Notes under the pieces: model-generated
The model's database searches: none
What the model was told of the DNA's origin: nothing
The model's input: only the letters and a program-made list of their open reading frames with translations
Made by a program: the position numbers and the translations under genes
In this document: positions 1-64,000 of the stretch, piece by piece
Layout: each line of letters opens with the position of its first letter
Position numbering within the stretch: the first letter of the stretch is position 1
From: Capillimicrobium parvum
GTDB taxonomy: Bacteria; Actinomycetota; Thermoleophilia; Solirubrobacterales; Solirubrobacteraceae
Direction of reading: 5' to 3'
NCBI RefSeq assembly: GCF_021172045.1
Contig: NZ_CP087164.1
Span: forward strand, 62,001 to 126,000
Length of the DNA stretch: 64,000 nucleotides

Positions 1-357
1 GAGCAGGCCGCGCAGCTCGGCGCTGCGCTGACGTGCGGCGGCCGCCTCGTGCGGCGCCAGGAGCGTCGTCATCGCGTCGAGCGTGATGGCGTGCCCGGCG
101 ACGCTGAGCTGGGCGCCGGCGTCGGTCAGCAGCTCGGTGCGCCGCAGCTCGAGGCCGCCGCGGTGCTCCATCTCGCCCTGCAGGTCGGTCATGCGGGAGA
201 GGACCTCGTCGACGTCCTGGCGGCGGATCGCGGCGCCCTGGCGCAGCACGATGTCCAGCAGGCGCCGGGCCGACTCGAGCTGGGCGTCGAGGTGGGCGAT
301 GACCGCGGGCCCGAGCGTCGACTCGGCCGGGCCCACGGCGGCGAGCGCGACGGTCAC
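1..357 (-). CDS. flgN: FlgN-like flagellar chaperone, 3' part cut by window edge
   Basis: The gene starts at a GTG whose last bases overlap the TGA of the upstream rod-binding gene, and its 3' end lies beyond base 1, so 119 codons are visible. The product is Leu/Arg/Glu-rich and all-helical: a run of LDAQLESARRLLDIV type is followed by a QDVDEVLSRMTDLQ segment and an ELRRTELL segment. This matches the long antiparallel helices of the FlgN family (export chaperone for hook-junction proteins FlgK and FlgL). Its position after flgG and flgJ, where flgK and flgL would be expected next, supports the call. Similarity is by overall pattern only, so other coiled-coil flagellar proteins remain possible. 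Confidence 0.6.
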   Translation of the reverse strand, partial: MTVALAAVGPAESTLGPAVIAHLDAQLESARRLLDIVLRQGAAIRRQDVDEVLSRMTDLQGEMEHRGGLELRRTELLTDAGAQLSVAGHAITLDAMTTLLAPHEAAAARQRSAELRGLL

Positions 358-641
358 GCCGCCTCCTCGCCGCTCGCGGGGGCGCCGAGGCCAGCGAGGC
401 CGCGGGCGAGCCCGAGGCCGCCGGCCGCGGTGACGGCGTCGGCGAGCGCCTCGGGCAGCAGCTGGGCGTACGCGCCGCTGCCGAGCGCCTCGCCGGCGGT
501 GGACGAGAGCTGCTTGGCGAGCACCGTCGTGAGCTGGCGCTCGAAGGAGAGGGCGGCCTGGTAGCGCGCACGCGTCTGGGGAGCGGCGGAGCGCACGTCG
601 GCCGGCAGCGCCGCCTGGTCGATGGCCGGCACAGGACTCAC
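354..641 (-). CDS. flgJ: FlgJ-type rod-binding domain protein (no hydrolase domain)
   Basis: This 95-residue protein corresponds to the N-terminal rod-binding domain of FlgJ, the scaffold that helps rod subunits assemble. Diagnostic are FERQLTTVLAKQL near residues 33-45 and the C-terminal PEALADAV...GGLGLARGL stretch, which resembles the end of this domain family. There is no C-terminal glucosaminidase domain, as is usual in Gram-positive bacteria; peptidoglycan opening is probably done by the separate transglycosylase at 19.8 kb and the CHAP hydrolase at 54.2 kb. The GTG start at 641 has a GGGAGG Shine-Dalgarno a few bases upstream. It lies 52 bp after flgG and overlaps flgN, so the three are probably one operon. 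Confidence 0.75.
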   Translation of the reverse strand: MSPVPAIDQAALPADVRSAAPQTRARYQAALSFERQLTTVLAKQLSSTAGEALGSGAYAQLLPEALADAVTAAGGLGLARGLAGLGAPASGEEAA

Positions 642-693
642 GAGGACACCTCCCGCAGGGTCGAAGCCGCGGTGGGTGAGGACCCGCGGGGTC

Positions 694-1428
694 TCACTTC
701 TTGATCCCGTTGGCCATCTGGGCCATCTGGTCGGCCATGTCGATCGCCCGGCTGGCGAGCGAGTAGTTGCGCTGCGTGGCGATCATGTCCGTCATCGCGT
801 CGCCGATGTCGACGTTGGACTGCTCGAGCGCGCCCTGCTGCAGGGTCGTGCCGGCGCCCGCCCGGGTCGCCGCGCCGCTGGCCGCGTTCGTCGTGAAGAG
901 GGAGTCGCCGACCGGGCTCAGGCGGTCGGGCGCGCGGACGGTGAGGAGGTTGACGCGCCCGACGTTCGCGCCGCCGGCGTCGATGCGGCCGTCGGGGGAG
1001 ATCGCGACGTCCTTCTCCTGGACGCCGTTGGGGATGCGCACCGGCGGCTGCAGCGGCAGGCCGCCCGCGTTGAGGCGGCGCCGCGCGTCGACGGTGAGCT
1101 GGCCGTCGCGCGTCAGCGCGTTCGTGCCGTCGGGCCGGCGGACCTGCAGGAAGCCGGGGCCGGTGATGGCGACGTCGAGCGGCTCGCCCGTCTGCTTGAG
1201 CGCACCGGCGAGCGAGCTGCGGCCGATGGCCGAGGCGGCGGCGCCGGAGCCCTCGGTGACGCCGGGTCGGCCGCCGGGACCGCTGGGCGTGTACACGAGA
1301 TCGCGGAAGGCCACCCGCACGCGCTTGTAGCCCACGGTGTTGACGTTCGCGAGATCGTTGCTCAGCGCGTCGAGACGCTGCTGCTGCGCCGCCATGCCGG
1401 CGGCGGCCGTGTACATGCCTTCGAGCAT
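694..1428 (-). CDS. flgG: Flagellar distal-rod protein FlgG
   Basis: A 244-residue axial protein. The N-terminus MLEGMYTAAAGM and the LSNDLANVNTVGYK motif are the classical rod/hook family N-terminal signature, the segment up to FRDLVY resembles FlgG rather than FlgF, and the C-terminus contains the conserved QSNVD...MIATQRNYSLASRAI coil. ATG 1428 is preceded by AAGGAA. The gene has its own sigma-28-like promoter (1545-1574), so it can be expressed although an IS110 element separates it from flgF. The leader of about 110 nt carries two identical 35-bp direct repeats. The assignment FlgG versus FlgF for the two paralogues in this region is by motif and order only. Confidence 0.85.
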   Translation of the reverse strand: MLEGMYTAAAGMAAQQQRLDALSNDLANVNTVGYKRVRVAFRDLVYTPSGPGGRPGVTEGSGAAASAIGRSSLAGALKQTGEPLDVAITGPGFLQVRRPDGTNALTRDGQLTVDARRRLNAGGLPLQPPVRIPNGVQEKDVAISPDGRIDAGGANVGRVNLLTVRAPDRLSPVGDSLFTTNAASGAATRAGAGTTLQQGALEQSNVDIGDAMTDMIATQRNYSLASRAIDMADQMAQMANGIKK

Positions 1429-1442
1429 CGGGTTCCTTGTCG

Positions 1443-1527
1443 GAGCCCCGGCCCCCGCTCCTTGCGGTCCAGCCGGTGCGTCAAAACGTGGAGAGCCCCG
1501 GCCCCCGCTCCTTGCGGTCCAGCCGGT
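1443..1527. repeat. Two identical 35-bp direct repeats in the flgG leader
   Basis: Bases 1443-1477 and 1493-1527 are identical over 35 bp (starting GAGCCCCGGCC, ending CAGCCGGT), giving a 50-bp period. Both copies lie between the predicted flgG transcription start (about 1538, minus strand) and its start codon, so both would be transcribed into the flgG leader RNA. Confidence 0.9.
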
Positions 1528-1544
1528 CCACCTGTGGTCAGCCC

Positions 1545-1574
1545 GGTGGTCGGTCGCGCGCCGCCGGACTTGAG
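1545..1574 (-). promoter_or_regulatory. Sigma-28-type promoter of flgG
   Basis: Read on the minus strand: CTCAAG (1574-1569), 14 bases, ACCGACCACC (1554-1545). Spacing and both elements agree with twelve other sites in this window. The start codon of flgG is about 117 bases downstream of the -10 element. The site lies between the IS110 element and flgG. Confidence 0.8.
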
Positions 1575-1589
1575 CGGCTCGTGGACGCG

Positions 1590-3092
1590 CGTTCTGATAT
1601 GTCCGTCGTGTTGTCAAGTGGGCGTGCGTGATCGCCGTCCGCTTGGCGGCCGTCGGGCGGGGTTGGTCGGTGGGCCGGGACGCCGGGCTCGGTGTCGGCG
1701 TTGCCAGTCTGAGATGCGAGGGTTGGGTACCTCAGGGCCCGGTTTCGTGCTGCCGGCTTGTGCTGTCTAGGAACGAGCGTGCCGCCCCCGAGGGGGTGCT
1801 CATAGAACGTTCGCGCGTGCCGGCCGCTGATGGCCCGGCGCCCCGGCCCACCGACCGTGGTGTTCTCAGCCGCGGGTCAGTCGGCGGTGGCGGCGGCCCA
1901 GAGGAACCCGGCGAGCTGCCGTGCGCAAGCGACCACCACGATGTTGTGGGGCTTGCCGCGGGCCTTCATCGTGCGATGGACCTTATAGAGGCGCTGCTGG
2001 GCGCGGTTGCTGATCGCGAGGATGTGGTCGGGCTGTCGGGCCTGGCGGTTGGCCAGTGTCGCGCCCAGCCGTGGTTCGCGGCCGTAGTGCCAGGCCGACT
2101 CGACCAACAACCTGCGGGCGAGCGTCGAGCCGGTCTTGGTGATCGAGCCCTGGCGCGAGGACTCACCGGACTGGTTGAGCGTCGGTGTCAGTCCCAGCCA
2201 CGCGCCCAGCGCGGCGGCGCGCTCAAAGCGGCGCCAGTCGCCGCCGAGCTCGAGGTGGATCGACAGGGCGCTCAGCGTGTCGATGCCTCTGAACGCGCGC
2301 AGCCGGGCGACGGTCGGCCACCACCGCTCGTCCGTCGCAAGCTGGGCGAGTTGCAGTGCGACCGCCTGCTTGCGCGCCGTCAACCCGTCGACCGCCGCGA
2401 TGAGATCGGCGAAGACCAGGGCGCTGGCCGGCTCGCCGAACTGCTGACGCGACAACCAGCGACGGTGCTCGGTGGTCCAGGTCGTCGGCTTGGGATAGAC
2501 CCGCCCGTGGCGCAACAGCATCTTGCTCACGCGATGGCGGGCGTCCATCAGATCGCGCCGGCACGCATCGTGGGCGCGGGTCATCTCTCTGGCGGCCTCG
2601 ATCTCCGGCGGCGGCACCACGACCCGCGTCAGCGACCCGGCCAGCAACAACCGGACCAGAAGCTCGGCGTCCTTGCGGTCGCTCTTGACTCTGTCAGACG
2701 ATCCCCGCGGGGTCTTCCCGGGCGCGATCACCTGCATCGCGATCCCCGCTGTCGTCGCCGCTCGGTAGAGCCCGAAACCGGTCGACCCGGCCTCATAGCA
2801 CGCGCGTGCCGGACCGGGCTGCTGGAGCATCCACGCGATCGGTGCCTCCAACCCAGGGCCGAACTTCGCGCGTCGCAGCTCGCCGGTCATCGTGTCGATC
2901 GCTGCCGCGTGCGTCGAGCGGGCATGGACATCGAGACCGACCCACGTCATCGTTCCGGTCATGGCCGGACCTCCTCACTCATCTGGGGTCAGCCAGAGGC
3001 CATCCCTCTGGTCAGACAAACCCCCGCGAGGAGCGTCCGGCCATCAGCCTCGGCAGTCAACCCCTTCCGGGCCGACCGCCTCATAGGGTCTA
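1590..3092 (-). mobile_element. IS110-family insertion element between flgF and flgG (ends approximate)
   Basis: The span holds an intact IS110-type transposase gene with about 290 bp of non-coding DNA on its 3' side (1590-1876) and about 130 bp on its 5' side (2963-3092). IS110 elements have no terminal inverted repeats and make no clear target duplication, so I cannot fix the ends; they are set between the flgG promoter and the dispersed repeat that starts near 3094. The long non-coding part on the 3' side is what is known for the IS1111-like branch, where the bridge RNA is encoded. A 7-bp hairpin (CCAGAGG / CCTCTGG, 2993-2999 and 3005-3011) sits upstream of the transposase gene. Confidence 0.7.
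1877..2962 (-). CDS. IS110-family transposase
   Basis: This 361-residue DNA recombinase shows the IS110 two-domain layout. An N-terminal DEDD RuvC-like domain starts at WVGLDVHARST with Asp near residue 10, then CYEAGSTGFG with its Glu near residue 58, and SDRKDAELLVRLL with the two further acidic residues. A C-terminal Transposase_20 region contains FRGIDTLSALSI and GLTPTLNQSGESSRQGSITKTGS, which includes the conserved serines. Length is normal for the family and I see no stop or frameshift, so it may be active. ATG 2962 is preceded by GAGGAGG at good distance. It reads in the same direction as the flagellar genes it interrupts. Confidence 0.93.
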   Translation of the reverse strand: MTGTMTWVGLDVHARSTHAAAIDTMTGELRRAKFGPGLEAPIAWMLQQPGPARACYEAGSTGFGLYRAATTAGIAMQVIAPGKTPRGSSDRVKSDRKDAELLVRLLLAGSLTRVVVPPPEIEAAREMTRAHDACRRDLMDARHRVSKMLLRHGRVYPKPTTWTTEHRRWLSRQQFGEPASALVFADLIAAVDGLTARKQAVALQLAQLATDERWWPTVARLRAFRGIDTLSALSIHLELGGDWRRFERAAALGAWLGLTPTLNQSGESSRQGSITKTGSTLARRLLVESAWHYGREPRLGATLANRQARQPDHILAISNRAQQRLYKVHRTMKARGKPHNIVVVACARQLAGFLWAAATAD

Positions 3093-3093
3093 G

Positions 3094-3199
3094 GGGTGCC
3101 GACGCCGGCCCGCGGCGTTGCCAGGTGGGCTTGCAACGTCTGCCGGCGGGAGGCGGGCCCCCGTGGGCGCTAAGGGTGCCGACGGCACGCCCCGAGCGC
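3094..3199 (+). repeat. Dispersed intergenic repeat, copy A (with partial second unit)
   Basis: Bases 3094-3167 match 4852-4925 at 71 of 74 positions (both start with G-rich GGNGCCGACGCCGG and end CCCCCGTGGG). About 80 bp after its beginning a second partial unit starts (GGGTGCCGACGGC, near 3174), the same period as the 79-bp tandem array at 10.3 kb. It fills the gap between the IS110 element and the 3' end of flgF. Confidence 0.8.
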
Positions 3200-3886
3200 C
3201 TACCCGCTGAGGGACCCGACCTGGGCGGCTGCGCGCTGCAGCGTCTCGTCGATCGTCGTGATCGCCTTCTGCCCCGCCTCGAACGAGCGCAGGGAGGAGA
3301 TCATGTCGACCATTGCGCGGGCCGGGTCGACACCCGAGCCCTCGAGCGCGCCGGCGGTGACGCGGCCGGCGGCCTGTCCCTGTGCGGCGCCGGTGAAGAG
3401 CGAGTCGCCCTCCTTCGCCGCGTTGGGGACGTCGAAGACGCCGAGCCGGCCGGGGTCCACCGCGCCGCCGGTGACGCGGACCGTGCCGCCGTTCTGCGAC
3501 AGCACGGGGTTGCCCATCTGGTCGACGAGCCGGCCGCCCGGGCCTTCGGTGAAGGCGCCGTTGCGGGTGTAGCGCACGCCGTTGGCCGTGCGCACGCCGA
3601 ACCAGCCCTCGCCCTCGACCGCGAAGTCGAGCGGCTCGCCGGTCCGGCGCAGCGCCTGCGGCGTCAGGTCGGTGACGGTCTCGGCGATCTGCGCGCCGAA
3701 GCCGAGCGGGCCGACCTCCTGCCCGGTCTGCGTGTTCGCGAGCAGCAGGTCGCCGAACGCGTGCTGCGAGGAGCGGTCCGCCTTGTAGCCGGCCGTCGAC
3801 GCGTTCGCCAGCTCGTTGGCGATCTGGTCCTGGCGCACCTGCTCGGCGAGCATGCCGGAGGCTGCGATGTAGAGGCCGCGCTCCAT
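3200..3886 (-). CDS. flgF: Flagellar proximal-rod protein FlgF
   Basis: A 228-residue axial protein of the FlgF/FlgG family. The N-terminal MERGLYIAASGM and IANELANASTAGYK motifs, the central GEPLDFAVEGEGWFGV motif shared by the hook-basal body core domain, and YTRNGAFTEGPGG all fit. The C-terminal helical segment (ARAMVDMISSLRSFEAGQKA) is the usual axial D0 coil. Unlike FlgG it carries the longer SSQHAFGDLLL region. ATG 3886 lies only six bases after the -10 element of a sigma-28-like promoter, so its message is probably leaderless. An IS110 element and a dispersed repeat now separate it from flgG. Confidence 0.8.
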   Translation of the reverse strand: MERGLYIAASGMLAEQVRQDQIANELANASTAGYKADRSSQHAFGDLLLANTQTGQEVGPLGFGAQIAETVTDLTPQALRRTGEPLDFAVEGEGWFGVRTANGVRYTRNGAFTEGPGGRLVDQMGNPVLSQNGGTVRVTGGAVDPGRLGVFDVPNAAKEGDSLFTGAAQGQAAGRVTAGALEGSGVDPARAMVDMISSLRSFEAGQKAITTIDETLQRAAAQVGSLSG

Positions 3887-3892
3887 CGCACC

Positions 3893-3922
3893 GATGGTCG
3901 GCCACCCGCCACACTTCTTGAG
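3893..3922 (-). promoter_or_regulatory. Sigma-28-type promoter of flgF
   Basis: Minus strand: CTCAAG (3922-3917), 14 bases, GCCGACCATC (3902-3893). Six bases (GGTGCG) separate the -10 element from the ATG of flgF, predicting a leaderless or nearly leaderless transcript. The -35 element abuts the start codon of the divergent FliK-like gene. Confidence 0.8.
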
Positions 3923-3923
3923 G

Positions 3924-4559
3924 ATGGCCGGCGTTGGCGTCGATCTCGTCCTGCTGCGCGGGCTCATGCCCGAGGTCCCCGTCCGCGCCGGCGACGTCCT
4001 GCCCGCGCGCGTCCTGGGGCAGGGGATGCTGTCGCTCGCCGGCGTCCGCGTCGTCGCGAGGCTTCCCGAGGGGCTGCCCGAGGGCGCGCGGCTGCGCCTG
4101 CGCGTCCAGGAGGCGGGCAGCGAGCGGATCGTGCTGCGCGTCGTCGGCGAGCCCGAGGCGGCGGGCGCGCCGCCGCAGCAGGCGGCCGCGGCGGTGACCC
4201 CGGCGACCGGGGATCCGCTGGCCGCGGCGATCCGGGCCGGCCTCGTCGTGGCGCTGCCCGGAGGCGCGCTGGCGCGGCTGTTCATCGACCCCGATGACGT
4301 GCGCGCCGCGGCGCGAGGCGGTGGCGGGCCGTCGCGCGTGACGCTGCGCTACGAGGCGGCGGCGATCGGGCGCGTCGACATCGCGCTGGAGATCACGCCC
4401 GGCGCGGTGGCGGGCACCGTGCACGCCCCGTCCGGAGCGGCGGCCGAGCGCCTGCGCGGAAGCGCCGCCGACCTGCGGGCCGCGCTGGCCGCAGCGACCG
4501 GACGCCCGGCGAGCGTCAGTGTCCGCGAGCGTGGAGAGTCGGTGGACCTTCGTGCCTGA
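3924..4559 (+). CDS. FliK-like hook-length-control C-domain protein
   Basis: This 211-residue protein ends in a region (about residues 130-205) of the form LRYEAAAIGRVDIALEI...LRGSAADLRAALAAATG, which fits the C-terminal Flg_hook domain of FliK: a beta-strand pair after a [AL]-G-x-V-x-[IV] core, then two helices ending in LRxxL. The first part is Ala/Leu/Arg rich with no recognised domain. It precedes an FlhB-C-like gene, the same order as B. subtilis ylqG-ylqH, which strongly supports the call. A second, conventional fliK lies at 20.45 kb. ATG 3924 is my choice; ATG 3894 in the same frame is possible but lies inside the flgF promoter. Confidence 0.6.
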   Translation: MAGVGVDLVLLRGLMPEVPVRAGDVLPARVLGQGMLSLAGVRVVARLPEGLPEGARLRLRVQEAGSERIVLRVVGEPEAAGAPPQQAAAAVTPATGDPLAAAIRAGLVVALPGGALARLFIDPDDVRAAARGGGGPSRVTLRYEAAAIGRVDIALEITPGAVAGTVHAPSGAAAERLRGSAADLRAALAAATGRPASVSVRERGESVDLRA

Positions 4560-4851
4560 TCGGCGTGAGGAGCGTCCGCCGCCCGACCGCGCGGCCGCGC
4601 TGCGCTACGACCCGGCCGTCCCGGGCGCGCCGAAGATGGTCGCCGCAGGGCGCGGCGAGATGGCCCGGCGGATCGTCGAGGCCGCGCGCGCCGCTGGTGT
4701 CCCCGTCCGCGACGACGCGCTCCTGGCCGATGCGCTGGCCGGCATGCAGCTCGACGCCGAGGTGCCCGAGGAGCTGTGGGCGGCGGTGGCCGAGGCGCTC
4801 GTGTGGACGCACCGCATGGACCTCGGGGCCCTGAGAGACGCAAGCCGCTAA
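4552..4851 (+). CDS. flhX: FlhX: stand-alone FlhB C-terminal-domain homologue
   Basis: This 99-residue product is homologous to the cytoplasmic domain of FlhB downstream of the autocleavage site: AAALRYDPAVPGAPKMVAAG parallels VALRYDGSNPAPEVVAKG of the FlhB at 42.8 kb, and the rest (VPVRDDALLADAL, EVPEELWAAVAEALVW) follows FlhB-C (VPDPPLARTL, IPEELFGAVAQLLAF). It has no transmembrane segments and no NPTH motif. Such FlhX/YlqH proteins are known as paralogues that can partly replace FlhB-C in substrate switching. GTG 4552 overlaps the stop of the FliK-like gene, indicating translational coupling. Confidence 0.85.
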   Translation: MPDRREERPPPDRAAALRYDPAVPGAPKMVAAGRGEMARRIVEAARAAGVPVRDDALLADALAGMQLDAEVPEELWAAVAEALVWTHRMDLGALRDASR

Positions 4852-4925
4852 GGGCGCCGACGCCGGCCCGCGGCGTTGCCAGGTGGGCTTGCAGCGTCTG
4901 CCGGCGGGAGGTGGGCCCCCGTGGG
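4852..4925 (+). repeat. Dispersed intergenic repeat, copy B
   Basis: This 74-bp copy (71/74 identical to 3094-3167) fills the gap between flhX and the convergent fliA gene. It starts directly after the flhX stop codon. Confidence 0.85.
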
Positions 4926-4932
4926 TTCACGC

Positions 4933-5751
4933 CTAAGCGACGAGGCGGTAGAGCTCCTCCTCGGCGGACAGCGCGCTGCGCAGCGTGCGCTTGAGCGCAC
5001 TGTGGATCTGGCACACGCGGCTCTCGGACACGCCGAGCACCTCGCCGATCTCGGCCAGGGTCAGGTTCTTGACGTAGAGCATGACCGCGACCTCGCGCTC
5101 GCGGCGCGGGAGCTGCGCGAACGCCGTGCGGAACCTGTCCTTGAGCTCCTCCGTGGCGGCGGCGTGCTCGGGATCGAGGCGCTCGTCCTGGGAGACGAGG
5201 GTGTCGACGCGCTCGATGGTCGTGTCGTCGTCGGAGAGCACGAGCGCGTTGAGCGACGTGACGTCGGAGGAGACGATCTCGTCGAGGTGGCGGCGCAGCT
5301 CGCCGACGGTGATGCCCATGGCGTCGGCCAGCTCGTCGCGGGTGGGGCGGCGGCCGTGGAGGATCGAGAACTCCTCCGTCGCCTTGTTGATGTCGCGCTC
5401 CCAGCGGCGCACCGAGCGCGGCGCCCAGTCCTGGCGGCGCAGCTCGTCGAGCACGGCGCCGTGGATCCGGGTCCAGGCGTACTGCTCGAGCGTCGCGCCC
5501 TTCGCGGGGTCGTAGCGGTCGATGGAGACGATGAGCGCCTCCAGCCCGCAGGAGATGAAGTCCTCGACCTCCGCGTTGGCGGGCATCTCGCGGACCTTGC
5601 GGTACACGATGTACTTCACCATCGGGGCGAAGGTCAGCACCAGGCGGTCGCGCAGCGCCGCGTCCTTCGTGCGCCGGTAGTCGAGCCACAGGGCGAGGCT
5701 CTCGTCGGCGGAGAGGCGTCGCGCCGATGGTGGGGCGAGGGTGACGGACAT
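4933..5751 (-). CDS. fliA: Flagellar sigma factor sigma-28 (FliA/WhiG family)
   Basis: A 272-residue sigma-70-family factor of the three-domain type (sigma2, sigma3, sigma4; no region 1.1). Region 2 is at about residues 40-106 with VEDFISCGLEALIVSIDRYDP; region 3 follows at 110-180 with RRPTRDELADAMGIT; region 4 is at 212-258 with LPRREREVAVMLYVKNLTLAEIG and a helix-turn-helix GVSESRVCQIHS. This architecture and the EERL/DFIS-type motifs fit FliA/SigD/WhiG. ATG 5751 has a GAGGAG Shine-Dalgarno. It is the obvious reader of the thirteen CTCAAG-N14-GCCGAT promoters listed here. No anti-sigma factor flgM is recognisable nearby. Confidence 0.93.
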   Translation of the reverse strand: MSVTLAPPSARRLSADESLALWLDYRRTKDAALRDRLVLTFAPMVKYIVYRKVREMPANAEVEDFISCGLEALIVSIDRYDPAKGATLEQYAWTRIHGAVLDELRRQDWAPRSVRRWERDINKATEEFSILHGRRPTRDELADAMGITVGELRRHLDEIVSSDVTSLNALVLSDDDTTIERVDTLVSQDERLDPEHAAATEELKDRFRTAFAQLPRREREVAVMLYVKNLTLAEIGEVLGVSESRVCQIHSALKRTLRSALSAEEELYRLVA

Positions 5752-5815
5752 GGCGGGGAACTCCTCGGGCGGGATGGGGACGCTGGGAGGTATCGGGTCG
5801 GCGCGAATGCGCCCC

Positions 5816-5883
5816 CATCCCCAGAACTCGGTACGACGGGGTCGGATATGCGTCAACGCCGGCCCTCCCCAGTTCTGGGGATG
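5816..5883. promoter_or_regulatory. 13-bp perfect inverted repeat flanking the fliA promoter region
   Basis: CATCCCCAGAACT (5816-5828) and its exact reverse complement (5871-5883) are separated by 42 bp in the divergent region between fliA and the TPR glycosyltransferase. The left arm falls at the predicted -10/start region of fliA, the right arm upstream of its -35 and just before the sigma-28 promoter of the divergent gene. This is the layout of a regulator-binding site pair. Confidence 0.7.
5828..5856 (-). promoter_or_regulatory. Possible housekeeping promoter of fliA
   Basis: Minus strand: TTGACG (5856-5851), 17 bases, TACCGA (5833-5828), about 70 bases upstream of the fliA start codon. 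The -35 is near consensus, the -10 is weak. Confidence 0.4.
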
Positions 5884-5895
5884 CGACCCATGCGG

Positions 5896-5925
5896 CTGAA
5901 GTTCCGCGCGGCCCGGCCGATGACC
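5896..5925 (+). promoter_or_regulatory. Sigma-28-type promoter of the TPR glycosyltransferase
   Basis: CTGAAG (5896-5901), 14 bases, GCCGATGACC (5916-5925). The leader is about 33 nt and includes GAGAGG upstream of ATG 5965. Confidence 0.8.
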
Positions 5926-5964
5926 CGGGGGCACGTTCCCCGCTGCGAGAGGTTCGCTCCCCGC

Positions 5965-8430
5965 ATGGCACTCCGCCTCACCGATCCCGTCGGTCCGTCC
6001 GCCGCCTCGTCCACGCCGTCCGCGCCCGTCGCCGCGCCGGCGGTCCTGCTCTTCGCCCGCGCACAGCGCCTGATCGCCACCGGCGACCTGCCGGGCTACC
6101 GGCGCCTGTTCGCCGAGGCCGCCGAGATCGAGGACGTCCACCGCCGCTACGAGGCGCGCATGCGCCTGCTCGAGGCGGGCCTGGGCGTCAAGGGCCGCAC
6201 GCCGGCGGCCGTCGGGCCGGCCTTCGCCGCGGTCGCCGACGCCGCGCTGCGCCTCCTCGACGCCGAGCCGCGCGAGCCGGCGGTCGTCAACGTCGCGGGC
6301 ATCGCCCTCTACGAGCTGGGCGAGCTCACCGCCGCCGAGCGGCTCTTCGCCGCCGCCGGCCGCCTCGACCCCGAGCTGCCGCACACCCAGGCCAACCTCG
6401 CCGAGATCGCGCGCCGCCGTTCCGCGGGCCTCGACGGTCCGCTGCCCCTGCCCTCCGGCGTGCGCGCGCGTCTGAAGGACCTGCGCGACCGCGGCCGGCG
6501 CGCCGCCGACCGCGCCCGGCCCGCCACCGGGTTGACGCTCTCGCTGTGCATGATCGTCAAGGACGAGGAGGCGATGCTCGGCCAGTGCCTCGCCGCCGTG
6601 CGCGACCACGTCGACGAGATCGTCGTCGTCGACACCGGCTCGACCGACCGCACGATCGAGATCGCCCGTGAGTTCGGCGCGACCGTCCTCGAGCGCGAGT
6701 GGATCGGCGACTTCTCGGCGGCGCGCAACGTCTCCTTCGACGCGGCGGCCGGCGACTGGCTGCTGTTCCTCGATGCCGACGAGGTGCTCGTCGACGGCGA
6801 CGGCCCGCGGCTGCGCGAGCTGTGCGGGCGCACCTGGCGCGAGGCGTTCTACGTCACCGAGACCAACCACACCGGCAACCTCGAGGACGGCACCGCGGTC
6901 ACCCACAACGCGCTGCGCCTGTTCCGCAACCGGCCCGAGTACCGGTTCGAGGGCCGCATCCATGAGCAGATCGCCCACCGGCTGCCGGGCTTCCTGCCCG
7001 AGCGCTTCGAGTCCACGAACGTGCGCATCGAGCACTATGGCTACCTCGGCGCCGTCCGCGACGCCAAGGAGAAGTCGCGCCGCAACATCGAGCTGCTCGA
7101 GCGGCAGGTCGCCGAGGGGCTCGACTCGCCGTTCCTGCACTTCAACCTCGGGTCCGAGCACGCCGCCGCGGGTGACAGCGAGGCCGCGCTGGCCGCGTTC
7201 ACCAAGGCGTGGGACATGGTCCGCGACGACCCGGCCAAGACGGCGTACGGCTTCCTGCCGTCGCTGTCCAGCCGCCTGATCAAGGCGATGCGCCTGTGCG
7301 GCCAGGACGCCGCGGCGCTCGCGCGCGGCGAGGAGGTCCTCGCGTTCCTGCCCGGCTTCACCGACGTCGTCTTCGAGCAGGCGCTCGCCGCCCGGGCTCT
7401 GGGCGACGGCGATCGGGCCGCCGAGCTGCTGGAGACCTGCCTTGAGTGGGGCGACGCTCCGAGCGGGTACTCGGCCACCGTCGGCTGCGGCACCTTCCTC
7501 GCGCTGTCCGCCCTGGGCGACCTGCGCCGCGAGCAGGGCCGGCTCGACGACGCCGAGCCGCTGCTGCACCGCGCGCTCGTCGAGCACCCGCGCTTCCTGG
7601 GCACCGTCGACCCGCTCGCGGCGACGATGCTCGCTCGCTGTGCCGATCCGGCGACCGTGGTGACCACCGTCCACGGCGCGTTCGACCACGTCACTCCGGC
7701 CGCGCGCTTCATGCTCGCGCTCGCGCTCTACGAGGCCAAGGCGGTGCAGGAGGCCGAGGTGGAGCTGCGCGCCGTCCTCGACGCCCAGCCCGACGCCGCC
7801 GTCCCGCGCCTGGCGCTCGCCGAGGCGCTGCTCTCGCAGCGGCGCTACGCCGAGGCGGCCGACGAGGCGCTCATGGTCGACGCCGCCGCCGCGTGCGCCG
7901 CCGACGCCGCCCGCTCGGCCGCCTTCGCGCGGCTGGCCGCCGGCGACGCGACGGGCGCCGCCCGGGTGCTCGACCACGCGCGCACGGTCGGGCTGCCGGC
8001 GGGCGAGGTGGCCCTCCTGGACGCCTGGCGGGCTGGTCTCGCCGGCGAGGCCGGATCCGGCCCCGCGCCGCTGCCGGCCGCCGCGACCGAGCCGCTCATG
8101 ACGATGCTCGAGGCGCTGCTGCGGGTCACCGACGTCGACGCGTTCGCGACGCTGGTCGGGCTCGTCGACGCGCTCCCGCTGGCCGACCGCGAGCGGCGCG
8201 AGCGCCTCGCCCGGCTCTATCTGCGCCGCGGCTTCCTGGAGTCCGCCGCCGACGAGTGGATCGCCGTCGTCCGTGAGGGCCCGGCGGACGCCGACGCGCT
8301 CGCCGGGCTCGGCTGGGTCGCGGTCGGCCGGGCGCTGCCCGAGGATGCGCTGCTGTTCGCGCAGGAGGCGCTCAGCCTCGATCCGGGCCACCCCGCGGCG
8401 CTGCGCATCCTCGAGCGGGTCCACGGTTGA
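5965..8430 (+). CDS. TPR-containing family 2 glycosyltransferase, probably flagellin-modifying
   Basis: An 821-residue protein. Residues 25-190 are alpha-helical repeats of TPR type; residues 191-420 form a GT-A (GT2) domain starting LTLSLCMIVKDEE, with VVDTGSTDRT, the nucleotide-sugar/metal-binding FLDADE (about 268-273) and EGRIHEQ; residues 420-821 are further TPR-like repeats (for example FNLGSEHAAAGDSEAALAAF). MIVKDEE-type glycosyltransferases coupled to TPRs are common near flagellin genes. A sigma-28-type promoter drives it, and flaG-fliD follow. The flagellin-modification role is inferred from promoter and position; the sugar donor is unknown. Start chosen at ATG 5965 after a GAGAGG site. 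Confidence 0.8.
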   Translation: MALRLTDPVGPSAASSTPSAPVAAPAVLLFARAQRLIATGDLPGYRRLFAEAAEIEDVHRRYEARMRLLEAGLGVKGRTPAAVGPAFAAVADAALRLLDAEPREPAVVNVAGIALYELGELTAAERLFAAAGRLDPELPHTQANLAEIARRRSAGLDGPLPLPSGVRARLKDLRDRGRRAADRARPATGLTLSLCMIVKDEEAMLGQCLAAVRDHVDEIVVVDTGSTDRTIEIAREFGATVLEREWIGDFSAARNVSFDAAAGDWLLFLDADEVLVDGDGPRLRELCGRTWREAFYVTETNHTGNLEDGTAVTHNALRLFRNRPEYRFEGRIHEQIAHRLPGFLPERFESTNVRIEHYGYLGAVRDAKEKSRRNIELLERQVAEGLDSPFLHFNLGSEHAAAGDSEAALAAFTKAWDMVRDDPAKTAYGFLPSLSSRLIKAMRLCGQDAAALARGEEVLAFLPGFTDVVFEQALAARALGDGDRAAELLETCLEWGDAPSGYSATVGCGTFLALSALGDLRREQGRLDDAEPLLHRALVEHPRFLGTVDPLAATMLARCADPATVVTTVHGAFDHVTPAARFMLALALYEAKAVQEAEVELRAVLDAQPDAAVPRLALAEALLSQRRYAEAADEALMVDAAAACAADAARSAAFARLAAGDATGAARVLDHARTVGLPAGEVALLDAWRAGLAGEAGSGPAPLPAAATEPLMTMLEALLRVTDVDAFATLVGLVDALPLADRERRERLARLYLRRGFLESAADEWIAVVREGPADADALAGLGWVAVGRALPEDALLFAQEALSLDPGHPAALRILERVHG

Positions 8431-8486
8431 CCGCCGGGACCGGTGCGGCCGCCGGCCGTACAGGCGGCCAGGGCCGCCCACGGCTC

Positions 8487-8516
8487 GTCAAGGGCTACGG
8501 GACGGCGCCGATGACC
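8487..8516 (+). promoter_or_regulatory. Sigma-28-type promoter of flaG-fliD
   Basis: GTCAAG (8487-8492), 14 bases, GCCGATGACC (8507-8516). The flaG start codon lies 58 bases downstream, with AGGAGG in between. Confidence 0.8.
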
Positions 8517-8574
8517 GGTGGGAGCACGGCGTCCCACGGAGGGGGCGCCGGGACCCGATCCAGGAGGAACGTCA

Positions 8575-8913
8575 ATGCATCCGGAGGCGTCGCAGCTTGC
8601 CAAGGTGACGCCGCTGCCCGTGCGCCCGCCGGCCAGGCCGGCGGCCCCGGCGGTCCCCGGTCGGTTCGCCGAGGTCTTCGACCTCGCCGCGGAGCGCGAG
8701 CGGCGCTCGCCGCCCCCGCCGGAGGCGCTGGCCGCCCTCGACGAGGCGGCCCGCGTGTACCGCGAGCTCGATGCCGCGGGGCTGCAGGTCCGGCTCGACC
8801 TCACCCGAGGCGTCTGCGCGCAGCTGCGCAGCCACGACGGCGCGCTCGTCCGCCCGCTCAGCCTGCACGAGGTCGTCGACCCATCCGGCCTGCTGCCTCC
8901 GGACGCGGCCTGA
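8575..8913 (+). CDS. flaG: FlaG-like flagellar protein
   Basis: A 112-residue protein placed directly before fliD, the usual place of flaG. Residues 1-60 are Pro/Ala-rich; residues 62-108 (LDEAARVYRELDAAGLQVRL...LRSHDGALVRPLSLHEVVD) follow the FlaG pattern, a helix followed by a beta-hairpin that normally ends in a D-x-x-T-x-E-V-I-R-Q-I-P-like segment; here that segment is degenerate (DGALVRPLSLHEV). FlaG proteins influence filament length. ATG 8575 has a strong AGGAGG. Assignment rests on order plus weak similarity. Confidence 0.65.
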   Translation: MHPEASQLAKVTPLPVRPPARPAAPAVPGRFAEVFDLAAERERRSPPPPEALAALDEAARVYRELDAAGLQVRLDLTRGVCAQLRSHDGALVRPLSLHEVVDPSGLLPPDAA

Positions 8914-8943
8914 CCCGCACCGTTCGCATGGAGGTTCGCTGAC

Positions 8944-10296
8944 ATGGCCGGCCTGCAGCTCGGAGGGCTCGTCTCCGGGATGGACACCGACACGATCGTC
9001 GCGCAGCTGCTGTCGATCGAGCGCGCGCCCGCCGCGCGCTGGGGCCACGACAAGGTCGCCGCCCAGACGCGCCAGTCCGCGCTGCGCGACGTCGAGACGC
9101 GCCTGAAGAACCTCAAGACCGCCGCCGACGACCTCGGCTCGACGCTGTCGTGGACGCCGATGCAGACCGTCGACTCGGGCGACCCCGCGAAGCTGGGCGT
9201 GCGCATGACCGGCGGCGCCGCACCCGGCGGCTTCAGCGTCAAGGTCACGCAGATGGCGACGTCCGCGCAGCAGACGTTCGTGTGGACGCCGCAGCCCACG
9301 GCGAGCGCCATCGACATCGGCGGCGTGAGCGTGAACATCGACCCGGACTCGGACATCGATCAAGCCGCGTCGGCGATCAACTCGAACTCCCAGCTCGGCG
9401 TCTTCGCCATCAACGTCGGCAACGGCAAGCTCGTGCTGTCCAGCCGGACGACGGGGACGAGCAGCGACTTCACGGCGACCGGCGCCGCGCTCGGCGCGCC
9501 GGTGTCGACCCGCCCGGGCCAGAACGCCAAGGTCAACATCAACGGAATCGACCAGCCCGACCAGCAGTCCAACGTCATCGGCGGGCTCATCCCGGGCGTC
9601 GAGCTGACGCTCAAGGGTCTCAGCGACGGCACGGTCGTCAACGTCTCGAACCCGGGGGTCGATCGAACGGCGCTGACCGCGAAGATGAAGGCGTTCGTCA
9701 GCGCCTACAACGACGTCGTCGACTTCGTCTCGTCCAAGACGAGCGAGAAGCGCGTGACCAACCCGTCCAGCAGCAGCGAGGCGGCCCTGGGCGCGCTGTA
9801 CGGCGACTCCGGCCTGAAGGGCATCCTCAGCAACCTGCGCACGTCGGTCGGCTCGCCCGTGGCGGGCATGGGCGCCGGGTTCTCCCTGCTGTCCTCGATC
9901 GGCATCTCGACCGGCGCGACGACGGGCGCCGACGCGACGAACGCCGACTCGGTCAAGGGCCGCCTGACGTTCGACGAGCCCGCGTTCAACGCCGCGCTCG
10001 ACAAGGACTCGCTGTCCGTACAGAAGCTGCTCGGCGGCGTCGCCGGCACCGAGGGCTTCAGCCAGTCGTTCAAGAAGCTCCTCGACCCGCTCGTCACGAC
10101 GAACGGCATCCTCGACCAGCGCATCGACGGCGCCGGCAAGGAGGTCACGCGCATCGCCGACAAGGTGACGCGCCTCGACGACCGCCTCACCGCCAAGGAG
10201 GCGCTGCTGCGCAGGCAGTTCACCGCGATGGAGTCGGCGATGCAGCGCAGCCAGGCGCAGATGACGGACCTTGCGGCCCGGCTCGGCACCAATTAG
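8944..10296 (+). CDS. fliD: Flagellar filament cap protein FliD
   Basis: A 450-residue hook-associated protein 2. The N-terminus (LGGLVSGMDTDTIVAQLLSIERAP) is the typical FliD_N signature (GxxSGxDxxxIVxxLMxxE), followed by the TRLKNLKTAADDL helix; the C-terminal FliD_C part contains AYNDVVDFVSS, GDSGLKGILSNLR, LGISTG-like SIGISTGA and ends in coiled coil (RIADKVTRLDDRLTAKEALLRRQFTAMESAM). It caps the growing filament and folds flagellin. GGAGG lies 10 bases before ATG 8944. It follows flaG by 30 bp; a tandem repeat array and dipZ follow, separating it from fliS, with which fliD is normally contiguous. Confidence 0.95.
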   Translation: MAGLQLGGLVSGMDTDTIVAQLLSIERAPAARWGHDKVAAQTRQSALRDVETRLKNLKTAADDLGSTLSWTPMQTVDSGDPAKLGVRMTGGAAPGGFSVKVTQMATSAQQTFVWTPQPTASAIDIGGVSVNIDPDSDIDQAASAINSNSQLGVFAINVGNGKLVLSSRTTGTSSDFTATGAALGAPVSTRPGQNAKVNINGIDQPDQQSNVIGGLIPGVELTLKGLSDGTVVNVSNPGVDRTALTAKMKAFVSAYNDVVDFVSSKTSEKRVTNPSSSSEAALGALYGDSGLKGILSNLRTSVGSPVAGMGAGFSLLSSIGISTGATTGADATNADSVKGRLTFDEPAFNAALDKDSLSVQKLLGGVAGTEGFSQSFKKLLDPLVTTNGILDQRIDGAGKEVTRIADKVTRLDDRLTAKEALLRRQFTAMESAMQRSQAQMTDLAARLGTN

Positions 10297-10306
10297 AGGG
10301 AAAGCC

Positions 10307-10574
10307 CTGATGCGTGCGGGTCGCCGTCGGCACCCCGAGAGCGCACGGTGGCCCGCCTCCCGGCGACAGCGGCCACCGGCGCACCCTGATGCGTGCGGGT
10401 CGCCGTCGGCACCCCGAGAGCGCACGGGGGCCCGCCTCCCGGCGACAGCGGCCACCGGCGCACCCTGATGCGTGCGGGTCGCCGTCGGCACCCCGAGAGC
10501 GCACGGGGGCCCGCCTCCCGGCGACAGCGGCCACCGGCGCACCCTGATGCGTGCGGGTCGCCGTCGGCACCCCT
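10307..10574 (-). repeat. 79-bp tandem repeat array (three full copies and a 31-bp part)
   Basis: Copies begin at 10307, 10386, 10465 and 10544, exactly 79 bp apart, each starting CTGATGCGTGCGGGTCGCC. The full copies differ by one base near the middle (GGTGGCC in the first, GGGGGCC later). On the minus strand each unit contains GGGAGGCGGGCCCCCGTG and GGGTGCCGACGGC, the two end motifs of the dispersed repeats at 3.1, 4.85 and 53.1 kb. The array fills the gap between fliD and dipZ. Short open frames through it are repeat artefacts. Confidence 0.95.
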
Positions 10575-10578
10575 AGCC

Positions 10579-12333
10579 TCAGCCGAACGTGAACGCGTAG
10601 CCCGAGACCCCGGGCGCGACCTCGAGCGTCAACACGTGGTGGCCAGCGCGGGGCAGGTCCACGAGCCGGTAGAGCCGCTGGCGGTCGACGATCGCGGCGC
10701 CGCCGTGCACGTCGGGCCCGGCCAGTCCGGGCGGGATCGGCCGCCCGTCGAGCAGCACGCGGACCGGCCGGGGGCGGCGGTCCTCGGAGCCGAGGACGAG
10801 GAACACCCGCTGCGCGCCGAAGTCGAGGCTGAGCTTCGCGTCGCGGACCGCCGTCGCCGCCTCCGGGGCGATCTCCCACGTGCCGTCGTACGCGATGCCG
10901 TTCGGGGCCGGGCCGGCGGCGGCCTCCGCGAAGTCCTGGACGCCGTCGGTCAGCCGCCCGCTCGCGAAGCGCGCGGAGCCGAGGTAGCTCTCGGGCGTCG
11001 TGATCTGCCGCGAGACGCCCTCGGCCTTCACGGGCGGGGCGTGGGCGCCCGGGCGGTCGCCCGCCTCGGCGAGGAGGTCGCGGATCGCCTGCTCGGTCTG
11101 GTCGTCGTCGCCCTCGCCGAAGTGCACGTAGCGCACCCGGCCGCGCGCGTCGATCAGGTACGTCGCCGGCCAGTACTCGTTGCCGTACGCGTTCCAGGTC
11201 GCGTACTCGTTGTCCTGCGCGACCGGATAGCGCAGCCCGTTGCGGCCGATCGCGTCGCGGACGTTGCCGGCATCGCGCTCGAACGGGAACTCCGGCGTGT
11301 GGACGCCGACGATGGTCAGCCCCTCGGAGCGGTAGCGCGCGTCCCAGGCCTTCAGGAACGGCAGCGTGCGGATGCAGTTGATGCACGTGTAGGTCCAGAA
11401 GTCGACGAGCACGACGCGGCCGCGCAGCTCGCGCAGCGTCAGGGGCCGGTCGCCCGGGGTGTTGAACCAGCGCTGGGTCCCGAGGAACTCCGGCGCGGTG
11501 CCGAGGACCGGGAGGACCTTCCCGTGGATGCCGCCCGCCCGGGTGAGCGCGGACGGGTGGGCGGCGGCGGTTCCGATCCCGCGCCGCGCCGGGTGGAGGT
11601 CCGCCAGACGGTCGTGGACGGCCCGGCTGCTCTCGAGCGAGCGCGTCGGGTTGACGACGAACGCCGGCAGGTCGTCGGCGATCGCGTTCTGGAAGCGCAC
11701 GTCGTAGTCGGCGAGCATCAACACGGCGACGACGACCATCACGGCGCCCGCGCCCATCTGCAGCGCCCCCGAGCGGCGCGCGAGCCGGCGGGTCAGCCGC
11801 CGCCCGCCGAGCATGAGGACGTAGAGCACGACCGCGCTGCCCGCGGCGTACGCGAGCGCGACGGCGAGCCGCCCCGCCGTGAAGGGCTGGGCGGCCGACA
11901 CGGTGATGACGCCCGCGAGGATCGGTCCGGCGCACGGCGCGTAGACGAGCCCGAGGCCCGCGCCCACGATCACGCCCGAGCCGAAGCCGCCCTCGGCGTG
12001 CGCGCCGCCCTCCGGCGACGGGACGATCCGCCCGATGGCCGCCTCCACGCGAGCCGCGAGCGGCGGCACCATCAGCACGACGCCGAAGCCGAGCAGGACG
12101 GCGATCGCCAGCGTGCGCACGAGGTCGTCGGGCAGGCCGAGGGCGTCGATGGCGTAGACGAGGGCGACCGTCGCGAAGGCGAACGCCGCCGCGAGCCCGA
12201 CGACGACGCCGAGCGGCCGCCGCCGCCCGCCCGTCACCCCCGCCGCCAGCGCGACGGGGAGCACGGGCAGCACGCAGGGCGACAGCGCGGTGGCGGCACC
12301 GGCCAGGAACGCGAACGCCACGAGCAGCACCAT
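10579..12333 (-). CDS. dipZ: DipZ-like CcdA-thioredoxin fusion protein
   Basis: A 584-residue membrane protein. Residues 1-215 are a CcdA-type electron-transport domain with about six membrane segments and the paired cysteines LSPC (Cys20) and YAPC (Cys134); residues 275-430 form an extracytoplasmic thioredoxin-like domain with redox motif WTYTCINCIRT (Cys317, Cys320); residues 450-584 are a beta-rich C-terminal domain. This order is that of mycobacterial DipZ, which passes reducing power across the membrane to thiol proteins outside. It is the only non-flagellar gene between fliD and fliS. Its 5' side meets an octamer repeat and the fliS promoter. Confidence 0.88.
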   Translation of the reverse strand: MVLLVAFAFLAGAATALSPCVLPVLPVALAAGVTGGRRRPLGVVVGLAAAFAFATVALVYAIDALGLPDDLVRTLAIAVLLGFGVVLMVPPLAARVEAAIGRIVPSPEGGAHAEGGFGSGVIVGAGLGLVYAPCAGPILAGVITVSAAQPFTAGRLAVALAYAAGSAVVLYVLMLGGRRLTRRLARRSGALQMGAGAVMVVVAVLMLADYDVRFQNAIADDLPAFVVNPTRSLESSRAVHDRLADLHPARRGIGTAAAHPSALTRAGGIHGKVLPVLGTAPEFLGTQRWFNTPGDRPLTLRELRGRVVLVDFWTYTCINCIRTLPFLKAWDARYRSEGLTIVGVHTPEFPFERDAGNVRDAIGRNGLRYPVAQDNEYATWNAYGNEYWPATYLIDARGRVRYVHFGEGDDDQTEQAIRDLLAEAGDRPGAHAPPVKAEGVSRQITTPESYLGSARFASGRLTDGVQDFAEAAAGPAPNGIAYDGTWEIAPEAATAVRDAKLSLDFGAQRVFLVLGSEDRRPRPVRVLLDGRPIPPGLAGPDVHGGAAIVDRQRLYRLVDLPRAGHHVLTLEVAPGVSGYAFTFG

Positions 12334-12378
12334 GCACCGGCGACTCTGCCAGCGACCCGTTGCGAATGCGTTACGAAC

Positions 12379-12420
12379 GCTCGCCCGCTCGCCCGCTCGC
12401 CCGCTCGCCCGCTCGCCCGC
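12379..12420. repeat. GCTCGCCC octamer repeat, 5.25 units
   Basis: Five perfect GCTCGCCC units and a partial one lie between the divergent dipZ and fliS genes, 24 bp upstream of the fliS -35 element. Such octamers are prone to slippage and could vary the dipZ/fliS promoter region. Confidence 0.9.
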
Positions 12421-12443
12421 GCGTCCAGGCGCCGCGGCGTGGC

Positions 12444-12473
12444 CTCAACGTCGGGCGGCGGCGGCCGATGACC
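12444..12473 (+). promoter_or_regulatory. Sigma-28-type promoter of fliS
   Basis: CTCAAC (12444-12449), 14 bases, GCCGATGACC (12464-12473), then GGGGC and the GTG of fliS. Predicts a leaderless message. Confidence 0.8.
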
Positions 12474-12478
12474 GGGGC

Positions 12479-12853
12479 GTGAACCCCTACGCCGCCTCGA
12501 CCGCCGCCTACCAGGAGCAGGCGGTCATGACCGCCACTCCCGGGCAGCTCGTCGTGATGCTGTACGACGGCGCCATCCGCTTCCTGCGTCAGGCCGACGC
12601 CGCCATGGGCGAGCAGGCCGTGGCCCACTCCCACGACCGCCTGAACCGCGCCGAGGCGATCATCGACGAGCTGCTGTCGACGCTCGACATGAGCCACGGC
12701 GCGATCCCCGAGAACCTCGAGGGCATCTACGTCTTCTGGAAGAAGCTGCTGTGGGAGGTGCGCCTCGAGCGCGACCGCGAGAAGCTCGCGGTCCTCATCC
12801 GCCAGGTCGCCAACCTCCGCGAGGCATGGGCGCAGATCGCGCAGAGCGCGTAG
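12479..12853 (+). CDS. fliS: Flagellin export chaperone FliS
   Basis: A 124-residue all-helical protein with the FliS hallmarks: YAASTAAYQEQAVMTATPGQLVVMLYDGAIRFLRQA (residues 3-40), the RLNRAEAIIDELLSTLD helix, and the acidic/aromatic YVFWKKLLWEV segment. It binds the C-terminal D0 helix of flagellin in the cytoplasm and delivers it to the FlhA export platform. GTG 12479 starts five bases after the sigma-28 -10 element with no Shine-Dalgarno possible on such a transcript. A small FliT-position gene overlaps its end. Confidence 0.95.
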   Translation: MNPYAASTAAYQEQAVMTATPGQLVVMLYDGAIRFLRQADAAMGEQAVAHSHDRLNRAEAIIDELLSTLDMSHGAIPENLEGIYVFWKKLLWEVRLERDREKLAVLIRQVANLREAWAQIAQSA

Positions 12854-13203
12854 CGACGGCCGGCCGGAGCGCGCCGGCCGGCGTGGGGCGCGTCGCGGCT
12901 GAGCTGCTGCACCTCGCCGAGCTCGAGCTCGAGCTCGTCACGGCCGGGCGCGGCGACGAGCTGTCAGACGTCCATGATCGCCGCGACGCCGCGATCGCCC
13001 AACTGCCCGACGAGCTTGCGGCCCCTGCCCAGGCCACGCTGCGCCTCGCGCTCGGCATCCAGCGCGAGGCCGCCGTCGCCCTCGCCGCGGCGCTCGCCGA
13101 CCACGGCCGCGAGGTGGCGGCGGCCGCTCGCGGCCGCACCGCCGCGCGGGGCTACACGCCCGCCGGCCTGGACCGCCGCCGGGTCCTCGACCGCACCGCA
13201 TAG
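12826..13203 (+). CDS. Small helical protein in FliT position
   Basis: A 125-residue protein (ATG 12826 overlaps fliS by 28 bp; an in-frame GTG at 12883 is an alternative). It is predicted helical: a LLHLAELELELV helix, then ELSDVHDRRDAAIAQLPDEL and ATLRLALGIQREAAVALAAALADHGREVAAAA. Size, helix content and the location directly after fliS fit FliT, the chaperone of FliD, but there is no sequence motif I can call diagnostic. It ends in a basic tail (LDRRRVLDRTA). Confidence 0.5.
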   Translation: MGADRAERVATAGRSAPAGVGRVAAELLHLAELELELVTAGRGDELSDVHDRRDAAIAQLPDELAAPAQATLRLALGIQREAAVALAAALADHGREVAAAARGRTAARGYTPAGLDRRRVLDRTA

Positions 13204-13204
13204 C

Positions 13205-13440
13205 GGCCCTACCGGGCGAACGGTCGTCCACCACCGCGTCGCCGAAGCGCTGACCGGCGTCGAGGTCCTCCGTCAGGAGCGTCCCGCCGCCGGCGCGTCG
13301 CGCGGCGCAGGCGATCGCGGCGTCGAAGATCGAGATCTGCGCGCCCTCCGCGAGGGCTCCCACTTGCAGGACCAGTCCGCGATCGGTGTCCGTGACCGGG
13401 AGCCCGCTGACTTCCTGCGCGCGCGCCTGCTTCTCGCCGC
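13205..13440 (-). pseudogene. Remnant of a PIN-domain (VapC-type) toxin
   Basis: The minus strand between fliT-position gene and flgB encodes, without a plausible start, about 75 residues that match the C-terminal half of VapC-like PIN domains: ISIFDAAIACAARRAGGGTLLTEDLDAGQRFGDAV carries the lS-x-x-DA-x-i-x-AA core, the LLTEDL strand with its acidic residues and a following G-x-x-F/F-G. The N-terminal part with the first catalytic Asp is missing, and the upstream sequence is the flgB promoter and leader. I read it as a decayed toxin gene with no antitoxin left. Confidence 0.55.
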
Positions 13441-13442
13441 CG

Positions 13443-13472
13443 CTCAAGAACCGCCGAGCCGGTCCGATGACC
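13443..13472 (+). promoter_or_regulatory. Sigma-28-type promoter of the flgB operon
   Basis: CTCAAG (13443-13448), 14 bases, TCCGATGACC (13463-13472). About 59 nt separate it from flgB. It would drive the long basal-body operon to motA. Confidence 0.8.
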
Positions 13473-13531
13473 GGAGAGCCGCCAGGGAACCGGCGGCGAT
13501 CAGGTCCAGGGACGGGCCGCACGGATTGGCC

Positions 13532-13882
13532 ATGGATCTCTTCGACCCGACCCAGAACCTCCTCGGCGCCGCCATGCGCGGCGCGGCCGCGCGGCAGACC
13601 GCGCTGGCCCAGAACCTCGCCAACGCGAACACCCCCGGCTACCAGCGCGTCGACGTCGACTTCCACAGCATGTTGGAGCAGGCCTCCGGCACGGGGGACG
13701 CCGAGACGGTCGGCTTCACCGCCGAGGTCGACGGCGCCGCCCGGATGCGCCTCGACGGCAGCACCGTCGACGTCGACCGGGAGGCCGCCGAGCTCGCCGC
13801 CAACGGGCTCGAGTACCAGGCGCTCGTCTCGGTCGCCCAGGGCCGCATCGGGATCATCCAGTCCGCGCTCGGGGTTCGCTGA
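13532..13882 (+). CDS. flgB: Flagellar proximal-rod protein FlgB
   Basis: A 116-residue rod subunit with the axial-family N-terminus: GAAMRGAAARQTALAQNLANANTPGYQRVDVDF (residues 12-44), where NLANANTPGY is the family signature, and a C-terminal coil ANGLEYQALVSVAQGRIGIIQSAL. It is the first gene of the flgBC-fliE block and its stop codon overlaps the flgC start (TGATG). Confidence 0.95.
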   Translation: MDLFDPTQNLLGAAMRGAAARQTALAQNLANANTPGYQRVDVDFHSMLEQASGTGDAETVGFTAEVDGAARMRLDGSTVDVDREAAELAANGLEYQALVSVAQGRIGIIQSALGVR

Positions 13883-14340
13883 TGGGCCTCTTCGACGCGC
13901 TGTCCATCTCCGCCAGCGGCCTCTCGGCCGAGCGGCTGCGCATGGACGTCACGGCCGAGAACCTCGCCAACGCGCAGTCCACCCAGGGCGCCGGCGGCCA
14001 GCCGTACCGCCGCAAGGAGGTCGTCCTGCAGGCGACCGGCGGCGCGGGCGGCTTCCAGGCCGCGCTCGCCGGCGCGATGGGGCCGGCCGGGGGAGGGTCC
14101 GGCGCGGTGCCCGGCGGCGTCCAGGTCGCCGGCATCGTCGAGGACGCCGAGCCCGGCCGCCGCATCTACGACCCTGGCCATCCCGACGCCGACGCCCAGG
14201 GCTACGTGACCATGCCGAACGTCGACTCGGTCACCGAGATGGTCGACCTCATCAGCGAGTCGCGCGCCTACGAGGCGAACGTCACGGCGATGCAGACGGC
14301 CAAGCAGATGTTCACCAAGACGCTCGACCTCCTGCGATGA
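13882..14340 (+). CDS. flgC: Flagellar proximal-rod protein FlgC
   Basis: A 152-residue rod subunit: N-terminal ALSISASGLSAERLRMDVTAENLANAQST and C-terminal YVTMPNVDSVTEMVDLISESRAYEANV are the FlgC signatures. The middle is Gly/Ala-rich. Overlaps flgB at the start and fliE at the end (ATGA), consistent with tight translational coupling. Confidence 0.96.
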   Translation: MGLFDALSISASGLSAERLRMDVTAENLANAQSTQGAGGQPYRRKEVVLQATGGAGGFQAALAGAMGPAGGGSGAVPGGVQVAGIVEDAEPGRRIYDPGHPDADAQGYVTMPNVDSVTEMVDLISESRAYEANVTAMQTAKQMFTKTLDLLR

Positions 14341-14654
14341 GCCCCATCCCGATCGATCCGAGCATGGTCACCAGCGGCGCCGAGTGGTCGGTGCCGAAGC
14401 TCGACGCGGCGCCGCAGGCCGCCGAGGCCGGCGGGGCGGACTTCGCCGGCATGCTCTCCCAGCAGATCGGCCAGCTGCAGGCGCTGCAGGACCAGGCCGC
14501 GTCCGCCTCCCAGGCCCTGGCCACCGGACGGGCGACCGACCCGACCGCCGTCGTCATGGCGGTCGAGAAGGCCCAGCTCGCCATGCAGATGGCCTCGACC
14601 GTCCGGACGAAGGCCGTCGAGGCGATCAACGACGTCCTGCACACCACGGTCTAG
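14337..14654 (+). CDS. fliE: Hook-basal body complex protein FliE
   Basis: A 105-residue adaptor between MS ring and rod. The C-terminal half (DPTAVVMAVEKAQLAMQMASTVRTKAVEAINDVLHTTV) is the conserved FliE helix pair ending in the M-x-x-x-R-x-K-x-x-E-A-x-x-x-x-x-x motif. The N-terminal ADFAGML segment fits the F-x-x-x-hydrophobic export-gate signal of early flagellar substrates. ATG 14337 overlaps flgC stop. Confidence 0.95.
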   Translation: MSPIPIDPSMVTSGAEWSVPKLDAAPQAAEAGGADFAGMLSQQIGQLQALQDQAASASQALATGRATDPTAVVMAVEKAQLAMQMASTVRTKAVEAINDVLHTTV

Positions 14655-14669
14655 CGAGACGACGCCCGG

Positions 14670-16181
14670 ATGAAGCTCCTGCAGACGATGACCATGCGCC
14701 AGAAGCTGGCGCTCGCGGGCTCCGCCCTCGCCGTGATCGTCATCGCCTACTTCCTGTTCAGCCTCGCCACCAAGCCGAGCTACTCGATGCTCTCCACGGG
14801 CCTGGACCCGGCGCAGACCGGCAAGATGACCGCGGCGCTCGACGCCCAGGGCATCGGCTACGAGCTGCGCAACAACGGGACGGCGCTCGCGGTCGAGAAG
14901 ACGAAGAGCGCCCAGGCGCAGATCGCACTGGCGGACGCCGGCCTCAGCGGCAGCGGCACCACCGAGCCGTGGGCGGGCTTCGACAAGCAGAAGCTCGGCT
15001 CGTCCTCCTTCCAGCAGAAGGTCGCGTACCAGCGCGCGCTCGAAGCGCAGATCGCGCAGACCGTCGGCCAGGTCGACGGCGTCTCCGGCGCGCAGGTTCA
15101 GCTGACGATGCCCGACGACCAGCTCTTCGCCGACGAGGCCAAGCCGGCGACCGCGGCCGTCCTGCTCAGCGGCGACTCGAGCTCGCTGCAGCCGGGCGCG
15201 GTGCGCGGCATCGCGAACCTCGTCGCCTCGAGCGTCCAGGACCTGAAGACCGACAACGTCACGATCACCGACGGCTCCGGCCAGCTGCTGTGGCCCGCGG
15301 GCGACGGCTCCGCCGGCGGCGCGGGCGAGCTGTCCAAGCCCGCCGCCGAGGCCCGGTACGCGGCCGGCCAGGAGGCGTCGCTGAACGCGATGCTCGTCCG
15401 CATGCTCGGGCCCGGCAAGGCCCAGGTGCAGGTCAACGCCGACCTGAACGTCGACGACACGTCGGTCGAGAGGCTCCAGTACGGCAAGAAGGGGACGCCG
15501 CTGCAGCAGACGATCGAGAACGAGCGCCTGCGCGGCAGCGCCGCGGCGGGCGGCCGCGGCGCGGCGGGCACCGCCTCCAACGTGCCCGGCTACGCCGGCG
15601 CGGCGGGCGGCGCCGGCGGCCGCTCCAACTACACGAACAGGAAGGAGTCGACCGACTACGGCGTCGACAAGACGGTCACGCACACGAAGGTCGCTCCCGG
15701 CACGGTGCAGCGGCTGAACGTCGCCCTGGTGGTCGACAAGACGGTTCCCGCCGCCGAGGTCAACCAGCTGCGCGCGGCGGTCGCCAGTGCCGCCGGCATC
15801 GACCAGCAGCGCGGCGACACGCTGGCCGTCAGCCAGATCGCGTTCGCGGCGCAGCCCGCGGCGGCGCCGACCGGGTTCGTGCCGTCCGGCGGCATGCTCG
15901 GCTACGCGAAGTACGCGCTGCTCGGCCTCGCCTCCCTGCTGTTCCTGTTCTTCCTCACCCGCCACCTGCGCCGCCGTGAGAACGAGGCGCTGACCGACCC
16001 GACGTGGCTGCGCCAGCTCGACGCACCGACGCCGATCGCGCAGCTCGCCGACGGCCCGCCGCCGTCGCTCGTGCCGGCCGGCAACCCGCGCCGCCGGCAG
16101 ATCGAGGAGGTCGTGGCCAAGGAGCCCGAGCGCGTCGCCGCCGCCGTGCGGGGCTGGATGAACGAGGACGACCAGGGATGA
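14670..16181 (+). CDS. fliF: MS-ring protein FliF
   Basis: A 503-residue membrane protein that forms the MS ring and houses the export apparatus. A first membrane segment is at about residues 14-34 (LALAGSALAVIVIAYFLFSLA), followed by the ring-building motifs (DPAQTGKMTAALDAQGIGYEL; YQRALEAQIAQTVGQVDGVSGAQVQL), a Gly/Ala-rich linker, a second membrane segment near 414-432 (YALLGLASLLFLFFLTRHL) and the C-terminal FliG-binding tail VAAAVRGWMNEDDQG. Its last codons overlap fliG. Confidence 0.97.
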   Translation: MKLLQTMTMRQKLALAGSALAVIVIAYFLFSLATKPSYSMLSTGLDPAQTGKMTAALDAQGIGYELRNNGTALAVEKTKSAQAQIALADAGLSGSGTTEPWAGFDKQKLGSSSFQQKVAYQRALEAQIAQTVGQVDGVSGAQVQLTMPDDQLFADEAKPATAAVLLSGDSSSLQPGAVRGIANLVASSVQDLKTDNVTITDGSGQLLWPAGDGSAGGAGELSKPAAEARYAAGQEASLNAMLVRMLGPGKAQVQVNADLNVDDTSVERLQYGKKGTPLQQTIENERLRGSAAAGGRGAAGTASNVPGYAGAAGGAGGRSNYTNRKESTDYGVDKTVTHTKVAPGTVQRLNVALVVDKTVPAAEVNQLRAAVASAAGIDQQRGDTLAVSQIAFAAQPAAAPTGFVPSGGMLGYAKYALLGLASLLFLFFLTRHLRRRENEALTDPTWLRQLDAPTPIAQLADGPPPSLVPAGNPRRRQIEEVVAKEPERVAAAVRGWMNEDDQG

Positions 16182-17197
16182 GCGTGACCGCGGAACCGCC
16201 GGTCCGCGGCCGGCGCAAGGCCGCGGTCCTGCTGATCGCGCTCGGCCCCGAGCGCGCGGCCGCCATCCTCGAGCACCTCGACGACGACGAGGTCGAGGAG
16301 ATCTCGCGCGAGATGGCGGCGATCAAGCAGGTCACGCCGGAGACGAGTCAGAGCGTGCTCGACGCGCTGGCCGAGGAGGTCACCGCGCCGGCCCAGGCCG
16401 TCATCGGCGGGCTCGACTACACCTACGAGGTCCTCGAGAAGCGCTTCGGCCGCCAGCGCGCCCAGGAGGTCGTCGACGCGCTGAGCGGCAAGCTGTCGCA
16501 CAAGCCGTTCGACTTCCTGCGCCGCACGCCGCCCGAGCAGGTCGCCGCGTTCCTGCAGGAGGAGGCGCCGCAGACCGTCGCGATCGTCGTCGCGAGCCTG
16601 CCGAGCTCCATCGCCGCCCGCGTCCTCGCGGAGCTGCCCAAGGAGCTGCAGGGCGACGTCGCCCTGCGCATCGCGACGATGTCCGAGACCAACCCGCTCG
16701 TCGTGCGCGACCTCGAGGCCGCGCTGAAGAAGAAGCTGTCGGCGATCCTCGACCAGGAGCTCACCGCCGCGGGCGGCGTGCAGTCGCTGGCCGAGATCCT
16801 CAACCAGGCGGGCCGCTCGACCGAGCGCCACGTCATCGAGGCGATGTCGGAGTCCGACCAGCTCCTCGCCGAGGAGGTGCGCCAGCGGATCTTCACCTTC
16901 GACGACATCGTCACGCTCACGGACCGCGACATCCAGGTCCTGCTGCGCGACATCGACCAGAAGGACCTCGCCATCGCGCTGCGCGGGGTCGACCCGAAGG
17001 TCCGGGACAAGCTGCTCAACAACCTGTCGTCGCGGGGCGCCGAGATGCTGCGTGAGGACATGGAGGCCATGCCGCCGCAGCGCAAGGCGCTCGTCGACGA
17101 GGCCCAGTCGAAGATCGTGCGCGCGGCGCGCGTGCTCGACGACGCGGGCACGATCACCATCCGCCAGTCCGACGGCGGCGAGGACGAGGTCGTGTAG
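16178..17197 (+). CDS. fliG: Motor switch protein FliG
   Basis: A 339-residue rotor protein. The N-terminal domain (RKAAVLLIALGPERAAAILEHLDDDEVEEISREMA) binds FliF, the middle domain contains the EEAPQTVAIVVASLP (EHPQ-like) motif, and the C-terminal domain has the charged helix that contacts MotA: LRDIDQKDLAIALRGVDPKVRDKLLNNLSSRGAEML, with the conserved Arg and Asp residues in place. ATG 16178 overlaps the fliF stop. Confidence 0.97.
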   Translation: MSVTAEPPVRGRRKAAVLLIALGPERAAAILEHLDDDEVEEISREMAAIKQVTPETSQSVLDALAEEVTAPAQAVIGGLDYTYEVLEKRFGRQRAQEVVDALSGKLSHKPFDFLRRTPPEQVAAFLQEEAPQTVAIVVASLPSSIAARVLAELPKELQGDVALRIATMSETNPLVVRDLEAALKKKLSAILDQELTAAGGVQSLAEILNQAGRSTERHVIEAMSESDQLLAEEVRQRIFTFDDIVTLTDRDIQVLLRDIDQKDLAIALRGVDPKVRDKLLNNLSSRGAEMLREDMEAMPPQRKALVDEAQSKIVRAARVLDDAGTITIRQSDGGEDEVV

Positions 17198-17217
17198 ATG
17201 ACCGACCCGATCATCTG

Positions 17218-17826
17218 ATGCCGGAGTTCACGTACGCCCCGCTCGAGGCCCCCGCCGACCTGGCCGTCACCGCCGCCCAGCGCACGCGCGAGGCCCATGA
17301 CGTCCTCGCGCTCGCCCGGCAGGAGGCCGGCGCGATCCGTGCGCAGGCGCACGCCGAGGGCTTCGAGGCCGGCCGCCAGGAGGCCGTCGCCGCGGCCGCG
17401 CCCGCCGCCGAGGCGCTGGCGGCGGCCGCCCGCGCTCTCGCCGCCGAGACGGACGCCCTCGCCGAGCGCACGGAGATCGCCGCCGTGGAGCTCGCCCTGC
17501 GGATCGCCGAGCAGGCGCTGGGGGCCGCGCTCGCCGCCGAGCCCGCCCGCGTCCTCGACGTCGTGCGCGGCGCGCTGCGCCGCCTCGTCGAGCGCGAGCG
17601 CGTCCTGCTGCTCGTCAACCCCGGCGATCTCGATCTCGTCCGCGACCGCGTCGGCGCACTCGTCGGCGAGCTCGGCGGCATCGAGCACTGCGAGGTCCAG
17701 GCCGAGCGGCGCGTCCCGCGCGGCGGCGCCGTCGTGCGCACCGAGGAGGGCGAGGTGGACGCGACGCTCGCCACGAAGCTGCAGCGCGCGCGCGAGGTGC
17801 TCGAGCATGAGCTCAGCGCCGCCTGA
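17218..17826 (+). CDS. fliH: Flagellar export regulator FliH
   Basis: A 202-residue peripheral stalk protein of the export ATPase. After about 30 residues comes an Ala/Glu-rich coiled coil (ARQEAGAIRAQAHAEGFEAGRQEAVAAAA), then the globular domain VELALRIAEQALGAAL and ERVLLLVNPGDLDLVRDRVGALV, as in FliH/V-ATPase subunit E. A six-codon frame (ATG 17198 to TGA 17216-17218) sits between fliG and fliH and its stop overlaps the fliH ATG. The 3' end overlaps fliI by 20 bp. Confidence 0.9.
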   Translation: MPEFTYAPLEAPADLAVTAAQRTREAHDVLALARQEAGAIRAQAHAEGFEAGRQEAVAAAAPAAEALAAAARALAAETDALAERTEIAAVELALRIAEQALGAALAAEPARVLDVVRGALRRLVERERVLLLVNPGDLDLVRDRVGALVGELGGIEHCEVQAERRVPRGGAVVRTEEGEVDATLATKLQRAREVLEHELSAA

Positions 17827-19279
17827 CGCCGGCGCGCACGACGCCGTGCGCAGCGGGCGCCTGGCGGAGGCCGTGGGCCGCGCCGACCTGCACCTGCGCC
17901 GCGGCCGCGTCTCCGAGCTCATCGGCCTGATCGTCGAGGCGACCGGGCTGGAGGCGCAGGTCGGTGAGGTCTGCGAGATCGCCGCACGCCGCGGCGCGGC
18001 ACCCGTGAAGGCCGAGGTCGTGGGCTTTCGCGCCAAGCGCACCCTGTTGATGCCGCTCGGCGAGATGCAGGGCATCGGTCCGGGCCACGTCGTCACGGCG
18101 ACCGGCACCCAGCTGCGCGCGCCGGTCGGCCCGGCCCTGCTCGGCCGCGTGATCGACGGCCTCGGCGCGCCGATCGACGGCGGCGGCCCGCTCGAGGCGA
18201 GCCAGACGCGCCCGGTCACCGCCGCGCCGCCCGATCCGCTCACGCGCCCGCGCATCCACCAGCGCATCGGCCTGGGCGTGCGCGCGCTCGACGCCCTCGT
18301 CCCGTCCGGCGTGGGCCAGCGCCTCGGCATCTTCGCGGGCTCGGGCGTCGGCAAGTCGTCGCTGCTGGGGATGATCGCGCGCAGTGCGCCGCCCGGCGAC
18401 GCGGGCGGCCGGCGCGTGAACGTCATCTGCCTCGTCGGCGAGCGCGGCCGCGAGGTCCGGGAGTTCGTCGAGCGCGACCTCGGCGATGCGCTCGCGCGCT
18501 CCGTCGTCGTCGTCTCGACCTCCGACCAGCCGGCGCTCGTGCGCATCAAGGCCGCGCTGACCGCCACGACGATCGCGGAGTCCTTCCGCGACGCGGGCGC
18601 CGACGTCGTGCTGATGATGGACTCGGTCACCCGCTTCGCCATGGCTCAGCGCGAGGTCGGCCTGGCCATCGGCGAGCCGCCCGCCACGCGCGGCTACACC
18701 CCCAGCGTGTTCGCGCTGCTGCCGAAGCTGCTCGAGCGTTCGGGCACCAGCGAGCACGGCTCGATCACCGGCCTGTACACGGTGCTCGTCGACGGCGACG
18801 ACATGAACGAGCCGATCGCCGACGCCGTCCGCTCGATCCTCGACGGCCACATCGTCCTCACCCGAGAGCTCGCGCACGCCGGCCACTACCCGGCCGTCGA
18901 CGTGCTGCAGAGCGTGTCGCGCCTCGTCGGCGACGTCACGACGCCCGCCGTGCGGGAGGCCGGCATGGAGATGCGGCGGCTGCTCGCCGCGTACCGCGAC
19001 AAGGCCGACCTCATCGCCATCGGCGCGTACGAGCGCGGAACCGACCCGCAGACCGACCGGGCGATCGACCTCAAGGAGCACATCGACCGGTTCCTGCGCC
19101 AGGGCCTCGACGAGGCGGACCCGTACGAGGCGGTCGACCAGCGCCTCGTCGAGCTGGTCTGCGCGCCCGAGGTCGTCGACGCCGAGCCGGTCGACGCGAC
19201 GGCGGGCCCGTCGCCGGCCGACCCGTTCGCCTCCGGCGGGCCGAGTGCGCTGCCGCCGCTGAACCTCGGTGTGGGCTGA
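17807..19279 (+). CDS. fliI: Flagellum-specific export ATPase FliI
   Basis: A 490-residue F1-beta-like ATPase. The Walker A motif AGSGVGKSSLLG (about residue 180), Walker B DVVLMMDSVTRFAMAQREVGLA, and GYTPSVFALLPKLLERSG are typical of FliI, which energises subunit unfolding and delivery at the export gate. The N-terminal strand domain includes the PLGEMQGI turn; the C-terminal end carries an unusual Pro/Ala tail (about 35 residues). Start ATG 17807 lies inside fliH. Confidence 0.97.
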   Translation: MSSAPPDAGAHDAVRSGRLAEAVGRADLHLRRGRVSELIGLIVEATGLEAQVGEVCEIAARRGAAPVKAEVVGFRAKRTLLMPLGEMQGIGPGHVVTATGTQLRAPVGPALLGRVIDGLGAPIDGGGPLEASQTRPVTAAPPDPLTRPRIHQRIGLGVRALDALVPSGVGQRLGIFAGSGVGKSSLLGMIARSAPPGDAGGRRVNVICLVGERGREVREFVERDLGDALARSVVVVSTSDQPALVRIKAALTATTIAESFRDAGADVVLMMDSVTRFAMAQREVGLAIGEPPATRGYTPSVFALLPKLLERSGTSEHGSITGLYTVLVDGDDMNEPIADAVRSILDGHIVLTRELAHAGHYPAVDVLQSVSRLVGDVTTPAVREAGMEMRRLLAAYRDKADLIAIGAYERGTDPQTDRAIDLKEHIDRFLRQGLDEADPYEAVDQRLVELVCAPEVVDAEPVDATAGPSPADPFASGGPSALPPLNLGVG

Positions 19280-19313
19280 GGGGTCCGAGGCGTCCGACAC
19301 GCGTCCAGCTTCC

Positions 19314-19343
19314 CTTGATCCACCTGCGCCCCGACCGACCACC
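19314..19343 (+). promoter_or_regulatory. Weak sigma-28-like site before fliJ
   Basis: ACCGACCACC (19334-19343) sits six bases before GTG 19350 as at the leaderless promoters, but at the expected -35 position (19314-19319) the sequence is CTTGAT. Perhaps a degraded internal promoter. Confidence 0.3.
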
Positions 19344-19349
19344 AAGATC

Positions 19350-19826
19350 GTGAGCAAGCCCTTCCGCTTCCGCCTCGAACGCGTCCGCGAGCTTCGCGAG
19401 CACGACGAGGACCGGGCCCGCGAGGACCTCGCGGCCAGCCTCGGCGCGCAGGTGCGCGGCCAGGCCATGCTCCACGCCGCGACGCTCCGGGTCGCGCAGG
19501 CGCAGTCCGACCGCCGCGACGGCGTGCTGTCCGGCGGGCCGGTCGCCTCCTTCGACCTGCACGCCCACCAGCTGTGGGCCGAGCGGCTGCAGCGCCAGCG
19601 CGCCGACGCGGAGCTCGCCCTCGAGCGCGCGGGCGCCGAGGTCGACGCCCGTCGCAGCGCCCTCGTCGAGGCGAGCCGGGCCCGCGAGGCCCTCGAGCGC
19701 CTCAAGGAGCGCGGCCGCCTCGAGCACCGCGCCGAGATGGAGCGCCTCGAGGGTGCGCAGCTCGACGAGATGGCCCTGGCCGGGTTCCTGCGCCGGCGCC
19801 GCGCGAGCGGGGAGGCGGCGCGATGA
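19350..19826 (+). CDS. fliJ: Flagellar export chaperone FliJ
   Basis: A 158-residue coiled-coil protein: FRFRLERVRELREHDEDRAREDLA at the N-terminus (FliJ starts F-x-[FY]-x-L-x-x-[VL]-L), then long heptad stretches of RQRADAELALERAG and REALERLKERGRLEHRAEMERLE, ending with LDEMALAGFLRRR as in FliJ (LDE[AI]A...). It forms the central stalk of the FliH-FliI complex. GTG 19350 is preferred because the family N-terminus begins there; an upstream GTG/ATG would add a non-conserved Pro-rich extension. Confidence 0.85.
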   Translation: MSKPFRFRLERVRELREHDEDRAREDLAASLGAQVRGQAMLHAATLRVAQAQSDRRDGVLSGGPVASFDLHAHQLWAERLQRQRADAELALERAGAEVDARRSALVEASRAREALERLKERGRLEHRAEMERLEGAQLDEMALAGFLRRRRASGEAAR

Positions 19827-20449
19827 GCATCGCCGCCGTCACCGCCCGCGTCGGCGAGATCCAGCGGCTCATCGGCGCCCTGAACGGCGGCGTCGCGGCC
19901 CCCGCGCCCGCCGCCGCCATGCCGCCGCCCGCCGCCGCGCCGGCGCCGGCGCCCACCAGCTTCCGGTCGCAGCTCGCCGCGGCGACCGGGCCCGCGGCCA
20001 CGACGTCGCTCGGCAGGGGCGGCGGCTCGACGCAGTTCGACGCCCTGATCGCCGCGGCGGCGCAGCGCAACGGCGTCGACCCCGCGCTGCTGAAGGCGCT
20101 GATCCGCCAGGAGTCGAACTTCGACCCGAACGCCGGCAGCCCGGCCGGGGCACAGGGGCTCACGCAGCTCATGCCCGGCACGGCCGCGGCGCTCGGCGTC
20201 GCCGACGTCCACGACCCCGCCCAGGCCGTCGAGGGCGGCGCGAAGTACCTGCGCCGGCAGCTCGACGCCTTCGGCGGCGACGAGACGAAGGCGCTCGCCG
20301 CCTACAACGCCGGACCGGGCGCGGTGCAGCGCTACGGCGGCGTGCCCCCGTACGCCGAGACGCAGCAGTACGTGCAGAAGGTCCTCGGCTACGCGGCCGA
20401 GTACCGCACGAACGCGGGCGGGTTCCTGTCAACGCCGACCATCACGTGA
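19823..20449 (+). CDS. SLT-type lytic transglycosylase with putative flagellar export leader
   Basis: A 208-residue protein. Residues 75-200 form a lytic transglycosylase (goose-lysozyme-like SLT) domain: FDALIAAAAQRNGVDPALLKALIRQESNFDPNAGSPAGAQGLTQLMPGTA contains the catalytic Glu (in RQESNF) and the GLTQLMP motif, and AYNAGPGAV is the closing motif. It lacks an ordinary signal peptide. Instead it begins MSIAAVTARVGEIQRLI and carries SFRSQL near residues 46-51, features shared with the CHAP hydrolase at 54.2 kb. In this operon it probably opens peptidoglycan for the rod, replacing the missing FlgJ hydrolase domain. ATGA overlap with fliJ. Confidence 0.9.
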   Translation: MSIAAVTARVGEIQRLIGALNGGVAAPAPAAAMPPPAAAPAPAPTSFRSQLAAATGPAATTSLGRGGGSTQFDALIAAAAQRNGVDPALLKALIRQESNFDPNAGSPAGAQGLTQLMPGTAAALGVADVHDPAQAVEGGAKYLRRQLDAFGGDETKALAAYNAGPGAVQRYGGVPPYAETQQYVQKVLGYAAEYRTNAGGFLSTPTIT

Positions 20450-20451
20450 GC

Positions 20452-21732
20452 ATGGAAGCCATCACCACCGCGCCGCCGCCCGGAGGCGGCACCGGCGCTC
20501 CGCCCAGCGCGGCGCCGGACACACCGGGGACACCGTTCGAGACGGTGCTCGGACAGCAGGCAGAGGCCTGGACCGCACAGCTGGGGGGCCGCCAGGACAC
20601 CGAGACGGCCGGGGAGCCGGCGCCCGACGGCGCCGCCGCGGCCGGGATCGCGGCGCTCGCCGGGCTCGTGCCCGCGCCGGTCGCCGCTCCCGCCGGGCTC
20701 GTGCCCGCCCCGGTCGCCGCTCCCGCCGCCGCCGTGCCGCCGGCCGACACCGGCCCGGTCGCCCCGCCCGCCGGTGCCGCGGGCATCGCCGTGGCGCCGG
20801 GCGCCGGGACGGATCTCGCCGGCGCAGAGCCCGCCGCGACGACCCCGGTCGTGCCGGCCCAGGCGCCCGCCGTCCCGAGCCCTGCGGGAACGGCAGCCGC
20901 GGGAGCGGCTGAGGACCAGACGCCGGCGCCCGCCGCGCCCGCCGCGCCCGGGGACCAGCCGGCGCCCGCCTCGCCGGCCGCGACATCCGCGGCCCCCGGC
21001 GGCCCCGGGACCGGCGGCGCACCCGCCGGCGGCGGTCGCCAGGATGCGCCGGACCACCCCGACCGCGCCGCGCCCGGCCTCCCGTCCGCGGGGGCAGCGC
21101 CGGTCGCGGCGCCGGCACCGCCGGATCCCGCGCCCATCCCCGCGCCGGCCGGCCCGGCACCCGCGGCCGCACCGTCTCCGGCCGACGTCCCGCCGGTCCC
21201 GGCGCCGCCGCCTGCCGCCGCGCCGGCGCCCACCGCACCGCCGCCCGCCGCGGGCAGCCCGGTCACGCTGCCCGCGCCCGTGCCGCTCGCCCGTGCCGCC
21301 GGCGGCGTGCACGACCTCATCCAGCTCGCGCGCTCGCGCGACGCCGCCCACGCCCGGCTGGTCCTGCACCCGGCGGACCTCGGCGGCGTGGAAGTCCGCC
21401 TGCGCCACGACCGCGACGGCCTGCACGCGACGGTCCACGTCGAGCATCCCGAGGCGCTCGCCGCGCTCGACCGCGGCCTCGGCGACCTGCGCCGCTCGCT
21501 CGAGGCGCGCGGCGTCACCGTCGCGTCGCTCGACCTGAGCCTCGCCGGCGAGCAGCAGGGTCACCGCGAACCCGCGTCCGCGGGCGGCGACGGCGGCTTC
21601 GGCCGGCCCGGCACCGGACGTCCCGGGGCGCCCGCGCCGGGCGACGGACCCGAACCCGACCCCATCGAGTCCGCGACGACGGCCCGGGGTGGGTGGGCCG
21701 GATCCGGCGCGATCGTCGACGTGATGGCCTGA
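20452..21732 (+). CDS. fliK: Flagellar hook-length control protein FliK
   Basis: A 426-residue protein with a very long Pro/Ala-rich middle (residues about 50-275, with duplicated AGLVPAPVAAPA units) and a conserved C-terminal Flg_hook domain at about 285-380: ARLVLHPADLGGVEVRLRHDRDGLHATVHVEHPEALAALDRGLGDLRRSLEARG. The L-x-P-x-x-L-G-x-V-x-V-x-[LI] core is diagnostic. An N-terminal PFETVL fits the F-x-x-x-hydrophobic export signal. It acts as the secreted ruler that triggers the FlhB switch. Start ATG 20452; GTG 20446, overlapping the previous stop, is an equal alternative. Confidence 0.92.
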   Translation: MEAITTAPPPGGGTGAPPSAAPDTPGTPFETVLGQQAEAWTAQLGGRQDTETAGEPAPDGAAAAGIAALAGLVPAPVAAPAGLVPAPVAAPAAAVPPADTGPVAPPAGAAGIAVAPGAGTDLAGAEPAATTPVVPAQAPAVPSPAGTAAAGAAEDQTPAPAAPAAPGDQPAPASPAATSAAPGGPGTGGAPAGGGRQDAPDHPDRAAPGLPSAGAAPVAAPAPPDPAPIPAPAGPAPAAAPSPADVPPVPAPPPAAAPAPTAPPPAAGSPVTLPAPVPLARAAGGVHDLIQLARSRDAAHARLVLHPADLGGVEVRLRHDRDGLHATVHVEHPEALAALDRGLGDLRRSLEARGVTVASLDLSLAGEQQGHREPASAGGDGGFGRPGTGRPGAPAPGDGPEPDPIESATTARGGWAGSGAIVDVMA

Positions 21733-21746
21733 GCGAGGAGCACGAC

Positions 21747-22166
21747 ATGAGCACCACCCCGGCCACGACCCCCGCCGCGGCCACGACCGCCACGACGACG
21801 ACGGACGCGAGGAAGAAGCCGGATGCGATGGGCCTCGACAAGGACGCCTTCCTGAAGATCCTCGTGGAGCAGCTGCGCCACCAGGACCCGTCGCAGCCCG
21901 GCGACTCGCAGCAGTACATCCAGCAGATGACGCAGTACTCGATGCTCGAGCAGCTGAACAACATCAGCACCGCGGTCCAGAGCCAGAAGGCCGACACGGC
22001 CAACACGACGGCCCTGAACCTCGTCGGCCGCACCGTCACCTGGAAGGACCGCACAGGCGAGCACTCCGGCCTCGTCGACAAGGTCAGCTTCACCGAGGAC
22101 GGCGCGACGCTCACCGTCGGCGGCGCCTCCGGGATCGAGCTCGGCAGCGTGACCGAGGTCCGATGA
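21747..22166 (+). CDS. flgD: Hook-capping protein FlgD (short form)
   Basis: A 139-residue scaffold for hook assembly. After a Thr/Ala-rich leader (residues 1-27) comes the conserved N-terminal domain: LDKDAFLKILVEQLRHQDPSQPGDSQQYIQQMTQYSMLEQLNNI, with the Q-L-x-x-Q-D-P motif and DAFLKIL export signal. The remainder (LVGRTVTWKD...GLVDKVSFTEDGATLTV) covers only the first part of the tudor/Fn3-like C-terminal region, as in the short Bacillus FlgD. GAGGAG precedes ATG 21747. Confidence 0.95.
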   Translation: MSTTPATTPAAATTATTTTDARKKPDAMGLDKDAFLKILVEQLRHQDPSQPGDSQQYIQQMTQYSMLEQLNNISTAVQSQKADTANTTALNLVGRTVTWKDRTGEHSGLVDKVSFTEDGATLTVGGASGIELGSVTEVR

Positions 22167-22552
22167 CCCCGCTCGGCCACAACCCCGCGCTGGTCCCCCC
22201 GGGGATCAGCGGCCCGCCGGCCACCGCGCCGGCGCCCGCCGCCCGGCCCGTGGCGGCGCCGAGCCGCGCGTTCGGCGACATCCTGGCCGAGCGCACCCCC
22301 TCGGTGCAGTTCTCCGGCCACGCCGTCGAGCGGCTCAAGCGCCGCGGCATCGACCTCGACCCGGCGACGATGCAGCGCCTGTCGGGCGGCCTGGACCGCG
22401 CCGCGGCGAAGGGCTCGCGCGAGTCGGTCGTCTTCGTCGACGACAAGGCTTTCGTCGTCTCGGTCCGCAACCGCACCGTGATCACCGCGGTCGACGCCGC
22501 GCACATGCGCGAGCACGTCTTCACCAACATCGACTCGGCGGTCATCGCCTAG
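22163..22552 (+). CDS. Flagellar operon protein, TIGR02530 family
   Basis: A 129-residue protein recognised by the conserved C-terminal two thirds: VQFSGHAVERLKRRGIDLDPATMQRLSGGLDRAAAKGSRESVVFVDDKAFVVSVRNRTVITAVD and the ending VFTNIDSAV. Members of TIGR02530 occur between flgD and flgE in Firmicutes and other Gram-positives; their exact role is not known, a hook-assembly function is presumed. RAFGDIL near residue 35 fits the early-substrate export motif. ATGA overlap with flgD indicates coupling. Confidence 0.9.
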   Translation: MTPLGHNPALVPPGISGPPATAPAPAARPVAAPSRAFGDILAERTPSVQFSGHAVERLKRRGIDLDPATMQRLSGGLDRAAAKGSRESVVFVDDKAFVVSVRNRTVITAVDAAHMREHVFTNIDSAVIA

Positions 22553-22616
22553 TCGCCCCACCACGACCCGGCTGGACCTCGTGTCAGAGGAGGCCGGAGC
22601 AGGAGCACCCCACACC

Positions 22617-23519
22617 ATGATGCGAGCGATGTTCTCCGCCATCAGCGGACTCAAGGCCCAGCAGACGATGCTGGACGTGACCGCGAACAACCTGGCCAAC
22701 GTCAACACCCTGGGCTTCAAGGCCAGCGCGACGTCCTTCCAGGATGCGCTGTCGCAGATGCAGCGGGGCGGCTCGGCCGCCAACACCGCCGGCGGCTTCG
22801 GCGGGTCCAACTCGGCCCAGATCGGCCTGGGCGTGACGGTCGGCGCGATCGCCAACCGCATGGGCGGCGGCGCGATCCAGACGACCGGCAACCCGCTGGA
22901 CGTCGCGATCTCCGGCGAGGGCTGGATGCGCGTCGGCCAGGCGTCGGCGGCGCCGACCGTCGGGAACCCGCTGACCGGCGTCCCCACCGCCGCCGACGTC
23001 AACTACACCCGCGCCGGCAACTTCATCCGCAACAACGACGGCTTCGTGACGACGCAGGACGGCTACTACGTCGTCGGCCGCAGCAACCCGACCGCCGCGG
23101 GCGTCGACGTCCTCATCAACATCCCGGCCGGCGCGACCGACGTCACCGTCGGGTCCGACGGCGCGGTGAGCTTCATCCCGCCGGCCGCCTACGCGCCCCC
23201 GGCGCCGCTGCCGCCCGTGGTCAACGGCCGCGCGACCGCCGGCTACGTCTCGCTGGCGAAGTTCCCCAACGACCAGGCGCTCGAGCATGCCTCGGGCAAC
23301 CGCTTCCGCGCGAACGGGTCGAGCGGCATCGAGACGGTGGGCACGCCGGGCGCCAACGGGTACGGCTCCGCGATGGGCGGCTCGGTGGAGATGTCCAACG
23401 TGGACCTCGCCACCGAGTTCACGAACATGATCGTCGCGCAGCGTGGCTTCCAGGCCAACTCGCGGGTCATCTCGACCGGCGACCAGATGCTTCAGGACCT
23501 CGTCAACCTCAACCGGTAG
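22617..23519 (+). CDS. flgE: Flagellar hook protein FlgE
   Basis: A 300-residue hook subunit, compact as in Bacillus. N-terminus MFSAISGLKAQQTMLDVTANNLANVNTLGFKAS and C-terminus SVEMSNVDLATEFTNMIVAQRGFQANSRVI are the full axial signatures; the middle contains GNPLDVAISGEGWM and YTRAGNF. Two ATGs in tandem (22617, 22620) could start it; AGGAG lies ten bases before. It terminates before a strong hairpin. Confidence 0.96.
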   Translation: MMRAMFSAISGLKAQQTMLDVTANNLANVNTLGFKASATSFQDALSQMQRGGSAANTAGGFGGSNSAQIGLGVTVGAIANRMGGGAIQTTGNPLDVAISGEGWMRVGQASAAPTVGNPLTGVPTAADVNYTRAGNFIRNNDGFVTTQDGYYVVGRSNPTAAGVDVLINIPAGATDVTVGSDGAVSFIPPAAYAPPAPLPPVVNGRATAGYVSLAKFPNDQALEHASGNRFRANGSSGIETVGTPGANGYGSAMGGSVEMSNVDLATEFTNMIVAQRGFQANSRVISTGDQMLQDLVNLNR

Positions 23520-23552
23520 GCCGACGGGCCGCCGCGGTCGACGGTCGCGTGA

Positions 23553-23583
23553 GGCGGGACGGGGCGGAGGGTCCCGTCCCGCC
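23553..23583 (+). terminator. Hairpin between flgE and flbD (possible attenuator)
   Basis: GGCGGGACGGG (23553-23563) and its exact complement CCCGTCCCGCC (23573-23583) form an 11-bp stem with a 9-nt loop. No T-run follows, so it may weaken read-through or stabilise the upstream 3' end rather than terminate fully. Confidence 0.55.
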
Positions 23584-23612
23584 GGCGCGCGGCCGGACGC
23601 CAGGAGACACCC

Positions 23613-23825
23613 ATGATCCGACTGCACAAGCTCTCGCACGACCGGGAGCCGTTCCATCTCAACCCCGACCTCATCGCCACCGTCGATGCGCACCCGGACA
23701 CGATGCTGCACCTCACGACGGGCGCGCGCATCGCGGTCGCCGAGACCGTCGACGAGGTCGTCGCCAAGGCGCACGACTGGCGCGTCCAGATCGCCGCCGG
23801 GGCGCTGCGCCTCGTCAAGCCGTGA
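23613..23825 (+). CDS. flbD: FlbD family flagellar protein
   Basis: A 70-residue protein of the small FlbD/SwrD family: it starts MIRLHKLSHDREPFHLNPDLIATVDAHPDTMLHLTTG, matching the family pattern I-x-[LV]-x-[RK]-L-[ND]-x-x-x-[FI]-x-[LIV]-N-x-x-x-I-x-x-[IV]-E-x-x-P-D-T-x-I-x-L-x-[TN]-G. Members lie between flgE and motA/fliL and, in Bacillus, raise motor torque. The order here is the same. Confidence 0.9.
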   Translation: MIRLHKLSHDREPFHLNPDLIATVDAHPDTMLHLTTGARIAVAETVDEVVAKAHDWRVQIAAGALRLVKP

Positions 23826-23853
23826 CGGCGTCCACGCTCCGTCCACCGGCCGG

Positions 23854-23883
23854 CTGAAGACCCGCCCGGCCGTGCCGATGACA
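23854..23883 (+). promoter_or_regulatory. Sigma-28-type promoter of motA
   Basis: CTGAAG (23854-23859), 14 bases, GCCGATGACA (23874-23883), then GGGAC and the motA ATG. Predicts a leaderless message from within the long operon. Confidence 0.8.
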
Positions 23884-23888
23884 GGGAC

Positions 23889-24710
23889 ATGAAGGCGGCA
23901 ACCGTCATCGGGCTCGTCATCGCCCTCGTCGGCCTGGCCGGCGGGGCGACCATCGAGGGGACCGCGGTCACGGCGGTCATCCAGCCCCCGGCTCTGCTGA
24001 TCGTCCTCGGCGGGACCTTCGGCGCCACCATGGCCGCCTGCGGCATGGAGGGCGTCAAGTCGATCGCCCCCGGCTACAAGCTGGCGATGAGCCCGCCCGA
24101 GCTCGACCTCCCCGGCCGCGTGCGGGAGCTCGTCGGCCTCGCGGAGCGGGCGCGCAAGGAGGGCCTGCTCGCGCTCGAGGGGGAGCTCGAGAACGTCGAG
24201 GACGCGTACATGCGCAGCGGGCTCCAGCTGGTCGTCGACGGCACCGAACCCGAGCTCGTCCGTGAGGTCCTCGAGGGCGAGATCGACGGCATGGAGGCCC
24301 GCCACAAGTCGGGCTACGACGCCTTCGAGAAGGCCGGCGGCTTCGCGCCGACGATCGGCATCATCGGCACCGTCCTCAGCCTCATCCACGTGCTCGGCAA
24401 CCTGTCGGACCCAGGCAGCCTCGGTCCGGCGATCTCCGGCGCGTTCATCGCCACGCTGCTCGGCGTCGGCACCGCGAACATCGTCTACCTGCCGGTCGGC
24501 AACCGCCTGAAGAAGCTCTCCGGGCAGGAGGCCGCGATGCGCACGATGGTCCTCGAGGGCATCCTCGCCATCCAGGCCGGCGACAACCCGCGGATCGTCA
24601 CCGAGAAGCTGCTGACCTACCTGCCGCCGGCCGATCGCGAGGCCGCCCGCGAGCCGTCCGGCCCGAACCTGCGCCTCGCCGACCCGCCCGGCGAAGCCCA
24701 GGCCGCGTGA
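23889..24710 (+). CDS. motA: Flagellar motor stator protein MotA
   Basis: A 273-residue proton-channel subunit with four membrane segments: about residues 4-22 and 35-55 near the N-terminus, then 150-170 (GGFAPTIGIIGTVLSLIHVL) and 185-205. The cytoplasmic loop between segments 2 and 3 carries the conserved charged residues contacting FliG (ELVGLAERARKEGLLALE). The PTIGIIGTVLSLIHVL and GPAISGAFIATLLGVG motifs are typical of MotA. ATG 23889 follows the -10 element by five bases. Confidence 0.96.
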   Translation: MKAATVIGLVIALVGLAGGATIEGTAVTAVIQPPALLIVLGGTFGATMAACGMEGVKSIAPGYKLAMSPPELDLPGRVRELVGLAERARKEGLLALEGELENVEDAYMRSGLQLVVDGTEPELVREVLEGEIDGMEARHKSGYDAFEKAGGFAPTIGIIGTVLSLIHVLGNLSDPGSLGPAISGAFIATLLGVGTANIVYLPVGNRLKKLSGQEAAMRTMVLEGILAIQAGDNPRIVTEKLLTYLPPADREAAREPSGPNLRLADPPGEAQAA

Positions 24711-24876
24711 GCGCTTCATCCCGCAACCCTCGGCCCGAGAATGACCCCCATCGATCACCGCCATCCGGCGTCCTCGACCTTCGAGATCCCAGGGGGATTC
24801 CTTCAGGTCTGCGTCCTTGGCCGGCGGCGCCGCTGGGCGCCCTTTCAAACCGACGGCTACGAGACGGAACGCTGAC

Positions 24877-25734
24877 ATGGCCGGTCATGGCGGACGGCGC
24901 AAGCGGGCAGACCACGAGTCCGAGCACCCGGACGAGCGGTGGCTCGTCAGCTACGCGGACATGGTCACCCTGCTGATGGCCCTGTTCATCGTGATGTTCG
25001 CGATGGCGAACGTGAACACGTCGAAGTACTCCGCGCTGAAGGACTCGCTGTCGGAGGCGTTCTCGGGCAAGGTCCTGCCCGGCAGCGATTCGATCATCGA
25101 CGGCGCTCCGTCGGCGGCCATCACGAAGGTGCTGCCGGCCGGGTCGGGGACGAGCAACGCGTCGTCGCCGGAGGCCGAGCGCGCGGCGGCCGAGGAGAAC
25201 GCCGACCTCCAGCAGCTCAAGCGGCGCGTCGACGCCGAGGCGCGCAGGCGCGGGCTGACCGACAAGCTGCAGACCCGCGTCGAGCGTCGCGGCCTCGTCA
25301 TCACGATCCTCACCGACAAGCTGCTCTTCGACAGCGGCCAGGCGGCCCTGCGTCCCGACGGCGCGACGCTGCTGCGGTCGATCGGCGGCGTCCTGCGCCA
25401 GGAGGACTCCCATCAGGTCGTCGTCGAGGGCTACACGGACACCGTGCCGATCCGCAGCTCGACGTATCCCAGCAACTGGGAGCTCTCCACGGCCCGCGCC
25501 TCGACGGTCGTCCGCGCGCTCATGAGCGCCGAGGTCGCGGCGACGCGGCTCACCGCGGCCGGCCGCGCCGACCTCGACCCCGTCGCCAGCAACGCCACCG
25601 ACGCCGGGCGCTCACGCAACCGGCGCGTCCAGATCGTGCTGCCGCGGCGGGCCTCGTCGCCGACCGCCGACGCCGCCGCGCCGCAGATCGGCCCGTCCGA
25701 GCCTCAGATCGGCCCCCAGGAGACACACCAATGA
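24877..25734 (+). CDS. motB: Flagellar motor stator protein MotB
   Basis: A 285-residue protein: a basic N-terminus, a single membrane helix with the essential proton-carrying Asp (SYADMVTLLMALFIVMFAMA, Asp28), a plug/linker, and an OmpA-like peptidoglycan-binding domain at about residues 150-265 (LFDSGQAALRPDG, VEGYTDTVPI, NWELSTARAS). The N-terminal RWLVSYADMVTLL motif is diagnostic. A 166-bp gap separates it from motA (24711-24876), in which I see no gene; GC-rich short dyads occur near 24820. The last codons overlap fliL. Confidence 0.96.
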   Translation: MAGHGGRRKRADHESEHPDERWLVSYADMVTLLMALFIVMFAMANVNTSKYSALKDSLSEAFSGKVLPGSDSIIDGAPSAAITKVLPAGSGTSNASSPEAERAAAEENADLQQLKRRVDAEARRRGLTDKLQTRVERRGLVITILTDKLLFDSGQAALRPDGATLLRSIGGVLRQEDSHQVVVEGYTDTVPIRSSTYPSNWELSTARASTVVRALMSAEVAATRLTAAGRADLDPVASNATDAGRSRNRRVQIVLPRRASSPTADAAAPQIGPSEPQIGPQETHQ

Positions 25735-26180
25735 AGTCGAAGCTGAAGTTCATCGTCCCCGTCGTCCTGCTGGTCGTGCTCGGGGGCGCCTACAAGTTCG
25801 TGCTGGCCAAGCCGAAGCCGGTGCCGAAGCCGAAGGTGGCCGGCGAGGTCTACGTCCTGCCCAAGGAGTTCCTCGTCAACCTCGCCGACGGCCGCTACGC
25901 GAAGCTCGGCGTCGGCCTCGTGATGGCCCACGGCGAGACCTCCGCCCCCGCCGCCGGCGGCCACGCGGCGGCGGCCGAGCCGCCCGAGGGCTACGGAGCG
26001 CTGCCGCAGGAGGCGCTCGTGCGCGACATCGTCACCAACGAGATCACCGACGTCTCGGCCTCCGAGCTCACGTCCGGCAAGGGTCGCCGCGAGCTCAAGA
26101 AGCACATCCTCGCGAAGCTCCACGCGGAGACCGACGTGCACGCCGACGACGTCCTGTTCACCGACGTCACCGTCCAGTAG
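25731..26180 (+). CDS. fliL: Flagellar basal body-associated protein FliL
   Basis: A 149-residue single-pass membrane protein: a hydrophobic helix at residues 6-26 (KFIVPVVLLVVLGGAYKFVLA), a Lys/Pro linker, and the FliL periplasmic-type domain with YVLPKEFLVNLADGRYAKLGVGLVMA, ALVRDIVTNEITDVSASEL and the C-terminal VLFTDVTVQ, which matches the usual V-x-x-V-x-F-T-x-[FL]-V-[VI]-Q ending. It surrounds the stator and stabilises it. Starts at the ATGA overlap with motB. Confidence 0.95.
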   Translation: MKSKLKFIVPVVLLVVLGGAYKFVLAKPKPVPKPKVAGEVYVLPKEFLVNLADGRYAKLGVGLVMAHGETSAPAAGGHAAAAEPPEGYGALPQEALVRDIVTNEITDVSASELTSGKGRRELKKHILAKLHAETDVHADDVLFTDVTVQ

Positions 26181-26199
26181 CGAAGGAGCAGCACCCACC

Positions 26200-26538
26200 A
26201 TGTCCGAGGAGCTCGAGCTCACCCCCTTCGCCCCCGCCGATATCGAACCGGCCGCGGCCGGCGACCTCGGTCGCCTCCAGGACGTCACCGTGGAGCTGTC
26301 CGTCGAGGTCGGCCGCACTCGCATGACCCTCGGCCAGGCGCTCGCCCTGGGCCCGGGGTCCGTCGTCGCGCTGTCGCGCAGCGCCCGCGAGCCGGTCGAC
26401 CTCCTCGTCAACGGCAAGCAGGTGGCGCGCGGCGAGGTCGTCGTCATCGACGACGACTTCGGCCTGCGCATCACCGAGGTCAAGGCCATGGGCGAGGAGG
26501 ACGGCGGCGAGGCAGATCCCGCCGCCGAGGCCGCGTAG
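26200..26538 (+). CDS. fliN: Flagellar motor switch protein FliN (short form)
   Basis: A 112-residue SPOA-domain protein: LQDVTVELSVEVGRTRMTLGQALALGPGSVVALSRSAREPVDLLVNGKQVARGEVVVIDDDFGLRITEV is the canonical FliN core. It forms the lower C-ring with FliM. A larger FliY paralogue is at 32.8 kb, so the locus encodes two FliN-type proteins, both probably expressed. An AGGAGC site precedes ATG 26200. Confidence 0.95.
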   Translation: MSEELELTPFAPADIEPAAAGDLGRLQDVTVELSVEVGRTRMTLGQALALGPGSVVALSRSAREPVDLLVNGKQVARGEVVVIDDDFGLRITEVKAMGEEDGGEADPAAEAA

Positions 26539-26580
26539 CAAAGCAATGGTCGTGTGTCGGTCATGTGCGTGGCAAAATTC

Positions 26581-26835
26581 ATGCACATGAGAACGTTGAA
26601 GGTCACGCGGGGAGGCCAGATCTCGGTCCCTGCGGAGATCCGCCGGCGCTGGGGGACCTCGACCTTCGCGCTCGAGGATCTCGGGGATCGCATCGTCCTG
26701 TCGCCGGCCCCCGACGACCCGATCGCCGCGGCGCGCGGCGCACTCGCGCGCGAGTCGGCATCGAGCACCGACGCGCTGCGGCGTGCCGCACGCGACGACG
26801 AGATCGCGGCCGGACGGCGCCGCGCCGGCGCTTGA
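26581..26835 (+). CDS. AbrB/SpoVT-type antitoxin of a decayed toxin-antitoxin pair
   Basis: An 84-residue protein with an N-terminal swapped-hairpin AbrB/MazE-type DNA-binding domain at about residues 3-45 (LKVTRGGQISVPAEIRRRWGTSTFALEDLGDRIVLSPA) and an Ala/Arg tail that would neutralise a PIN-domain toxin. ATG 26581 and ATG 26587 are both possible; upstream bases are A/T-rich for this genome. Its stop overlaps a truncated VapC coding segment (26832 onward), so the antitoxin now lacks an obvious complete partner. Confidence 0.8.
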   Translation: MHMRTLKVTRGGQISVPAEIRRRWGTSTFALEDLGDRIVLSPAPDDPIAAARGALARESASSTDALRRAARDDEIAAGRRRAGA

Positions 26836-27107
26836 CCGCTCTCGACACCCTCACCGTCCCCCTCCTGCAGGGCATCGTCACGATCGTCGACGTGGATGAG
26901 CCGACGGCCCGCGCGGCGGCTCGGCTGCGCGCGCGCCGCTACCACCGGACGCGCGCCGCGCTGAGCCTCGCCGACTGCGTCCTGCTCGCATCCGCGCAGA
27001 TCAGCGGCCGTGCGGTCGCCACGGCAGACCGGCCCCTCGCCGCGGCCGCGCGCGCGGAGGAGCTCGAGGTCATCGCGCTTCCCGACTCTCGCGGCCGGCC
27101 TTCCTGA
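26832..27107 (+). pseudogene. N-terminally truncated PIN-domain (VapC) toxin
   Basis: A TTG-started frame of 91 codons that aligns with the C-terminal two thirds of PIN toxins: VDVDEPTARAAARLRARRYHRTRAALSLADCVLLASAQISGRAVATADRPLAAAARAEELEVIALPDS contains the lSLAD(C) and ATAD acidic motifs. The N-terminal strand with the first catalytic Asp (usually in a -[LIV]-D-[AST]-S- motif) and the following helix with Glu are absent: the frame begins LTALDTLTVPLLQG. I take it as a 5'-deleted, probably inactive toxin next to an intact antitoxin. Confidence 0.6.
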
Positions 27108-27139
27108 GCGCTTGGGGCCGGTAAGCCGGCCCCAAGCGC
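27108..27139. terminator. Strong bidirectional stem-loop between toxin remnant and queA
   Basis: GCGCTTGGGGCCGG (27108-27121), loop TAAG, and the exact complement CCGGCCCCAAGCGC (27126-27139): a 14-bp perfect stem between convergent genes. There is no T-run, but such GC-rich stems often act as terminators in actinobacteria. Confidence 0.75.
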
Positions 27140-27182
27140 CGGCGGGGGTTCGGTGGGGCTCCGTGCCCGCGCTGCCGCACCC

Positions 27183-27228
27183 GCGTTCAGCGGAAGATGA
27201 GGGTGGCGTTCAGCGCAGGATGAGGTGG
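27183..27228. repeat. 23-bp tandem duplication at the queA 3' end
   Basis: GCGTTCAGCG-type units start at 27183 and 27206 and are nearly identical over 23 bp. The duplicated segment spans the queA stop codon (27210-27212), so a second copy of the gene's last bases lies beyond its stop. Confidence 0.8.
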
Positions 27229-28361
27229 CTGTCGCCGAACTCGTGCCAGAGGTAGCCCGCGGCGCGCGCCTCGGCGTAGCTTTCGGCGAGCAGCGGGCCG
27301 CCGGCGATCGCCTCGAGCATGTGCAGGTGCGACGCGTCGGGATCGTGCCAGCCGGTGATCAGGCCGTCGACCGCGCGCACGCCGCGGTCGGGCGTGACGT
27401 GCAGGCCGGTCCAGCCGGCCGCCGCGTGCACGGCCCCGTCCTCGTCCGCGGCGCTCTCCAGCGCGCGCACCACGGTCGTGCCGACCGCGACCACCCGGCC
27501 GCCCCAGCCCCGCACGGCCTCGACCGCGCGGGCCGTCGCGGCCGGTACGGCGTAGCGTTCCGGGTAGGGCGCCTCGCCGCGCTCGAGCGAGGAGACGCCG
27601 GCGTGCAGCGTGAGCGGCGCGACGAGCACGCCCGCGCCGAGCAGGCGGGTCAGCAGCGCCGGGGTGAACGGCCGCCCGGCGCTCGGCATCTCGGCGCTGC
27701 CCGGTCGGCGCGCGAACGCGGTCTGGTACGCGGAGAGCGGCCAATGACCGTGGACGTGCGCGTAGCGGATCGGGTGGCCGTGGCGGGCAAGGTGGTCGCC
27801 CAGCGGCCGGTCCGCGTCGATGCGCGCGAGCCAGAGCCGGGCGCTCGACGCGTAGGCGGCGGCCAGCTCGATCCGCGCGCCGCCGTTCAGCGCGAGGCGT
27901 TCGCCGGCGTGCCCGCGCATGCGGCGCAGGCCGTCCGCGGTGCGCAGCTCGACGATCCACCACGCATCGCCGGCGTGAGGTGCGCTCTGACCTCGTTCAG
28001 CGAGGCCAAAGCGCGACTCGCCGGCCGGCGCGAGGGCCGACGGCGCGGGGGGCGATGGCGCGGGGGCCGATGGCGCGAGGGCCGGCGGCGCGGGCGTGCT
28101 GAAGCGCACCTCGAGGGCGGTCCCGTCCGCGCGCTCGGCGTGGATGGCCGCCGGGACCGTCGCCGAGTCGTTGACGACGAGCAGGTCGCCCGGCGCCAGC
28201 AGATCCGGGAGGTCGTGGAAGCGGGCGTGCGTGACCTCGCCGTCGCCTGAGGTGGCGACCATGAGGCGAACGCCGTCGCGCGCGATGCCCCGGGCCTCGG
28301 GCGGCTCGTGCGCCTCCAGGCCCGCGGGCAGCTCGAACGCGGGCGCCGCCAGGGCGGTCAT
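27210..28361 (-). CDS. queA: S-adenosylmethionine:tRNA ribosyltransferase-isomerase (QueA)
   Basis: A 383-residue protein of the QueA family, which transfers and isomerises the ribose of SAM onto preQ1-modified tRNA in queuosine synthesis. Seen are LLAPGDLLVVNDSATVPAAI near residues 50-70, YAHVHGHWPLSAYQTAFARRPGSAEMPSAGRPFTPALL (family: YQTVYA...GSVAAPTAGLHFT) and LHAGVSSL, VGTTVVRALES, GLITGWHDP. Typical QueA is about 340-350 residues; here a Pro/Ala/Ser insertion encoded by a 15-bp tandem repeat (28029-28095) lengthens it. The SAAPT-like motif reads SAEMP, so a variant substrate is possible. Start ATG 28361 overlaps the SDR stop. Confidence 0.85.
   Translation of the reverse strand: MTALAAPAFELPAGLEAHEPPEARGIARDGVRLMVATSGDGEVTHARFHDLPDLLAPGDLLVVNDSATVPAAIHAERADGTALEVRFSTPAPPALAPSAPAPSPPAPSALAPAGESRFGLAERGQSAPHAGDAWWIVELRTADGLRRMRGHAGERLALNGGARIELAAAYASSARLWLARIDADRPLGDHLARHGHPIRYAHVHGHWPLSAYQTAFARRPGSAEMPSAGRPFTPALLTRLLGAGVLVAPLTLHAGVSSLERGEAPYPERYAVPAATARAVEAVRGWGGRVVAVGTTVVRALESAADEDGAVHAAAGWTGLHVTPDRGVRAVDGLITGWHDPDASHLHMLEAIAGGPLLAESYAEARAAGYLWHEFGDSHLILR
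28029..28095. repeat. 15-bp tandem repeat inside queA (about 4.5 units)
   Basis: Units of the form GCGCGAGGGCCGACG repeat with small changes and encode the Pro/Ala/Ser-rich insertion of the queA product. The 15-bp period keeps frame. Confidence 0.8.
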
Positions 28362-29047
28362 GCCGTCACCGTCACGGCGACGTCGCGCGCGACGTAGCGC
28401 CCGCTCGGCTGGGTCCCCCCGATGAGCGCGAGCAGTCCCGGCACGCTGGCCTCCGGCGGCGGGCGGTCGGAGATGTCCTCGCCGGGGAACGCCTCCTGGT
28501 GCATGCGCGTGCGCATGTCGCCGGGATCGACGGTCAGGATCCGCAGCTGCGGGTGCTCGGCGGCGAGGACCGCGCCGAGCTGCTCGAGCGCGGCCTTCGC
28601 GGAGCCGTAGCCGCCCCAGCCGGGGTAGGGCTCGACCGCGGCGTCGGAGGTGACGTTCACGATCGCCGCGCCCGGCGCCATGCGCGGCAGCGCCAGCTGG
28701 ATCAGCGCGAGCGGCGCCAGGACGTTGACGCGCATGACGCGCTGCAGCTCGTCGAGCGGGTAGCCGGCGAGCGACGGCTGCGGGCTGGGGCCGAGCACGG
28801 AGGCGTTGTTGACGAGCAGGTCGACGCGGTCGCCGGCGGCCGCGACGAGCGCGCGGCGGTGGGCGGGGTCGGCGACGTCGCCGGCGAGCGCGACGACGTC
28901 GCCCTGGCGGCCGAGCTCGCGCGCGGCGCGCTCGAGCTCCGCGGCGCCCCGGGCGTCGATGATCAGGCGCCGGTCCGGGCCGGCCAGCGCGCGGGCGAGC
29001 GCCAGCCCGAGCCCTCGGGAGGCGCCGGTGATGATGGCGGTGGACAT
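28358..29047 (-). CDS. Short-chain dehydrogenase/reductase (SDR)
   Basis: A 229-residue Rossmann oxidoreductase: TGASRGLG (residues 7-14) binds the cofactor, LVNNASVLG is the NNAG motif, and the catalytic YGSAK (Tyr and Lys of Y-x-x-x-K) follows NVTSDAA, where the conserved Ser is present. The C-terminus has PGDMRTRMHQEAFPGEDI. It forms a two-gene unit with queA by ATGA overlap. Substrate unknown. Confidence 0.88.
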   Translation of the reverse strand: MSTAIITGASRGLGLALARALAGPDRRLIIDARGAAELERAARELGRQGDVVALAGDVADPAHRRALVAAAGDRVDLLVNNASVLGPSPQPSLAGYPLDELQRVMRVNVLAPLALIQLALPRMAPGAAIVNVTSDAAVEPYPGWGGYGSAKAALEQLGAVLAAEHPQLRILTVDPGDMRTRMHQEAFPGEDISDRPPPEASVPGLLALIGGTQPSGRYVARDVAVTVTA

Positions 29048-29097
29048 GGCCGCGACGGTACGCCCGGCGCGGTCCCAGCCGCCAGACGGAATTGGTC

Positions 29098-29742
29098 CTA
29101 GGACCTTCGGCCGACCAGCCCGGACTGGAGCGCGTGCACGGCGGCCTGCGTGCGGTCGGTGACGCCGAGCTTGGCGAGCACATGGCCGACGTGCGTCTTG
29201 ACCGTCTTCTCCGAGATGCCCAGCGCCCGGGCGATCCGCTTGTTGGACTCCCCGGCGACGATCAGCTCGAGCACCTCGCGCTCGCGCGCGGTCAGACCGT
29301 CGTGCCCGGCGTCGTCCCGGCCTTCGCCGGAAGGCGTCGCCAGCGCGTCGACGAGGCGGGCGGCCACCACCGGATCCAGGAGCGCCTCGCCCGCGTGGGC
29401 CGCCCGGATCGCGCGCGCGAGCTCCGACGGCTCGACGTTCTTGAGCAGGTACCCGGCCGCGCCGGCGCGGATCGCCGGGAGGAGCCGTTCGTCGTCGGCG
29501 AAGCTCGTCAGGACGATCACGCGCGCCGCCGAGCCGCGCCGGCGCAGCTCGCGCATCGCGCCCACCCCATCGAGCCCGGGCATGACGAGGTCCATGAGCA
29601 CGACGTCGGGCGCGAGCTGCGCGACGGCGTCGACCGCCGCGGCGCCGTCGGCCGCCTCGCCCGCGACCTCCATGCCGTCCTGCAGCTCGAGGAAGGCCCG
29701 CAGCCCCTCGCGCACGACGGCGTGGTCGTCGGCGAGCAGCAC
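29098..29742 (-). CDS. NarL/LuxR-family response regulator
   Basis: A 214-residue two-component regulator: receiver domain at 1-115 (LLADDHAVVREGL, phosphoacceptor Asp51 in LMDLVMPGLDG, conserved Lys near 101 in YLLKNV), and a C-terminal helix-turn-helix at 150-205 (LTAREREVLELIVAGESNKRIARALGISEKTVKTHVGHVLAKLGV), all typical of NarL. GTG 29742 is the only usual start; it cuts off the residues that normally precede the first strand (PPIR upstream in frame has no ATG/GTG), so a CTG start further up is possible. Partner kinase directly upstream. Confidence 0.9.
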   Translation of the reverse strand: MLLADDHAVVREGLRAFLELQDGMEVAGEAADGAAAVDAVAQLAPDVVLMDLVMPGLDGVGAMRELRRRGSAARVIVLTSFADDERLLPAIRAGAAGYLLKNVEPSELARAIRAAHAGEALLDPVVAARLVDALATPSGEGRDDAGHDGLTAREREVLELIVAGESNKRIARALGISEKTVKTHVGHVLAKLGVTDRTQAAVHALQSGLVGRRS

Positions 29743-29755
29743 CCGGATCGGGGGC

Positions 29756-30910
29756 TCAGCCAGCGCCGCCTACCTCCAGCCGGACCGTCGTGCCGGCGCC
29801 GGGACTCGACCGGATCGCGAGGCGGCCCCCGAGCCGCGCGGCGCGCTCCTCCATCGACGTCAGCCCGAGGCGCCGCGAGCGCAGCTCGGGATCGGCGGGA
29901 TCGAAGCCGGCGCCGTCGTCGTGGATCTCGAGCACCAGCCCGCCGTCCGCGCCGGCGACGCGCACGCCGATCTCGCGGGCGCCCGCGTGGCGCAGCGCGT
30001 TGTGCAGCGCCTCCTGGGCGATCCGCAGCAGCTCGCGGTCGCGCCGCGGGTCGACGTCGCCCGCCGCGTCGGCCAGATCGACCTCCAGGCCGATCGAGAT
30101 GTCGTGGACGCTGCGCAGGACCGCGACGTGCTTGCGCAGCACGGCGGCCAGGCCGTCGCGTTCGAGGTCCGGCGGGCGCAGCTCGCCGACGAGGTCGCGC
30201 AGCTCGTCGAGCGCCTCGCGGGCCAGCTCGCCCGTCCGCGCGACCCGCTCGCCCGCCGCCGCCGGGTCGCGCTCCACGAGCGTGGCCGCCGCCTCGGCGC
30301 TGAGCACGACGCTGAAGAGCTTCTGGCTGACCGCGTCGTGCAGCTCGAGGGCGAGCCGGTTGCGCTCGGAGACGATCGACAGCTCGCGGCTGCGCTCGAG
30401 CAGCCGCGCGTTCGTGATCGCGATCGCGGCGTGCGCGGCGAGGAGCTCCAGGAGCTCCTGGTCGGCGGCGCCGAACGTCCCGGCGCCCTCCTTCTCCGTG
30501 AGGTAGAAGGCGCCGATCACGCCGTCGGGCGCGACGATCGGCACGCCGAGGTACGAGCGCATGTCGGGGTGGCCGCGCGGCCACCAGCCGCGGAAGCGCG
30601 GGTGGGCGTGCATGTCCGCCATCCGCACCGGCACGTCGGTCTCGAGCATCGCCCCGAGCACCCCGTGCGTTCGTGGCAGCGGCCCGAGGGACGCGACCAG
30701 CTCGTCGCTCATCCCGGAGACGAGGAATGCGCTGAAGCCGCCGTCGCCGTCGGGGATGCCGAGCGCCGCGTAGCGCGCGCCGGCCAGCTCGCGCGCGCGG
30801 TCCACGAGCTCCTGGAGCACCTCTTCGACCGAGCGTTGGGCGGCGACCGCCAGGACCGCGTCGCTGACGGCGCGCAGGGCGGGGCTGAGGCGTTCGGGCT
30901 CCGGGCTCAC
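29756..30910 (-). CDS. GAF-domain sensor histidine kinase (HisKA_3 type)
   Basis: A 384-residue cytosolic kinase without membrane segments. A GAF domain covers about residues 20-165 (VEEVLQELVDRARELAGARYAALGIPD...RSYLGVPIVAPDGVIGAFYLTEKEGA); the HisKA_3 dimerisation region has the phosphoacceptor His in NRLALELHDAVSQKLFSVV (about 190); the ATPase domain ends with LRIAQEALHNALRHAGA, GAGFDP and RRLGLTSMEERAARLGG. The sequence resembles the actinobacterial DevS-like kinases, though no haem-binding residues could be verified. GTG 30910 overlaps the TetR stop, so TetR, kinase and regulator are one operon. Confidence 0.88.
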   Translation of the reverse strand: MSPEPERLSPALRAVSDAVLAVAAQRSVEEVLQELVDRARELAGARYAALGIPDGDGGFSAFLVSGMSDELVASLGPLPRTHGVLGAMLETDVPVRMADMHAHPRFRGWWPRGHPDMRSYLGVPIVAPDGVIGAFYLTEKEGAGTFGAADQELLELLAAHAAIAITNARLLERSRELSIVSERNRLALELHDAVSQKLFSVVLSAEAAATLVERDPAAAGERVARTGELAREALDELRDLVGELRPPDLERDGLAAVLRKHVAVLRSVHDISIGLEVDLADAAGDVDPRRDRELLRIAQEALHNALRHAGAREIGVRVAGADGGLVLEIHDDGAGFDPADPELRSRRLGLTSMEERAARLGGRLAIRSSPGAGTTVRLEVGGAG

Positions 30911-31497
30911 TGGCAACGGGTCATCGCGGTCGCCGTCTGCGCCGCCGCGGTCGCGTCGAGCCCGGCGCGGTGCAGGGTCCGCCACGTGTGGAAGTCGAGC
31001 GCCACCGCGACGGCCGCCGCGACGCGCTCGCGCCGTCGCCCGCGCGCGCGGAATCCGGCGACCAGGATCTCGTGCATGCGGCCCAGCACGGGCGCGATGC
31101 GGACCCCGACGACCCACTGGGTCGTCTCGTGGTCCTCGATGTCGCGCATGATGTTGGCGAGCAGCCCCTCGTTCTCGGCGTAGTAGGCGTACAGGAGCGC
31201 GACCGCCCGTTGCACGCGCTCCAGGGGGTCGTCGACGTCCAGCAGCGGCTCGGGGTCGGGCAGCGGCCGTCGTTGCAGATGCAGGCCCGAGCAGGCCATG
31301 ACGAGCTCGCGCTCGTCCGGGAAGTGGCTGTACACGGTGTGGCGCTGCACGCGCGCGCGCTCGGCGATCGCGCTGACGCTGGTGCGCGCCGGCCCCAGCT
31401 CGGAGTGCAGCGCGACCGTCGCCTCGACGATCCGCCGCCTGGTCTCCTGCTGGCGCTCGGCCCGCTTGCGGAGCTCGTACCTGCGCGTCGTTGTCAC
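30907..31497 (-). CDS. TetR-family regulator
   Basis: A 196-residue regulator: residues 1-55 hold the TetR helix-turn-helix (TRRRIVEATVALHSELGPARTSVSAIAERARVQRHTVYSHFPDERELV). The ligand domain is helical. GTG 31497 is chosen as the first start upstream of the conserved region; the longer frame would cross the divergent promoter. It lies head-to-head with the MBL-fold gene, and a good operator-like palindrome (31553-31572) is located just downstream of that gene's promoter, so TetR likely represses it. Its operon continues into the sensor kinase. Confidence 0.85.
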   Translation of the reverse strand: MTTTRRYELRKRAERQQETRRRIVEATVALHSELGPARTSVSAIAERARVQRHTVYSHFPDERELVMACSGLHLQRRPLPDPEPLLDVDDPLERVQRAVALLYAYYAENEGLLANIMRDIEDHETTQWVVGVRIAPVLGRMHEILVAGFRARGRRRERVAAAVAVALDFHTWRTLHRAGLDATAAAQTATAMTRCQ

Positions 31498-31520
31498 TGC
31501 ACAGGAGTGTACCCCGAAAC

Positions 31521-31550
31521 TTGACAGCGCACGCACGGCTCCGGTATGAA
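31521..31550 (+). promoter_or_regulatory. Sigma-70-type promoter of the MBL-fold gene
   Basis: TTGACA (31521-31526), 18 bases, TATGAA (31545-31550): close to the housekeeping consensus and the most AT-rich stretch nearby. The start codon GTG 31592 is 41 bases downstream with TGGAGGA before it. Confidence 0.75.
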
Positions 31551-31552
31551 TC

Positions 31553-31572
31553 GCTGCACAGCACTGTTCAGC
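31553..31572. promoter_or_regulatory. Probable TetR operator
   Basis: GCTGCACAG-CA-CTGTTCAGC is a 20-bp palindrome (9-bp arms, one mismatch) beginning two bases after the -10 element of the MBL-fold gene, where repressor binding would block transcription. Confidence 0.6.
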
Positions 31573-31591
31573 CAAACGCCTGGAGGACGTC

Positions 31592-32356
31592 GTGAGCACG
31601 CGGATCGACCACATCACCGGCGGCATCTACCGGATCTCCACGTGGGTCCCCGAGTACCGGCTCACGTTCAACCAGTTCCTCATCGACGACGAGCGGCCGA
31701 CGCTCGTGCACACCGGCGAGTACGACCGCTACGACGGGATCCGCAAGGCGATCTCGGAGGTCCTCGATCCGGCGACGCTGGCGAACATCATCCTGCTGCA
31801 CTGGGAGGGCGACGAGAACGGCGGGATGGACCGCTTCATGGCCGAGGCCAAGGGCTGCGAGCTGGTCGGGTCCGCGCTGTCGATCGCGCTCAACGCCCGC
31901 GGCTTCGGCGTGCACGAGCGCGTCCGCGGCTTCACCGACGGCGAGACGCTCGACCTCGGCCGCCACAAGCTGCGCTTCTGGGAGACCCCGCACGTCCACC
32001 ACTGGGACTCGATGATGGTCGTCGAGGAGACCACGAACAGCCTCTTCCCGTCGGATCTGTACCTGCAGCCGGGCGAGCTGCCGCCCGTCGTCGACGAGAA
32101 CCTCTCCGAGGAGATGATCGCGACGTACCGCGCGGTCGGCATCTTCGCCCACGAGAACCCGGTCCGGTCGGTGTCCGAGCGCGTGGAGCGGCTCGCGCCC
32201 GACTGGGTGCACGCCATGCACGGCGGCACGGTGACCGGCGCCGCGCTGCCCGCCTTCAACGAGGCGCTGCGCGAGAAGGAGTTCGCCTACGCCGGGTGGG
32301 TGCTCGGCCGCGACCTGGCCGCCCAGCAGGCGACGCCGATCCCGCACGCCGGATAG
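31592..32356 (+). CDS. MBL-fold (ODP/flavodiiron-like) metalloprotein
   Basis: A 254-residue protein similar to the metallo-beta-lactamase domain of flavodiiron proteins (ODP family): IYRISTWVPEYRLTFNQFLIDDERPTLVHTG at the N-terminus and the metal ligand motif ILLHWEGDENGGM (H-x-E-x-D), then HVHHWDSMMV and HGGTVTG near the end. No flavodoxin domain follows, so it would need an external electron carrier if it reduces oxygen or nitric oxide. Alternatively it is an oxygen-sensing protein. GTG 31592 has a TGGAGGA site. Divergent TetR gene and palindrome suggest inducible expression. Confidence 0.75.
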   Translation: MSTRIDHITGGIYRISTWVPEYRLTFNQFLIDDERPTLVHTGEYDRYDGIRKAISEVLDPATLANIILLHWEGDENGGMDRFMAEAKGCELVGSALSIALNARGFGVHERVRGFTDGETLDLGRHKLRFWETPHVHHWDSMMVVEETTNSLFPSDLYLQPGELPPVVDENLSEEMIATYRAVGIFAHENPVRSVSERVERLAPDWVHAMHGGTVTGAALPAFNEALREKEFAYAGWVLGRDLAAQQATPIPHAG

Positions 32357-32392
32357 GTCGCTCCCGCGGGGAGGCGGGCCCCGAGGCGGTCT

Positions 32393-32752
32393 CTACGCGA
32401 GGGCCTTGGCGACGGCGTCGAGGACGCGGTCGGGCTGGAACGGCTTGACGACGAAGTCCTTGGCGCCGAGCTTGATCGACTCGAGGACCTTGCTCTCCTG
32501 CCCGAGGGCGGAGCACATGATCACGCGGGCGGCAGGGTCGATCGTGATGATCTCCCGCAGCGCGGCGAGGCCGTCCTTCTCCGGCATCGTGATGTCCAGG
32601 GTGGTGAGGTCGGGACGCAGTTCCTGCCAGCGGTCGACGGCCTCCGCGCCGTTGCCGGCTTCGCCGACCACGTCGTGGCCGCCCTTGGTGAGGGCGTCGG
32701 TGACCATCTTGCGCATGAACGCTGCGTCGTCGACCACGAGGACACGGGCCAT
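32393..32752 (-). CDS. cheY: Chemotaxis response regulator CheY
   Basis: A 119-residue single receiver domain: VLVVDDAAFMRKM (acidic pocket Asp8/Asp9), phosphoacceptor Asp53 in TLDITMPEKDG, the switch Ser81 in MCSALGQ and Lys103 in VVKPFQP. It is the last gene of the cheW-fliM-fliY transcription unit, so the phosphorylated form is made next to its switch target (FliM/FliY) and its phosphatases (CheC, FliY). The gene ends 36 bp from the convergent MBL-fold gene. Confidence 0.95.
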   Translation of the reverse strand: MARVLVVDDAAFMRKMVTDALTKGGHDVVGEAGNGAEAVDRWQELRPDLTTLDITMPEKDGLAALREIITIDPAARVIMCSALGQESKVLESIKLGAKDFVVKPFQPDRVLDAVAKALA

Positions 32753-32755
32753 GGG

Positions 32756-33679
32756 TCAGTCTCCTTCTGTGGTTGTTGGTGAAGGGTGGATCGAGGGGGA
32801 GGGGCAAGCGAGTCGTGGCGGCTCGGGAGGGCCGCCGGCGCCGCGCACACCGTGCACGGACTCGATGCGCACGGCCCACTCGTTCTCGTCGGTGACGAGC
32901 AGGCGGCCGGTCGCGAAGCGCAGGTCGTCGACGAACAGGTCGATCGGGTCCTCGACCTCGCGGTCGAGCTCGACCACCGCGCCGACCGGCAGCCCGACCA
33001 GGCTGCTGAGCGGCATCCGCACGCGCCCGAGCTCGGCCCAGACACGCAGCGGCATGTCCTGCACGAGCGGGCTCAGCGGGCCGTCCTGGTATTCGGACGC
33101 GTACTCCGTCGCCAGCTCGCTGAGCGCGCGGTTCATGCGCACGATGAACGCGTTCGGGATGAACTGCACGAGCCGGCACGGCTCGCCGAGCACCGAGAAC
33201 TGGGCGGTGATGGCGTGCGGCGTCGTGTCGAACGCCTCGACCGCGGCCGTCGCGTCGGTGAGCCGGTGGATCTCGGGTGGCGCGATCTCGACTTCCTTGC
33301 CGAGCACCTTGCTGGTCGCCATCGCCGCCGACGACATCATCTGGTTCATGGCCTCGCCCATCGCCGACAGGTCGAGGTCGGTGAGCTCGGCGTCGTCGTC
33401 GGGCAGCTCGGCGCCCATCATCGACGCGGCCAGCCGGCGCGCGCCCCTGATCGTCATCACGAAGACGTTGCCGCCGGTGACGCCGTCGACGTAGGAGACG
33501 CCGGTGGCGACCGAGGGGGTCGGGATGCCCTCCATGGGATGGGTGCCCGGAGGCACGGCGGCGACCAGGCCGTCCACGATCTGGCCGTCCTCGGGGCAGA
33601 AGATGCGCAGCACGCCGGCCACCGCTTCCGTGGTGGACCCGCCGATCTGCAGCAGGGCGTCGTCGGCGGTGCCGCTCAT
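32756..33679 (-). CDS. fliY: Flagellar motor switch phosphatase FliY (CheC-FliN fusion)
   Basis: A 307-residue protein: the N-terminal two thirds are CheC-like, including SAMGEAMN (S-x-x-x-E-x-x-N phosphatase motif) with the P-P following about 22 residues later, and the C-terminal domain (DMPLRVWAELGRVRMPLSSLVGLPVGAVVELDREVEDPIDLFVDDLRFATGRLLVTDENEWAVRI) is a FliN/SPOA domain. A Pro/Ser tail follows. It combines CheY-P dephosphorylation with a C-ring role, as in Bacillus. ATG 33679 overlaps the fliM stop. A short FliN is separately encoded at 26.2 kb. Confidence 0.93.
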   Translation of the reverse strand: MSGTADDALLQIGGSTTEAVAGVLRIFCPEDGQIVDGLVAAVPPGTHPMEGIPTPSVATGVSYVDGVTGGNVFVMTIRGARRLAASMMGAELPDDDAELTDLDLSAMGEAMNQMMSSAAMATSKVLGKEVEIAPPEIHRLTDATAAVEAFDTTPHAITAQFSVLGEPCRLVQFIPNAFIVRMNRALSELATEYASEYQDGPLSPLVQDMPLRVWAELGRVRMPLSSLVGLPVGAVVELDREVEDPIDLFVDDLRFATGRLLVTDENEWAVRIESVHGVRGAGGPPEPPRLACPSPSIHPSPTTTEGD

Positions 33680-34656
33680 CGAGCTGCCTCCCTCAGGGTC
33701 TCGGCCACCTGCACGGCGCGCCAGCGGCCGCAGCGGCCGGGCTGGACGCGATGTACCGGCACCTGGTCGGCCATGAGCGTCATGCCGCGCTCCACGGGCG
33801 TGTCGAACGTCACGACGTCGCCGGGGCGCAGCGCCAGCACCTCGTCGAGGCGCAGGGTCGTCGCGGCGACCTCGGCCCGGACGGGCACCGAGACCTCGCG
33901 CAGCGCCGCGTCGACCGCCTCGGCGATCCGCGGGTCGCGCGCGGCGTCGTCCTCGTGGCCGAACGCGCTGGCCACGCCGCCCGCCGAGCGGTACGGCACG
34001 AGCAGCACGACGGTCGACGACAGCTTCTCCAGCTTGCCCTCCATGACGAGCGCCAGCGTCGGCTCGCTCGCGTTGGCGACGTTCGCCGACTCCGGCTGGG
34101 AGTCCAGGCGCAGCAGCTCGAGCTCGGTGCGCGACAGCTCCTCCCACACGAGCGACAGCTCCTCCGTGAGCGCATGGAAGAAGCGCCGGGCGACGACGAG
34201 GTCGATGTCGGTGAGCTTGCGCTCGCGCGCGGTCTGCGTGCCGCCGAGGAGGCGCTCGACGAAGTTGACGACGAGCGACTGCTCGGCGCTGAGCAGCATG
34301 CGCGCCTCGCTGGCGTCCCCGCCGTCGATGACGCCGCAGACCGAGTCGTACGGGATCTGCGCGTGTGCGTTGAACCACGTGAGCTGCATGACGTCGATGA
34401 CCTCGATCTCCACGTCGACGCGCAGCTCGGCCGACAGCCGGCGGTTCGCCGTGCGGCAGAACTGCTCGAGCGCGCGCTTGATGCGCCGCTCCTGGTCGGC
34501 GGTGAACTTCGTCGGGTGCTGGAAGTCGATGGTCCGCAGCCCGCGCGCGCGCCGCGTCGGGTGCGATGCGATCTGGACCTCGGTCTTCAGCCTGCCCTTC
34601 GCCGCCTGGTCGAACAGCCTGGCGATCTGGTCCTCGTTGAGCAGATCCCCGCTCAT
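33676..34656 (-). CDS. fliM: Flagellar motor switch protein FliM
   Basis: A 326-residue C-ring protein. N-terminal LLNEDQIARLFDQAAKG resembles the LSQ[ED]EID-A-L CheY-binding peptide, followed by the FliM middle domain (DFQHPTKFTADQERRIKRALEQFCRTANRRLSAELR) and the C-terminal SPOA-type domain (REVSVPVRAEVAATTLRLDEVLALRPGDVVTFD). The typical GGxG motif reads FVERLLGGTQ. ATG 34656 with GGGAGG. It precedes fliY with ATGA overlap. Confidence 0.95.
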   Translation of the reverse strand: MSGDLLNEDQIARLFDQAAKGRLKTEVQIASHPTRRARGLRTIDFQHPTKFTADQERRIKRALEQFCRTANRRLSAELRVDVEIEVIDVMQLTWFNAHAQIPYDSVCGVIDGGDASEARMLLSAEQSLVVNFVERLLGGTQTARERKLTDIDLVVARRFFHALTEELSLVWEELSRTELELLRLDSQPESANVANASEPTLALVMEGKLEKLSSTVVLLVPYRSAGGVASAFGHEDDAARDPRIAEAVDAALREVSVPVRAEVAATTLRLDEVLALRPGDVVTFDTPVERGMTLMADQVPVHRVQPGRCGRWRAVQVAETLREAAR

Positions 34657-34708
34657 CGAGTCGCCTCCCTCAGGGTCGAGATCGTCGTGGATGAGGCCGC
34701 GCGGCGTC

Positions 34709-35206
34709 TCATCGCCCGTACACCTGCTCCTCCGTGGCCGCGACCTCGCGGACGGTGACGCGCACGCCCTCGACGTGCACGCGGACGGTGCGGCCCCGGC
34801 TGCCGCCGGTCTTCGCGTGGCGGATCGGGATCGAGAGACGGTCGAGCTGCTCGCGCACCGCCGCTTCGTTGCGCGCGCCGATGGTGGCACCGCCCTCGCC
34901 GCTGAACGTGAACATCTGCGCGCCGCCGACGATGACCGCCTCCAGGCGCGCGGCGCCGAGCGCCTTCACGCGCTGCGCGAGCAGCGGCACGCCGGTATCG
35001 GCGAACTTCGCCGGGGCGCCGGTCGCGTCGCCAGTGGGCAGCATGACGTGCGCGAGGCCGACGATCGGCCGGCGCACGTCGAACAGCGCGACGCCGACGC
35101 ACGATCCCAGGCCGATGGTCACGAGCACCTCGCCGGGCGTCGCCGACGCGGCCAGCTCGCCCATCCGCACCATGAGCTCGGACACGATCACGGTGACGCC
35201 ACCCAT
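34709..35206 (-). CDS. cheD: Chemotaxis receptor deamidase CheD
   Basis: A 165-residue cysteine hydrolase that deamidates chemoreceptor glutamines and stimulates CheC. The catalytic Cys is in TIGLGSCVGVALFD and the His in GLAHVMLP, as in the CheD family; GGAQMFTFSG (GG-[AS]-x-M) is also typical. It lies directly between cheC and fliM, the usual arrangement with its regulator CheC. Confidence 0.95.
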   Translation of the reverse strand: MGGVTVIVSELMVRMGELAASATPGEVLVTIGLGSCVGVALFDVRRPIVGLAHVMLPTGDATGAPAKFADTGVPLLAQRVKALGAARLEAVIVGGAQMFTFSGEGGATIGARNEAAVREQLDRLSIPIRHAKTGGSRGRTVRVHVEGVRVTVREVAATEEQVYGR

Positions 35207-35253
35207 CGCTCCGGGACGCTGGTGTGCGCCGACCCGCTGGGCCTCACGATCGA

Positions 35254-35850
35254 CTACCCCAGCCCCAGCCGCGTGAGCAGCTCGCCGATCCCGTCGTGGC
35301 TCGGGAGCATGAGGAACGTCAGCTCGCACTGCTGGCCCTCGACGATGAGCCGGGAGTCCATGAGCAGCGCCAGGTTCGTCTGGTCCGCCTGCGTGGCGAG
35401 CACCGTGGCGAGGATCGCCCCGACCATGTCCGCGACGGTCTCCGGCGGTCGCGGCTCCAGCTCGAGGCCGGTCATCGCGGCGAGCGAGTTGACGTACGAG
35501 CAGCCGAGGATGTTGCCGATCTCGCCCAGGGCGGAGCGGCCGTCCTCCGTGCCCGGCTCGACGCCGAGCAGCGAGCACAGCGTCGCCTCGTCGTCGGGCG
35601 GGAAGAGCAGCAGCACCGTCGCGTCGAGGTCGCCGAAGATCGGCAGGACGACGCCGGTGGCCAGCGTCGCCGGTTCGCCGGCGGCCTCGACCGCGTCGGC
35701 GAGCGGCAGCGCGGCGGCGGCGGGCACGTTGATGTCGACCGGCTGGCCGAGCATGCCCGACAGGGCGGTGCCGGCGTTGCCGGAGCCGATGTTGGCCAGC
35801 TCGCGCAGCGCGTCGAGCTGCATGTCCGTGTACTGGGGCGGTGAGGTCAT
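35254..35850 (-). CDS. cheC: CheY-P phosphatase CheC
   Basis: A 198-residue protein with two phosphatase motifs, DALRELAN (residues 13-20) and SALGEIGN (about 106-113), both of the D/S-x-x-x-E-x-x-N type, followed by Pro about 22 residues later. Two intact sites indicate an active phosphatase of the CheC class rather than CheX. In Bacillus, CheC also binds CheD. ATG 35850 is 20 bp after cheA. Confidence 0.95.
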   Translation of the reverse strand: MTSPPQYTDMQLDALRELANIGSGNAGTALSGMLGQPVDINVPAAAALPLADAVEAAGEPATLATGVVLPIFGDLDATVLLLFPPDDEATLCSLLGVEPGTEDGRSALGEIGNILGCSYVNSLAAMTGLELEPRPPETVADMVGAILATVLATQADQTNLALLMDSRLIVEGQQCELTFLMLPSHDGIGELLTRLGLG

Positions 35851-35870
35851 GGGGGTCAGGGTCCTTGGGG

Positions 35871-37865
35871 CTAGGCGGCGGCGAGGCCGGCGGACGGGTG
35901 CAGGGCATCGCAGTCGACGATCAGGGCGATGTCGCCGCTGGACAGCACGGCCCCGCCGGAGACGGCCGCGCTGTCGGAGACGTCGGGCGGCAGCGGACGG
36001 GTGACGAGCTCCCGCTGGCCGATCAGCTTGTTGACGGCCAGCGCCATTGAGCGCTCACCGGAGGTCACGATCACGGCGTGCTCCCCGTCGGACGCGCGGC
36101 CGCGGCCGAGCGTCTCGCCGCCGTCGAGCAGCGGGAAGACGTCGTCGCGCATGACGAGCATCCGCGAGCCCGCCGCGGAGCGGACCGTGTGGTCCTCCAG
36201 GCGGATCGTGCGCTCCACGCGCTCCAGCGGCACGGCGAACGGGTCGCCGTCGATCTCGATGAGCAGCGCCGCCATGATCGCCAGGGTCAGCGGCAGGCGG
36301 ATCTGCGCGGTGGTGCCGACGCCCATCTCGGAGATGAAGCCGACGTCGCCGCCGAGCTCCCGGATGGTCGTGCGGACCGCGTCCATGCCGACGCCGCGTC
36401 CCGAGATGTCGCTCGTGGTCTCGGCGGTCGAGAAGCCGGCCGTGAACAACAGCTCCGCGGCGCGCGCCTGGTCGACCGAGTCGGCCTGCTCGGGCGTCAG
36501 CAGCCCCCGCTCGACGGCCTTGGCGGCGACCTTGGCCGGGTCGATGCCGCGCCCGTCGTCGCGCACGCTGATGACGACGTTGCCGCCCATGTGCTTGGCG
36601 GAGATCTCGAGCGTGGCCGTGGCGGGCTTGCCCGCCACCTCGCGGTCGGCGGCCGGCTCGAGACCGTGGTCGAGCGCGTTGCGCACGAGGTGGACGAGCG
36701 GGTCGCCGAGGGCGTCGACGACGGTGCGGTCGAGCTCGGTGTCCTGTCCGACGAGCTTGAGCTCGACCTGCTTGCCGAGCTTGCCCGACAGGTCGCGCAC
36801 CAGGCGCGGGAAGCGCAGGAAGACGGCCTCCACCGGGATCATCCGGACCTGCATCACCATCGACTGCAGCGACTGCGAGGCGCGCGAGAGGTCGGCCATC
36901 GCCTGCGACAGCCCCGGCACGTCGGCCTGGCCGGCGAGCGACTCGACGTGCGTGCGGTGCACGACGAGCTCGCCCATGAAGTGCATGAGCTGGTCGAGGC
37001 GGGCGGCGTCGACGCGGACGCTGGTGGTCGTCGCCTTGCCGCGCGGTGCCGCGCCGGTGCCGCGCTCGGCCTTGGCCGCGGGCGCGGCGGCGACCGCCTC
37101 GCCCTCGCCCTCGACGGCGGGCTCCGCGCCGAAGTCCTCGTCGCTGAGCTCGTCGACGGTCGCGGCGGCGACGTCGGCGACGTTCGTCGCCGCGGCGTGG
37201 ACTGCGTCGTCGTCGGCCTCGGCGGCCAGCCATGCCTCCACGACGCCCCCGTCGAACGCGTCGACCTTGTCGACGGCCGGGAACGAGGCGAGGACCGAGC
37301 CCTGCTCGCCCAGGGCGTTGAGGACCATGAACGCCCGCACGGAGGGCATGGAGCACTCGTCGCCGAGGGCGACCTCGACGTGCACGATGCGCCGCCCGCC
37401 GGCGCGCTCGGCCACCACCTCCGGCGGAATCCGTTCCACCCACCCCACCGGGCCGCCCTTGCGGTGGTGCTTCTGCTCCGGCGTGCGCTCGCGGACGAGG
37501 CTCTGCAGCCGCTCGATGAGCGCCGCGGGCGCAAGGTCCTCGGCGCCGGTCTGCTCGATCTTGCCGACCTGCTCCTCGAGCACGTCGAGGCACTCGAGCA
37601 GCACGTCGATCGCGTCGCGCGGCAGGCCGCCGGTGCGCTGGCGCAGCAGCTCGAACACGTCCTCCATCCGATGCGTGAGCGCCGCCATCCGGGCGAAGCC
37701 CATCGTGGCGCTCATGCCCTTCATGGAGTGGGCGATGCGGAAGATCTCGTTGACGGTCTCCTGATCGTCGGGGGTCTCCTCGATCCGGACGACGGCAAGG
37801 TTGAGCTCCTGGAGGTGCTCGCGCGCCTCGGCCAGGAACATCGGCATGTACTCGGAGACGTCCAT
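35871..37865 (-). CDS. cheA: Chemotaxis histidine kinase CheA
   Basis: A 664-residue kinase with the five CheA domains in order: P1 phosphotransfer with phosphorylated His46 (RIAHSMKGM), P2 (about 150-240) between acidic linkers, P3 dimerisation (about 285-350, MGELVVHRTHVESLAGQ), P4 ATPase (390-540: LVHLVRNALDHGLEPAADRE; DDGRGIDP; LFTAGFSTAETTSDISGRGVGMDAV) and P5 CheW-like (about 540-664). It phosphorylates CheY and CheB in response to receptors. No receptor gene is nearby. Confidence 0.97.
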   Translation of the reverse strand: MDVSEYMPMFLAEAREHLQELNLAVVRIEETPDDQETVNEIFRIAHSMKGMSATMGFARMAALTHRMEDVFELLRQRTGGLPRDAIDVLLECLDVLEEQVGKIEQTGAEDLAPAALIERLQSLVRERTPEQKHHRKGGPVGWVERIPPEVVAERAGGRRIVHVEVALGDECSMPSVRAFMVLNALGEQGSVLASFPAVDKVDAFDGGVVEAWLAAEADDDAVHAAATNVADVAAATVDELSDEDFGAEPAVEGEGEAVAAAPAAKAERGTGAAPRGKATTTSVRVDAARLDQLMHFMGELVVHRTHVESLAGQADVPGLSQAMADLSRASQSLQSMVMQVRMIPVEAVFLRFPRLVRDLSGKLGKQVELKLVGQDTELDRTVVDALGDPLVHLVRNALDHGLEPAADREVAGKPATATLEISAKHMGGNVVISVRDDGRGIDPAKVAAKAVERGLLTPEQADSVDQARAAELLFTAGFSTAETTSDISGRGVGMDAVRTTIRELGGDVGFISEMGVGTTAQIRLPLTLAIMAALLIEIDGDPFAVPLERVERTIRLEDHTVRSAAGSRMLVMRDDVFPLLDGGETLGRGRASDGEHAVIVTSGERSMALAVNKLIGQRELVTRPLPPDVSDSAAVSGGAVLSSGDIALIVDCDALHPSAGLAAA

Positions 37866-37872
37866 GATCGGT

Positions 37873-38814
37873 TCAGGCCTTGCGGTAGACGAAGGGGTGG
37901 GTCGGCGTCAGGTCCATCTCGCGCGGGTCCTGCACCCGCTCGGTCGAGCCGATGACGAGGTAGCCGCCCGGGCGCAGGGCCTGCGCGAGCCGCGCGTGCA
38001 GGGCGTTGCGGACGTCGTCGGTGAAGTAGATGACGGTGTTGCGGCAGAGCACCAGGTCGAGGCGGCCGGGCGCCACGGTCATGCGCAGCAGGTCGCCGAC
38101 CTCGAAGCGGCACGCGTCGCGCAGCTCCCGGCGCGCCCGCCAGCCGCCGTCGACCGCGTCGAAGTGGCGCTCGAGCAGCGCGCGCGGCGCCGTGCGGGCG
38201 TCCTCGTCGGTGAAGCGGCCCTCGTGGGCGCGCTCGACCATGCGCTTGTCGATGTCGGTGCCGCGGATGGTCGCGCGGGCGCCGGGGGCGTTCTCACGGC
38301 ACAGCGCGGCGAGCGTGTAGGCCTCGGCGCCGTAGGAGCAGCCGGCGCTCCACGCCGTGATCCCGCGCCCCGCGGCGGCGAGCTCGGGCAGGATCGAGTC
38401 GCCGATCAGCGCCCACTGCTCGGGGTTGCGCCAGAGCTGGGAGACGTTGATCGTCATGCGGTCGAGGAAGTCGTCGAGCTCGGACGGCTCGCGGCGCAGC
38501 ACGGTGAGGTAGTCGGTCAGGCCGTCGCTGCCGCGCCGGTGGGCGAAGGAGCGGATGCGGCGCTCCATCTGACCGCGCTTGTACTGGGCGAGATCCACGT
38601 GACAGAGGCCGCGCACGCCGTCGCAGAAGGTCTCGTAGTCGTCGCGGCTGGCACCCGCGGCGCGGGGGACGTTCGTGGCTGCGGACCCGCGGGGTCCACC
38701 CGGTGCCGTCGCGCCGCGGGCCGAGTCGTTGGCTTGGGTGGGCTCGCAGGGCCCACCCGATGAAGTCGCGCCGCGGGCTGAGTCGTCGGTGTGGGTGGGC
38801 CCGCAGGGCCTCAT
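37873..38814 (-). CDS. cheR: Chemotaxis methyltransferase CheR with N-terminal repeat extension
   Basis: A 313-residue receptor methyltransferase: CheR_N (about residues 60-110, YKRGQMERRIRSFAHRRGSDGLTDYLTVL) and CheR (115-313) with ITINVSQLWRNPEQW-like start, SAM-binding AWSAGCSYGAEAYTLA, DIDKRMVERAHEGRF and LVLCRNTVIYF. Residues 1-50 are not family sequence; they are encoded by a 57-bp unit duplicated in tandem (ARGAT..GGP..PT type repeats, 38692-38805). ATG 38814 overlaps the cheB stop. An internal start after the repeat would give a normal-sized CheR. Confidence 0.93.
   Translation of the reverse strand: MRPCGPTHTDDSARGATSSGGPCEPTQANDSARGATAPGGPRGSAATNVPRAAGASRDDYETFCDGVRGLCHVDLAQYKRGQMERRIRSFAHRRGSDGLTDYLTVLRREPSELDDFLDRMTINVSQLWRNPEQWALIGDSILPELAAAGRGITAWSAGCSYGAEAYTLAALCRENAPGARATIRGTDIDKRMVERAHEGRFTDEDARTAPRALLERHFDAVDGGWRARRELRDACRFEVGDLLRMTVAPGRLDLVLCRNTVIYFTDDVRNALHARLAQALRPGGYLVIGSTERVQDPREMDLTPTHPFVYRKA
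38692..38805. repeat. 57-bp in-frame tandem duplication in the cheR 5' end
   Basis: Units 38692-38748 and 38749-38805 are alike (for example both contain CGCGCCGCGGGC and GTGGGTGGGC) and keep the reading frame. A related GGACCCGCGGGGTC palindrome at 38684-38697 precedes them and recurs near 680-694 (after flgG) and 49818-49833 (start of flhF). Confidence 0.75.
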
Positions 38815-39893
38815 GCTCCGGCCTCCTGGGTGATCGCCTGGGGGAGCTCGCTCAGGTCGACGATCGCGTCGGCCAGGCCGGCCTCGGCCACCGCGCGCGG
38901 CATGCCGTAGACGGTGCAGCTCGACTCCGCCTCGACGAGCACCCGCCCGCCGCGGCGCTTGACCTCGCGTGCGCCGTCGAGGCCGTCGCGACCCATGCCG
39001 GTCAGCACGACCAGCAGCGTCCGCTCGCCGTAGGCGGCGGCGACGTCGACGATGGTGAGGTCCGCCCGCGGGCGCAGCGCGCCGATGGGCGGCGCGTCCG
39101 AGAGGAGCGCGCGGCGGCCCTCGGCGAGGCGCAGGTGCGACCCGCCGGGCGCCAGCAGCGCCAGGCACGGGTCGAGCGACTCGGTGCCGGACGCCTCGAC
39201 GATGCTCAGGCGGCTGGCGCGGTCCAGCCGCTGCGCCAGCGACGCGGTGAACCCGGCCGGCATGTGCTGCACGATCAGCGTTCCGGCGCCAAGCCGCGCG
39301 GGCAGCTTGGGCATCAGGTCCGCGAGGGCGCGCGGGCCGCCGGTCGAGGAGGCGATGACGACCGCGCGGGCGGTGCGCGAGGCGGGCCGTGCCGCCGGGC
39401 CGCCCACCCGCCGCGGCGTGCGCGGCGCCGCCGGGCGCTTGAGGTGGCCGTTGCCGATCCCGGTCAGGCGCGGACGCCGCGACGCGGTGGCGGCGCGCAC
39501 CTTGTCGCCGAGCTCGCAGACGAACGACGAGAGCGGCTCGCCCGCGGCCGGCTTGGCGACCAGATCGAAGGCCCCCTCGGCCAGCGCGTCCACCGCGCGG
39601 GCGCCGTGGACGGGCGAGAAGGCCGAGACGACCACCACCGGGACGCCGGAGGCGGGGTGGGCGGGATTGGATCGCAGCTCGCGCAGCACGCCCATGCCGT
39701 CGAGGCCGGGCATCGTGAGGTCGAGCGTCATCGCGGCGGGACGGTGGCGCCGGCAGAGTGCCAGCGCCTCGTCGCCGTCCGCGGCGGCGCCGACCACGGT
39801 GAAGCCCTCCTTCTCGAGGGCGTTCGCAACGATCCGGCGCATCAGGCTCGAGTCGTCGGCGACGACGATCCGGGCATCGGTGGCGGTGGACAT
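38811..39893 (-). CDS. cheB: Chemotaxis methylesterase/deamidase CheB
   Basis: A 360-residue protein: receiver domain at 1-125 (IVVADDSSLMRRIVANAL; Asp58 in TLDLTMPGLDGMGVL) and methylesterase domain at about 165-355 with the catalytic triad of CheB: Ser in VIASSTGGPRAL, His in LIVQHMPAGFTASLAQRLD and Asp in VLTGMGRDGLDGA. It removes methyl groups from receptors after CheA phosphorylation. Thirty bases after cheW, before cheR. Confidence 0.96.
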   Translation of the reverse strand: MSTATDARIVVADDSSLMRRIVANALEKEGFTVVGAAADGDEALALCRRHRPAAMTLDLTMPGLDGMGVLRELRSNPAHPASGVPVVVVSAFSPVHGARAVDALAEGAFDLVAKPAAGEPLSSFVCELGDKVRAATASRRPRLTGIGNGHLKRPAAPRTPRRVGGPAARPASRTARAVVIASSTGGPRALADLMPKLPARLGAGTLIVQHMPAGFTASLAQRLDRASRLSIVEASGTESLDPCLALLAPGGSHLRLAEGRRALLSDAPPIGALRPRADLTIVDVAAAYGERTLLVVLTGMGRDGLDGAREVKRRGGRVLVEAESSCTVYGMPRAVAEAGLADAIVDLSELPQAITQEAGA

Positions 39894-39923
39894 GGCGGGC
39901 GTAGATCCGAAGCAGGCGGGGAG

Positions 39924-40376
39924 TCAGACGGTCTCGGCGACCAGCTCGGTGTCGGGTACGCCGCCGCCGAAGAGGCCGACCGGATCCAGCAGCACGACCA
40001 GGCGCTGGTCGATCTTCGCGATGGCCTCGATCGCGGGGTCGCCCGCGGCCGGGACGGTGTCGAGCGCGTCGACGTCGACCGTGAGGACCTCCTCCACGTC
40101 GTCGACGATGACGCCGGCCATGTCGCTGGCGGTCTCGACGATGACGATCTTCGCGTGCTCGGGGCGCTCGGACGGCAGCCCCAGCCGGGCGGCGAGGTCG
40201 TAGACCGGCACGATCTTCCCGCGCAGGGAGATGACGCCGCGGACCCACGCCTCGTCGGAGGCGACCGAGCGGGGCTCGGTCCACCGGATGATCTCGTGCA
40301 CCTGCGTGATGGGCAACGCGTACTCCTCGTCGCCGAGCGAGAAGACGACGAGCTGGCGGTCGGACTCGGTGGACAT
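39924..40376 (-). CDS. cheW: Chemotaxis coupling protein CheW
   Basis: A 150-residue SH3-like coupling protein: QLVVFSLGDEEYALPITQVHEIIRW at the N-terminus, RGVISLRGKIVPVYDLAARLGLP and VIVDDVEEVLTVD are the family motifs. It links receptors to CheA. As first gene of the minus-strand chemotaxis operon it has its own sigma-28-type promoter (40414-40443). Confidence 0.96.
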   Translation of the reverse strand: MSTESDRQLVVFSLGDEEYALPITQVHEIIRWTEPRSVASDEAWVRGVISLRGKIVPVYDLAARLGLPSERPEHAKIVIVETASDMAGVIVDDVEEVLTVDVDALDTVPAAGDPAIEAIAKIDQRLVVLLDPVGLFGGGVPDTELVAETV

Positions 40377-40413
40377 GCAAGGACCTCGTAGGAGCTTGTG
40401 GCTGACTACCGGG

Positions 40414-40443
40414 TTTGGTCGGCCGCGCGGTGCCCCACTTGAG
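40414..40443 (-). promoter_or_regulatory. Sigma-28-type promoter of the cheW-cheY operon
   Basis: Minus strand: CTCAAG (40443-40438), 14 bases, GCCGACCAAA (40423-40414). It is back to back with the fliO promoter. Confidence 0.8.
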
Positions 40444-40452
40444 GGGCTCAAG
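40438..40452. promoter_or_regulatory. Shared palindrome of two back-to-back -35 elements
   Basis: CTTGAG-GGG-CTCAAG: the -35 hexamers of the divergent cheW and fliO promoters form a perfect 15-bp palindrome separated by only three bases, so two sigma-28 holoenzymes could hardly bind at once. Confidence 0.75.
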
Positions 40453-40476
40453 TGGCCGGCGGACCGACCGACTACC
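40447..40476 (+). promoter_or_regulatory. Sigma-28-type promoter of the fliO-flhB operon
   Basis: CTCAAG (40447-40452), 14 bases, ACCGACTACC (40467-40476), 45 bases before the fliO ATG. Confidence 0.75.
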
Positions 40477-40521
40477 GGGCGGACCGGGTGGGCGGGTGTC
40501 CCATCGAGTCACCTCAGACGA

Positions 40522-41034
40522 ATGTCGATTCCCCACTTCCGCAAGGCCGTGACGGCGGCCTCGGCGATGCTCCTCGTGCTGCCCGCGTATGCGTACGCGG
40601 CACCCACCGGCACGGGCGAGGACACGCCGCTGAACCTGCCGACGAGCGATCCCAAGCCGCTGGGCTCCGGCGGCGGCGGGGGCAGCCTCGTGCGCACCTT
40701 CGTCGGCCTGGCGATCGTGATCGCCGTCATCTACGGCATCGCGTGGGTGCTGCGCCAGGTCAAGTCCTCGCGCGAGGAGCGCACCCGCGGCAACGGCCTG
40801 GCGACAGCCGCCGTCGTCGCCCTCGGGCCCGGCCGCTCGCTGCACCTCGTCCGTGCCGGCCGCGAGCTCGTCCTCGTCGGCGTCGCCGAGCACGGCGTCG
40901 TCCCGATCCGCACCTACACCGAGGATGAGGCGCGCCGGCTCGGCCTCGACGCCAGCGACGACGAGCCGCCGCCGTCCGACGGCAAGCGCCGCCCGAGCTT
41001 CATCGACGCGCTGCGCGACCGGACGGCCCGCTGA
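40522..41034 (+). CDS. fliO: Flagellar export protein FliO
   Basis: A 170-residue membrane protein with a cleavable-looking signal (MSIPHFRKAVTAASAMLLVLPAYAYA), a short linker, one membrane helix (residues about 53-74, LVRTFVGLAIVIAVIYGIAWVLRQVK) and a cytoplasmic domain GLATAAVVALGPGRSLHLVRAGRELVLVGVAEHGVVPIRTYTEDEA, which matches FliO (V-x-x-L-x-[LV]-G-x-x-x-x-[LV]-x-[LV]-V-x-[VI]-G-x-[ER]). It helps FliP assemble. Start ATG 40522. Confidence 0.9.
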   Translation: MSIPHFRKAVTAASAMLLVLPAYAYAAPTGTGEDTPLNLPTSDPKPLGSGGGGGSLVRTFVGLAIVIAVIYGIAWVLRQVKSSREERTRGNGLATAAVVALGPGRSLHLVRAGRELVLVGVAEHGVVPIRTYTEDEARRLGLDASDDEPPPSDGKRRPSFIDALRDRTAR

Positions 41035-41666
41035 TGGGCTCGGGCTCGAACGCCGTCCAGCTCCTGCTGTTGATCGCCGGGCTCACGCTGATCCCCGCGA
41101 TGCTCTTCTGCGTCACCGGCTTCACGCGGATCCTCATCGTCCTCGGCTTCATCCGCAGCGGCCTCGGCACCCAGAGCGCGCCACCCAACCAGGTGCTCGT
41201 CGGCATCGCGGTGTTCCTGACGATCTTCGTCATGGCACCGACCTTCGGCGAGATCAAGAAGGTGGCGATCGACCCGCTGAAGGACGACAAGATCACCCAG
41301 CAGCAGGCGCTCGAGCGCGGTCAGGTCCCCCTGCGGGAGTTCATGTTCAAGCAGACGCGCGAGAAGGACCTGGCGCTGTTCGTCAAGCTCGCCAAGCAGC
41401 CGCAGCCCAAGACGCGCGCCGACGTGCCGACGTGGGTCCTCATCCCCGCGTTCATCATCTCCGAGCTGAAGACGGCGTTCCAGATCGGCTTCCTGATCTT
41501 CCTGCCGTTCCTGGTCATCGACCTCGTCGTCAGTACCACCTTGATGTCGATGGGCATGGTGATGCTGCCGCCCGTCTTCATCGCCCTGCCGTTCAAGATC
41601 CTGCTCTTCGTGCTGGTCGACGGCTGGGACCTCGTCACCCAATCGCTCGTGCAGAGCTTCCATTGA
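41034..41666 (+). CDS. fliP: Flagellar export-gate protein FliP
   Basis: A 210-residue polytopic protein: LLLLIAGLTLIPAMLFCVTGFTRILIVLGFIRSGLGTQSAPPNQVLVGIAVFLTIFVM at the start and ISELKTAFQIGFLIFLPFLVIDLVVSTTLMSMGMVMLPPVFIALPFKILLFVLVDGW at the end are the classical FliP signatures. Like other actinobacterial FliPs it lacks an N-terminal signal peptide extension. TGATG overlap with fliO. Confidence 0.97.
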   Translation: MGSGSNAVQLLLLIAGLTLIPAMLFCVTGFTRILIVLGFIRSGLGTQSAPPNQVLVGIAVFLTIFVMAPTFGEIKKVAIDPLKDDKITQQQALERGQVPLREFMFKQTREKDLALFVKLAKQPQPKTRADVPTWVLIPAFIISELKTAFQIGFLIFLPFLVIDLVVSTTLMSMGMVMLPPVFIALPFKILLFVLVDGWDLVTQSLVQSFH

Positions 41667-41682
41667 GGACGGACTGCCCGCC

Positions 41683-41955
41683 ATGGACCAAGACGTCGTC
41701 GTCAGCCTCGCCACGCAGGCGCTCAGCCTGACCATGAAGGTCGCGCTGCCGCTCCTCCTCGCCGGCCTGACCGTCGGCCTGGTCGTCAGCGTGTTCCAAT
41801 CGGTCACGCAGATCCAGGAGCAGACGCTGACCTTCATCCCCAAGATCCTGGCCACGTTCGCCGTGCTGCTGGTCGGCGGCCCGTGGATGCTCAACCAGCT
41901 GCTGAGCTACGCGCAGGAGCTCTGGCTCAGCATCCCGTCGCTCGTCGGCGCCTAG
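41683..41955 (+). CDS. fliQ: Flagellar export-gate protein FliQ
   Basis: A 90-residue protein with two membrane helices; VSLATQALSLTMKVALPLLLAGLTVGLVVSVFQSVTQIQEQTLTFIPKILATFAVLLVGGPWML is the complete FliQ pattern. Located between fliP and fliR. Confidence 0.97.
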   Translation: MDQDVVVSLATQALSLTMKVALPLLLAGLTVGLVVSVFQSVTQIQEQTLTFIPKILATFAVLLVGGPWMLNQLLSYAQELWLSIPSLVGA

Positions 41956-41984
41956 CGGCCGCGCCCGCCCCGCGCCGCCGCCCG

Positions 41985-42767
41985 ATGCCCGACGTCGTCC
42001 TGCAGCAGTTCGGGGCCCAGGCGATCACCGGCTTCTTCCTGGTGCTCGCGCGGGTCACGCCGCTGTTCTTCTTCGCTCCGTTGTTCTCGAGCAAGCTCGT
42101 GCCGGTGCGCGTGCGCGCGATCGTGGCCGTGGCCCTGGCCATCGGGCTGGCCCCGGTCGTCGCCGGCGGCGAGCACCTGCCGGCCGACCTGTGGACGATC
42201 GCGGGGCTGATCCTCAAGGAGCTGCTCGTCGGCATGGCGTTCGCGTTCGCGCTCGGTGCGCTGTTCGCGGCGCTCAGCGTGGCCGGGTCGTTCCTGGACT
42301 ACCTCATCGGCTTCTCGTTCGGCTCGCTGGTGGACCCCGTCAACGGCACGCAGACCACCGTGCTCGCCCAGCTCTACAGCCTGCTCGGCGTCGTCGTGTT
42401 CATCGCCATCGACGGGGACGCCTGGGTCCTCGCCGGTCTGGCCCACACCTACGACGTCGTGGGGGTGACGCAGATGCCGTCGCTCAGTGCGCTGGTCGGC
42501 GGCGCGGTGCAGTCGTTCGTCACCATCTTCAGCTCGGCGGTGCAGGTCGCGGGCCCGATCATGCTCGCGCTCGTCCTCACGGACGCGGCGTTCGGACTGG
42601 TGTCGCGGGTGGTGCCGTCGCTCAACGTCTTCGGCGTCGGCTTCCCGGTGAAGCTGCTCGTGGGGCTCATCCTGATCGGGGTGACGCTGCCGTACGTCGC
42701 CGGCTGGCTCTCGGGCGAGTTGCAGTCCAGCGTGTCGCAGGCGCTACACACCCTCAAGGTCGGATAG
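41985..42767 (+). CDS. fliR: Flagellar export-gate protein FliR
   Basis: A 260-residue, six-helix membrane protein: FFLVLARVTPLFFFAPLFSSKLVPVRVRAIVAVALAIGLAP and LIGFSFGSLVDPVNGTQTTVLAQLYSLLGVVVFIAIDG are family signatures; the C-terminal LNVFGVGFPVKLLVGLILIGVTLP is also typical. FliP, FliQ and FliR form the gate. ATG 41985 lies 29 bp after fliQ. Confidence 0.96.
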   Translation: MPDVVLQQFGAQAITGFFLVLARVTPLFFFAPLFSSKLVPVRVRAIVAVALAIGLAPVVAGGEHLPADLWTIAGLILKELLVGMAFAFALGALFAALSVAGSFLDYLIGFSFGSLVDPVNGTQTTVLAQLYSLLGVVVFIAIDGDAWVLAGLAHTYDVVGVTQMPSLSALVGGAVQSFVTIFSSAVQVAGPIMLALVLTDAAFGLVSRVVPSLNVFGVGFPVKLLVGLILIGVTLPYVAGWLSGELQSSVSQALHTLKVG

Positions 42768-42783
42768 GGGAGCTCTCCCGCCC

Positions 42784-43842
42784 GTGGCCGACAAGACCGA
42801 GAAGGCGACCCCGAAACGGCGCGACGAAGCGCGCAGGAAGGGGCAGGTCGCACGGTCGGCCGACCTCGGCGGCGCCGCCGTCCTGCTCGCGGGCCTGTTG
42901 GCGCTGGGTGCGACCGGGCCCGCCATCGCCGCCCACCTCGCGGACGTGATGACCTCCACGCTGCAGCTGACCGCCCACCCGGAGGTCGTCAGCGAGCGCG
43001 GCCTGCCGTCGGTCCTGCTGGCCATCTGCAAGCACGTCGGGTCGGCGCTGGCGCCCCTGGTGGGCGCGTGCGTCGCCGCGGCGATCGTCGTCAACGTCGT
43101 GATGGTGCGCCCGCGGCCGAGCATGGCCGGGCTGAAGCCGGACCCGAAGCGCCTGAACCCGATCAAGGGCGTCAAGAACATCTACGGCCCGCAGGCCGCC
43201 TTCGAGCTGGGCAAGTCGCTGACGAAGCTCACCGTCGTGGGGGCCATCGTCGCGGCCGCGCTCGTGCCGCAGCTCACCGAGCTCGGGGCGATGGTCGGCA
43301 TGGAGCCCGGCGAGCTCGCCGGGGCGATGGCCTCGAGCATCTTCTCCATGGCCAAGCGCGCGGCGATCGCCTACCTCGTCATCGGGGTGATCGACTTCGT
43401 CTGGCAGCGCCATCGCACGGACAAGTCGATGCGCATGGACAAGCAGGAGGTCAAGGACGAGGCCAAGCAGCAGCAGCTGCCGGCCGAGGTCCGGGGCGCG
43501 ATGCGCCGGCGCCAGATGGCCGCGTCGCGCGCGCGGATGATGACCGACGTGCCGACGGCCGACGTCGTCGTGACGAACCCGACGCACTACGCGGTGGCGC
43601 TGCGCTACGACGGGTCCAACCCCGCGCCCGAGGTCGTGGCGAAGGGCGTGGACCTGGTGGCGGCGCGCATCCGCGCGATCGCGAGCGAGCACGGTGTGGC
43701 GATCGTGCCGGACCCGCCGCTGGCGCGCACGCTGCACGCCTCGGTCGAGGTGGGGCACCAGATCCCCGAGGAGCTCTTCGGCGCCGTCGCGCAGCTCCTC
43801 GCGTTCGTTTACCGGACGAGGAAGGTGTTGACGACCCGATAA
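42784..43842 (+). CDS. flhB: Flagellar export switch protein FlhB
   Basis: A 352-residue protein: KTEKATPKRRDEARRKGQVARSADL start motif, four membrane segments, and the cytosolic domain with the autocleavage site NPTH (residues 265-268, TNPTHYAVALRYD). The final part (IPEELFGAVAQLLAFVYR) matches the FlhX gene at 4.55 kb. GTG 42784 follows fliR by 16 bp. It is the last gene of the fliO operon. Confidence 0.97.
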   Translation: MADKTEKATPKRRDEARRKGQVARSADLGGAAVLLAGLLALGATGPAIAAHLADVMTSTLQLTAHPEVVSERGLPSVLLAICKHVGSALAPLVGACVAAAIVVNVVMVRPRPSMAGLKPDPKRLNPIKGVKNIYGPQAAFELGKSLTKLTVVGAIVAAALVPQLTELGAMVGMEPGELAGAMASSIFSMAKRAAIAYLVIGVIDFVWQRHRTDKSMRMDKQEVKDEAKQQQLPAEVRGAMRRRQMAASRARMMTDVPTADVVVTNPTHYAVALRYDGSNPAPEVVAKGVDLVAARIRAIASEHGVAIVPDPPLARTLHASVEVGHQIPEELFGAVAQLLAFVYRTRKVLTTR

Positions 43843-43856
43843 CGGGCGAGTTCTCC

Positions 43857-43886
43857 TTGCATAGCCCCCTAACAGTCTGCTACCGT
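43857..43886 (+). promoter_or_regulatory. Possible sigma-70 promoter downstream of flhB
   Basis: TTGCAT (43857-43862), 18 bases, TACCGT (43881-43886), in a locally AT-richer stretch right after flhB. It would start an RNA of about 145 nt ending at the 44011-44036 terminator. Confidence 0.4.
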
Positions 43887-43892
43887 ACGGCT

Positions 43893-44040
43893 TGCTCGTC
43901 GCCCATATATGCCCGCCGACCCCGGGCGCGACGAGTACGGGTGAATGACCGGCCGGTGTCCTCTCTCCTCTCCTCCGGGCGCCGGCCACTGAATCAGACA
44001 CCAAAAACGGAAGGTCCCGGCTTCGGCCGGGGCCTTTCGT
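43893..44040 (+). ncRNA. Candidate small RNA with CU-rich, anti-Shine-Dalgarno loop
   Basis: No coding frame lies between flhB and the DUF1326 gene. The stretch has a possible promoter in front, two stem-loops (CTCGTCGC/GCGACGAG at 43895-43902 and 43928-43935; GGCCGG/CCGGCC at 43951-43956 and 43982-43987) and an intrinsic terminator at its end. The loop of the second stem contains CCTCTCTCCTCTCCTCC, complementary to GGAGG-type ribosome-binding sites. I do not recognise a known family. It could alternatively be the flhB 3' untranslated region. Confidence 0.4.
44011..44036 (+). terminator. Intrinsic terminator with TTCG tetraloop
   Basis: AAGGTCCCGGC (44011-44021), loop TTCG, GCCGGGGCCTT (44026-44036): 11-bp stem with one G-T pair, followed by TTCGTCATT. 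It would end the fliO-flhB operon and/or the candidate small RNA. Confidence 0.8.
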
Positions 44041-44053
44041 CATTCTGGGGCCG

Positions 44054-44662
44054 CTACCCGGCGTAGTCGAACGTCGTCGCGTAGCCGCAGACGCCGCTGA
44101 GGTCGAACACGAGCCCCGCGTCCTCGCGGACGCTGAGCCGCTCGGTGACGAGCTCCTCGCCGGCGCGATGATGGCCGGGGATCACGCAGCTCACGGTCGA
44201 CTCGGTCTCGTAGCGATCGCGGATCTGGACCGAGACGTGGTCGCGGATGCGCAGCCGCTGGCGGCGGCGGGTGTGATGCACGTCGATGTCCACCGATCGC
44301 ACGGCGACCGCGTCGGCGTTCTTCCACGTCCACGGGAAGTGCGTCTCGGCGTCGCCGCCCAGCCGGCCGCGGAAGATCGCCTCCAGGGCGTCCCGCTGCT
44401 GGCCGGTGGCGTTCGCGTCGAGATAGAGGATCCAGGTCCAGGGCGAGCCCGGCTCGTCATCGCTGTAGCGGAGGACGAGCGCGACCGCAAGACCGCCGAG
44501 CTGGACCCCGTCCGCGGCGCCCTCCGCGATGACCCACGAGAGCAGGCCCATGCACACGCCGTGCGTCGAGCGCCCGCCGGGGACGCCGTCGATGCGGCGG
44601 CACGGGCAGATCGCGTCGCAGTTGCAGGACTCGAAGTAGCTGCCGGCGATTCGCCAACTCAT
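44054..44662 (-). CDS. DUF1326 domain protein
   Basis: A 202-residue protein with the DUF1326 N-terminal signature: MSWRIAGSYFESCNCDAICPCRR with the C-N-C-x(4)-C-x-C cysteine cluster, then STHGVCMGLLSWVIAEG and an alternating beta pattern. The cysteines probably bind a metal ion. Function unknown; not a flagellar gene. ATG 44662. Confidence 0.85.
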   Translation of the reverse strand: MSWRIAGSYFESCNCDAICPCRRIDGVPGGRSTHGVCMGLLSWVIAEGAADGVQLGGLAVALVLRYSDDEPGSPWTWILYLDANATGQQRDALEAIFRGRLGGDAETHFPWTWKNADAVAVRSVDIDVHHTRRRQRLRIRDHVSVQIRDRYETESTVSCVIPGHHRAGEELVTERLSVREDAGLVFDLSGVCGYATTFDYAG

Positions 44663-44784
44663 CGCACCCTCCCCCGTCCATGTGGTCGTCCTCGTGCATG
44701 TGCTCGTACATGCCCATGATCGCGGCGGGCGCGACGGCTCGCATCCGGTGGGTCCCCTGACGTGCGAGCCCGGGGGCAGGCCCG

Positions 44785-47013
44785 CTATGTCTCGATCGCG
44801 TTGCCCTGGAGCTCGCCGGTGGCCGGCGGGCCGTCCGTCAGGATCTGCACGCCCGCGTTGCGCGGCCCGGCCGCCCCGGTGGGCGCGAAGCGCACCCTGA
44901 TCGTGCAGAACTCCCTCGGCGCGAGCGTCACCCCGTCGCACGTGTCCCGCGTGATGACGAACTGGTCGGTCTCGCTGCCGGTCAGCTCCGCGGCCCCGAG
45001 GGTCAGGTCGCTGCCGCCCGTGTTCTTGACGGTGATGTTGCGGCCCCTGGTCCGGCTGCCCACCGCGACGTCGCCGAAGTCCAGCGGCGACGGCGTCGCG
45101 CGGATCGCCGGCGCGGTGGTCCCGCTGCCCGTGATCGAGCTCTCGAGGGTCGGCACCGCGTCGCTGGGCACCTCGAGCGTCGTGGGCTTGCCGCCGGCGC
45201 TGTTCGGCGCGAAGCGGATGCGCAGGCTGCACGACTCGCCGGGGCTCAGCGTCGTGCCCGTGCAGTGGTCGCGGTCGGTGGGCATGAGGTACTGGTTGGC
45301 GTACTCCCCGGTCAGCGCGATCGACCCGAGCGTGACGTCGCCCTGGCCGACGTTCTTGACGCTCCACGCCCGCAGCGCGGACCGCTGGCCGACCGGCACG
45401 GTGCCGAAGTCGACCGGCGCGATCGGGGCGAGCCTGGCCTTCGCCGCCGTCAGCGCGACGCCGCTCAACGGCGCGCCGGCGACGGTCGCTCCGTTGCTGC
45501 CGACGGCGAGGAACGAGCTGCGGCCGCCCGGCGAGCCGGTCGGGACGAAGCGCGCCTTGACGATGCACGCCCTGCCCGGGTCGAGCGTGCGCCCGGTGCA
45601 GCCGTCGGCGCCGGCGGGGATCTCGAAGTCGGCGAAGTCGGGCGGGGTGAAGCCGACGTCGTCGACTGGGAGCGGCACGACGCCGGTGTTGCGCAGCGCG
45701 AAGGACTGCAGGCGCGACGCCCTCCCGAGCTCGACGGAGCCGAAGTCCACGCTCGCTGGCGTCAGCGAGGCCGACGGCCCCACGATCTGCACCTGCGTCG
45801 TCAGCGACTCCCCATCGATGGTGGCCGTGACGTCGGCGGTCCCGGCGGCGGCGCCGGAGGTCAACGTGGCGAGCGCCTCGCCGCCGCAGGTGCACGCGGT
45901 CGGGTCGATCGCGCCCAGGGTGGTCGAGAACGCGACCGTGAGGTGGTCCGGGACGCCCTGCTCGGGCGGACCGATGTCGTCGCCGTCGCTGTTCGTGTTG
46001 AACGAGGCGGTGACGTCGCTCGCGGCGCCGTTCGTGGCGATCGTGGTCGGAGCGGCGCTCAGCGTCATCACCGTCCACGGCGAGACGTCGGCCGGGTCCA
46101 CGCCCGACGTGTCGTCGCAGCCCGCGGTGTCCGGGCCGGTGTTGCAGCCCCACCAGTTGTCGGTCGCGTCGACCGCCCCGGCGGGCGCCGTGAGGCCCGG
46201 ATCCGCGGTCGCGGCGATGCGGTTGCCGTGCATCGGCTCACCGCCGGCGAGGGCGCCGGACTCGACGAGGACCCCTCCGCCGCCGAGGTCGAAGACGTCG
46301 TTGTCGTCGAACGTGATACTGGTCGTCGGGGCGAGGCCCGCGGCGAAGCGGATGCCGTCGCCGTCGCCGTCGGTGAGCTCGTTGTCGGCGAAGAACGGAC
46401 CCTCGACGTGCTCGAGGACCACGGCGGCGTCGCCGGCGCCGTGGACGGCGCTGAACACCATGATCGGGAACGACCCGTCCTTGAGGTCCACGCCGCGCGC
46501 GACGTTCTCGATCAGCGTGTCGACGATGGCGGTCGTCGTGGAGAAGTCGTCGAGGTGGACCCCGGTCGTGCCGGCGGCCGCGGGGCCGCTCGCCGGCCCG
46601 AGGGCCATGCCCTGGATCCCGACGCCGTCGGCCTCGATGGTGATCGCCGGGTTCGTGCCGACGCCCACGATGCGCGCCTCGCCGGCCCCGCCGCGGGAGG
46701 GGTCGCCGCCCGCCGTGCCGCCGAACGGGCCGTCGATCTCGACGCTCACGCCGACGGTCACCGACTCCGCGTACGTGCCCGTCGCGACGTTGACGTCATC
46801 GCCGTTGCCGGACTGCAGGACCGCGTGCTGCACGGTCAGGCACGGCGTGGCCTGGGTCAGGCAGTTGTTGGCCGCGTCGCTGCCGGTCGTCGCGACGTAG
46901 CGGTCGGCCGCGGACGCCAGCGCGGGCGCGGCGCCGCAGAGGACGACGATCGTCGCCAGCACCGGCCCCAGCCGCCGCAGCGGCGCGATCCACCGTGATC
47001 CCAGCATCCCCAT
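44785..47013 (-). CDS. Secreted beta-helix protein with three choice-of-anchor-D (ASH-like) domains
   Basis: A 742-residue exported protein. A signal peptide (residues 1-36, ending ALASA) precedes a right-handed beta-helix-like region (about 40-330) with repeating short strands (for example GTYAESVTVGVSVEIDG). The C-terminal half carries three copies of a domain of about 100 residues beginning with SVDFGSVELG, PVDFGTVPVG and PLDFGDVAVG, each followed by a KNTG-type segment and a C-x-G-x-T-L-x-P-G/R-x-x-C-x-[IV] motif. These are immunoglobulin-like choice-of-anchor-D domains of extracellular proteins. A cell-surface or extracellular role is likely; no catalytic motif is seen. Confidence 0.8.
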   Translation of the reverse strand: MGMLGSRWIAPLRRLGPVLATIVVLCGAAPALASAADRYVATTGSDAANNCLTQATPCLTVQHAVLQSGNGDDVNVATGTYAESVTVGVSVEIDGPFGGTAGGDPSRGGAGEARIVGVGTNPAITIEADGVGIQGMALGPASGPAAAGTTGVHLDDFSTTTAIVDTLIENVARGVDLKDGSFPIMVFSAVHGAGDAAVVLEHVEGPFFADNELTDGDGDGIRFAAGLAPTTSITFDDNDVFDLGGGGVLVESGALAGGEPMHGNRIAATADPGLTAPAGAVDATDNWWGCNTGPDTAGCDDTSGVDPADVSPWTVMTLSAAPTTIATNGAASDVTASFNTNSDGDDIGPPEQGVPDHLTVAFSTTLGAIDPTACTCGGEALATLTSGAAAGTADVTATIDGESLTTQVQIVGPSASLTPASVDFGSVELGRASRLQSFALRNTGVVPLPVDDVGFTPPDFADFEIPAGADGCTGRTLDPGRACIVKARFVPTGSPGGRSSFLAVGSNGATVAGAPLSGVALTAAKARLAPIAPVDFGTVPVGQRSALRAWSVKNVGQGDVTLGSIALTGEYANQYLMPTDRDHCTGTTLSPGESCSLRIRFAPNSAGGKPTTLEVPSDAVPTLESSITGSGTTAPAIRATPSPLDFGDVAVGSRTRGRNITVKNTGGSDLTLGAAELTGSETDQFVITRDTCDGVTLAPREFCTIRVRFAPTGAAGPRNAGVQILTDGPPATGELQGNAIET

Positions 47014-47044
47014 CCCTTCCGTGAGACCGGCACTTGGTGCGACC

Positions 47045-47650
47045 CTACTGCACCAATCGCAGGGCGTTGGCCCATAGGCGCGTCAGCGTCGCCGTCAGCA
47101 CCTCGACGTCGTCGGTCACGGCGCCGTGCACGAAGGCGAGGGCGGCCGTCCGGCTGACCATCGAGGAGATGGCGTGCGCGGTCAGCGCCGGGTCGAGCTG
47201 CGGGTCGGCCAGCCCGCGCTCCTGCAGCTGTGCGATCGCGTGCGCGTTTCGGGCGGCGAACGCCTCGCCGCGCTCGAGGCGCAGCCGCCGCACGGCGGGG
47301 TCGACCGCCGCGACCTGCTCCATGAGCTCCATGAGCCGAGCGTTGCGCCGGTACGCCTCGAGGTACGCGCGGTTGGCCGCCTCGACGACCTCGAGCGGGT
47401 CCGCGTCGCCGGCCACCTCGAGCCGCGGGTGCAGCATCTCCTCGCGCAGCTCCTCGAGGACCGCGGCGAACGCCGCGTCCTTGCCGTTGAAGTACGTATA
47501 GAACGAACCGGTCGCCACGCCCGCCTCGCGCGCGATGTCGACGATGCGCGCGTCGACGAAGCCGTCGCGCTCGAACACCGTGCGCGCGCCCGCGACGAGC
47601 GCGGCGCGCGTGCGCTGCGCGCGCGGGCTGGGGGTGGCGGCGGTTGCCAT
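47045..47650 (-). CDS. TetR-family regulator
   Basis: A 201-residue regulator with TetR helix-turn-helix at residues 12-60 (RTRAALVAGARTVFERDGFVDARIVDIAREAGVATGSFYTYFNGKDAAFAAVL). The rest is helical ligand domain. It is head-to-head with flhA: its start (47650) lies 44 bp from the flhA -35 element. It could regulate itself, the secreted protein (31 bp downstream, same strand) or flhA; the sequence does not say. Confidence 0.85.
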   Translation of the reverse strand: MATAATPSPRAQRTRAALVAGARTVFERDGFVDARIVDIAREAGVATGSFYTYFNGKDAAFAAVLEELREEMLHPRLEVAGDADPLEVVEAANRAYLEAYRRNARLMELMEQVAAVDPAVRRLRLERGEAFAARNAHAIAQLQERGLADPQLDPALTAHAISSMVSRTAALAFVHGAVTDDVEVLTATLTRLWANALRLVQ

Positions 47651-47693
47651 GCGCGCCACGGTACCCGCCGCCGGGGATCGGCGGTCACGCCCG

Positions 47694-47723
47694 CTCAAGG
47701 CTCGCCGTGCCGGGCCGATCACC
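47694..47723 (+). promoter_or_regulatory. Sigma-28-type promoter of flhA
   Basis: CTCAAG (47694-47699), 14 bases, GCCGATCACC (47714-47723), 38 bases before the flhA ATG. Confidence 0.8.
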
Positions 47724-47761
47724 GGGGCGACTCGCCCCTTCCACGAGTCGCCCTTCCCCGA

Positions 47762-49819
47762 ATGACCAGCCTGCTCAAGCGCGCCCAGCGCTACTCGGAT
47801 CTCGTCGCCGCGCTCGTCGTGGTGCTCGTCGTCGTGATGATGGTCGTCCCGCTGCCGCCGATGCTGCTGGACCTGATGATCACCGCGAACATCTCGGCGG
47901 CGCTCGCGGTGGTCATCGCGACGCTCTACCTGCCGCGCGCGCTCGACTTCTCGTCGTTCCCGTCGCTGCTGCTGCTCACGACGCTGTTCCGCCTCGCGAT
48001 CAACGTCAGCGTCACGCGGCTCATCCTGCTGCACGGCGACGCCGGCCACGTCGTCGAGGCGTTCGGCAAGTTCGTCGTGGGCGGCAACGTCGTCGTCGGC
48101 CTGGTCATCTTCCTCATCCTCATCGTCATCCAGTTCGTCGTCGTGACGAACGGCGCGGGGCGCGTGGCCGAGGTCGGCGCGCGCTTCACCCTCGACGCGA
48201 TGCCGGGCAAGCAGATGGCGATCGACGCGGACCTGAACGCCGGCCAGATCACCGAGGAGGAGGCCCGGCGCCGGCGCAAGGAGATCAGCGACGAGGCCGA
48301 CTTCTACGGCGCGATGGACGGCGCGTCGAAGTTCGTCAAGGGCGACGCGATCGCCGCTGTGCTCATCACGTTCGTCAACCTCGCGGGCGGCATCGTCGTC
48401 GGCGTCATCCAGCAGGGGATGCCGTTCGGCGAGGCGATCAACCACTTCTCGCTGCTGTCGGTCGGCGACGGCCTCTGCGCCCAGATCCCGGCGCTGCTCA
48501 TCTCCGTGGCGACCGGCATCATCGTCACGCGCTCGACGTCCGACAAGGACCTCGGCACCGACCTCGCCGGCCAGGTCCTCGGCCAGCGCAAGGCGCCGGT
48601 CGTCGCGGGCGCGGTCATCTGCGCGTTCGCGCTGGTCCCGGGCCTGCCGAAGCTGCCGTTCCTGCTCATCGGCGGCCTCATGTTCTTCGGCGGCCGCGCC
48701 ATGGCGAAGATGGCCGACCGCAAGGCGGCCGAGGAGGCGGCGGTGGCCGCGCTGCCCAAGCCCGTCTCCGAGACGAACCCGAACAACCCCTACGAGGCGC
48801 TGGCCATCGACCCGCTCGAGCTGACGATCGGCTTCGGCCTGGTCCCGCTCGTGGACTCGTCGGCCGGCGGGTCGCTGCTGAGCCGCGTGAGCGCCGTGCG
48901 CAAGCAGCTCGCCCAGCAGCTCGGCACCGTCGTGCCGAAGGTCCGCATCCACGACGAGGTGGGCCTCGGCTCCCACGAGTACGCGCTGAAGGTCCGCGGC
49001 AGCGAGGTCGCCCGCGGCCGCGTGATGGCCGGCCACCAGCTCGCCCTGGACCCGGGCGACGCGTTCGGCAAGGTCTCCGGGGTCGAGACGACCGAGCCGG
49101 CGTTCGGGCTGCCCGCCACGTGGATCGCCGACGACGGCCGCGCCGAGGCCGAGGCGCTCGGCTACACCGTGGTCGACGCGGAATCGGTCATCGTCACCCA
49201 CCTCACGGAGACGATCCGCCGCCACGTCGACGAGCTGCTGACGCGCCAGGACACGCGCGAGCTGCTCGACGGGCTGAAGGAGCAGAACGCGGCCGTGGTC
49301 GAGGAGGTCGTCCCGGACCTGCTGACCGTCGGCGAGATCCAGCGGGTCCTGCAGGCGCTGCTCGCCGAGGGCGTCTCGATCCGGGACCTCGGGACGATCC
49401 TCGAGGCGATCGGCGACAAGGCCCGCCTCACGCGGGACCCGACGCTCCTGGCGGAGTACGCGCGCCAGGCGCTCGGCCGGACCATCGTCGCGCCCCACGT
49501 CGAGAGCGATCACGTCCTCAAGGCGATCGCGCTCGACCCGGCCGTCGAGCAGGAGGTCTCCGACGCGATCGCGACCACGGCGGAGGGCGAGTACCTGGCG
49601 ATGGCGCCGTCGCGCGCCCAGGCGCTGCTGCAGGCGCTGGCCACGCAGTCCGAGGGCGCGGTCGCGCGCGGGCGCCGGCCCGTCCTGCTGTGCTCCTCGC
49701 GCGTGCGCCGTCACCTGCGCCGGCTGTGCTCGCAGGCCCTTCCCCAGCTTTCGGTGTGTGCCTACAACGAGGTCACGCCCGGCATCAACGTCGAGACGAT
49801 CGGAGTCGTGAGCGCGTGA
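47762..49819 (+). CDS. flhA: Flagellar export platform protein FlhA
   Basis: A 685-residue FHIPEP-family protein. The N-terminal half has eight membrane segments with the family signature (FRLAINVSVTRLILLHGDAGHVVEAFGKFVVGGNVVVGLVIFLILIVIQFVVVTNGAGRVAEVGARFTLDAMPGKQMAIDADLNAGQI); from about residue 340 a cytosolic domain forms the nonameric ring that receives chaperone-substrate complexes (such as FliS-flagellin). ATG 47762 follows the promoter by 38 bp. flhF overlaps its end. Confidence 0.97.
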   Translation: MTSLLKRAQRYSDLVAALVVVLVVVMMVVPLPPMLLDLMITANISAALAVVIATLYLPRALDFSSFPSLLLLTTLFRLAINVSVTRLILLHGDAGHVVEAFGKFVVGGNVVVGLVIFLILIVIQFVVVTNGAGRVAEVGARFTLDAMPGKQMAIDADLNAGQITEEEARRRRKEISDEADFYGAMDGASKFVKGDAIAAVLITFVNLAGGIVVGVIQQGMPFGEAINHFSLLSVGDGLCAQIPALLISVATGIIVTRSTSDKDLGTDLAGQVLGQRKAPVVAGAVICAFALVPGLPKLPFLLIGGLMFFGGRAMAKMADRKAAEEAAVAALPKPVSETNPNNPYEALAIDPLELTIGFGLVPLVDSSAGGSLLSRVSAVRKQLAQQLGTVVPKVRIHDEVGLGSHEYALKVRGSEVARGRVMAGHQLALDPGDAFGKVSGVETTEPAFGLPATWIADDGRAEAEALGYTVVDAESVIVTHLTETIRRHVDELLTRQDTRELLDGLKEQNAAVVEEVVPDLLTVGEIQRVLQALLAEGVSIRDLGTILEAIGDKARLTRDPTLLAEYARQALGRTIVAPHVESDHVLKAIALDPAVEQEVSDAIATTAEGEYLAMAPSRAQALLQALATQSEGAVARGRRPVLLCSSRVRRHLRRLCSQALPQLSVCAYNEVTPGINVETIGVVSA

Positions 49820-51132
49820 GACCCCGCGGGTCCCTCCACAGCAACGAACCAGCTCTACGGGGCGAGTCATCAGGAGGCGCCGCCGTCCAGCAGCGCACCT
49901 TCCGCGGCCGTTCCCTCGCCGACGTGCTCCCTCAGATCAAGGAGGAGCTCGGCGAGGACGCCGTCGCCGTCGAGGTCCGTCACGGGCGCAGCGGCGGCGT
50001 CGGCGGGTTCTTCGCGCAGAAGTGCGTCGAGGTGGACGCCGTGCCCGGGGTCGAGGAGGCTGCGCAGGCGCTGGCGCCGCCGGACGACGCCGACTTCGAG
50101 TCGCTCCTGGCCGCGGCGCAGTCGGCGCCCGCCGCCGACCCGGTGGTGAGCGCCGCCGTGCCCGGCAGCTGGGACCAGCTGATCGAGCATGCGCGCGAGG
50201 CGGCGGACGAGCGGGCCGCCGTCAGCGAGGTGCCCGGCGCGCCGCGCGCCCGCGAGGGCGCCTCGGCGCTGGCCGCGCTGTTCGCGCCCGATGCCGCGCC
50301 GGTCCCGCCCCCGTCGCCTGCGCCCGCCGCGGTCGCCGCTCCGGCTCCCATGGTGGAGGTCGCGCCGTCGTGGCCGGACGCCGCGCTCGCCATCCAGCGC
50401 TCGCTCAGCGGGAAGGGCATGGACGCCGGCCTGGTCGCCGAGATCGTCGGCGAGGCGGTCGACCATCTGCTGCCGTTCTCCTCGGAGGGCGCGCTGCGCC
50501 CGCTCGTCGCGGGCCAGCTCGCGCGCTGCCTGCCGCCGCTGCCCCGCCGGCGCCCCGGCCGCGTGGTCATCGGCTTCGTCGGCGCGGGCGGAGCGGGCAA
50601 GACGAAGTGCGTGTCGCGCCTCGCGCTCGCCTACGCGCGCCGCGGCGACCGGCCGGTCGCCTGCCTCACGCTGCGCCCGAAGGATCACGGCGCCGAGCTC
50701 ATGGCTGACGTGTCCGAGGCCGGCGTCGCCGTTCACGCGGCCGAGGATGCCGCCGGCGCGTGCGCGTTCGTCGAGCGCCTCGACGAGCGCGCGGTCGTCG
50801 TCGTCGACACCCCGGGCGTCTCGCCGAAGGCGGAGGCGGAGCTGCGCGCCCTCGCCGCGGAGCTGCGCCGGCTGCAGCTCGACGAGTGCCACCTGACCCT
50901 GCCCGCGACCCTGTCGCCATGGGCGGCGGGCGAGCTGGTCCGCGGCACGCGGTCGCTCGGCGTCGACGCGCTGGCGCTGACGCACGTCGACGAGACCGAG
51001 CACCTCGGCGCGGCGATCGGCGCCGCCATCGACGCCCGGCTGCCGATCTCCTACGTCGGCCGCGGCGGCGGCACCCGCGGCGGCCTGCGTCCCGCGCTGG
51101 TCGAGGCGCTCGCGCTCGAGCTCGTCGGCTGA
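49816..51132 (+). CDS. flhF: FlhF-type SRP-like GTPase, divergent
   Basis: A 438-residue protein. Family similarity starts at RTFRGRSLADVLPQIKEELGEDAVAVEVRHG (about residues 26-56), followed by an Ala/Pro linker and the GTPase domain (about 240-435) with Walker A GAGGAGKTKCVSRLALAYARRG. The switch motif reads VVVDTPGVSP instead of DTAGRS and the base-recognition motif reads LTHVDET instead of T-K-x-D, so nucleotide handling may be unusual. GTG 49816 overlaps the flhA stop and adds about 25 residues; the strong AGGAGG at 49871-49876 has no usual start codon at the right distance. FlhF normally governs flagellar number or position; no flhG follows. Confidence 0.85.
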   Translation: MRPRGSLHSNEPALRGESSGGAAVQQRTFRGRSLADVLPQIKEELGEDAVAVEVRHGRSGGVGGFFAQKCVEVDAVPGVEEAAQALAPPDDADFESLLAAAQSAPAADPVVSAAVPGSWDQLIEHAREAADERAAVSEVPGAPRAREGASALAALFAPDAAPVPPPSPAPAAVAAPAPMVEVAPSWPDAALAIQRSLSGKGMDAGLVAEIVGEAVDHLLPFSSEGALRPLVAGQLARCLPPLPRRRPGRVVIGFVGAGGAGKTKCVSRLALAYARRGDRPVACLTLRPKDHGAELMADVSEAGVAVHAAEDAAGACAFVERLDERAVVVVDTPGVSPKAEAELRALAAELRRLQLDECHLTLPATLSPWAAGELVRGTRSLGVDALALTHVDETEHLGAAIGAAIDARLPISYVGRGGGTRGGLRPALVEALALELVG

Positions 51133-51148
51133 GCCATCCGTCCAACGC

Positions 51149-51177
51149 ACCGGCCCCCGCCTGCAGCGGCGGGCCGG
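51149..51177 (+). terminator. GC-rich hairpin after flhF
   Basis: ACCGGCCCCCGCC and GGCGGGCCGGT (with one bulged base) form a stem around TGCAGC between flhF and the small membrane protein gene. No T-run. Probably a partial terminator or attenuator. Confidence 0.5.
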
Positions 51178-51199
51178 TCCCACCGAGGAGTACGGCACC

Positions 51200-51538
51200 A
51201 TGGCCAAGAAGAAGGACAAGAAGGCGGCCAAGGGTGGTGGGGCCGACCCCACCACCCCGCGCCTGAGCGCCCATCCGAAGGCGCGCCGACAGATCCGCGC
51301 GGCGAAGGCCTGGAGCGGCCTGACCGTGTTCCTGCTCGTCCAGTTCCTCGCGCTTCGCGCCGGGCTGCCGATGTTCGACGCGGGCCTGCGGGCGCTGGCT
51401 GCGGGTGTCGCGGCGTACGTGGCGGCGTGGCTGATCGCCGTCGTGATCTGGCGCCAGCTGGCCATGGCCGAGGTCGAGGCGTTCCGGCGGCGGATGGCCG
51501 CCGCGGCGAGGTCCGGCGCGGAGGCCGAGGGCGCGTAG
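51200..51538 (+). CDS. Small membrane protein after flhF
   Basis: A 112-residue protein: Lys-rich N-terminus (MAKKKDKKAAKGGG), two predicted membrane helices (about residues 39-58, SGLTVFLLVQFLALRAGLPM, and 65-86, LRALAAGVAAYVAAWLIAVVIW), and a charged C-terminal tail. GAGGAG precedes ATG 51200. I recognise no family. Its place between flhF and the flagellin-modification gene suggests a link to flagella, but that is inference. Confidence 0.65.
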   Translation: MAKKKDKKAAKGGGADPTTPRLSAHPKARRQIRAAKAWSGLTVFLLVQFLALRAGLPMFDAGLRALAAGVAAYVAAWLIAVVIWRQLAMAEVEAFRRRMAAAARSGAEAEGA

Positions 51539-51550
51539 CCCTGAGCGCCG

Positions 51551-51748
51551 GTGCACCAGCGCATCGACCCGATCGGCCCGCGCACGGACGGCCCCGGGTG
51601 GGTCATGCCGGTGGCGGGCATGCGCCGCGTGGAGCGGCGCGAGGAGGACGAGCCGCGTCGCGAGCGGGAGCCGCGGCGCCGCTCTCCGTCCCCGCCCCGG
51701 CGGGCGGGCGCGCCCGACGCGGCGGGCCACGTCGACGTCGAGGTGTAG
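51551..51748 (+). CDS. Small basic hypothetical protein
   Basis: A 65-residue frame from GTG 51551, 12 bp after the membrane protein gene. The first 25 residues (VHQRIDPIGPRTDGPGWVMPVAGMRRV) look like a short conserved motif, the rest is Arg/Glu/Pro-rich and probably disordered. No family recognised; it may or may not be expressed. Confidence 0.4.
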   Translation: MHQRIDPIGPRTDGPGWVMPVAGMRRVERREEDEPRREREPRRRSPSPPRRAGAPDAAGHVDVEV

Positions 51749-51790
51749 TGGTCCGGGCCCGGGGCCCCGCGGCGCCGCCCCGGCCTCACC

Positions 51791-51833
51791 GAGCGTCGAG
51801 TTCCTCAGCGTCATGCTGAGGAAGTCGACGCTC
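51791..51833. repeat. 19-bp inverted repeat (hairpin) before the glycosyltransferase promoter
   Basis: GAGCGTCGAGTTCCTCAGC (51791-51809), loop GTCAT, and its complement with one mismatch (51815-51833). It ends 13 bp before the -35 element at 51847 and could terminate the flhF operon or serve as an operator. Confidence 0.8.
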
Positions 51834-51846
51834 GACGTCCACGCAG

Positions 51847-51876
51847 CTCAAGTCGCGGCCGCGCCGGCCGATGACC
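51847..51876 (+). promoter_or_regulatory. Sigma-28-type promoter of the flagellin-linked glycosyltransferase
   Basis: CTCAAG (51847-51852), 14 bases, GCCGATGACC (51867-51876), then CTGGT and GTG 51882, predicting a leaderless mRNA. Confidence 0.8.
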
Positions 51877-51881
51877 CTGGT

Positions 51882-53048
51882 GTGCAGGCCTCGATCCTGA
51901 TCGTGCTCGACGGCGGCGCCGAGCAGGCGCTGCGGTGCCTGGCGTCCATCGCCGCCCTCGACGCCGGCTCGCCCGAGCACGAGGTGGTCATCGTCGACGA
52001 CGCCTCCGTCGGCCTCGACGGGCTGCTCGCCCGGCTCGACGGCGACGTCGCGGTCGTGCGCACACCGCGCCGCGAGGGCTTCGCTGCCGCCGCGACCCGC
52101 GGCCTGCACCGCTGCACCGGCGACGTCGTCGTGCTGCTGCGCGGCGCACCCGAGGTCGCCTCCGGCTTCCTGGGCCCGCTCGTGGCCGCGCTGGCCGACC
52201 CGGGCCGCGCGGCCGCCACCGCGGTCACCGCACAGGCGCTCGACGAGCCGGCCGTCGCCGCGCACGCCGTCGCCGTGCGCCGCACCGACGTTCCCGCTCT
52301 TCCCGCCGCGCCCGCCGGCCTGGAGATCGCCGCGCTCTGCGCGCAGCTCGCCCGTCGCGGCAGCGTCGATCCGATCGAGCGCAGCGCCGTCGGCGCGCCC
52401 GGCGCCCGCACCGGCGGCTGCCGCCGCGCGCCCGGCGAGGCGGTCGAGCTGACGATCGTCATCCCGACCCTCGATGCCGCCGGCGACCGCGTGCGCCGCT
52501 GCATCGCCGCCGCACAGGCGACCACCGAGGCGCCCCACGAGATCGTCGTCGTCGACAACGGCGCCCCACCGCAGGGCTTCACCGCGCCCGTCAACGCCGG
52601 CCTGCGCGCTGCCCGCGGCCGCTACGCCGTCGTGCTCAACGACGACGTCGAGCTGCTGCCCGGCTGGTGGCCGCCGCTGCGCGCCGCGCTCGACGCGGGC
52701 GCCGCCGTCGCCTTCCCGCTGACGATCGACGGCGCCATGCGTACCGACTTCGCCGCCTGGTGCTTCGCGCTCTCGCGCGAGACCCTCGACGAGTTCGCCG
52801 TGGCCGAGGGCGAGTTCCTCGATCCCGAGCTCGTCGTCTGGTACCAGGACACCGACCTGCTGCAGCGCCTGCGCGAGGCCGGACGCCCACCGGTGCTCGT
52901 CGAGACATCGACGATCCGCCACGGGCTGTCGGAGACCGTCGGCAGCGAGGACCCCGGCCTGCGCGCGTGGATCGCCGCCCAGGTCCGCGCCGATCAGGCC
53001 GCCTTCGAGCACCGGCACGGCACCGCCGTGGCCGGCGCCGCACGCTGA
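51882..53048 (+). CDS. Double GT-A glycosyltransferase next to flagellin
   Basis: A 388-residue protein with two tandem GT2-like folds. The first (residues 1-170) starts VQASILIVLDGGAEQALRCLASIAAL and has VVIVDDASVGLDGLL; it seems to lack a clear DxD motif. The second (about 187-380) has VELTIVIPTLDAAGDRVRRCIAAA, VVVDNGAPPQGF, NAGLRAARGRYAVVLNDDVELLPGW (the NDD being the likely metal-binding site) and WYQDTDLLQRL. It lies immediately upstream of flagellin and has a sigma-28-type promoter, so flagellin glycosylation is the likely role. GTG 51882 is five bases after the -10 element. Confidence 0.85.
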   Translation: MQASILIVLDGGAEQALRCLASIAALDAGSPEHEVVIVDDASVGLDGLLARLDGDVAVVRTPRREGFAAAATRGLHRCTGDVVVLLRGAPEVASGFLGPLVAALADPGRAAATAVTAQALDEPAVAAHAVAVRRTDVPALPAAPAGLEIAALCAQLARRGSVDPIERSAVGAPGARTGGCRRAPGEAVELTIVIPTLDAAGDRVRRCIAAAQATTEAPHEIVVVDNGAPPQGFTAPVNAGLRAARGRYAVVLNDDVELLPGWWPPLRAALDAGAAVAFPLTIDGAMRTDFAAWCFALSRETLDEFAVAEGEFLDPELVVWYQDTDLLQRLREAGRPPVLVETSTIRHGLSETVGSEDPGLRAWIAAQVRADQAAFEHRHGTAVAGAAR

Positions 53049-53054
53049 CGACAT

Positions 53055-53186
53055 CCCACGGGGCCCACGTCCCGCCGGCACGGGCAGCCGGAAGAACTCG
53101 TGGGCCGCGACGGCGGTGGTCTCGCCTCGGCGCACAGGCCTGCCGCATGCCGACCGTGCAGGCCGCGGGCCGGCGTCGGCACCCTG
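53055..53186 (-). repeat. Dispersed intergenic repeat, copy C (long form)
   Basis: On the minus strand the segment begins CAGGGTGCCGACGCCGGCC and ends CCGGCGGGACGTGGGCCCC-GTGGG, the same two end motifs as at 3.1 and 4.85 kb, but with an unrelated or diverged middle of about 75 bp. It occupies most of the gap between the glycosyltransferase and flagellin genes; the rest of that gap (to 53318) holds the flagellin promoter region and leader, and no other gene is seen. Confidence 0.7.
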
Positions 53187-53220
53187 GAGCGCTCGTCGCT
53201 CCATCAAGCGTCCAGGCGCC

Positions 53221-53251
53221 CTACAGCCCCCGGTCCCGTCCGCCGACAACC
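53221..53251 (+). promoter_or_regulatory. Possible sigma-28 promoter of flagellin
   Basis: CTACAG (53221-53226), 15 bases, GCCGACAACC (53242-53251). The -10 fits, but the -35 deviates and the spacing is one base longer than at the other sites. Leader of about 67 nt; GGAGAG precedes the ATG. Confidence 0.45.
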
Positions 53252-53318
53252 GGGAGGCAGGAGGTGACAAGGAGTTGCCTCCGGGACGATCAACCCACGT
53301 TCTCAAGGAGAGAGACGC

Positions 53319-54128
53319 ATGTCCCTTCGCATCCAGAACAACGTCGAGGCCTTCGGCGCCCACCGCAACCTGCAGTCGACCTCGGGCGCGATCTCGAAGT
53401 CGATGGAGCGCCTGTCGTCCGGCTACCGCATCAACCGCGGCGCCGACGACGCCGCCGGTCTAGGCATCTCCGAGAAGATGCGCGGCCAGATCAAGGGCCT
53501 GGCTCAGGCTCAGCGCAACATCGGCGACGGCGTGTCGATGGTGCAGACGGCTGAGGCCAACCTCGACGAGGTCCACTCGATGCTCCAGCGCGTTCGCGAG
53601 CTGGCGGTCCAGTACAACAACTCGACCAACTCGGCGGCCAACCAGTCGGCCATCCAGTCCGAGGTCTACCAGCTCGCGTCGGAGATCGAGCGCATCGGCA
53701 GCTCCGCGCAGTTCAACGGCATCTCGCTGCTGAACACGACCGGCTCCGTGACGTTCCAGGTCGGCGCCAACGACGGTCAGGTCATCACGGTGGCCCTGAT
53801 CTCGCTCGGCTCGACCGTCGGCGGCGGCGTGTCCACCTGGTACAGCCTGGGCACCTCCACGGCCATCTCGCAGATCGACGCGGCCATCGACGGCGTCAGC
53901 GCCGCCCGCGCCACGTTCGGCGCGGTGCAGAACCGCCTCGAGCACGCGAACGCGGCCAGCGCGGCCTACCAGGAGAACCTGGTGGCGGCCGAGTCGCGGA
54001 TCCGCGACGTGGACATGGCGGAGGAGATGATCAACTTCACCAAGAACCAGGTCCTCTCCCAGGCCGGCCAGTCGATGCTGAGCCAGGCCAACCAGTCCAG
54101 CCAGGGCGTCCTCTCGCTCCTGCGGTAA
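53319..54128 (+). CDS. hag: Flagellin
   Basis: A 269-residue filament protein. The N-terminal D0/D1 is intact (MSLRIQNNVEAFGAHRNLQSTSGAISKSMERLSSGYRINRGADDAAGLGISEKMRGQIKGLAQAQRNIGDGVSMVQTAEANLDEVHSMLQRVRELAVQ), and the C-terminal half is likewise typical (AAIDGVSAARATFGAVQNRLEHANAASAAYQENLVAAESRIRDVDMAEEMINFTKNQVLSQAGQSMLSQANQSSQGVLSLLR). Only about 60 residues lie between them, so this is a compact flagellin without large outer domains. GGAGAG precedes ATG 53319; a terminator follows. Confidence 0.98.
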   Translation: MSLRIQNNVEAFGAHRNLQSTSGAISKSMERLSSGYRINRGADDAAGLGISEKMRGQIKGLAQAQRNIGDGVSMVQTAEANLDEVHSMLQRVRELAVQYNNSTNSAANQSAIQSEVYQLASEIERIGSSAQFNGISLLNTTGSVTFQVGANDGQVITVALISLGSTVGGGVSTWYSLGTSTAISQIDAAIDGVSAARATFGAVQNRLEHANAASAAYQENLVAAESRIRDVDMAEEMINFTKNQVLSQAGQSMLSQANQSSQGVLSLLR

Positions 54129-54162
54129 GGGTCTCCCTTTCCCGAGCCGCTTGAGGCAATGG

Positions 54163-54188
54163 CGGGCCGTCCCCTCGGGGGCGGCCCG
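54163..54188 (+). terminator. Terminator hairpin of flagellin
   Basis: CGGGCCG...CCCC (54163 on) pairs with GGGG...CGGCCCG (to 54188) around a TCG loop, directly after the flagellin stop and before the next sigma-28-type promoter. A T-containing tract (TCGTCGTCT) follows. Confidence 0.75.
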
Positions 54189-54199
54189 TCGTCGTCTCC

Positions 54200-54229
54200 C
54201 TCAAGCCCGCGTCCAGGCGTCCGATCACC
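54200..54229 (+). promoter_or_regulatory. Sigma-28-type promoter of the CHAP hydrolase
   Basis: CTCAAG (54200-54205), 14 bases, TCCGATCACC (54220-54229), then six bases and ATG 54236: leaderless. Confidence 0.8.
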
Positions 54230-54235
54230 GGGACG

Positions 54236-54895
54236 ATGAGCGTCACCGAGGCCCTGACCCGCATCTCGCAGATCCAGGCGCTCCTGTCCCCGCACCCCGT
54301 CGCGCCTTCCGCCGTGAACCAGGCCGCGACCCCCGCCGTCAACATGGCGGCCTCGACCTCCCCGAGCGGCTCCTTCCAGAGCCTGCTGGCCCAGAACGCC
54401 GCGCTCGGCGCGACCGGCAGCGCGACGTTCGCCCCGGCCGGCGCCTCCTCCGGCCCCACCGCCGCGCGCATGCTGCAGATCGCCTCGGCCGAGGTCGGCC
54501 AGGCCGAGCAGCCTCCGGGCTCCAACGACTCCACGCGCATCGCGCAGTACCGCGCGGCGACCGCCGGCTCCGGCGTCGGCCCGTGGTGCGCCTACTTCAC
54601 CTCCTGGGTGGCCAATCAGGCCGGCGCGCCGATCGGCGAGGCCGGCCAGGGCTTCGGCGCGGTGCAGTCCGTCGCCGACTGGGCCCAGCGCACCGGACGC
54701 TGGACCGCCGCCGGCAGCGGCGCGCCGCAGCCCGGTGACCTGATCGTCTGGGGCGGGCGCCACATCGGCATCGTCGAGTCCGTCGGAGCCGACGGCTCCA
54801 TCAGCACGATCGAGGGCAACTCCTCCGACCGCGTCTCGCGCCGCACGTACGGCGCCGACGGCGGCGGCGCCACAGGCTTCGTGCACGTCGGCTGA
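54236..54895 (+). CDS. CHAP-domain peptidoglycan hydrolase with putative flagellar export leader
   Basis: A 219-residue protein. The C-terminal 130 residues form a CHAP/NlpC-type amidase domain: RMLQIASAEVGQAEQPPGSNDSTRIAQY and WCAYFTSWVANQAG (catalytic Cys), then PQPGDLIVWGGRHIGIVESV (catalytic His). No Sec signal is present. The N-terminus MSVTEALTRISQIQALL and SFQSLL (residues about 46-51) match the leader of the transglycosylase at 19.8 kb, suggesting export by the flagellar machinery. A sigma-28-type promoter lies six bases before the ATG. Confidence 0.85.
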   Translation: MSVTEALTRISQIQALLSPHPVAPSAVNQAATPAVNMAASTSPSGSFQSLLAQNAALGATGSATFAPAGASSGPTAARMLQIASAEVGQAEQPPGSNDSTRIAQYRAATAGSGVGPWCAYFTSWVANQAGAPIGEAGQGFGAVQSVADWAQRTGRWTAAGSGAPQPGDLIVWGGRHIGIVESVGADGSISTIEGNSSDRVSRRTYGADGGGATGFVHVG

Positions 54896-54956
54896 CCGGG
54901 CGTCCCGCGCCGGGCGCGGGTTGCGCCGAGCGCCGCCATCTGGGCAGAGTTGCGCG

Positions 54957-56111
54957 ATGCGGCGATTCCTGGCAGGGATGGGGCTGACCGTGCTCGCGGT
55001 CGCGGTGTGCCTGACGGCGGGCGTGAGCGCCGCCGGCGCGGCGGCGTCCAAGCGCGACGCAGCGCTGACGAAGGGCGTCCGCGGAGCCCTCGCCCACGCC
55101 GACGTGTCCGGCGCGATCGTCGGCGTCTGGCAGCGAGGCCGGCGGCCGTACCTGCGCGCCTTCGGGACGCGCGACCCCGCGACGAACGAGCCGATGGCGA
55201 CGAACCTGCACATGCGCATCGGCAGCGTCACGAAGACGTTCACCATCACGGCGATCCTGCAGCTCGTCGACCAGGGCAAGCTCTCGCTGGACGACAAGAT
55301 CGGGAAGTACATCCCGGGCGTGACCGGCGGCGACCAGATCACCCTGCGTCAGCTCGCGTCGATGACGAGCGGCATCCCGAGCTACACCTTCGACCCGCGG
55401 TTCGACGAGGATCTCGTCAGCGACCCGCACCGCGAGTTCACGCCCCAGCAGCTCCTCGGCTACGTCGCGGGACAACCGCTCATGTTCGCGCCGGGAACGA
55501 GCTTCGCGTACTCGAACACGAACACGATCCTGCTCGGGCTCGTCGTGGAGCAGGTCTCGGGCCAGTCGCTGCCCGACTACCTGCGGCAGCACATCCTGCA
55601 GCCGCTCGGGATGAGCCGGACGAGCTTCCCGCTGACCTCGGACATGCCCGCGCCGTTCGCCCACGGGTTCACGCAGCTGAGCCCGAGTAGTCCGGTCACG
55701 GACGCGACGAACTACAACCCGTCGTGGACGTGGGCCGCGGGCCAGCTGGTCTCCGACGCGCACGATCTGCGCATCTGGGCGCGCCGGCTCATCAGCGGCC
55801 GCGGGCTCCTGTCGCCGGCGACGCAGCGCGAGCGGCTGGCGTCCGTCGCCGGGCCCGGCGACCCGATCGCCTACGGGATCGGCCTGTTCAACGTCCAGGG
55901 CTGGCTGGGGCACAACGGCTCGCTGCCGGGGTACCAGACGCTGACCCTGCGCCGGCCGAAGGCGCGCGCGACCATCGTCGCGCTGCTGACGTCCGACATC
56001 GAGGTCGGCGGCCGGGCGCCGAGCACGCTGGTCGGCCAGGCGATCACCAAGGTCATCACCCCGAAGCACGTCTACACGCTGCCCGCGGCGCCCACGGCCG
56101 AGCCCGAGTGA
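54957..56111 (+). CDS. Serine beta-lactamase-like hydrolase / D,D-peptidase
   Basis: A 384-residue secreted enzyme: signal peptide at residues 1-29, then the class C beta-lactamase/penicillin-binding fold with the nucleophile Ser90 in SVTK (S-x-x-K, residues 90-93), YSN (185-187; Y-x-N) and HNGS near 320 (equivalent of K/H-T/N-G). It resembles D-alanyl-D-alanine carboxypeptidases of the Streptomyces R61 type. Probably a cell-wall enzyme outside the membrane; not obviously flagellar. Confidence 0.88.
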   Translation: MRRFLAGMGLTVLAVAVCLTAGVSAAGAAASKRDAALTKGVRGALAHADVSGAIVGVWQRGRRPYLRAFGTRDPATNEPMATNLHMRIGSVTKTFTITAILQLVDQGKLSLDDKIGKYIPGVTGGDQITLRQLASMTSGIPSYTFDPRFDEDLVSDPHREFTPQQLLGYVAGQPLMFAPGTSFAYSNTNTILLGLVVEQVSGQSLPDYLRQHILQPLGMSRTSFPLTSDMPAPFAHGFTQLSPSSPVTDATNYNPSWTWAAGQLVSDAHDLRIWARRLISGRGLLSPATQRERLASVAGPGDPIAYGIGLFNVQGWLGHNGSLPGYQTLTLRRPKARATIVALLTSDIEVGGRAPSTLVGQAITKVITPKHVYTLPAAPTAEPE

Positions 56112-56160
56112 TCGGCCGCCGGCCCGGCTGACCCGGGCCCAAACGGGGAAACAGGCGGGC

Positions 56161-58386
56161 ATGGAGCAGCCCGCCGAGTCCGCCGAGTCCGACCCCCGGC
56201 CCGCGGGGCCGCTGAGCCGAGCGTACGCCCGCCTCGTCACCACGCTGGCGCCGCTCATCGTGCCGGCGTGGATCGCCGCGGCGGTGCTCGCCGTCCTGTA
56301 CCTGCCGGCAATGGGGCAGGGGGGCGCGCTGGCGGGCTTCGAGCCGAGCGGCTCGCGGGCGGCGGCGGTCGAGGCCCGCTCGGCGCAGCTCTTCGGGACG
56401 CCCCTGATCGCGCGGACGCTCGTCGTCCAGCGCGACGCGCAGGGACTTTCGGCCGCCGCGCAGGTGCGTGCGCTCGGCCGCGCTCGAGCGGGGCGCGACC
56501 GGGCGCTGCCCGACCTGCGCGGGGTCCTGCCGCTCGTCAACGCCCGCGGGCTCGTCCCCGCATCGCGCGAGACCGGCACGACCGCGATCTCGTATCTGTT
56601 CTTCGCGCCCGACAGCTCGGTCGACGACCAGGTGGCGACCGCGCACGCGTTCACCGCCCGCGAGGTCTCGCGGCCCGACGACGCGCTCGTCGGGGTCACC
56701 GGCGTGGTTCCGGCGCGCCTCGCCCAGTGGCACGCCATCTCCACCGCGCTGCCGTGGCTGACGCTGGTGACCGTGCTCCTCATCGCCGCCGTCGTCGGCC
56801 TGCGCTTCCGGGCGCTCGGGGCACCGCTCGTGTCGCTCGCCGCCGCGGGCATCGCCTACGTCATCTCGACCCGGGCCGTGGGGTGGCTCGACGAGCGCTC
56901 CGGCCTGTCGGTGCCGCAGGAGGCCGAGCCCGTCATGGTCGTCCTCCTGCTCGGCATCGTCACCGATTACGCGATCTTCTACCTCGAGTCGACGCGGACC
57001 GCGCACGGCCGGGGCCTCGGCCGCTGGGCCGCGGCGCGGACGGGCGCGGCGAGCACGACGCCGATCGTCTTCACCGCCGGGATCCTCGTCGCGGCGAGCA
57101 CCGGCGCGCTCGTGCTCGGCAACTCCGACTTCTTCCGGGCGTTCGGCCCCGGGCTGGCGCTCACGGCGCTCTTCAGCATGGTGGTCGCGGTGACCTTCGT
57201 GCCGGCGGCGCTCGCGCTCCTGGGCCGGGCCGCGTTCTGGCCGCGCGGGGCGCCGGCCGAGCCGGCCGGGCCCGCGACGGCCGGCCGCCGCTTCCGCCTG
57301 GCGCGGCTGGCCACCGCGCGGCCGATCGCGCTCGTCGCCGTGCTGGTCTGCGTCGCGCTGGGGCTCGCCGCGGCGAGCGGCCTGCGCGACGCGCGCCTCG
57401 CCGTGCCGCTGATGAGCGACCTGCCGGGCGGCGACGAGGCGGCGCAGGCGCAGACCGCCGCGGCGCGGGGCATGGCGCCGGGCATCGTCGCGCCGACGGA
57501 GGTGCTCGTCGAGGGGACGGGCCTGAACCGGTCGGCGGCGGCGCTGACCCGGGTGCGCGCCGCGCTGGCCCGTGAGCCGCACGTCGCCGCGGTCGTGGGG
57601 CCGGGCGCCGAGACGCAGCGCCTGCCCGCGGGCGTGCTGGTCACCCGCGACGGCCGCGCCGCCCGGTTCGCCGTCGTGCTCTCCGTCGACCCGCTCGGCG
57701 CGAACGGACTGGATGCCGTCCGCCGGCTGGAGGCCGACCTGCCCGGCCTCGTGCGCGAGGCGGGCCTGGCCGGCGCCCGCGCCGGCGTCGCCGGCGACTC
57801 CGCACTGGGCGCCGAGACGGTCGACGGGATGCTCGCCGACCTGCTGCGCGTCGCCGGCGCGGCGCTCCTCGCCGCGTTCGTCGTGCTCGCGATCTTCCTG
57901 CGGTCGCTCGTGGCCCCGCTCATCCTGCTCGCCGCCAGCGTCCTGGCGCTCGCCGTCAGCCTCGGCCTCACCGCGCTGGTCTTCCAGCACCAGCTCGGCT
58001 TCGACGCGCTGAGCTGGTACGTGCCGTTCACCGCGGCGGTGCTGCTCATCGCCCTCGGCTCGGACTACAACGTCTTCGTCGCGGGGCGGATCTGGCAGCA
58101 GGCCCGGCGCCGGCCCCTGCGCGACGCCATCGCGCTGTCGGCCCCCGGCTCCGCGAAGGCCCTGGTCGTCGCCGGCGTCGCGCTCGCCCTCAGCTTCGCG
58201 TCGCTGGCGATCGTCCCGCTGCGGTCCTTCCGCGAGCTCGCCTTTGCCATGGCGTGCGGCGTCCTGCTGGAGACGTTCCTCGTCCGGCCGGTCCTCGTGC
58301 CGTCGCTGCTCGCGGTCGTACGCCCGCGCGTGCGCGGCGCGGAGCGGCTGCCGCGCGACCCCGAGACGCCGACCGTCGCGGGGTAG
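56161..58386 (+). CDS. MMPL/RND-family membrane transporter
   Basis: A 741-residue protein with the two-fold MMPL layout: membrane segment 1 near residues 30-50, a large outer domain, a block of five helices (about 195-360, with PVMVVLLLGIVTDYAIFYLESTR, the conserved D-Y-x-[IL]-F motif), a second outer domain, and a second helix block (about 560-720, with LLIALGSDYNVFVAGRIWQQ, containing the equivalent D-Y). Such proteins use proton flux to export lipids or drugs. The gene ends at a convergent hairpin with purM. Confidence 0.88.
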   Translation: MEQPAESAESDPRPAGPLSRAYARLVTTLAPLIVPAWIAAAVLAVLYLPAMGQGGALAGFEPSGSRAAAVEARSAQLFGTPLIARTLVVQRDAQGLSAAAQVRALGRARAGRDRALPDLRGVLPLVNARGLVPASRETGTTAISYLFFAPDSSVDDQVATAHAFTAREVSRPDDALVGVTGVVPARLAQWHAISTALPWLTLVTVLLIAAVVGLRFRALGAPLVSLAAAGIAYVISTRAVGWLDERSGLSVPQEAEPVMVVLLLGIVTDYAIFYLESTRTAHGRGLGRWAAARTGAASTTPIVFTAGILVAASTGALVLGNSDFFRAFGPGLALTALFSMVVAVTFVPAALALLGRAAFWPRGAPAEPAGPATAGRRFRLARLATARPIALVAVLVCVALGLAAASGLRDARLAVPLMSDLPGGDEAAQAQTAAARGMAPGIVAPTEVLVEGTGLNRSAAALTRVRAALAREPHVAAVVGPGAETQRLPAGVLVTRDGRAARFAVVLSVDPLGANGLDAVRRLEADLPGLVREAGLAGARAGVAGDSALGAETVDGMLADLLRVAGAALLAAFVVLAIFLRSLVAPLILLAASVLALAVSLGLTALVFQHQLGFDALSWYVPFTAAVLLIALGSDYNVFVAGRIWQQARRRPLRDAIALSAPGSAKALVVAGVALALSFASLAIVPLRSFRELAFAMACGVLLETFLVRPVLVPSLLAVVRPRVRGAERLPRDPETPTVAG

Positions 58387-58407
58387 CCGGCGCGCCGGAC
58401 GCGCCGG
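58387..58407. terminator. Convergent hairpin between MMPL gene and purM
   Basis: CCGGCGCG (58387-58394), loop CCGGA, CGCGCCGG (58400-58407): 8-bp perfect stem between the two convergent stop codons. Confidence 0.55.
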
Positions 58408-58416
58408 CGCGGCCGC

Positions 58417-59478
58417 TCAGGCGGGGTAGCCGATCTCGCCGGCACGGCCGGTGACCGTGCCGATCCGCTCCGCGCCCGGGTGGTGCGCGTCCAGCAGCGC
58501 GACGGCCTCGACCGCGCGGTCGGCGGGCACGACGCAGACGAAGCCGCAGCCCATGTTGAAGACGTCCCACATCTCGCGCGCGTCGACCTCGCCCAGGCGC
58601 TCGACGAGCGCGAAGATGCCGGGGACGGGCAGCGGCGTCTCGATCGCGTAGCCGACGCCGCGGTGCAGCCGCAGGAGGTTCGTCAGGCCGCCGCCGGTGA
58701 TGTGCGCGAGCCCGTGGACCGGGACGTCGCTGCGCAGGAGGTCGAGCGCGGCGCGGACGTAGATGACCGTCGGCTCGAGCAGGGCGTCGGCGACGGTGTC
58801 GCCCTCGAGCTCGGGCGGGCGGTCGTCGTAGCCGAGCGACGACAGCGCCCGGCGGGCCAGCGTGTAGCCGTTGGAGTGCAGGCCGCTCGACGGCAGGCCG
58901 ACGAGCGCGTCGCCGGGCGCGACGTCCGCGCCCGTGACGATCGCGTCGAGCGCGACGGTCCCGAAGCAGGACGCGCACAGGTCGAAGCCGTGCGGTGACG
59001 GGTGTCCGCGGATGAGCTCGGGCAGCACCGCGAGCTCGCCGCCGGGGATCTCGACCCCCGCCGCCTCGGCTCCCGTCTTCAGGCCGCGGGCGATCGCGGC
59101 GGCGGCGTCCGGGTCGGCCTGTTCGACGGCGAGGTAGTCGAGGACGGCGATCGGCTCGGCGCCGACGCACACCACGTCGTTGACGTTCATCGCGATGCAG
59201 TCGATCCCGACGGTGTCCAGCCGGCCCGTCTCCTCGGCGACGACGAGCTTGGAGCCCACGCCGTCGGTGCCGATCGCGATGCCGAGCTCGTCCGTGACGC
59301 GCAGGACGCTCGCGTAGTGGCCGGGCAGGTCGACGACGCGCGACGGCCGGCCGGCCTCGATGGTGCGCAGCACGCCGACGAGCGCGTCGACCGTGCGGTC
59401 CGAGGCGGCGATGTCGACGCCGGAGGCGGCGTACGCGTCAGGGGTGTCCACCCCCGGTGGGTCGTTGTGATGGGTCAT
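58417..59478 (-). CDS. purM: Phosphoribosylformylglycinamidine cyclo-ligase (PurM)
   Basis: A 353-residue enzyme of purine synthesis (AIR synthetase). Motifs: GTDGVGSKLVVAEETG, GIDCIAMNVNDVVCVGAEPIAVLDYLAVEQ, GGELAVLPEL, GLPSSGLHSNGYTLARR and HITGGGLTNLLR, all standard for PurM. It is the first... upstream gene of nothing on the left: the operon runs from DedA through uppP to purM. ATG 59478 overlaps the uppP stop (ATGA). Confidence 0.96.
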   Translation of the reverse strand: MTHHNDPPGVDTPDAYAASGVDIAASDRTVDALVGVLRTIEAGRPSRVVDLPGHYASVLRVTDELGIAIGTDGVGSKLVVAEETGRLDTVGIDCIAMNVNDVVCVGAEPIAVLDYLAVEQADPDAAAAIARGLKTGAEAAGVEIPGGELAVLPELIRGHPSPHGFDLCASCFGTVALDAIVTGADVAPGDALVGLPSSGLHSNGYTLARRALSSLGYDDRPPELEGDTVADALLEPTVIYVRAALDLLRSDVPVHGLAHITGGGLTNLLRLHRGVGYAIETPLPVPGIFALVERLGEVDAREMWDVFNMGCGFVCVVPADRAVEAVALLDAHHPGAERIGTVTGRAGEIGYPA

Positions 59479-60317
59479 GCGTCGAGTGGGGGGACCCGCA
59501 GGGTCTTGCCTCGATCCTTCCAGAGCCGCCGGATCACGAGCGCCGCGAGCGCGACGCGGTAGGCGGCGTAGGGTGCCAGCGAGCGGTCGCGCTCGACCTG
59601 CCGGATCAGCCAGGTGGAGCCGAGGGTGGACGCGAACGACGCCGCGGTGCCCGCCGCGAACGCCCGGCGCACCGGTCCGGGCACGCCCCGGCGCGCGAGC
59701 CGGACGCCCTTCAGACCGGTCGCCCCGACGATGATCGGCAGCGCGACGTGGCGCGAGAGCGCGTTGGCGTCCTCGCGGTCGAACCCGCGCGCTCGAGCGG
59801 CGGCCAGCGTCGCTCCGTTGCGCGACACGCCGGGCACGAGCGCGCAGGCCTGCGCGAGGCCGAGGGCCAGCCCGTCGCGCCAGTCCGCGTCCGCGCGCGC
59901 CCGGCCCGTCGCCCCGAAGCGGTCGGCCAGCGCCATCGCGATCGAGCCCACCACGAGCCCGCCGGCGATCGTCGCCGGCGTGCCCAGCCGGCGCTCGATC
60001 GGCCGCTCGAGCGTGTAGCCGGCCACGGCGGGCGGCAGGAACGACAGCGCCACGAGCGTGGCCCGGCGGCGGTCGAACCCGCGCGCTGCGGCGCCGACCT
60101 CACCGCGCAGGGCGACCAGCAGCGCCGCCGCGGTACCCGCGTGCAGGGCGACCTCGAAGGCCTTGCGCAGCTCGGGCTCGACGTCGGCGTACTCCCAGCC
60201 GAGCAGCCACGGAACCAGCGTGACGTGCCCGGAGGAGGAGATGGGCAGCAGCTCGGCGGGCCCGTGCAGCGCTCCGAGCACGAATGCCTCGCCGAGGCGC
60301 AGGTCAGCCGGCGGCAT
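59475..60317 (-). CDS. uppP: Undecaprenyl-diphosphatase UppP (BacA family)
   Basis: A 280-residue membrane enzyme recycling undecaprenyl pyrophosphate for cell-wall synthesis. The two BacA motifs are seen: LHGPAELLPISSSGHVTLVPWLLG near the N-terminus (usually E-F-L-P-x-S-S-x-G-H) and CALVPGVSRNGATLAAARARGFDREDANALSRHVALP (P-G-x-S-R-S-G-x-T; here Asn replaces Ser). About eight membrane segments. It overlaps the dedA stop (60304-60317) and purM start. Confidence 0.92.
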   Translation of the reverse strand: MPPADLRLGEAFVLGALHGPAELLPISSSGHVTLVPWLLGWEYADVEPELRKAFEVALHAGTAAALLVALRGEVGAAARGFDRRRATLVALSFLPPAVAGYTLERPIERRLGTPATIAGGLVVGSIAMALADRFGATGRARADADWRDGLALGLAQACALVPGVSRNGATLAAARARGFDREDANALSRHVALPIIVGATGLKGVRLARRGVPGPVRRAFAAGTAASFASTLGSTWLIRQVERDRSLAPYAAYRVALAALVIRRLWKDRGKTLRVPPLDA

Positions 60318-60957
60318 CGGTGGCCGGACGGCTCCGGCGTCCGCGCCGCCAGCGCACCACGAAGAACACGATGGCCGCGACGATCATCACCGCGACCGCG
60401 TAGTCGACGTAGTGCAGGCTGTCCTTCCAGTTCTCCCAGTTGGCGCCCACCTGCTTGCCGATGAACGTGAGCATCAGGATCCAGGGCAGGCAGCCCAGGA
60501 AGGTGAGGACCGAGAACTTCCAGAACGGCATCCGCGCCACCCCGGCGGGCAGCGAGATGAACGTCCGGATGATCGGCAGCATGCGCGAGAAGAAGACCGC
60601 GTAGGAGCCATAGCGCTCGAACCAGCGGTCGGCCCACTCGAGGTGCGACTTCTTGATGTGCAGCGCCTTGCCGTGCTTCTCGAGCAGCTCGATGCGCCCG
60701 AAGTAGCCGACCGCGTAGGCGATCCAGGATCCGACGAGGTTCGCCAGCGAGCCGACGAGGACCGCCGCCCACAGCGAGTACTGGCCCTCGGAGACGTTGA
60801 ACCCGGCGAACAGCATCGTCGCCTCCGACGGGATCGGGATGCACGCGCTCTCGGGAACCATCAGCAGCGCGATGCCCCACAGGCCGAGGTCGCCGACGAC
60901 GTTGACCGCGAACTCGACGATGGGGTCCGTGATAGAGGCGAGCAGGACCGGCAGCAC
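60304..60957 (-). CDS. DedA/SNARE-associated family membrane protein
   Basis: A 217-residue protein with four to six membrane segments; the family signature is present: PSEATMLFAGF (E-x(3)-P-[IV]-P-[SG]-E), G-x-W-I-A-Y-x-V-G-Y-F-G and FFSRMLPIIRTFISLPAGVARMPFWKF. DedA proteins influence lipid flipping (undecaprenyl phosphate or phosphatidylethanolamine); its coupling to uppP fits a role in undecaprenyl-phosphate recycling. ATG 60957 near the divergent DUF354 gene. Confidence 0.9.
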   Translation of the reverse strand: MLPVLLASITDPIVEFAVNVVGDLGLWGIALLMVPESACIPIPSEATMLFAGFNVSEGQYSLWAAVLVGSLANLVGSWIAYAVGYFGRIELLEKHGKALHIKKSHLEWADRWFERYGSYAVFFSRMLPIIRTFISLPAGVARMPFWKFSVLTFLGCLPWILMLTFIGKQVGANWENWKDSLHYVDYAVAVMIVAAIVFFVVRWRRGRRSRPATDAAG

Positions 60958-60986
60958 GAGCGCCTGAGGGTAGCGTTGCGCCCTCC

Positions 60987-61997
60987 ATGCGCATCTGGGT
61001 CGACCTGACGAACAGCCCGCACGTCGTCGTGCTGCGGCCGGTGATCGAACGCTGGCGCGCGGACGGCCACGAGGTGCTGATCACCGCGCGCGACTTCGCC
61101 CAGACGCTCGGGCTCCTGGAGCGCTACGGGCTGGCCCATACCGCGATCGGCCGTCACCAGGGCGCCGGGCTGCCGGCGAAGGCGCGGGGCCTGGCGGCGC
61201 GGTCGCTGGCGCTGGCGCGCTGGGCGCGGCGGCGCCGCCGGTTCGACCTCGCGGTCGGCCACGGCTCCAACGACGTGATGGTCGCCGCCGCCCTGCTGCG
61301 CATCCCCAGCGCGACGACGTTCGACTACGAGTGGGCGACGCTCCAGCACATGATCAACTGCCGCCTGGCGCGGGCGGTCGTGGTGCCCGGCGCGATCCCG
61401 CCCGAGCGCCTGGAGCGCTACGGGGCGCGCGGCAAGATCCACCCGTACCCGGGGCTCAAGGAGGAGTACGCGCTCGCGGACTTCGAGCCGGATCCGGCGG
61501 TGCTCGCGGAGCTCGGCCTCGAGCCCGCGGAGCCGATCGCCGTGGTGCGCACGCCCGCCGAGATGTCGGCCTACCACCGCTTCGAGAACGCGATGTTCCG
61601 CGACGTGCTCGAGCGCCTGCGCGGCCGCCAGACCGTGGTGCTGCCCCGTACGCCGCAGCAGCGCGACGAGCTGGCGGGCACCGGGCTGATCGTCCCCGAG
61701 CGGGCGATCGACGCGCAGTCGCTCGTCGCGTACGCCGATCTCGTCGTGTCGGCGGGCGGGACGATGAACCGCGAGGCGGTCGCGCTCGGCACGCCGGTGT
61801 GGACGACGTTCGAGGGCCGGCTCGGCGCGGTGGACGAGGGCCTCATCGCCGAGGGCCGCCTGCGGCGCCTGGAGTCGGTCGACCAGCTCGTGCTCGTCAA
61901 GCGGGAGGCCGGGGCGGCGCCGCGCGTGCGGCGCGACCCGCGGCTGCTCGGCGACCTGCTCATGTCCGCGGCGCGCAGGCCGACTATCGGAGGGTGA
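60987..61997 (+). CDS. DUF354 (glycosyltransferase-like) protein
   Basis: A 336-residue protein of the DUF354 family, which has a GT-B-like fold: MRIWVDLTNSPHVVVLRPVIERWRADGHEVLITARDFAQTLGLLE is the family start (M-[KR]-I-[WL]-[IV]-D-x-x-[NT]-[PS]-x-[HD]), then GHGSNDVMVAAALLRIPS and the nucleotide-binding-like region LVVSAGGTMNREAVALGTPVWTTF near the end. Function unproven; probably a surface polysaccharide step. It overlaps the next glycosyltransferase gene, so the two act in one pathway. Confidence 0.8.
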   Translation: MRIWVDLTNSPHVVVLRPVIERWRADGHEVLITARDFAQTLGLLERYGLAHTAIGRHQGAGLPAKARGLAARSLALARWARRRRRFDLAVGHGSNDVMVAAALLRIPSATTFDYEWATLQHMINCRLARAVVVPGAIPPERLERYGARGKIHPYPGLKEEYALADFEPDPAVLAELGLEPAEPIAVVRTPAEMSAYHRFENAMFRDVLERLRGRQTVVLPRTPQQRDELAGTGLIVPERAIDAQSLVAYADLVVSAGGTMNREAVALGTPVWTTFEGRLGAVDEGLIAEGRLRRLESVDQLVLVKREAGAAPRVRRDPRLLGDLLMSAARRPTIGG

Positions 61998-62959
61998 GCT
62001 CCCCGCACGCGTACTTCGTCTGCCCGGACACCGACGTGCCCAGCGGCGGCATCCGCGTCATCTACCGCCACGTCGAGCACCTCAACGCCGCGGGCCTGTC
62101 GGCGAGCGTCGTGCACCGGGCGCCCGGATTCCGGCCCACGTGGTTTCCGGCCGGCGGGGTGCCGGTCACCCACACGGAGGCGATCACGCCGACGCCGGCC
62201 GATCTGCTCGTCATCCCCGAGATCTACGGCCCCGACCTGGCGCGGATCGGGCCGGGGGTGCCGAAGGCGGTCTTCAACCAGAACGCATACAACACGTTCC
62301 TCGGCTACACGCCAGAGGTCGGCGACCGCCGCACGCCCTACACGCACCCGGAGGTGGCGGGGGCCGTGGTCGTCTCCGACGACAACGCCGCCTACCTGCG
62401 CCACGGGTTTCCGGAGCTGGCCGTGCATCGCGTCGTCAACGCTGTCGACCCCGACCTGTTCCGTCCTGCGCCCAAGCGCCGCCGGATCGCGTTCATGCCG
62501 CGCAAGAACGCCGAGCAGGCGCTGCAGGTCATCAACCTCCTGAAGTTCCGCGGCGCGCTGGACGACGTCGAGGTCGTCGCGCTCGACGGCATGAGCGAGG
62601 CCGAGGTCGCCGCCGCGCTGCGCGAGACGCTCGTCTTCCTGAGCTTCGGCCACCCCGAGGGCTTCGGCCTGCCCGCGGCCGAGGCGATGGCCTGCGGCTG
62701 CGCGGTCGCCGGCTGCCACGGGTACGGTGGCCGCGAGTTCTTCACCGCCGACCACGCGTTCCCGGTGGAGATCGGCGACGTCGTGGGCCTGGCCCGCACG
62801 GTCGAGGACCTCCTCGCGCGCGATCCGGCCGAGCTCGAGGCGACCGGCGCCCGCGCCGCCGCCTTCATCGCCGAGCGCTACTCGCCGGCCCGCGAGCGCC
62901 AGAGCGTGGTCGCGGCCTGGCGCGCGCTGGCCGGGGCGCCCGCCGTCGCCGCGGCATAG
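61994..62959 (+). CDS. GT4-like glycosyltransferase
   Basis: A 321-residue retaining glycosyltransferase. N-terminal YFVCPDTDVPSGGIRVIYRHVEHLNAAGLSASVVH fits a GT-B fold, and the C-terminal half has LSFGHPEGFGLPAAEAMACGCAVAGCHGYGGREFF, containing the E-x(7)-E motif (EGFGLPAAE) of GT4 enzymes. Donor and acceptor unknown. GTG 61994 overlaps the DUF354 stop (GTGA). Ends 6 bp before a sigma-28-type promoter, whose downstream gene is a methyltransferase. Confidence 0.85.
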   Translation: MSSPHAYFVCPDTDVPSGGIRVIYRHVEHLNAAGLSASVVHRAPGFRPTWFPAGGVPVTHTEAITPTPADLLVIPEIYGPDLARIGPGVPKAVFNQNAYNTFLGYTPEVGDRRTPYTHPEVAGAVVVSDDNAAYLRHGFPELAVHRVVNAVDPDLFRPAPKRRRIAFMPRKNAEQALQVINLLKFRGALDDVEVVALDGMSEAEVAAALRETLVFLSFGHPEGFGLPAAEAMACGCAVAGCHGYGGREFFTADHAFPVEIGDVVGLARTVEDLLARDPAELEATGARAAAFIAERYSPARERQSVVAAWRALAGAPAVAAA

Positions 62960-62965
62960 CGCCGT

Positions 62966-62995
62966 CTCAAGAACGCCCCGCCGGGTCCGATCACC
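62966..62995 (+). promoter_or_regulatory. Sigma-28-type promoter of the TylF-like methyltransferase
   Basis: CTCAAG (62966-62971), 14 bases, TCCGATCACC (62986-62995), 42 bases before GTG 63038. Confidence 0.75.
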
Positions 62996-63037
62996 CGGGT
63001 AGCCCCGTTCCCCATTTCCGCGAGGAGACCGCTGCGC

Positions 63038-63805
63038 GTGCCGCACCTCGACGCCCAGAGCATGGACATCCGCGCCGCCAACCGCTTCGTCGAGGCGGAG
63101 GAGCGGCTCGCCGAGCTGTCGGACCGGTTCCCGGGCTCCGACCGAGAGCGGCTGCACCAGCTCCCCCTCTTCCTGCCCCTCCACGTCCTGCGCCGCATCG
63201 CGTTCCTCGAGGCGCTGTACCGGGAGATCCTCCCGGTCCACGGCGTGATCATGGAGCTCGGCGTCCGCTTCGGCCGCGACCTGGCCATCTTCGACGCCCT
63301 GCGGATGCTCCACGAGCCGCTGAACTACGGCCGCAAGATCATCGGATTCGACACCTTCACCGGCTTCCCGTCGGTGCACGACAAGGACGGCGACCACGGA
63401 CTCGTCCACGTCGGCGGCCTCGAGACCGGCGACGACTACGACGCCTACCTCGAGGAGGTCCTCGCCGCGCGCGAGCAGATGGGCACGTACGAGCACATGC
63501 GCAAGTTCGAGATCGTCCAGGGCGACGCGAGCGTCACCCTGCGCGACTACCTCGAGCGCAACCCGCACACGATCGTGTCGCTCGCCTACTTCGACTTCGA
63601 CATCTACGAGCCGACCAAGGAGTGCCTCGAGCTCCTGCGCGGTCACGTGACGAAGGGCTCGATCCTCGCCTTCGACGAGCTCAACTGCCCCGACTTCCCC
63701 GGCGAGACGCTCGCCGTCAAGGAGGTCTTCGGGCTGGACCGCTACGCGATCCGCCGCGTCCCGGGCGTGAACCCGGGGATGCCGTCGTACCTCGTCGTCG
63801 ACTGA
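63038..63805 (+). CDS. TylF/MycF-like SAM-dependent methyltransferase
   Basis: A 255-residue enzyme similar to sugar O-methyltransferases and related class I methyltransferases: HGVIMELGVRFGRDLAIFDALRMLHEPLNYGRKIIGFDTFTGFPSVHDKDGDH (SAM-binding E-x-G-V-x-x-G) and YFDFDIYEPTKECLELLRGHVTKGSILAFDELNCPDFPGE (metal-binding acidic residues). A sigma-28-type promoter upstream places it in the flagellar regulon, so it may O-methylate a flagellin sugar or methylate flagellin itself. GTG 63038 follows GAGGAG. Confidence 0.8.
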   Translation: MPHLDAQSMDIRAANRFVEAEERLAELSDRFPGSDRERLHQLPLFLPLHVLRRIAFLEALYREILPVHGVIMELGVRFGRDLAIFDALRMLHEPLNYGRKIIGFDTFTGFPSVHDKDGDHGLVHVGGLETGDDYDAYLEEVLAAREQMGTYEHMRKFEIVQGDASVTLRDYLERNPHTIVSLAYFDFDIYEPTKECLELLRGHVTKGSILAFDELNCPDFPGETLAVKEVFGLDRYAIRRVPGVNPGMPSYLVVD

Positions 63806-63856
63806 GCCGGGACGCGTACGCGAACACCGGCAGCAGGACGCCGCGTCCTCGGCCGC

Positions 63857-64000
63857 TCAGGCGAGCGCGATGCCGCGCGCGGCCAGGCGGTCGCCCGCGA
63901 CGGGGATCGGCACGGTGTCGAAGTCCAGCACCGCGCAGGGGTCGGCGGCAGGGGTGAGCTGCAGCTCGAACTCGCCGCCGTCGCCGAGCGCGGCCTCGAG
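63857..64000 (-). CDS. C-terminal end of an unidentified protein (cut by window edge)
   Basis: The last 47 codons of a minus-strand gene entering from the right edge: a segment ELQLTPAADPCAVLDFDTVPIPVAGD and a final LAARGIALA before TGA. Too little is visible for an assignment. The gap to the methyltransferase contains a palindrome (AGGACGC-C-GCGTCCT, 63835-63849). Confidence 0.45.
   Translation of the reverse strand, partial: LEAALGDGGEFELQLTPAADPCAVLDFDTVPIPVAGDRLAARGIALA

What the first reader, a model, noticed from the sequence alone, without database searches (positions are those of the whole stretch)
40438..40452. Two flagellar operons fired from one 15-bp palindrome
The -35 hexamers of the divergent cheW-cheY and fliO-flhB operons are CTTGAG-GGG-CTCAAG, a perfect palindrome. 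The two sites are so close that two RNA polymerases would collide, which would force mutually exclusive or alternately timed firing of chemotaxis and export-gate genes.
Basis: seen in the sequence. Interest (0 to 1): 0.65.

Follow-up and report, generated by a model that had tools for sequence, protein, structure and literature searches.

The report
Back-to-back flagellar promoters sharing one spot
Two large flagellar gene sets that point in opposite directions start from two near-identical switches set back to back only 3 DNA letters apart, an arrangement conserved across one genus and apparently made when a block of chemotaxis genes flipped over; probably only one polymerase fits at a time, but that would balance the two gene sets rather than run them in turn.

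Summary
The sequence observation holds. At 40438-40452 is CTTGAG-GGG-CTCAAG, the only such match in the 5.95 Mb genome. Each half is the -35 of a CTCAAG-N15-CCGA promoter of the FliA/WhiG (sigma-28) type: one reads into cheW...fliM...cheY, the other into fliO-P-Q-R-flhB. A matrix built only from 44 outgroup fliO promoters finds 14 clearly separated sites in the window; both promoters are among them. All three other held members of the genus keep both promoters, with -35 gaps of 3, 3 and 2 bp. In one, a half is CTAAAG: the dyad is broken but the promoter is good, so the dyad is a by-product of two abutting -35s, not an operator. In five other genera of the family the che operon lies upstream of fliO in the same direction; an inversion (or reversed re-insertion) in this genus explains the layout. 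Inferred start sites are about 70 bp apart, so two polymerases should not fit together. That gives second-scale exclusion under one sigma class, setting a ratio. Alternately timed expression of chemotaxis and export-gate genes is not supported. It is a new variant of known overlapping divergent promoters; no transcription was measured.

The parts
40438..40443 (-). -35 element of the cheW-operon promoter (CTCAAG on the - strand)
   Evidence: conserved 4/4 in genus
40444..40446 (.). GGG gap between the two -35 elements (3, 3, 3 and 2 bp in the four genus members)
40447..40452 (+). -35 element of the fliO-operon promoter (CTCAAG; CTAAAG in G079)
40412..40422 (-). -10 region of the cheW promoter, CCGACCAAACC, 15 bp from its -35; start site inferred near 40410
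   Evidence: start site is inference
40468..40478 (+). -10 region of the fliO promoter, CCGACTACCGG, 15 bp from its -35; start site inferred near 40480
   Evidence: start site is inference
39924..40376 (-). cheW, first gene of the che operon
   Evidence: PF01584 E 2e-35
32396..39893 (-). rest of the che operon: cheB, cheR, cheA, cheC, a cheD-like gene, fliM, a fliN/Y-like gene, cheY
   Evidence: cheD, fliN/Y and cheY named by eye
40522..41034 (+). fliO, first gene of the export-gate operon
   Evidence: PF04347 E 5e-10
41034..43842 (+). fliP, fliQ, fliR, flhB
   Evidence: PF00813 for fliP; gene order matched in relatives
4969..5643 (-). FliA/WhiG-type sigma factor of the flagellar cluster, candidate reader of both promoters
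   Evidence: TIGR02479, 214.1 bits, over cut-off; sigma-70 regions 2, 3, 4; not shown to read these promoters

Best explanation
Two ancestral FliA/WhiG-class promoters were set back to back, their -35 elements 2-3 bp apart, when the 8-kb cheW...cheY block was inverted (or re-inserted in reverse) in the ancestor of this Solirubrobacteraceae genus. Shown by sequence: both promoter motifs, their conservation, and the co-directional gene order outside the genus; the inversion event is inferred. One FliA-type holoenzyme sitting on one -35 also covers the other, so the site holds one polymerase at a time, in either orientation (inferred from spacing and precedents). Because one sigma class serves both sides, both operons are on in the same cells; exclusion lasts only the seconds a polymerase occupies the site, so it sets a ratio, perhaps with lower noise, between the che/C-ring operon and the export-gate operon, with the fliO side favoured (inferred).
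For: CTCAAG-N15-CCGA on both strands; independent matrix puts both among 14 clear sites; both -35s and both N15-CCGA kept in 4 of 4 genus members with gaps 3, 3, 3, 2; 19/20 element columns invariant against 28/124 elsewhere; CTAAAG in G079 breaks the dyad but is the -35 of half the outgroup fliO promoters; co-directional che and fliO operons in five other genera, cheW promoters in 11 of 15 outgroup loci and fliO promoters across the order; fliO side scores higher in all four species; FliA-type sigma in the cluster; single occupancy reported at other overlapping divergent promoters (PMC12825309, PMC4207663).
Against: No transcript start, footprint or expression was measured. Start sites are inferred. 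Four genomes of one genus share ancestry, so conservation may partly be inertia. At basal activity E. coli bidirectional promoters show no marked competition. The cheW -10 is weak (16.1-18.9 bits), so its use is less certain. Three FliA/WhiG-type sigmas are present; different ones could read the two sides.
Confidence: 0.72

Rival explanations
1. The abutment is real but without consequence: both promoters fire too rarely for the polymerases to meet, and the layout is just the scar of an inversion.
For: All five E. coli bidirectional promoters tested behaved so at basal level (PMC12825309). The gap varies (2 or 3 bp) and the left -10 is degenerate.
Against: Both -35s and both 15-bp spacings persist in four species while the left spacer has no invariant base. 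Flagellar promoters can be strong when FliA is free (general knowledge), and then competition would be expected.
Confidence: 0.2
2. One reading: the site is a timing switch that makes chemotaxis and export-gate genes fire alternately or in different stages.
For: Single occupancy is likely from the spacing. At pLS20 Pr/Pc, overlapping divergent promoters act as part of a switch (PMC4207663).
Against: Both promoters are of one sigma class. The pLS20 switch needs a dedicated regulator and none is seen here. The left operon also contains fliM, needed for the motor itself. Exclusion at a promoter lasts seconds.
Confidence: 0.04
3. The dyad is the operator of a dimeric regulator that controls both operons.
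For: In this genome the inverted repeat has 9-bp arms.
Against: G079 has CTTGAG-GT-CTAAAG, which breaks both symmetry and spacing; the outer arms are not conserved. Single CTCAAG sites with N15-CCGA stand before other flagellar genes.
Confidence: 0.03

Closest known systems
Bidirectional promoters of E. coli (Warman et al., PMC12825309)
   Same: Divergent transcription from one short, pseudo-symmetric DNA segment; two opposing polymerases cannot bind together; competition and noise effects measured there.
   Different: There the symmetric part is a shared -10 with start sites typically 10-23 bp apart; here each side has its own -10 and the symmetry centre lies between two -35s, start sites about 70 bp apart. 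Those authors exclude separate divergent promoters from the term.
Pr/Pc overlapping divergent promoters of plasmid pLS20 (PMC4207663)
   Same: Overlapping divergent promoters that polymerase is reported unable to occupy together.
   Different: There each promoter's -10 coincides with the other's -35, and a regulator (Rco) with DNA looping makes a switch; here the -35s abut and no regulator is known.
Lambda PR/PRM (from memory, not checked here)
   Same: Back-to-back divergent promoters with interference between polymerases.
   Different: Start sites there are about 82 bp apart and repressors decide; here they are closer and both sides use the flagellar sigma.
Flagellar promoters of Actinoplanes missouriensis, CTCA-N15-17-GCCGAA (Jang 2016, from memory; text not held)
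   Same: Same -35 core, similar spacing and -10 core before flagellar genes of an actinobacterium.
   Different: I do not recall abutting -35 pairs being described there; not checked.

Membership tests
FliA/WhiG-class (sigma-28) flagellar promoter | -35 CT(C/A)AAG and -10 core CCGA at 15-bp spacing, before flagellar or chemotaxis genes | tested here: met
   both sites
FliA/WhiG-class (sigma-28) flagellar promoter | A FliA/WhiG-type sigma factor encoded in the genome | tested here: met
   three over cut-off, one in the flagellar cluster
FliA/WhiG-class (sigma-28) flagellar promoter | Transcription depends on that sigma factor, with starts at the predicted sites | not testable with these tools
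   needs start-site mapping and a fliA deletion
Overlapping (mutually excluding) divergent promoters | Core elements so close that two holoenzyme footprints overlap | tested here: met
   -35s 2-3 bp apart in four species; footprint extent from literature and general knowledge
Overlapping (mutually excluding) divergent promoters | Measured interference between the two polymerases | not testable with these tools
   needs in vitro transcription or reporters
Bidirectional promoter sensu Warman et al. | Shared symmetric -10 element, start sites about 10-23 bp apart | tested here: not met
   two separate -10 regions at 40412-40422 and 40468-40478
Operator of a dimeric regulator | Dyad symmetry and spacing conserved as a unit | tested here: not met
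   G079 breaks both; outer arms not conserved

The most novel reading that the evidence does not exclude
The abutting -35 pair is kept by selection as a ratio-setter: obligate one-at-a-time occupancy by the flagellar-sigma polymerase couples che/C-ring output to export-gate output and lowers noise, a regulator-free balancing device created by one rearrangement.
Probability: 0.22. Interest if true: 0.6.

Novelty: new variant of a known kind. Interest (0 to 1): 0.4.

Why it matters
It is a clean natural example of two same-class promoters set back to back with nearly touching -35 elements, with a traceable origin and close outgroups in which the same two promoters are far apart. That makes the effect of polymerase exclusion on the balance of two operons directly testable. 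It also yields a promoter motif for the flagellar regulon of Solirubrobacteraceae, a little-studied group.

Tried and rejected
Operator or dyad reading: rejected on G079 and on single CTCAAG sites elsewhere. Terminator or RNA hairpin: the dyad lies upstream of both inferred start sites, so neither operon would transcribe it. Chance palindrome: rejected by uniqueness, matrix rank and conservation. A search for the layout across the order and in a 396-genome sample of the phylum gave the genus (gap 2-3) and only looser pairs elsewhere: G181 (gap 18) and G131 (gap 16) in the family, G340 and G588 in the phylum sample; the last two are not examined and may be chance. A loss of cheW promoter strength after the rearrangement was considered, but the four values lie within the outgroup range. 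The Actinoplanes promoter paper is not in the library and a search for its motif found nothing useful.

Full report
WHAT IS THERE. The window lies in a 5.95 Mb single-contig genome; the nearest named matches to its FliP are Solirubrobacteraceae and allied Solirubrobacterales. The window is 73.8% G+C. At 40438-40452 the sequence is CTTGAGGGGCTCAAG, the only CTTGAG-N3-CTCAAG in the genome. To its left, on the minus strand, is a che operon: cheW (39924-40376), cheB, cheR, cheA, cheC, a cheD-like gene, fliM, a fliN/Y-like gene and cheY (32396-32755). To its right, on the plus strand, are fliO, fliP, fliQ, fliR and flhB.

BOTH HALVES ARE -35 ELEMENTS. Each half is followed, in its own direction and at exactly 15 bp, by CCGA. 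The same CTCAAG-N15-CCGA signature stands before a flgB-like gene, flhA, flgF/G-like genes and others in the window. To avoid circularity I built a matrix only from 44 fliO promoters of genomes outside the genus and scanned both strands of the window. Fourteen sites score 16.8 bits or more and the next scores 8.6. The fliO site is 6th (23.7) and the cheW site 14th (16.8). The training sites were themselves picked with the pattern CT(C/A)AAG-N15-CCGA, so the matrix tests the rest of the -10 and the separation from background, not the core itself. The genome encodes three FliA/WhiG-type sigma factors over the family cut-off, one inside this flagellar cluster at 4969-5643; the other three genus members also have three each. 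Which of them reads these promoters is not known. The -10 resembles the flagellar consensus used for WhiG in Rubrobacter (-35 TAAA, -10 GCCGATAA; PMC8325347) and, from memory, the CTCA-N15-17-GCCGAA promoters mapped in Actinoplanes missouriensis (Jang 2016; text not held).

CONSERVATION. The three other held genus members (G077, G078, G079; CheW 87-94% identical in the aligned part) have the same divergent layout. They keep both -35s with gaps of 3, 3 and 2 bp, and N15-CCGA on both sides. Of the 20 element columns 19 are invariant, against 28 of 124 other intergenic columns (Fisher 4.5e-10; the four sequences share ancestry, so this is indicative only). None of the 15 left-spacer columns is invariant; 6 of the 15 right-spacer columns are. 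The one changed element base makes the fliO -35 of G079 CTAAAG. That breaks the dyad, but CTAAAG is the -35 of half the outgroup fliO promoters (22 of 44). This is the clearest sign that the palindrome is two promoters touching, and not an operator.

ORIGIN. In five other genera inspected (G060, G086, G194, G169, G094) the che operon lies upstream of fliOPQR-flhB in the same direction. A promoter of this class precedes cheW in 11 of 15 outgroup loci (scores 14.9-29.3) and precedes fliO in most genomes of the order that have the genes. Within the family the layout with a 2-3 bp gap is found only in this genus, in 4 of 4 members. The simplest account is an inversion, or re-insertion in reverse, of the 8-kb che block that left the two ancestral promoters back to back. 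The event itself is inferred.

HOW IT LIKELY WORKS. With start sites inferred 6-7 bp beyond the -10 (about 40480 and 40410), they are about 70 bp apart. A holoenzyme covers DNA to at least the upstream edge of its -35, and the sigma-28 enzyme can place alpha C-terminal domains near -30/-38 and -64/-72 (E. coli aer promoter with CRP, PMC2859248). Here those positions fall on the opposite -35 and beyond. Single occupancy is therefore the expected state, as stated for E. coli bidirectional promoters (PMC12825309) and for pLS20 Pr/Pc (PMC4207663). Exclusion lasts only as long as a polymerase sits at the site, and both sides use one sigma class, so the expected outcome is co-expression at a set ratio, possibly with lower noise, as measured for E. 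coli acrA under interference. The fliO side has the higher score in all four species (23.7-27.9 against 16.1-18.9), so it should win more often. That this matters in the cell is not shown: at basal activity the five tested E. coli cases showed little competition. Alternating stages of chemotaxis and export-gate expression would need a further signal, and none is seen.

STANDING. It works like overlapping divergent promoters. It is not a bidirectional promoter in the strict sense, since there is no shared -10. Abutting -35s of the FliA class, with a recent origin by rearrangement, make it a new variant of a known kind. Interest is moderate: the anatomy is solid and the outgroups make a good natural control, but the strong claim of forced alternation is not supported.

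Noticed in passing
window 5896, 8487, 12444, 13443, 23854, 40447, 47694, 51847, 54200, 61959, 62966 (+); 1574, 3922, 40443 (-): Fourteen FliA-class promoters stand out from background in this flagellar cluster, a ready promoter set for the regulon.
   Followed up: partly
L170 1501-1566 (G181): Another back-to-back pair of the same promoter class, gap 18 bp, between an flgF-like gene and a divergent flagellar gene group, by eye.
   Followed up: partly
L207 around 1500-1565 (G131): A back-to-back pair, gap 16 bp, between a sugar-nucleotide transferase-like and an epimerase-like gene, by eye; possibly sugar-modification genes in the flagellar regulon.
   Followed up: partly
window 40462-40486: The stretch around the fliO -10 (GGAC.G.CCGACTACCGG..GGA) is more conserved in the genus than the promoter core alone requires.
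   Followed up: no
window 27200-32350: Genes that look non-flagellar by eye (short-chain dehydrogenase-like, LuxR-type regulator, TetR-like, metallo-beta-lactamase-fold-like) lie next to the cheY end of the reversed che block, perhaps marking the other rearrangement boundary.
   Followed up: no
G000:C1:1036364 (+) and G000:C1:2078327 (-): Full CTCAAG-N15-CCGATNACC matches far from the flagellar cluster; possible distant regulon members such as chemoreceptors.
   Followed up: no
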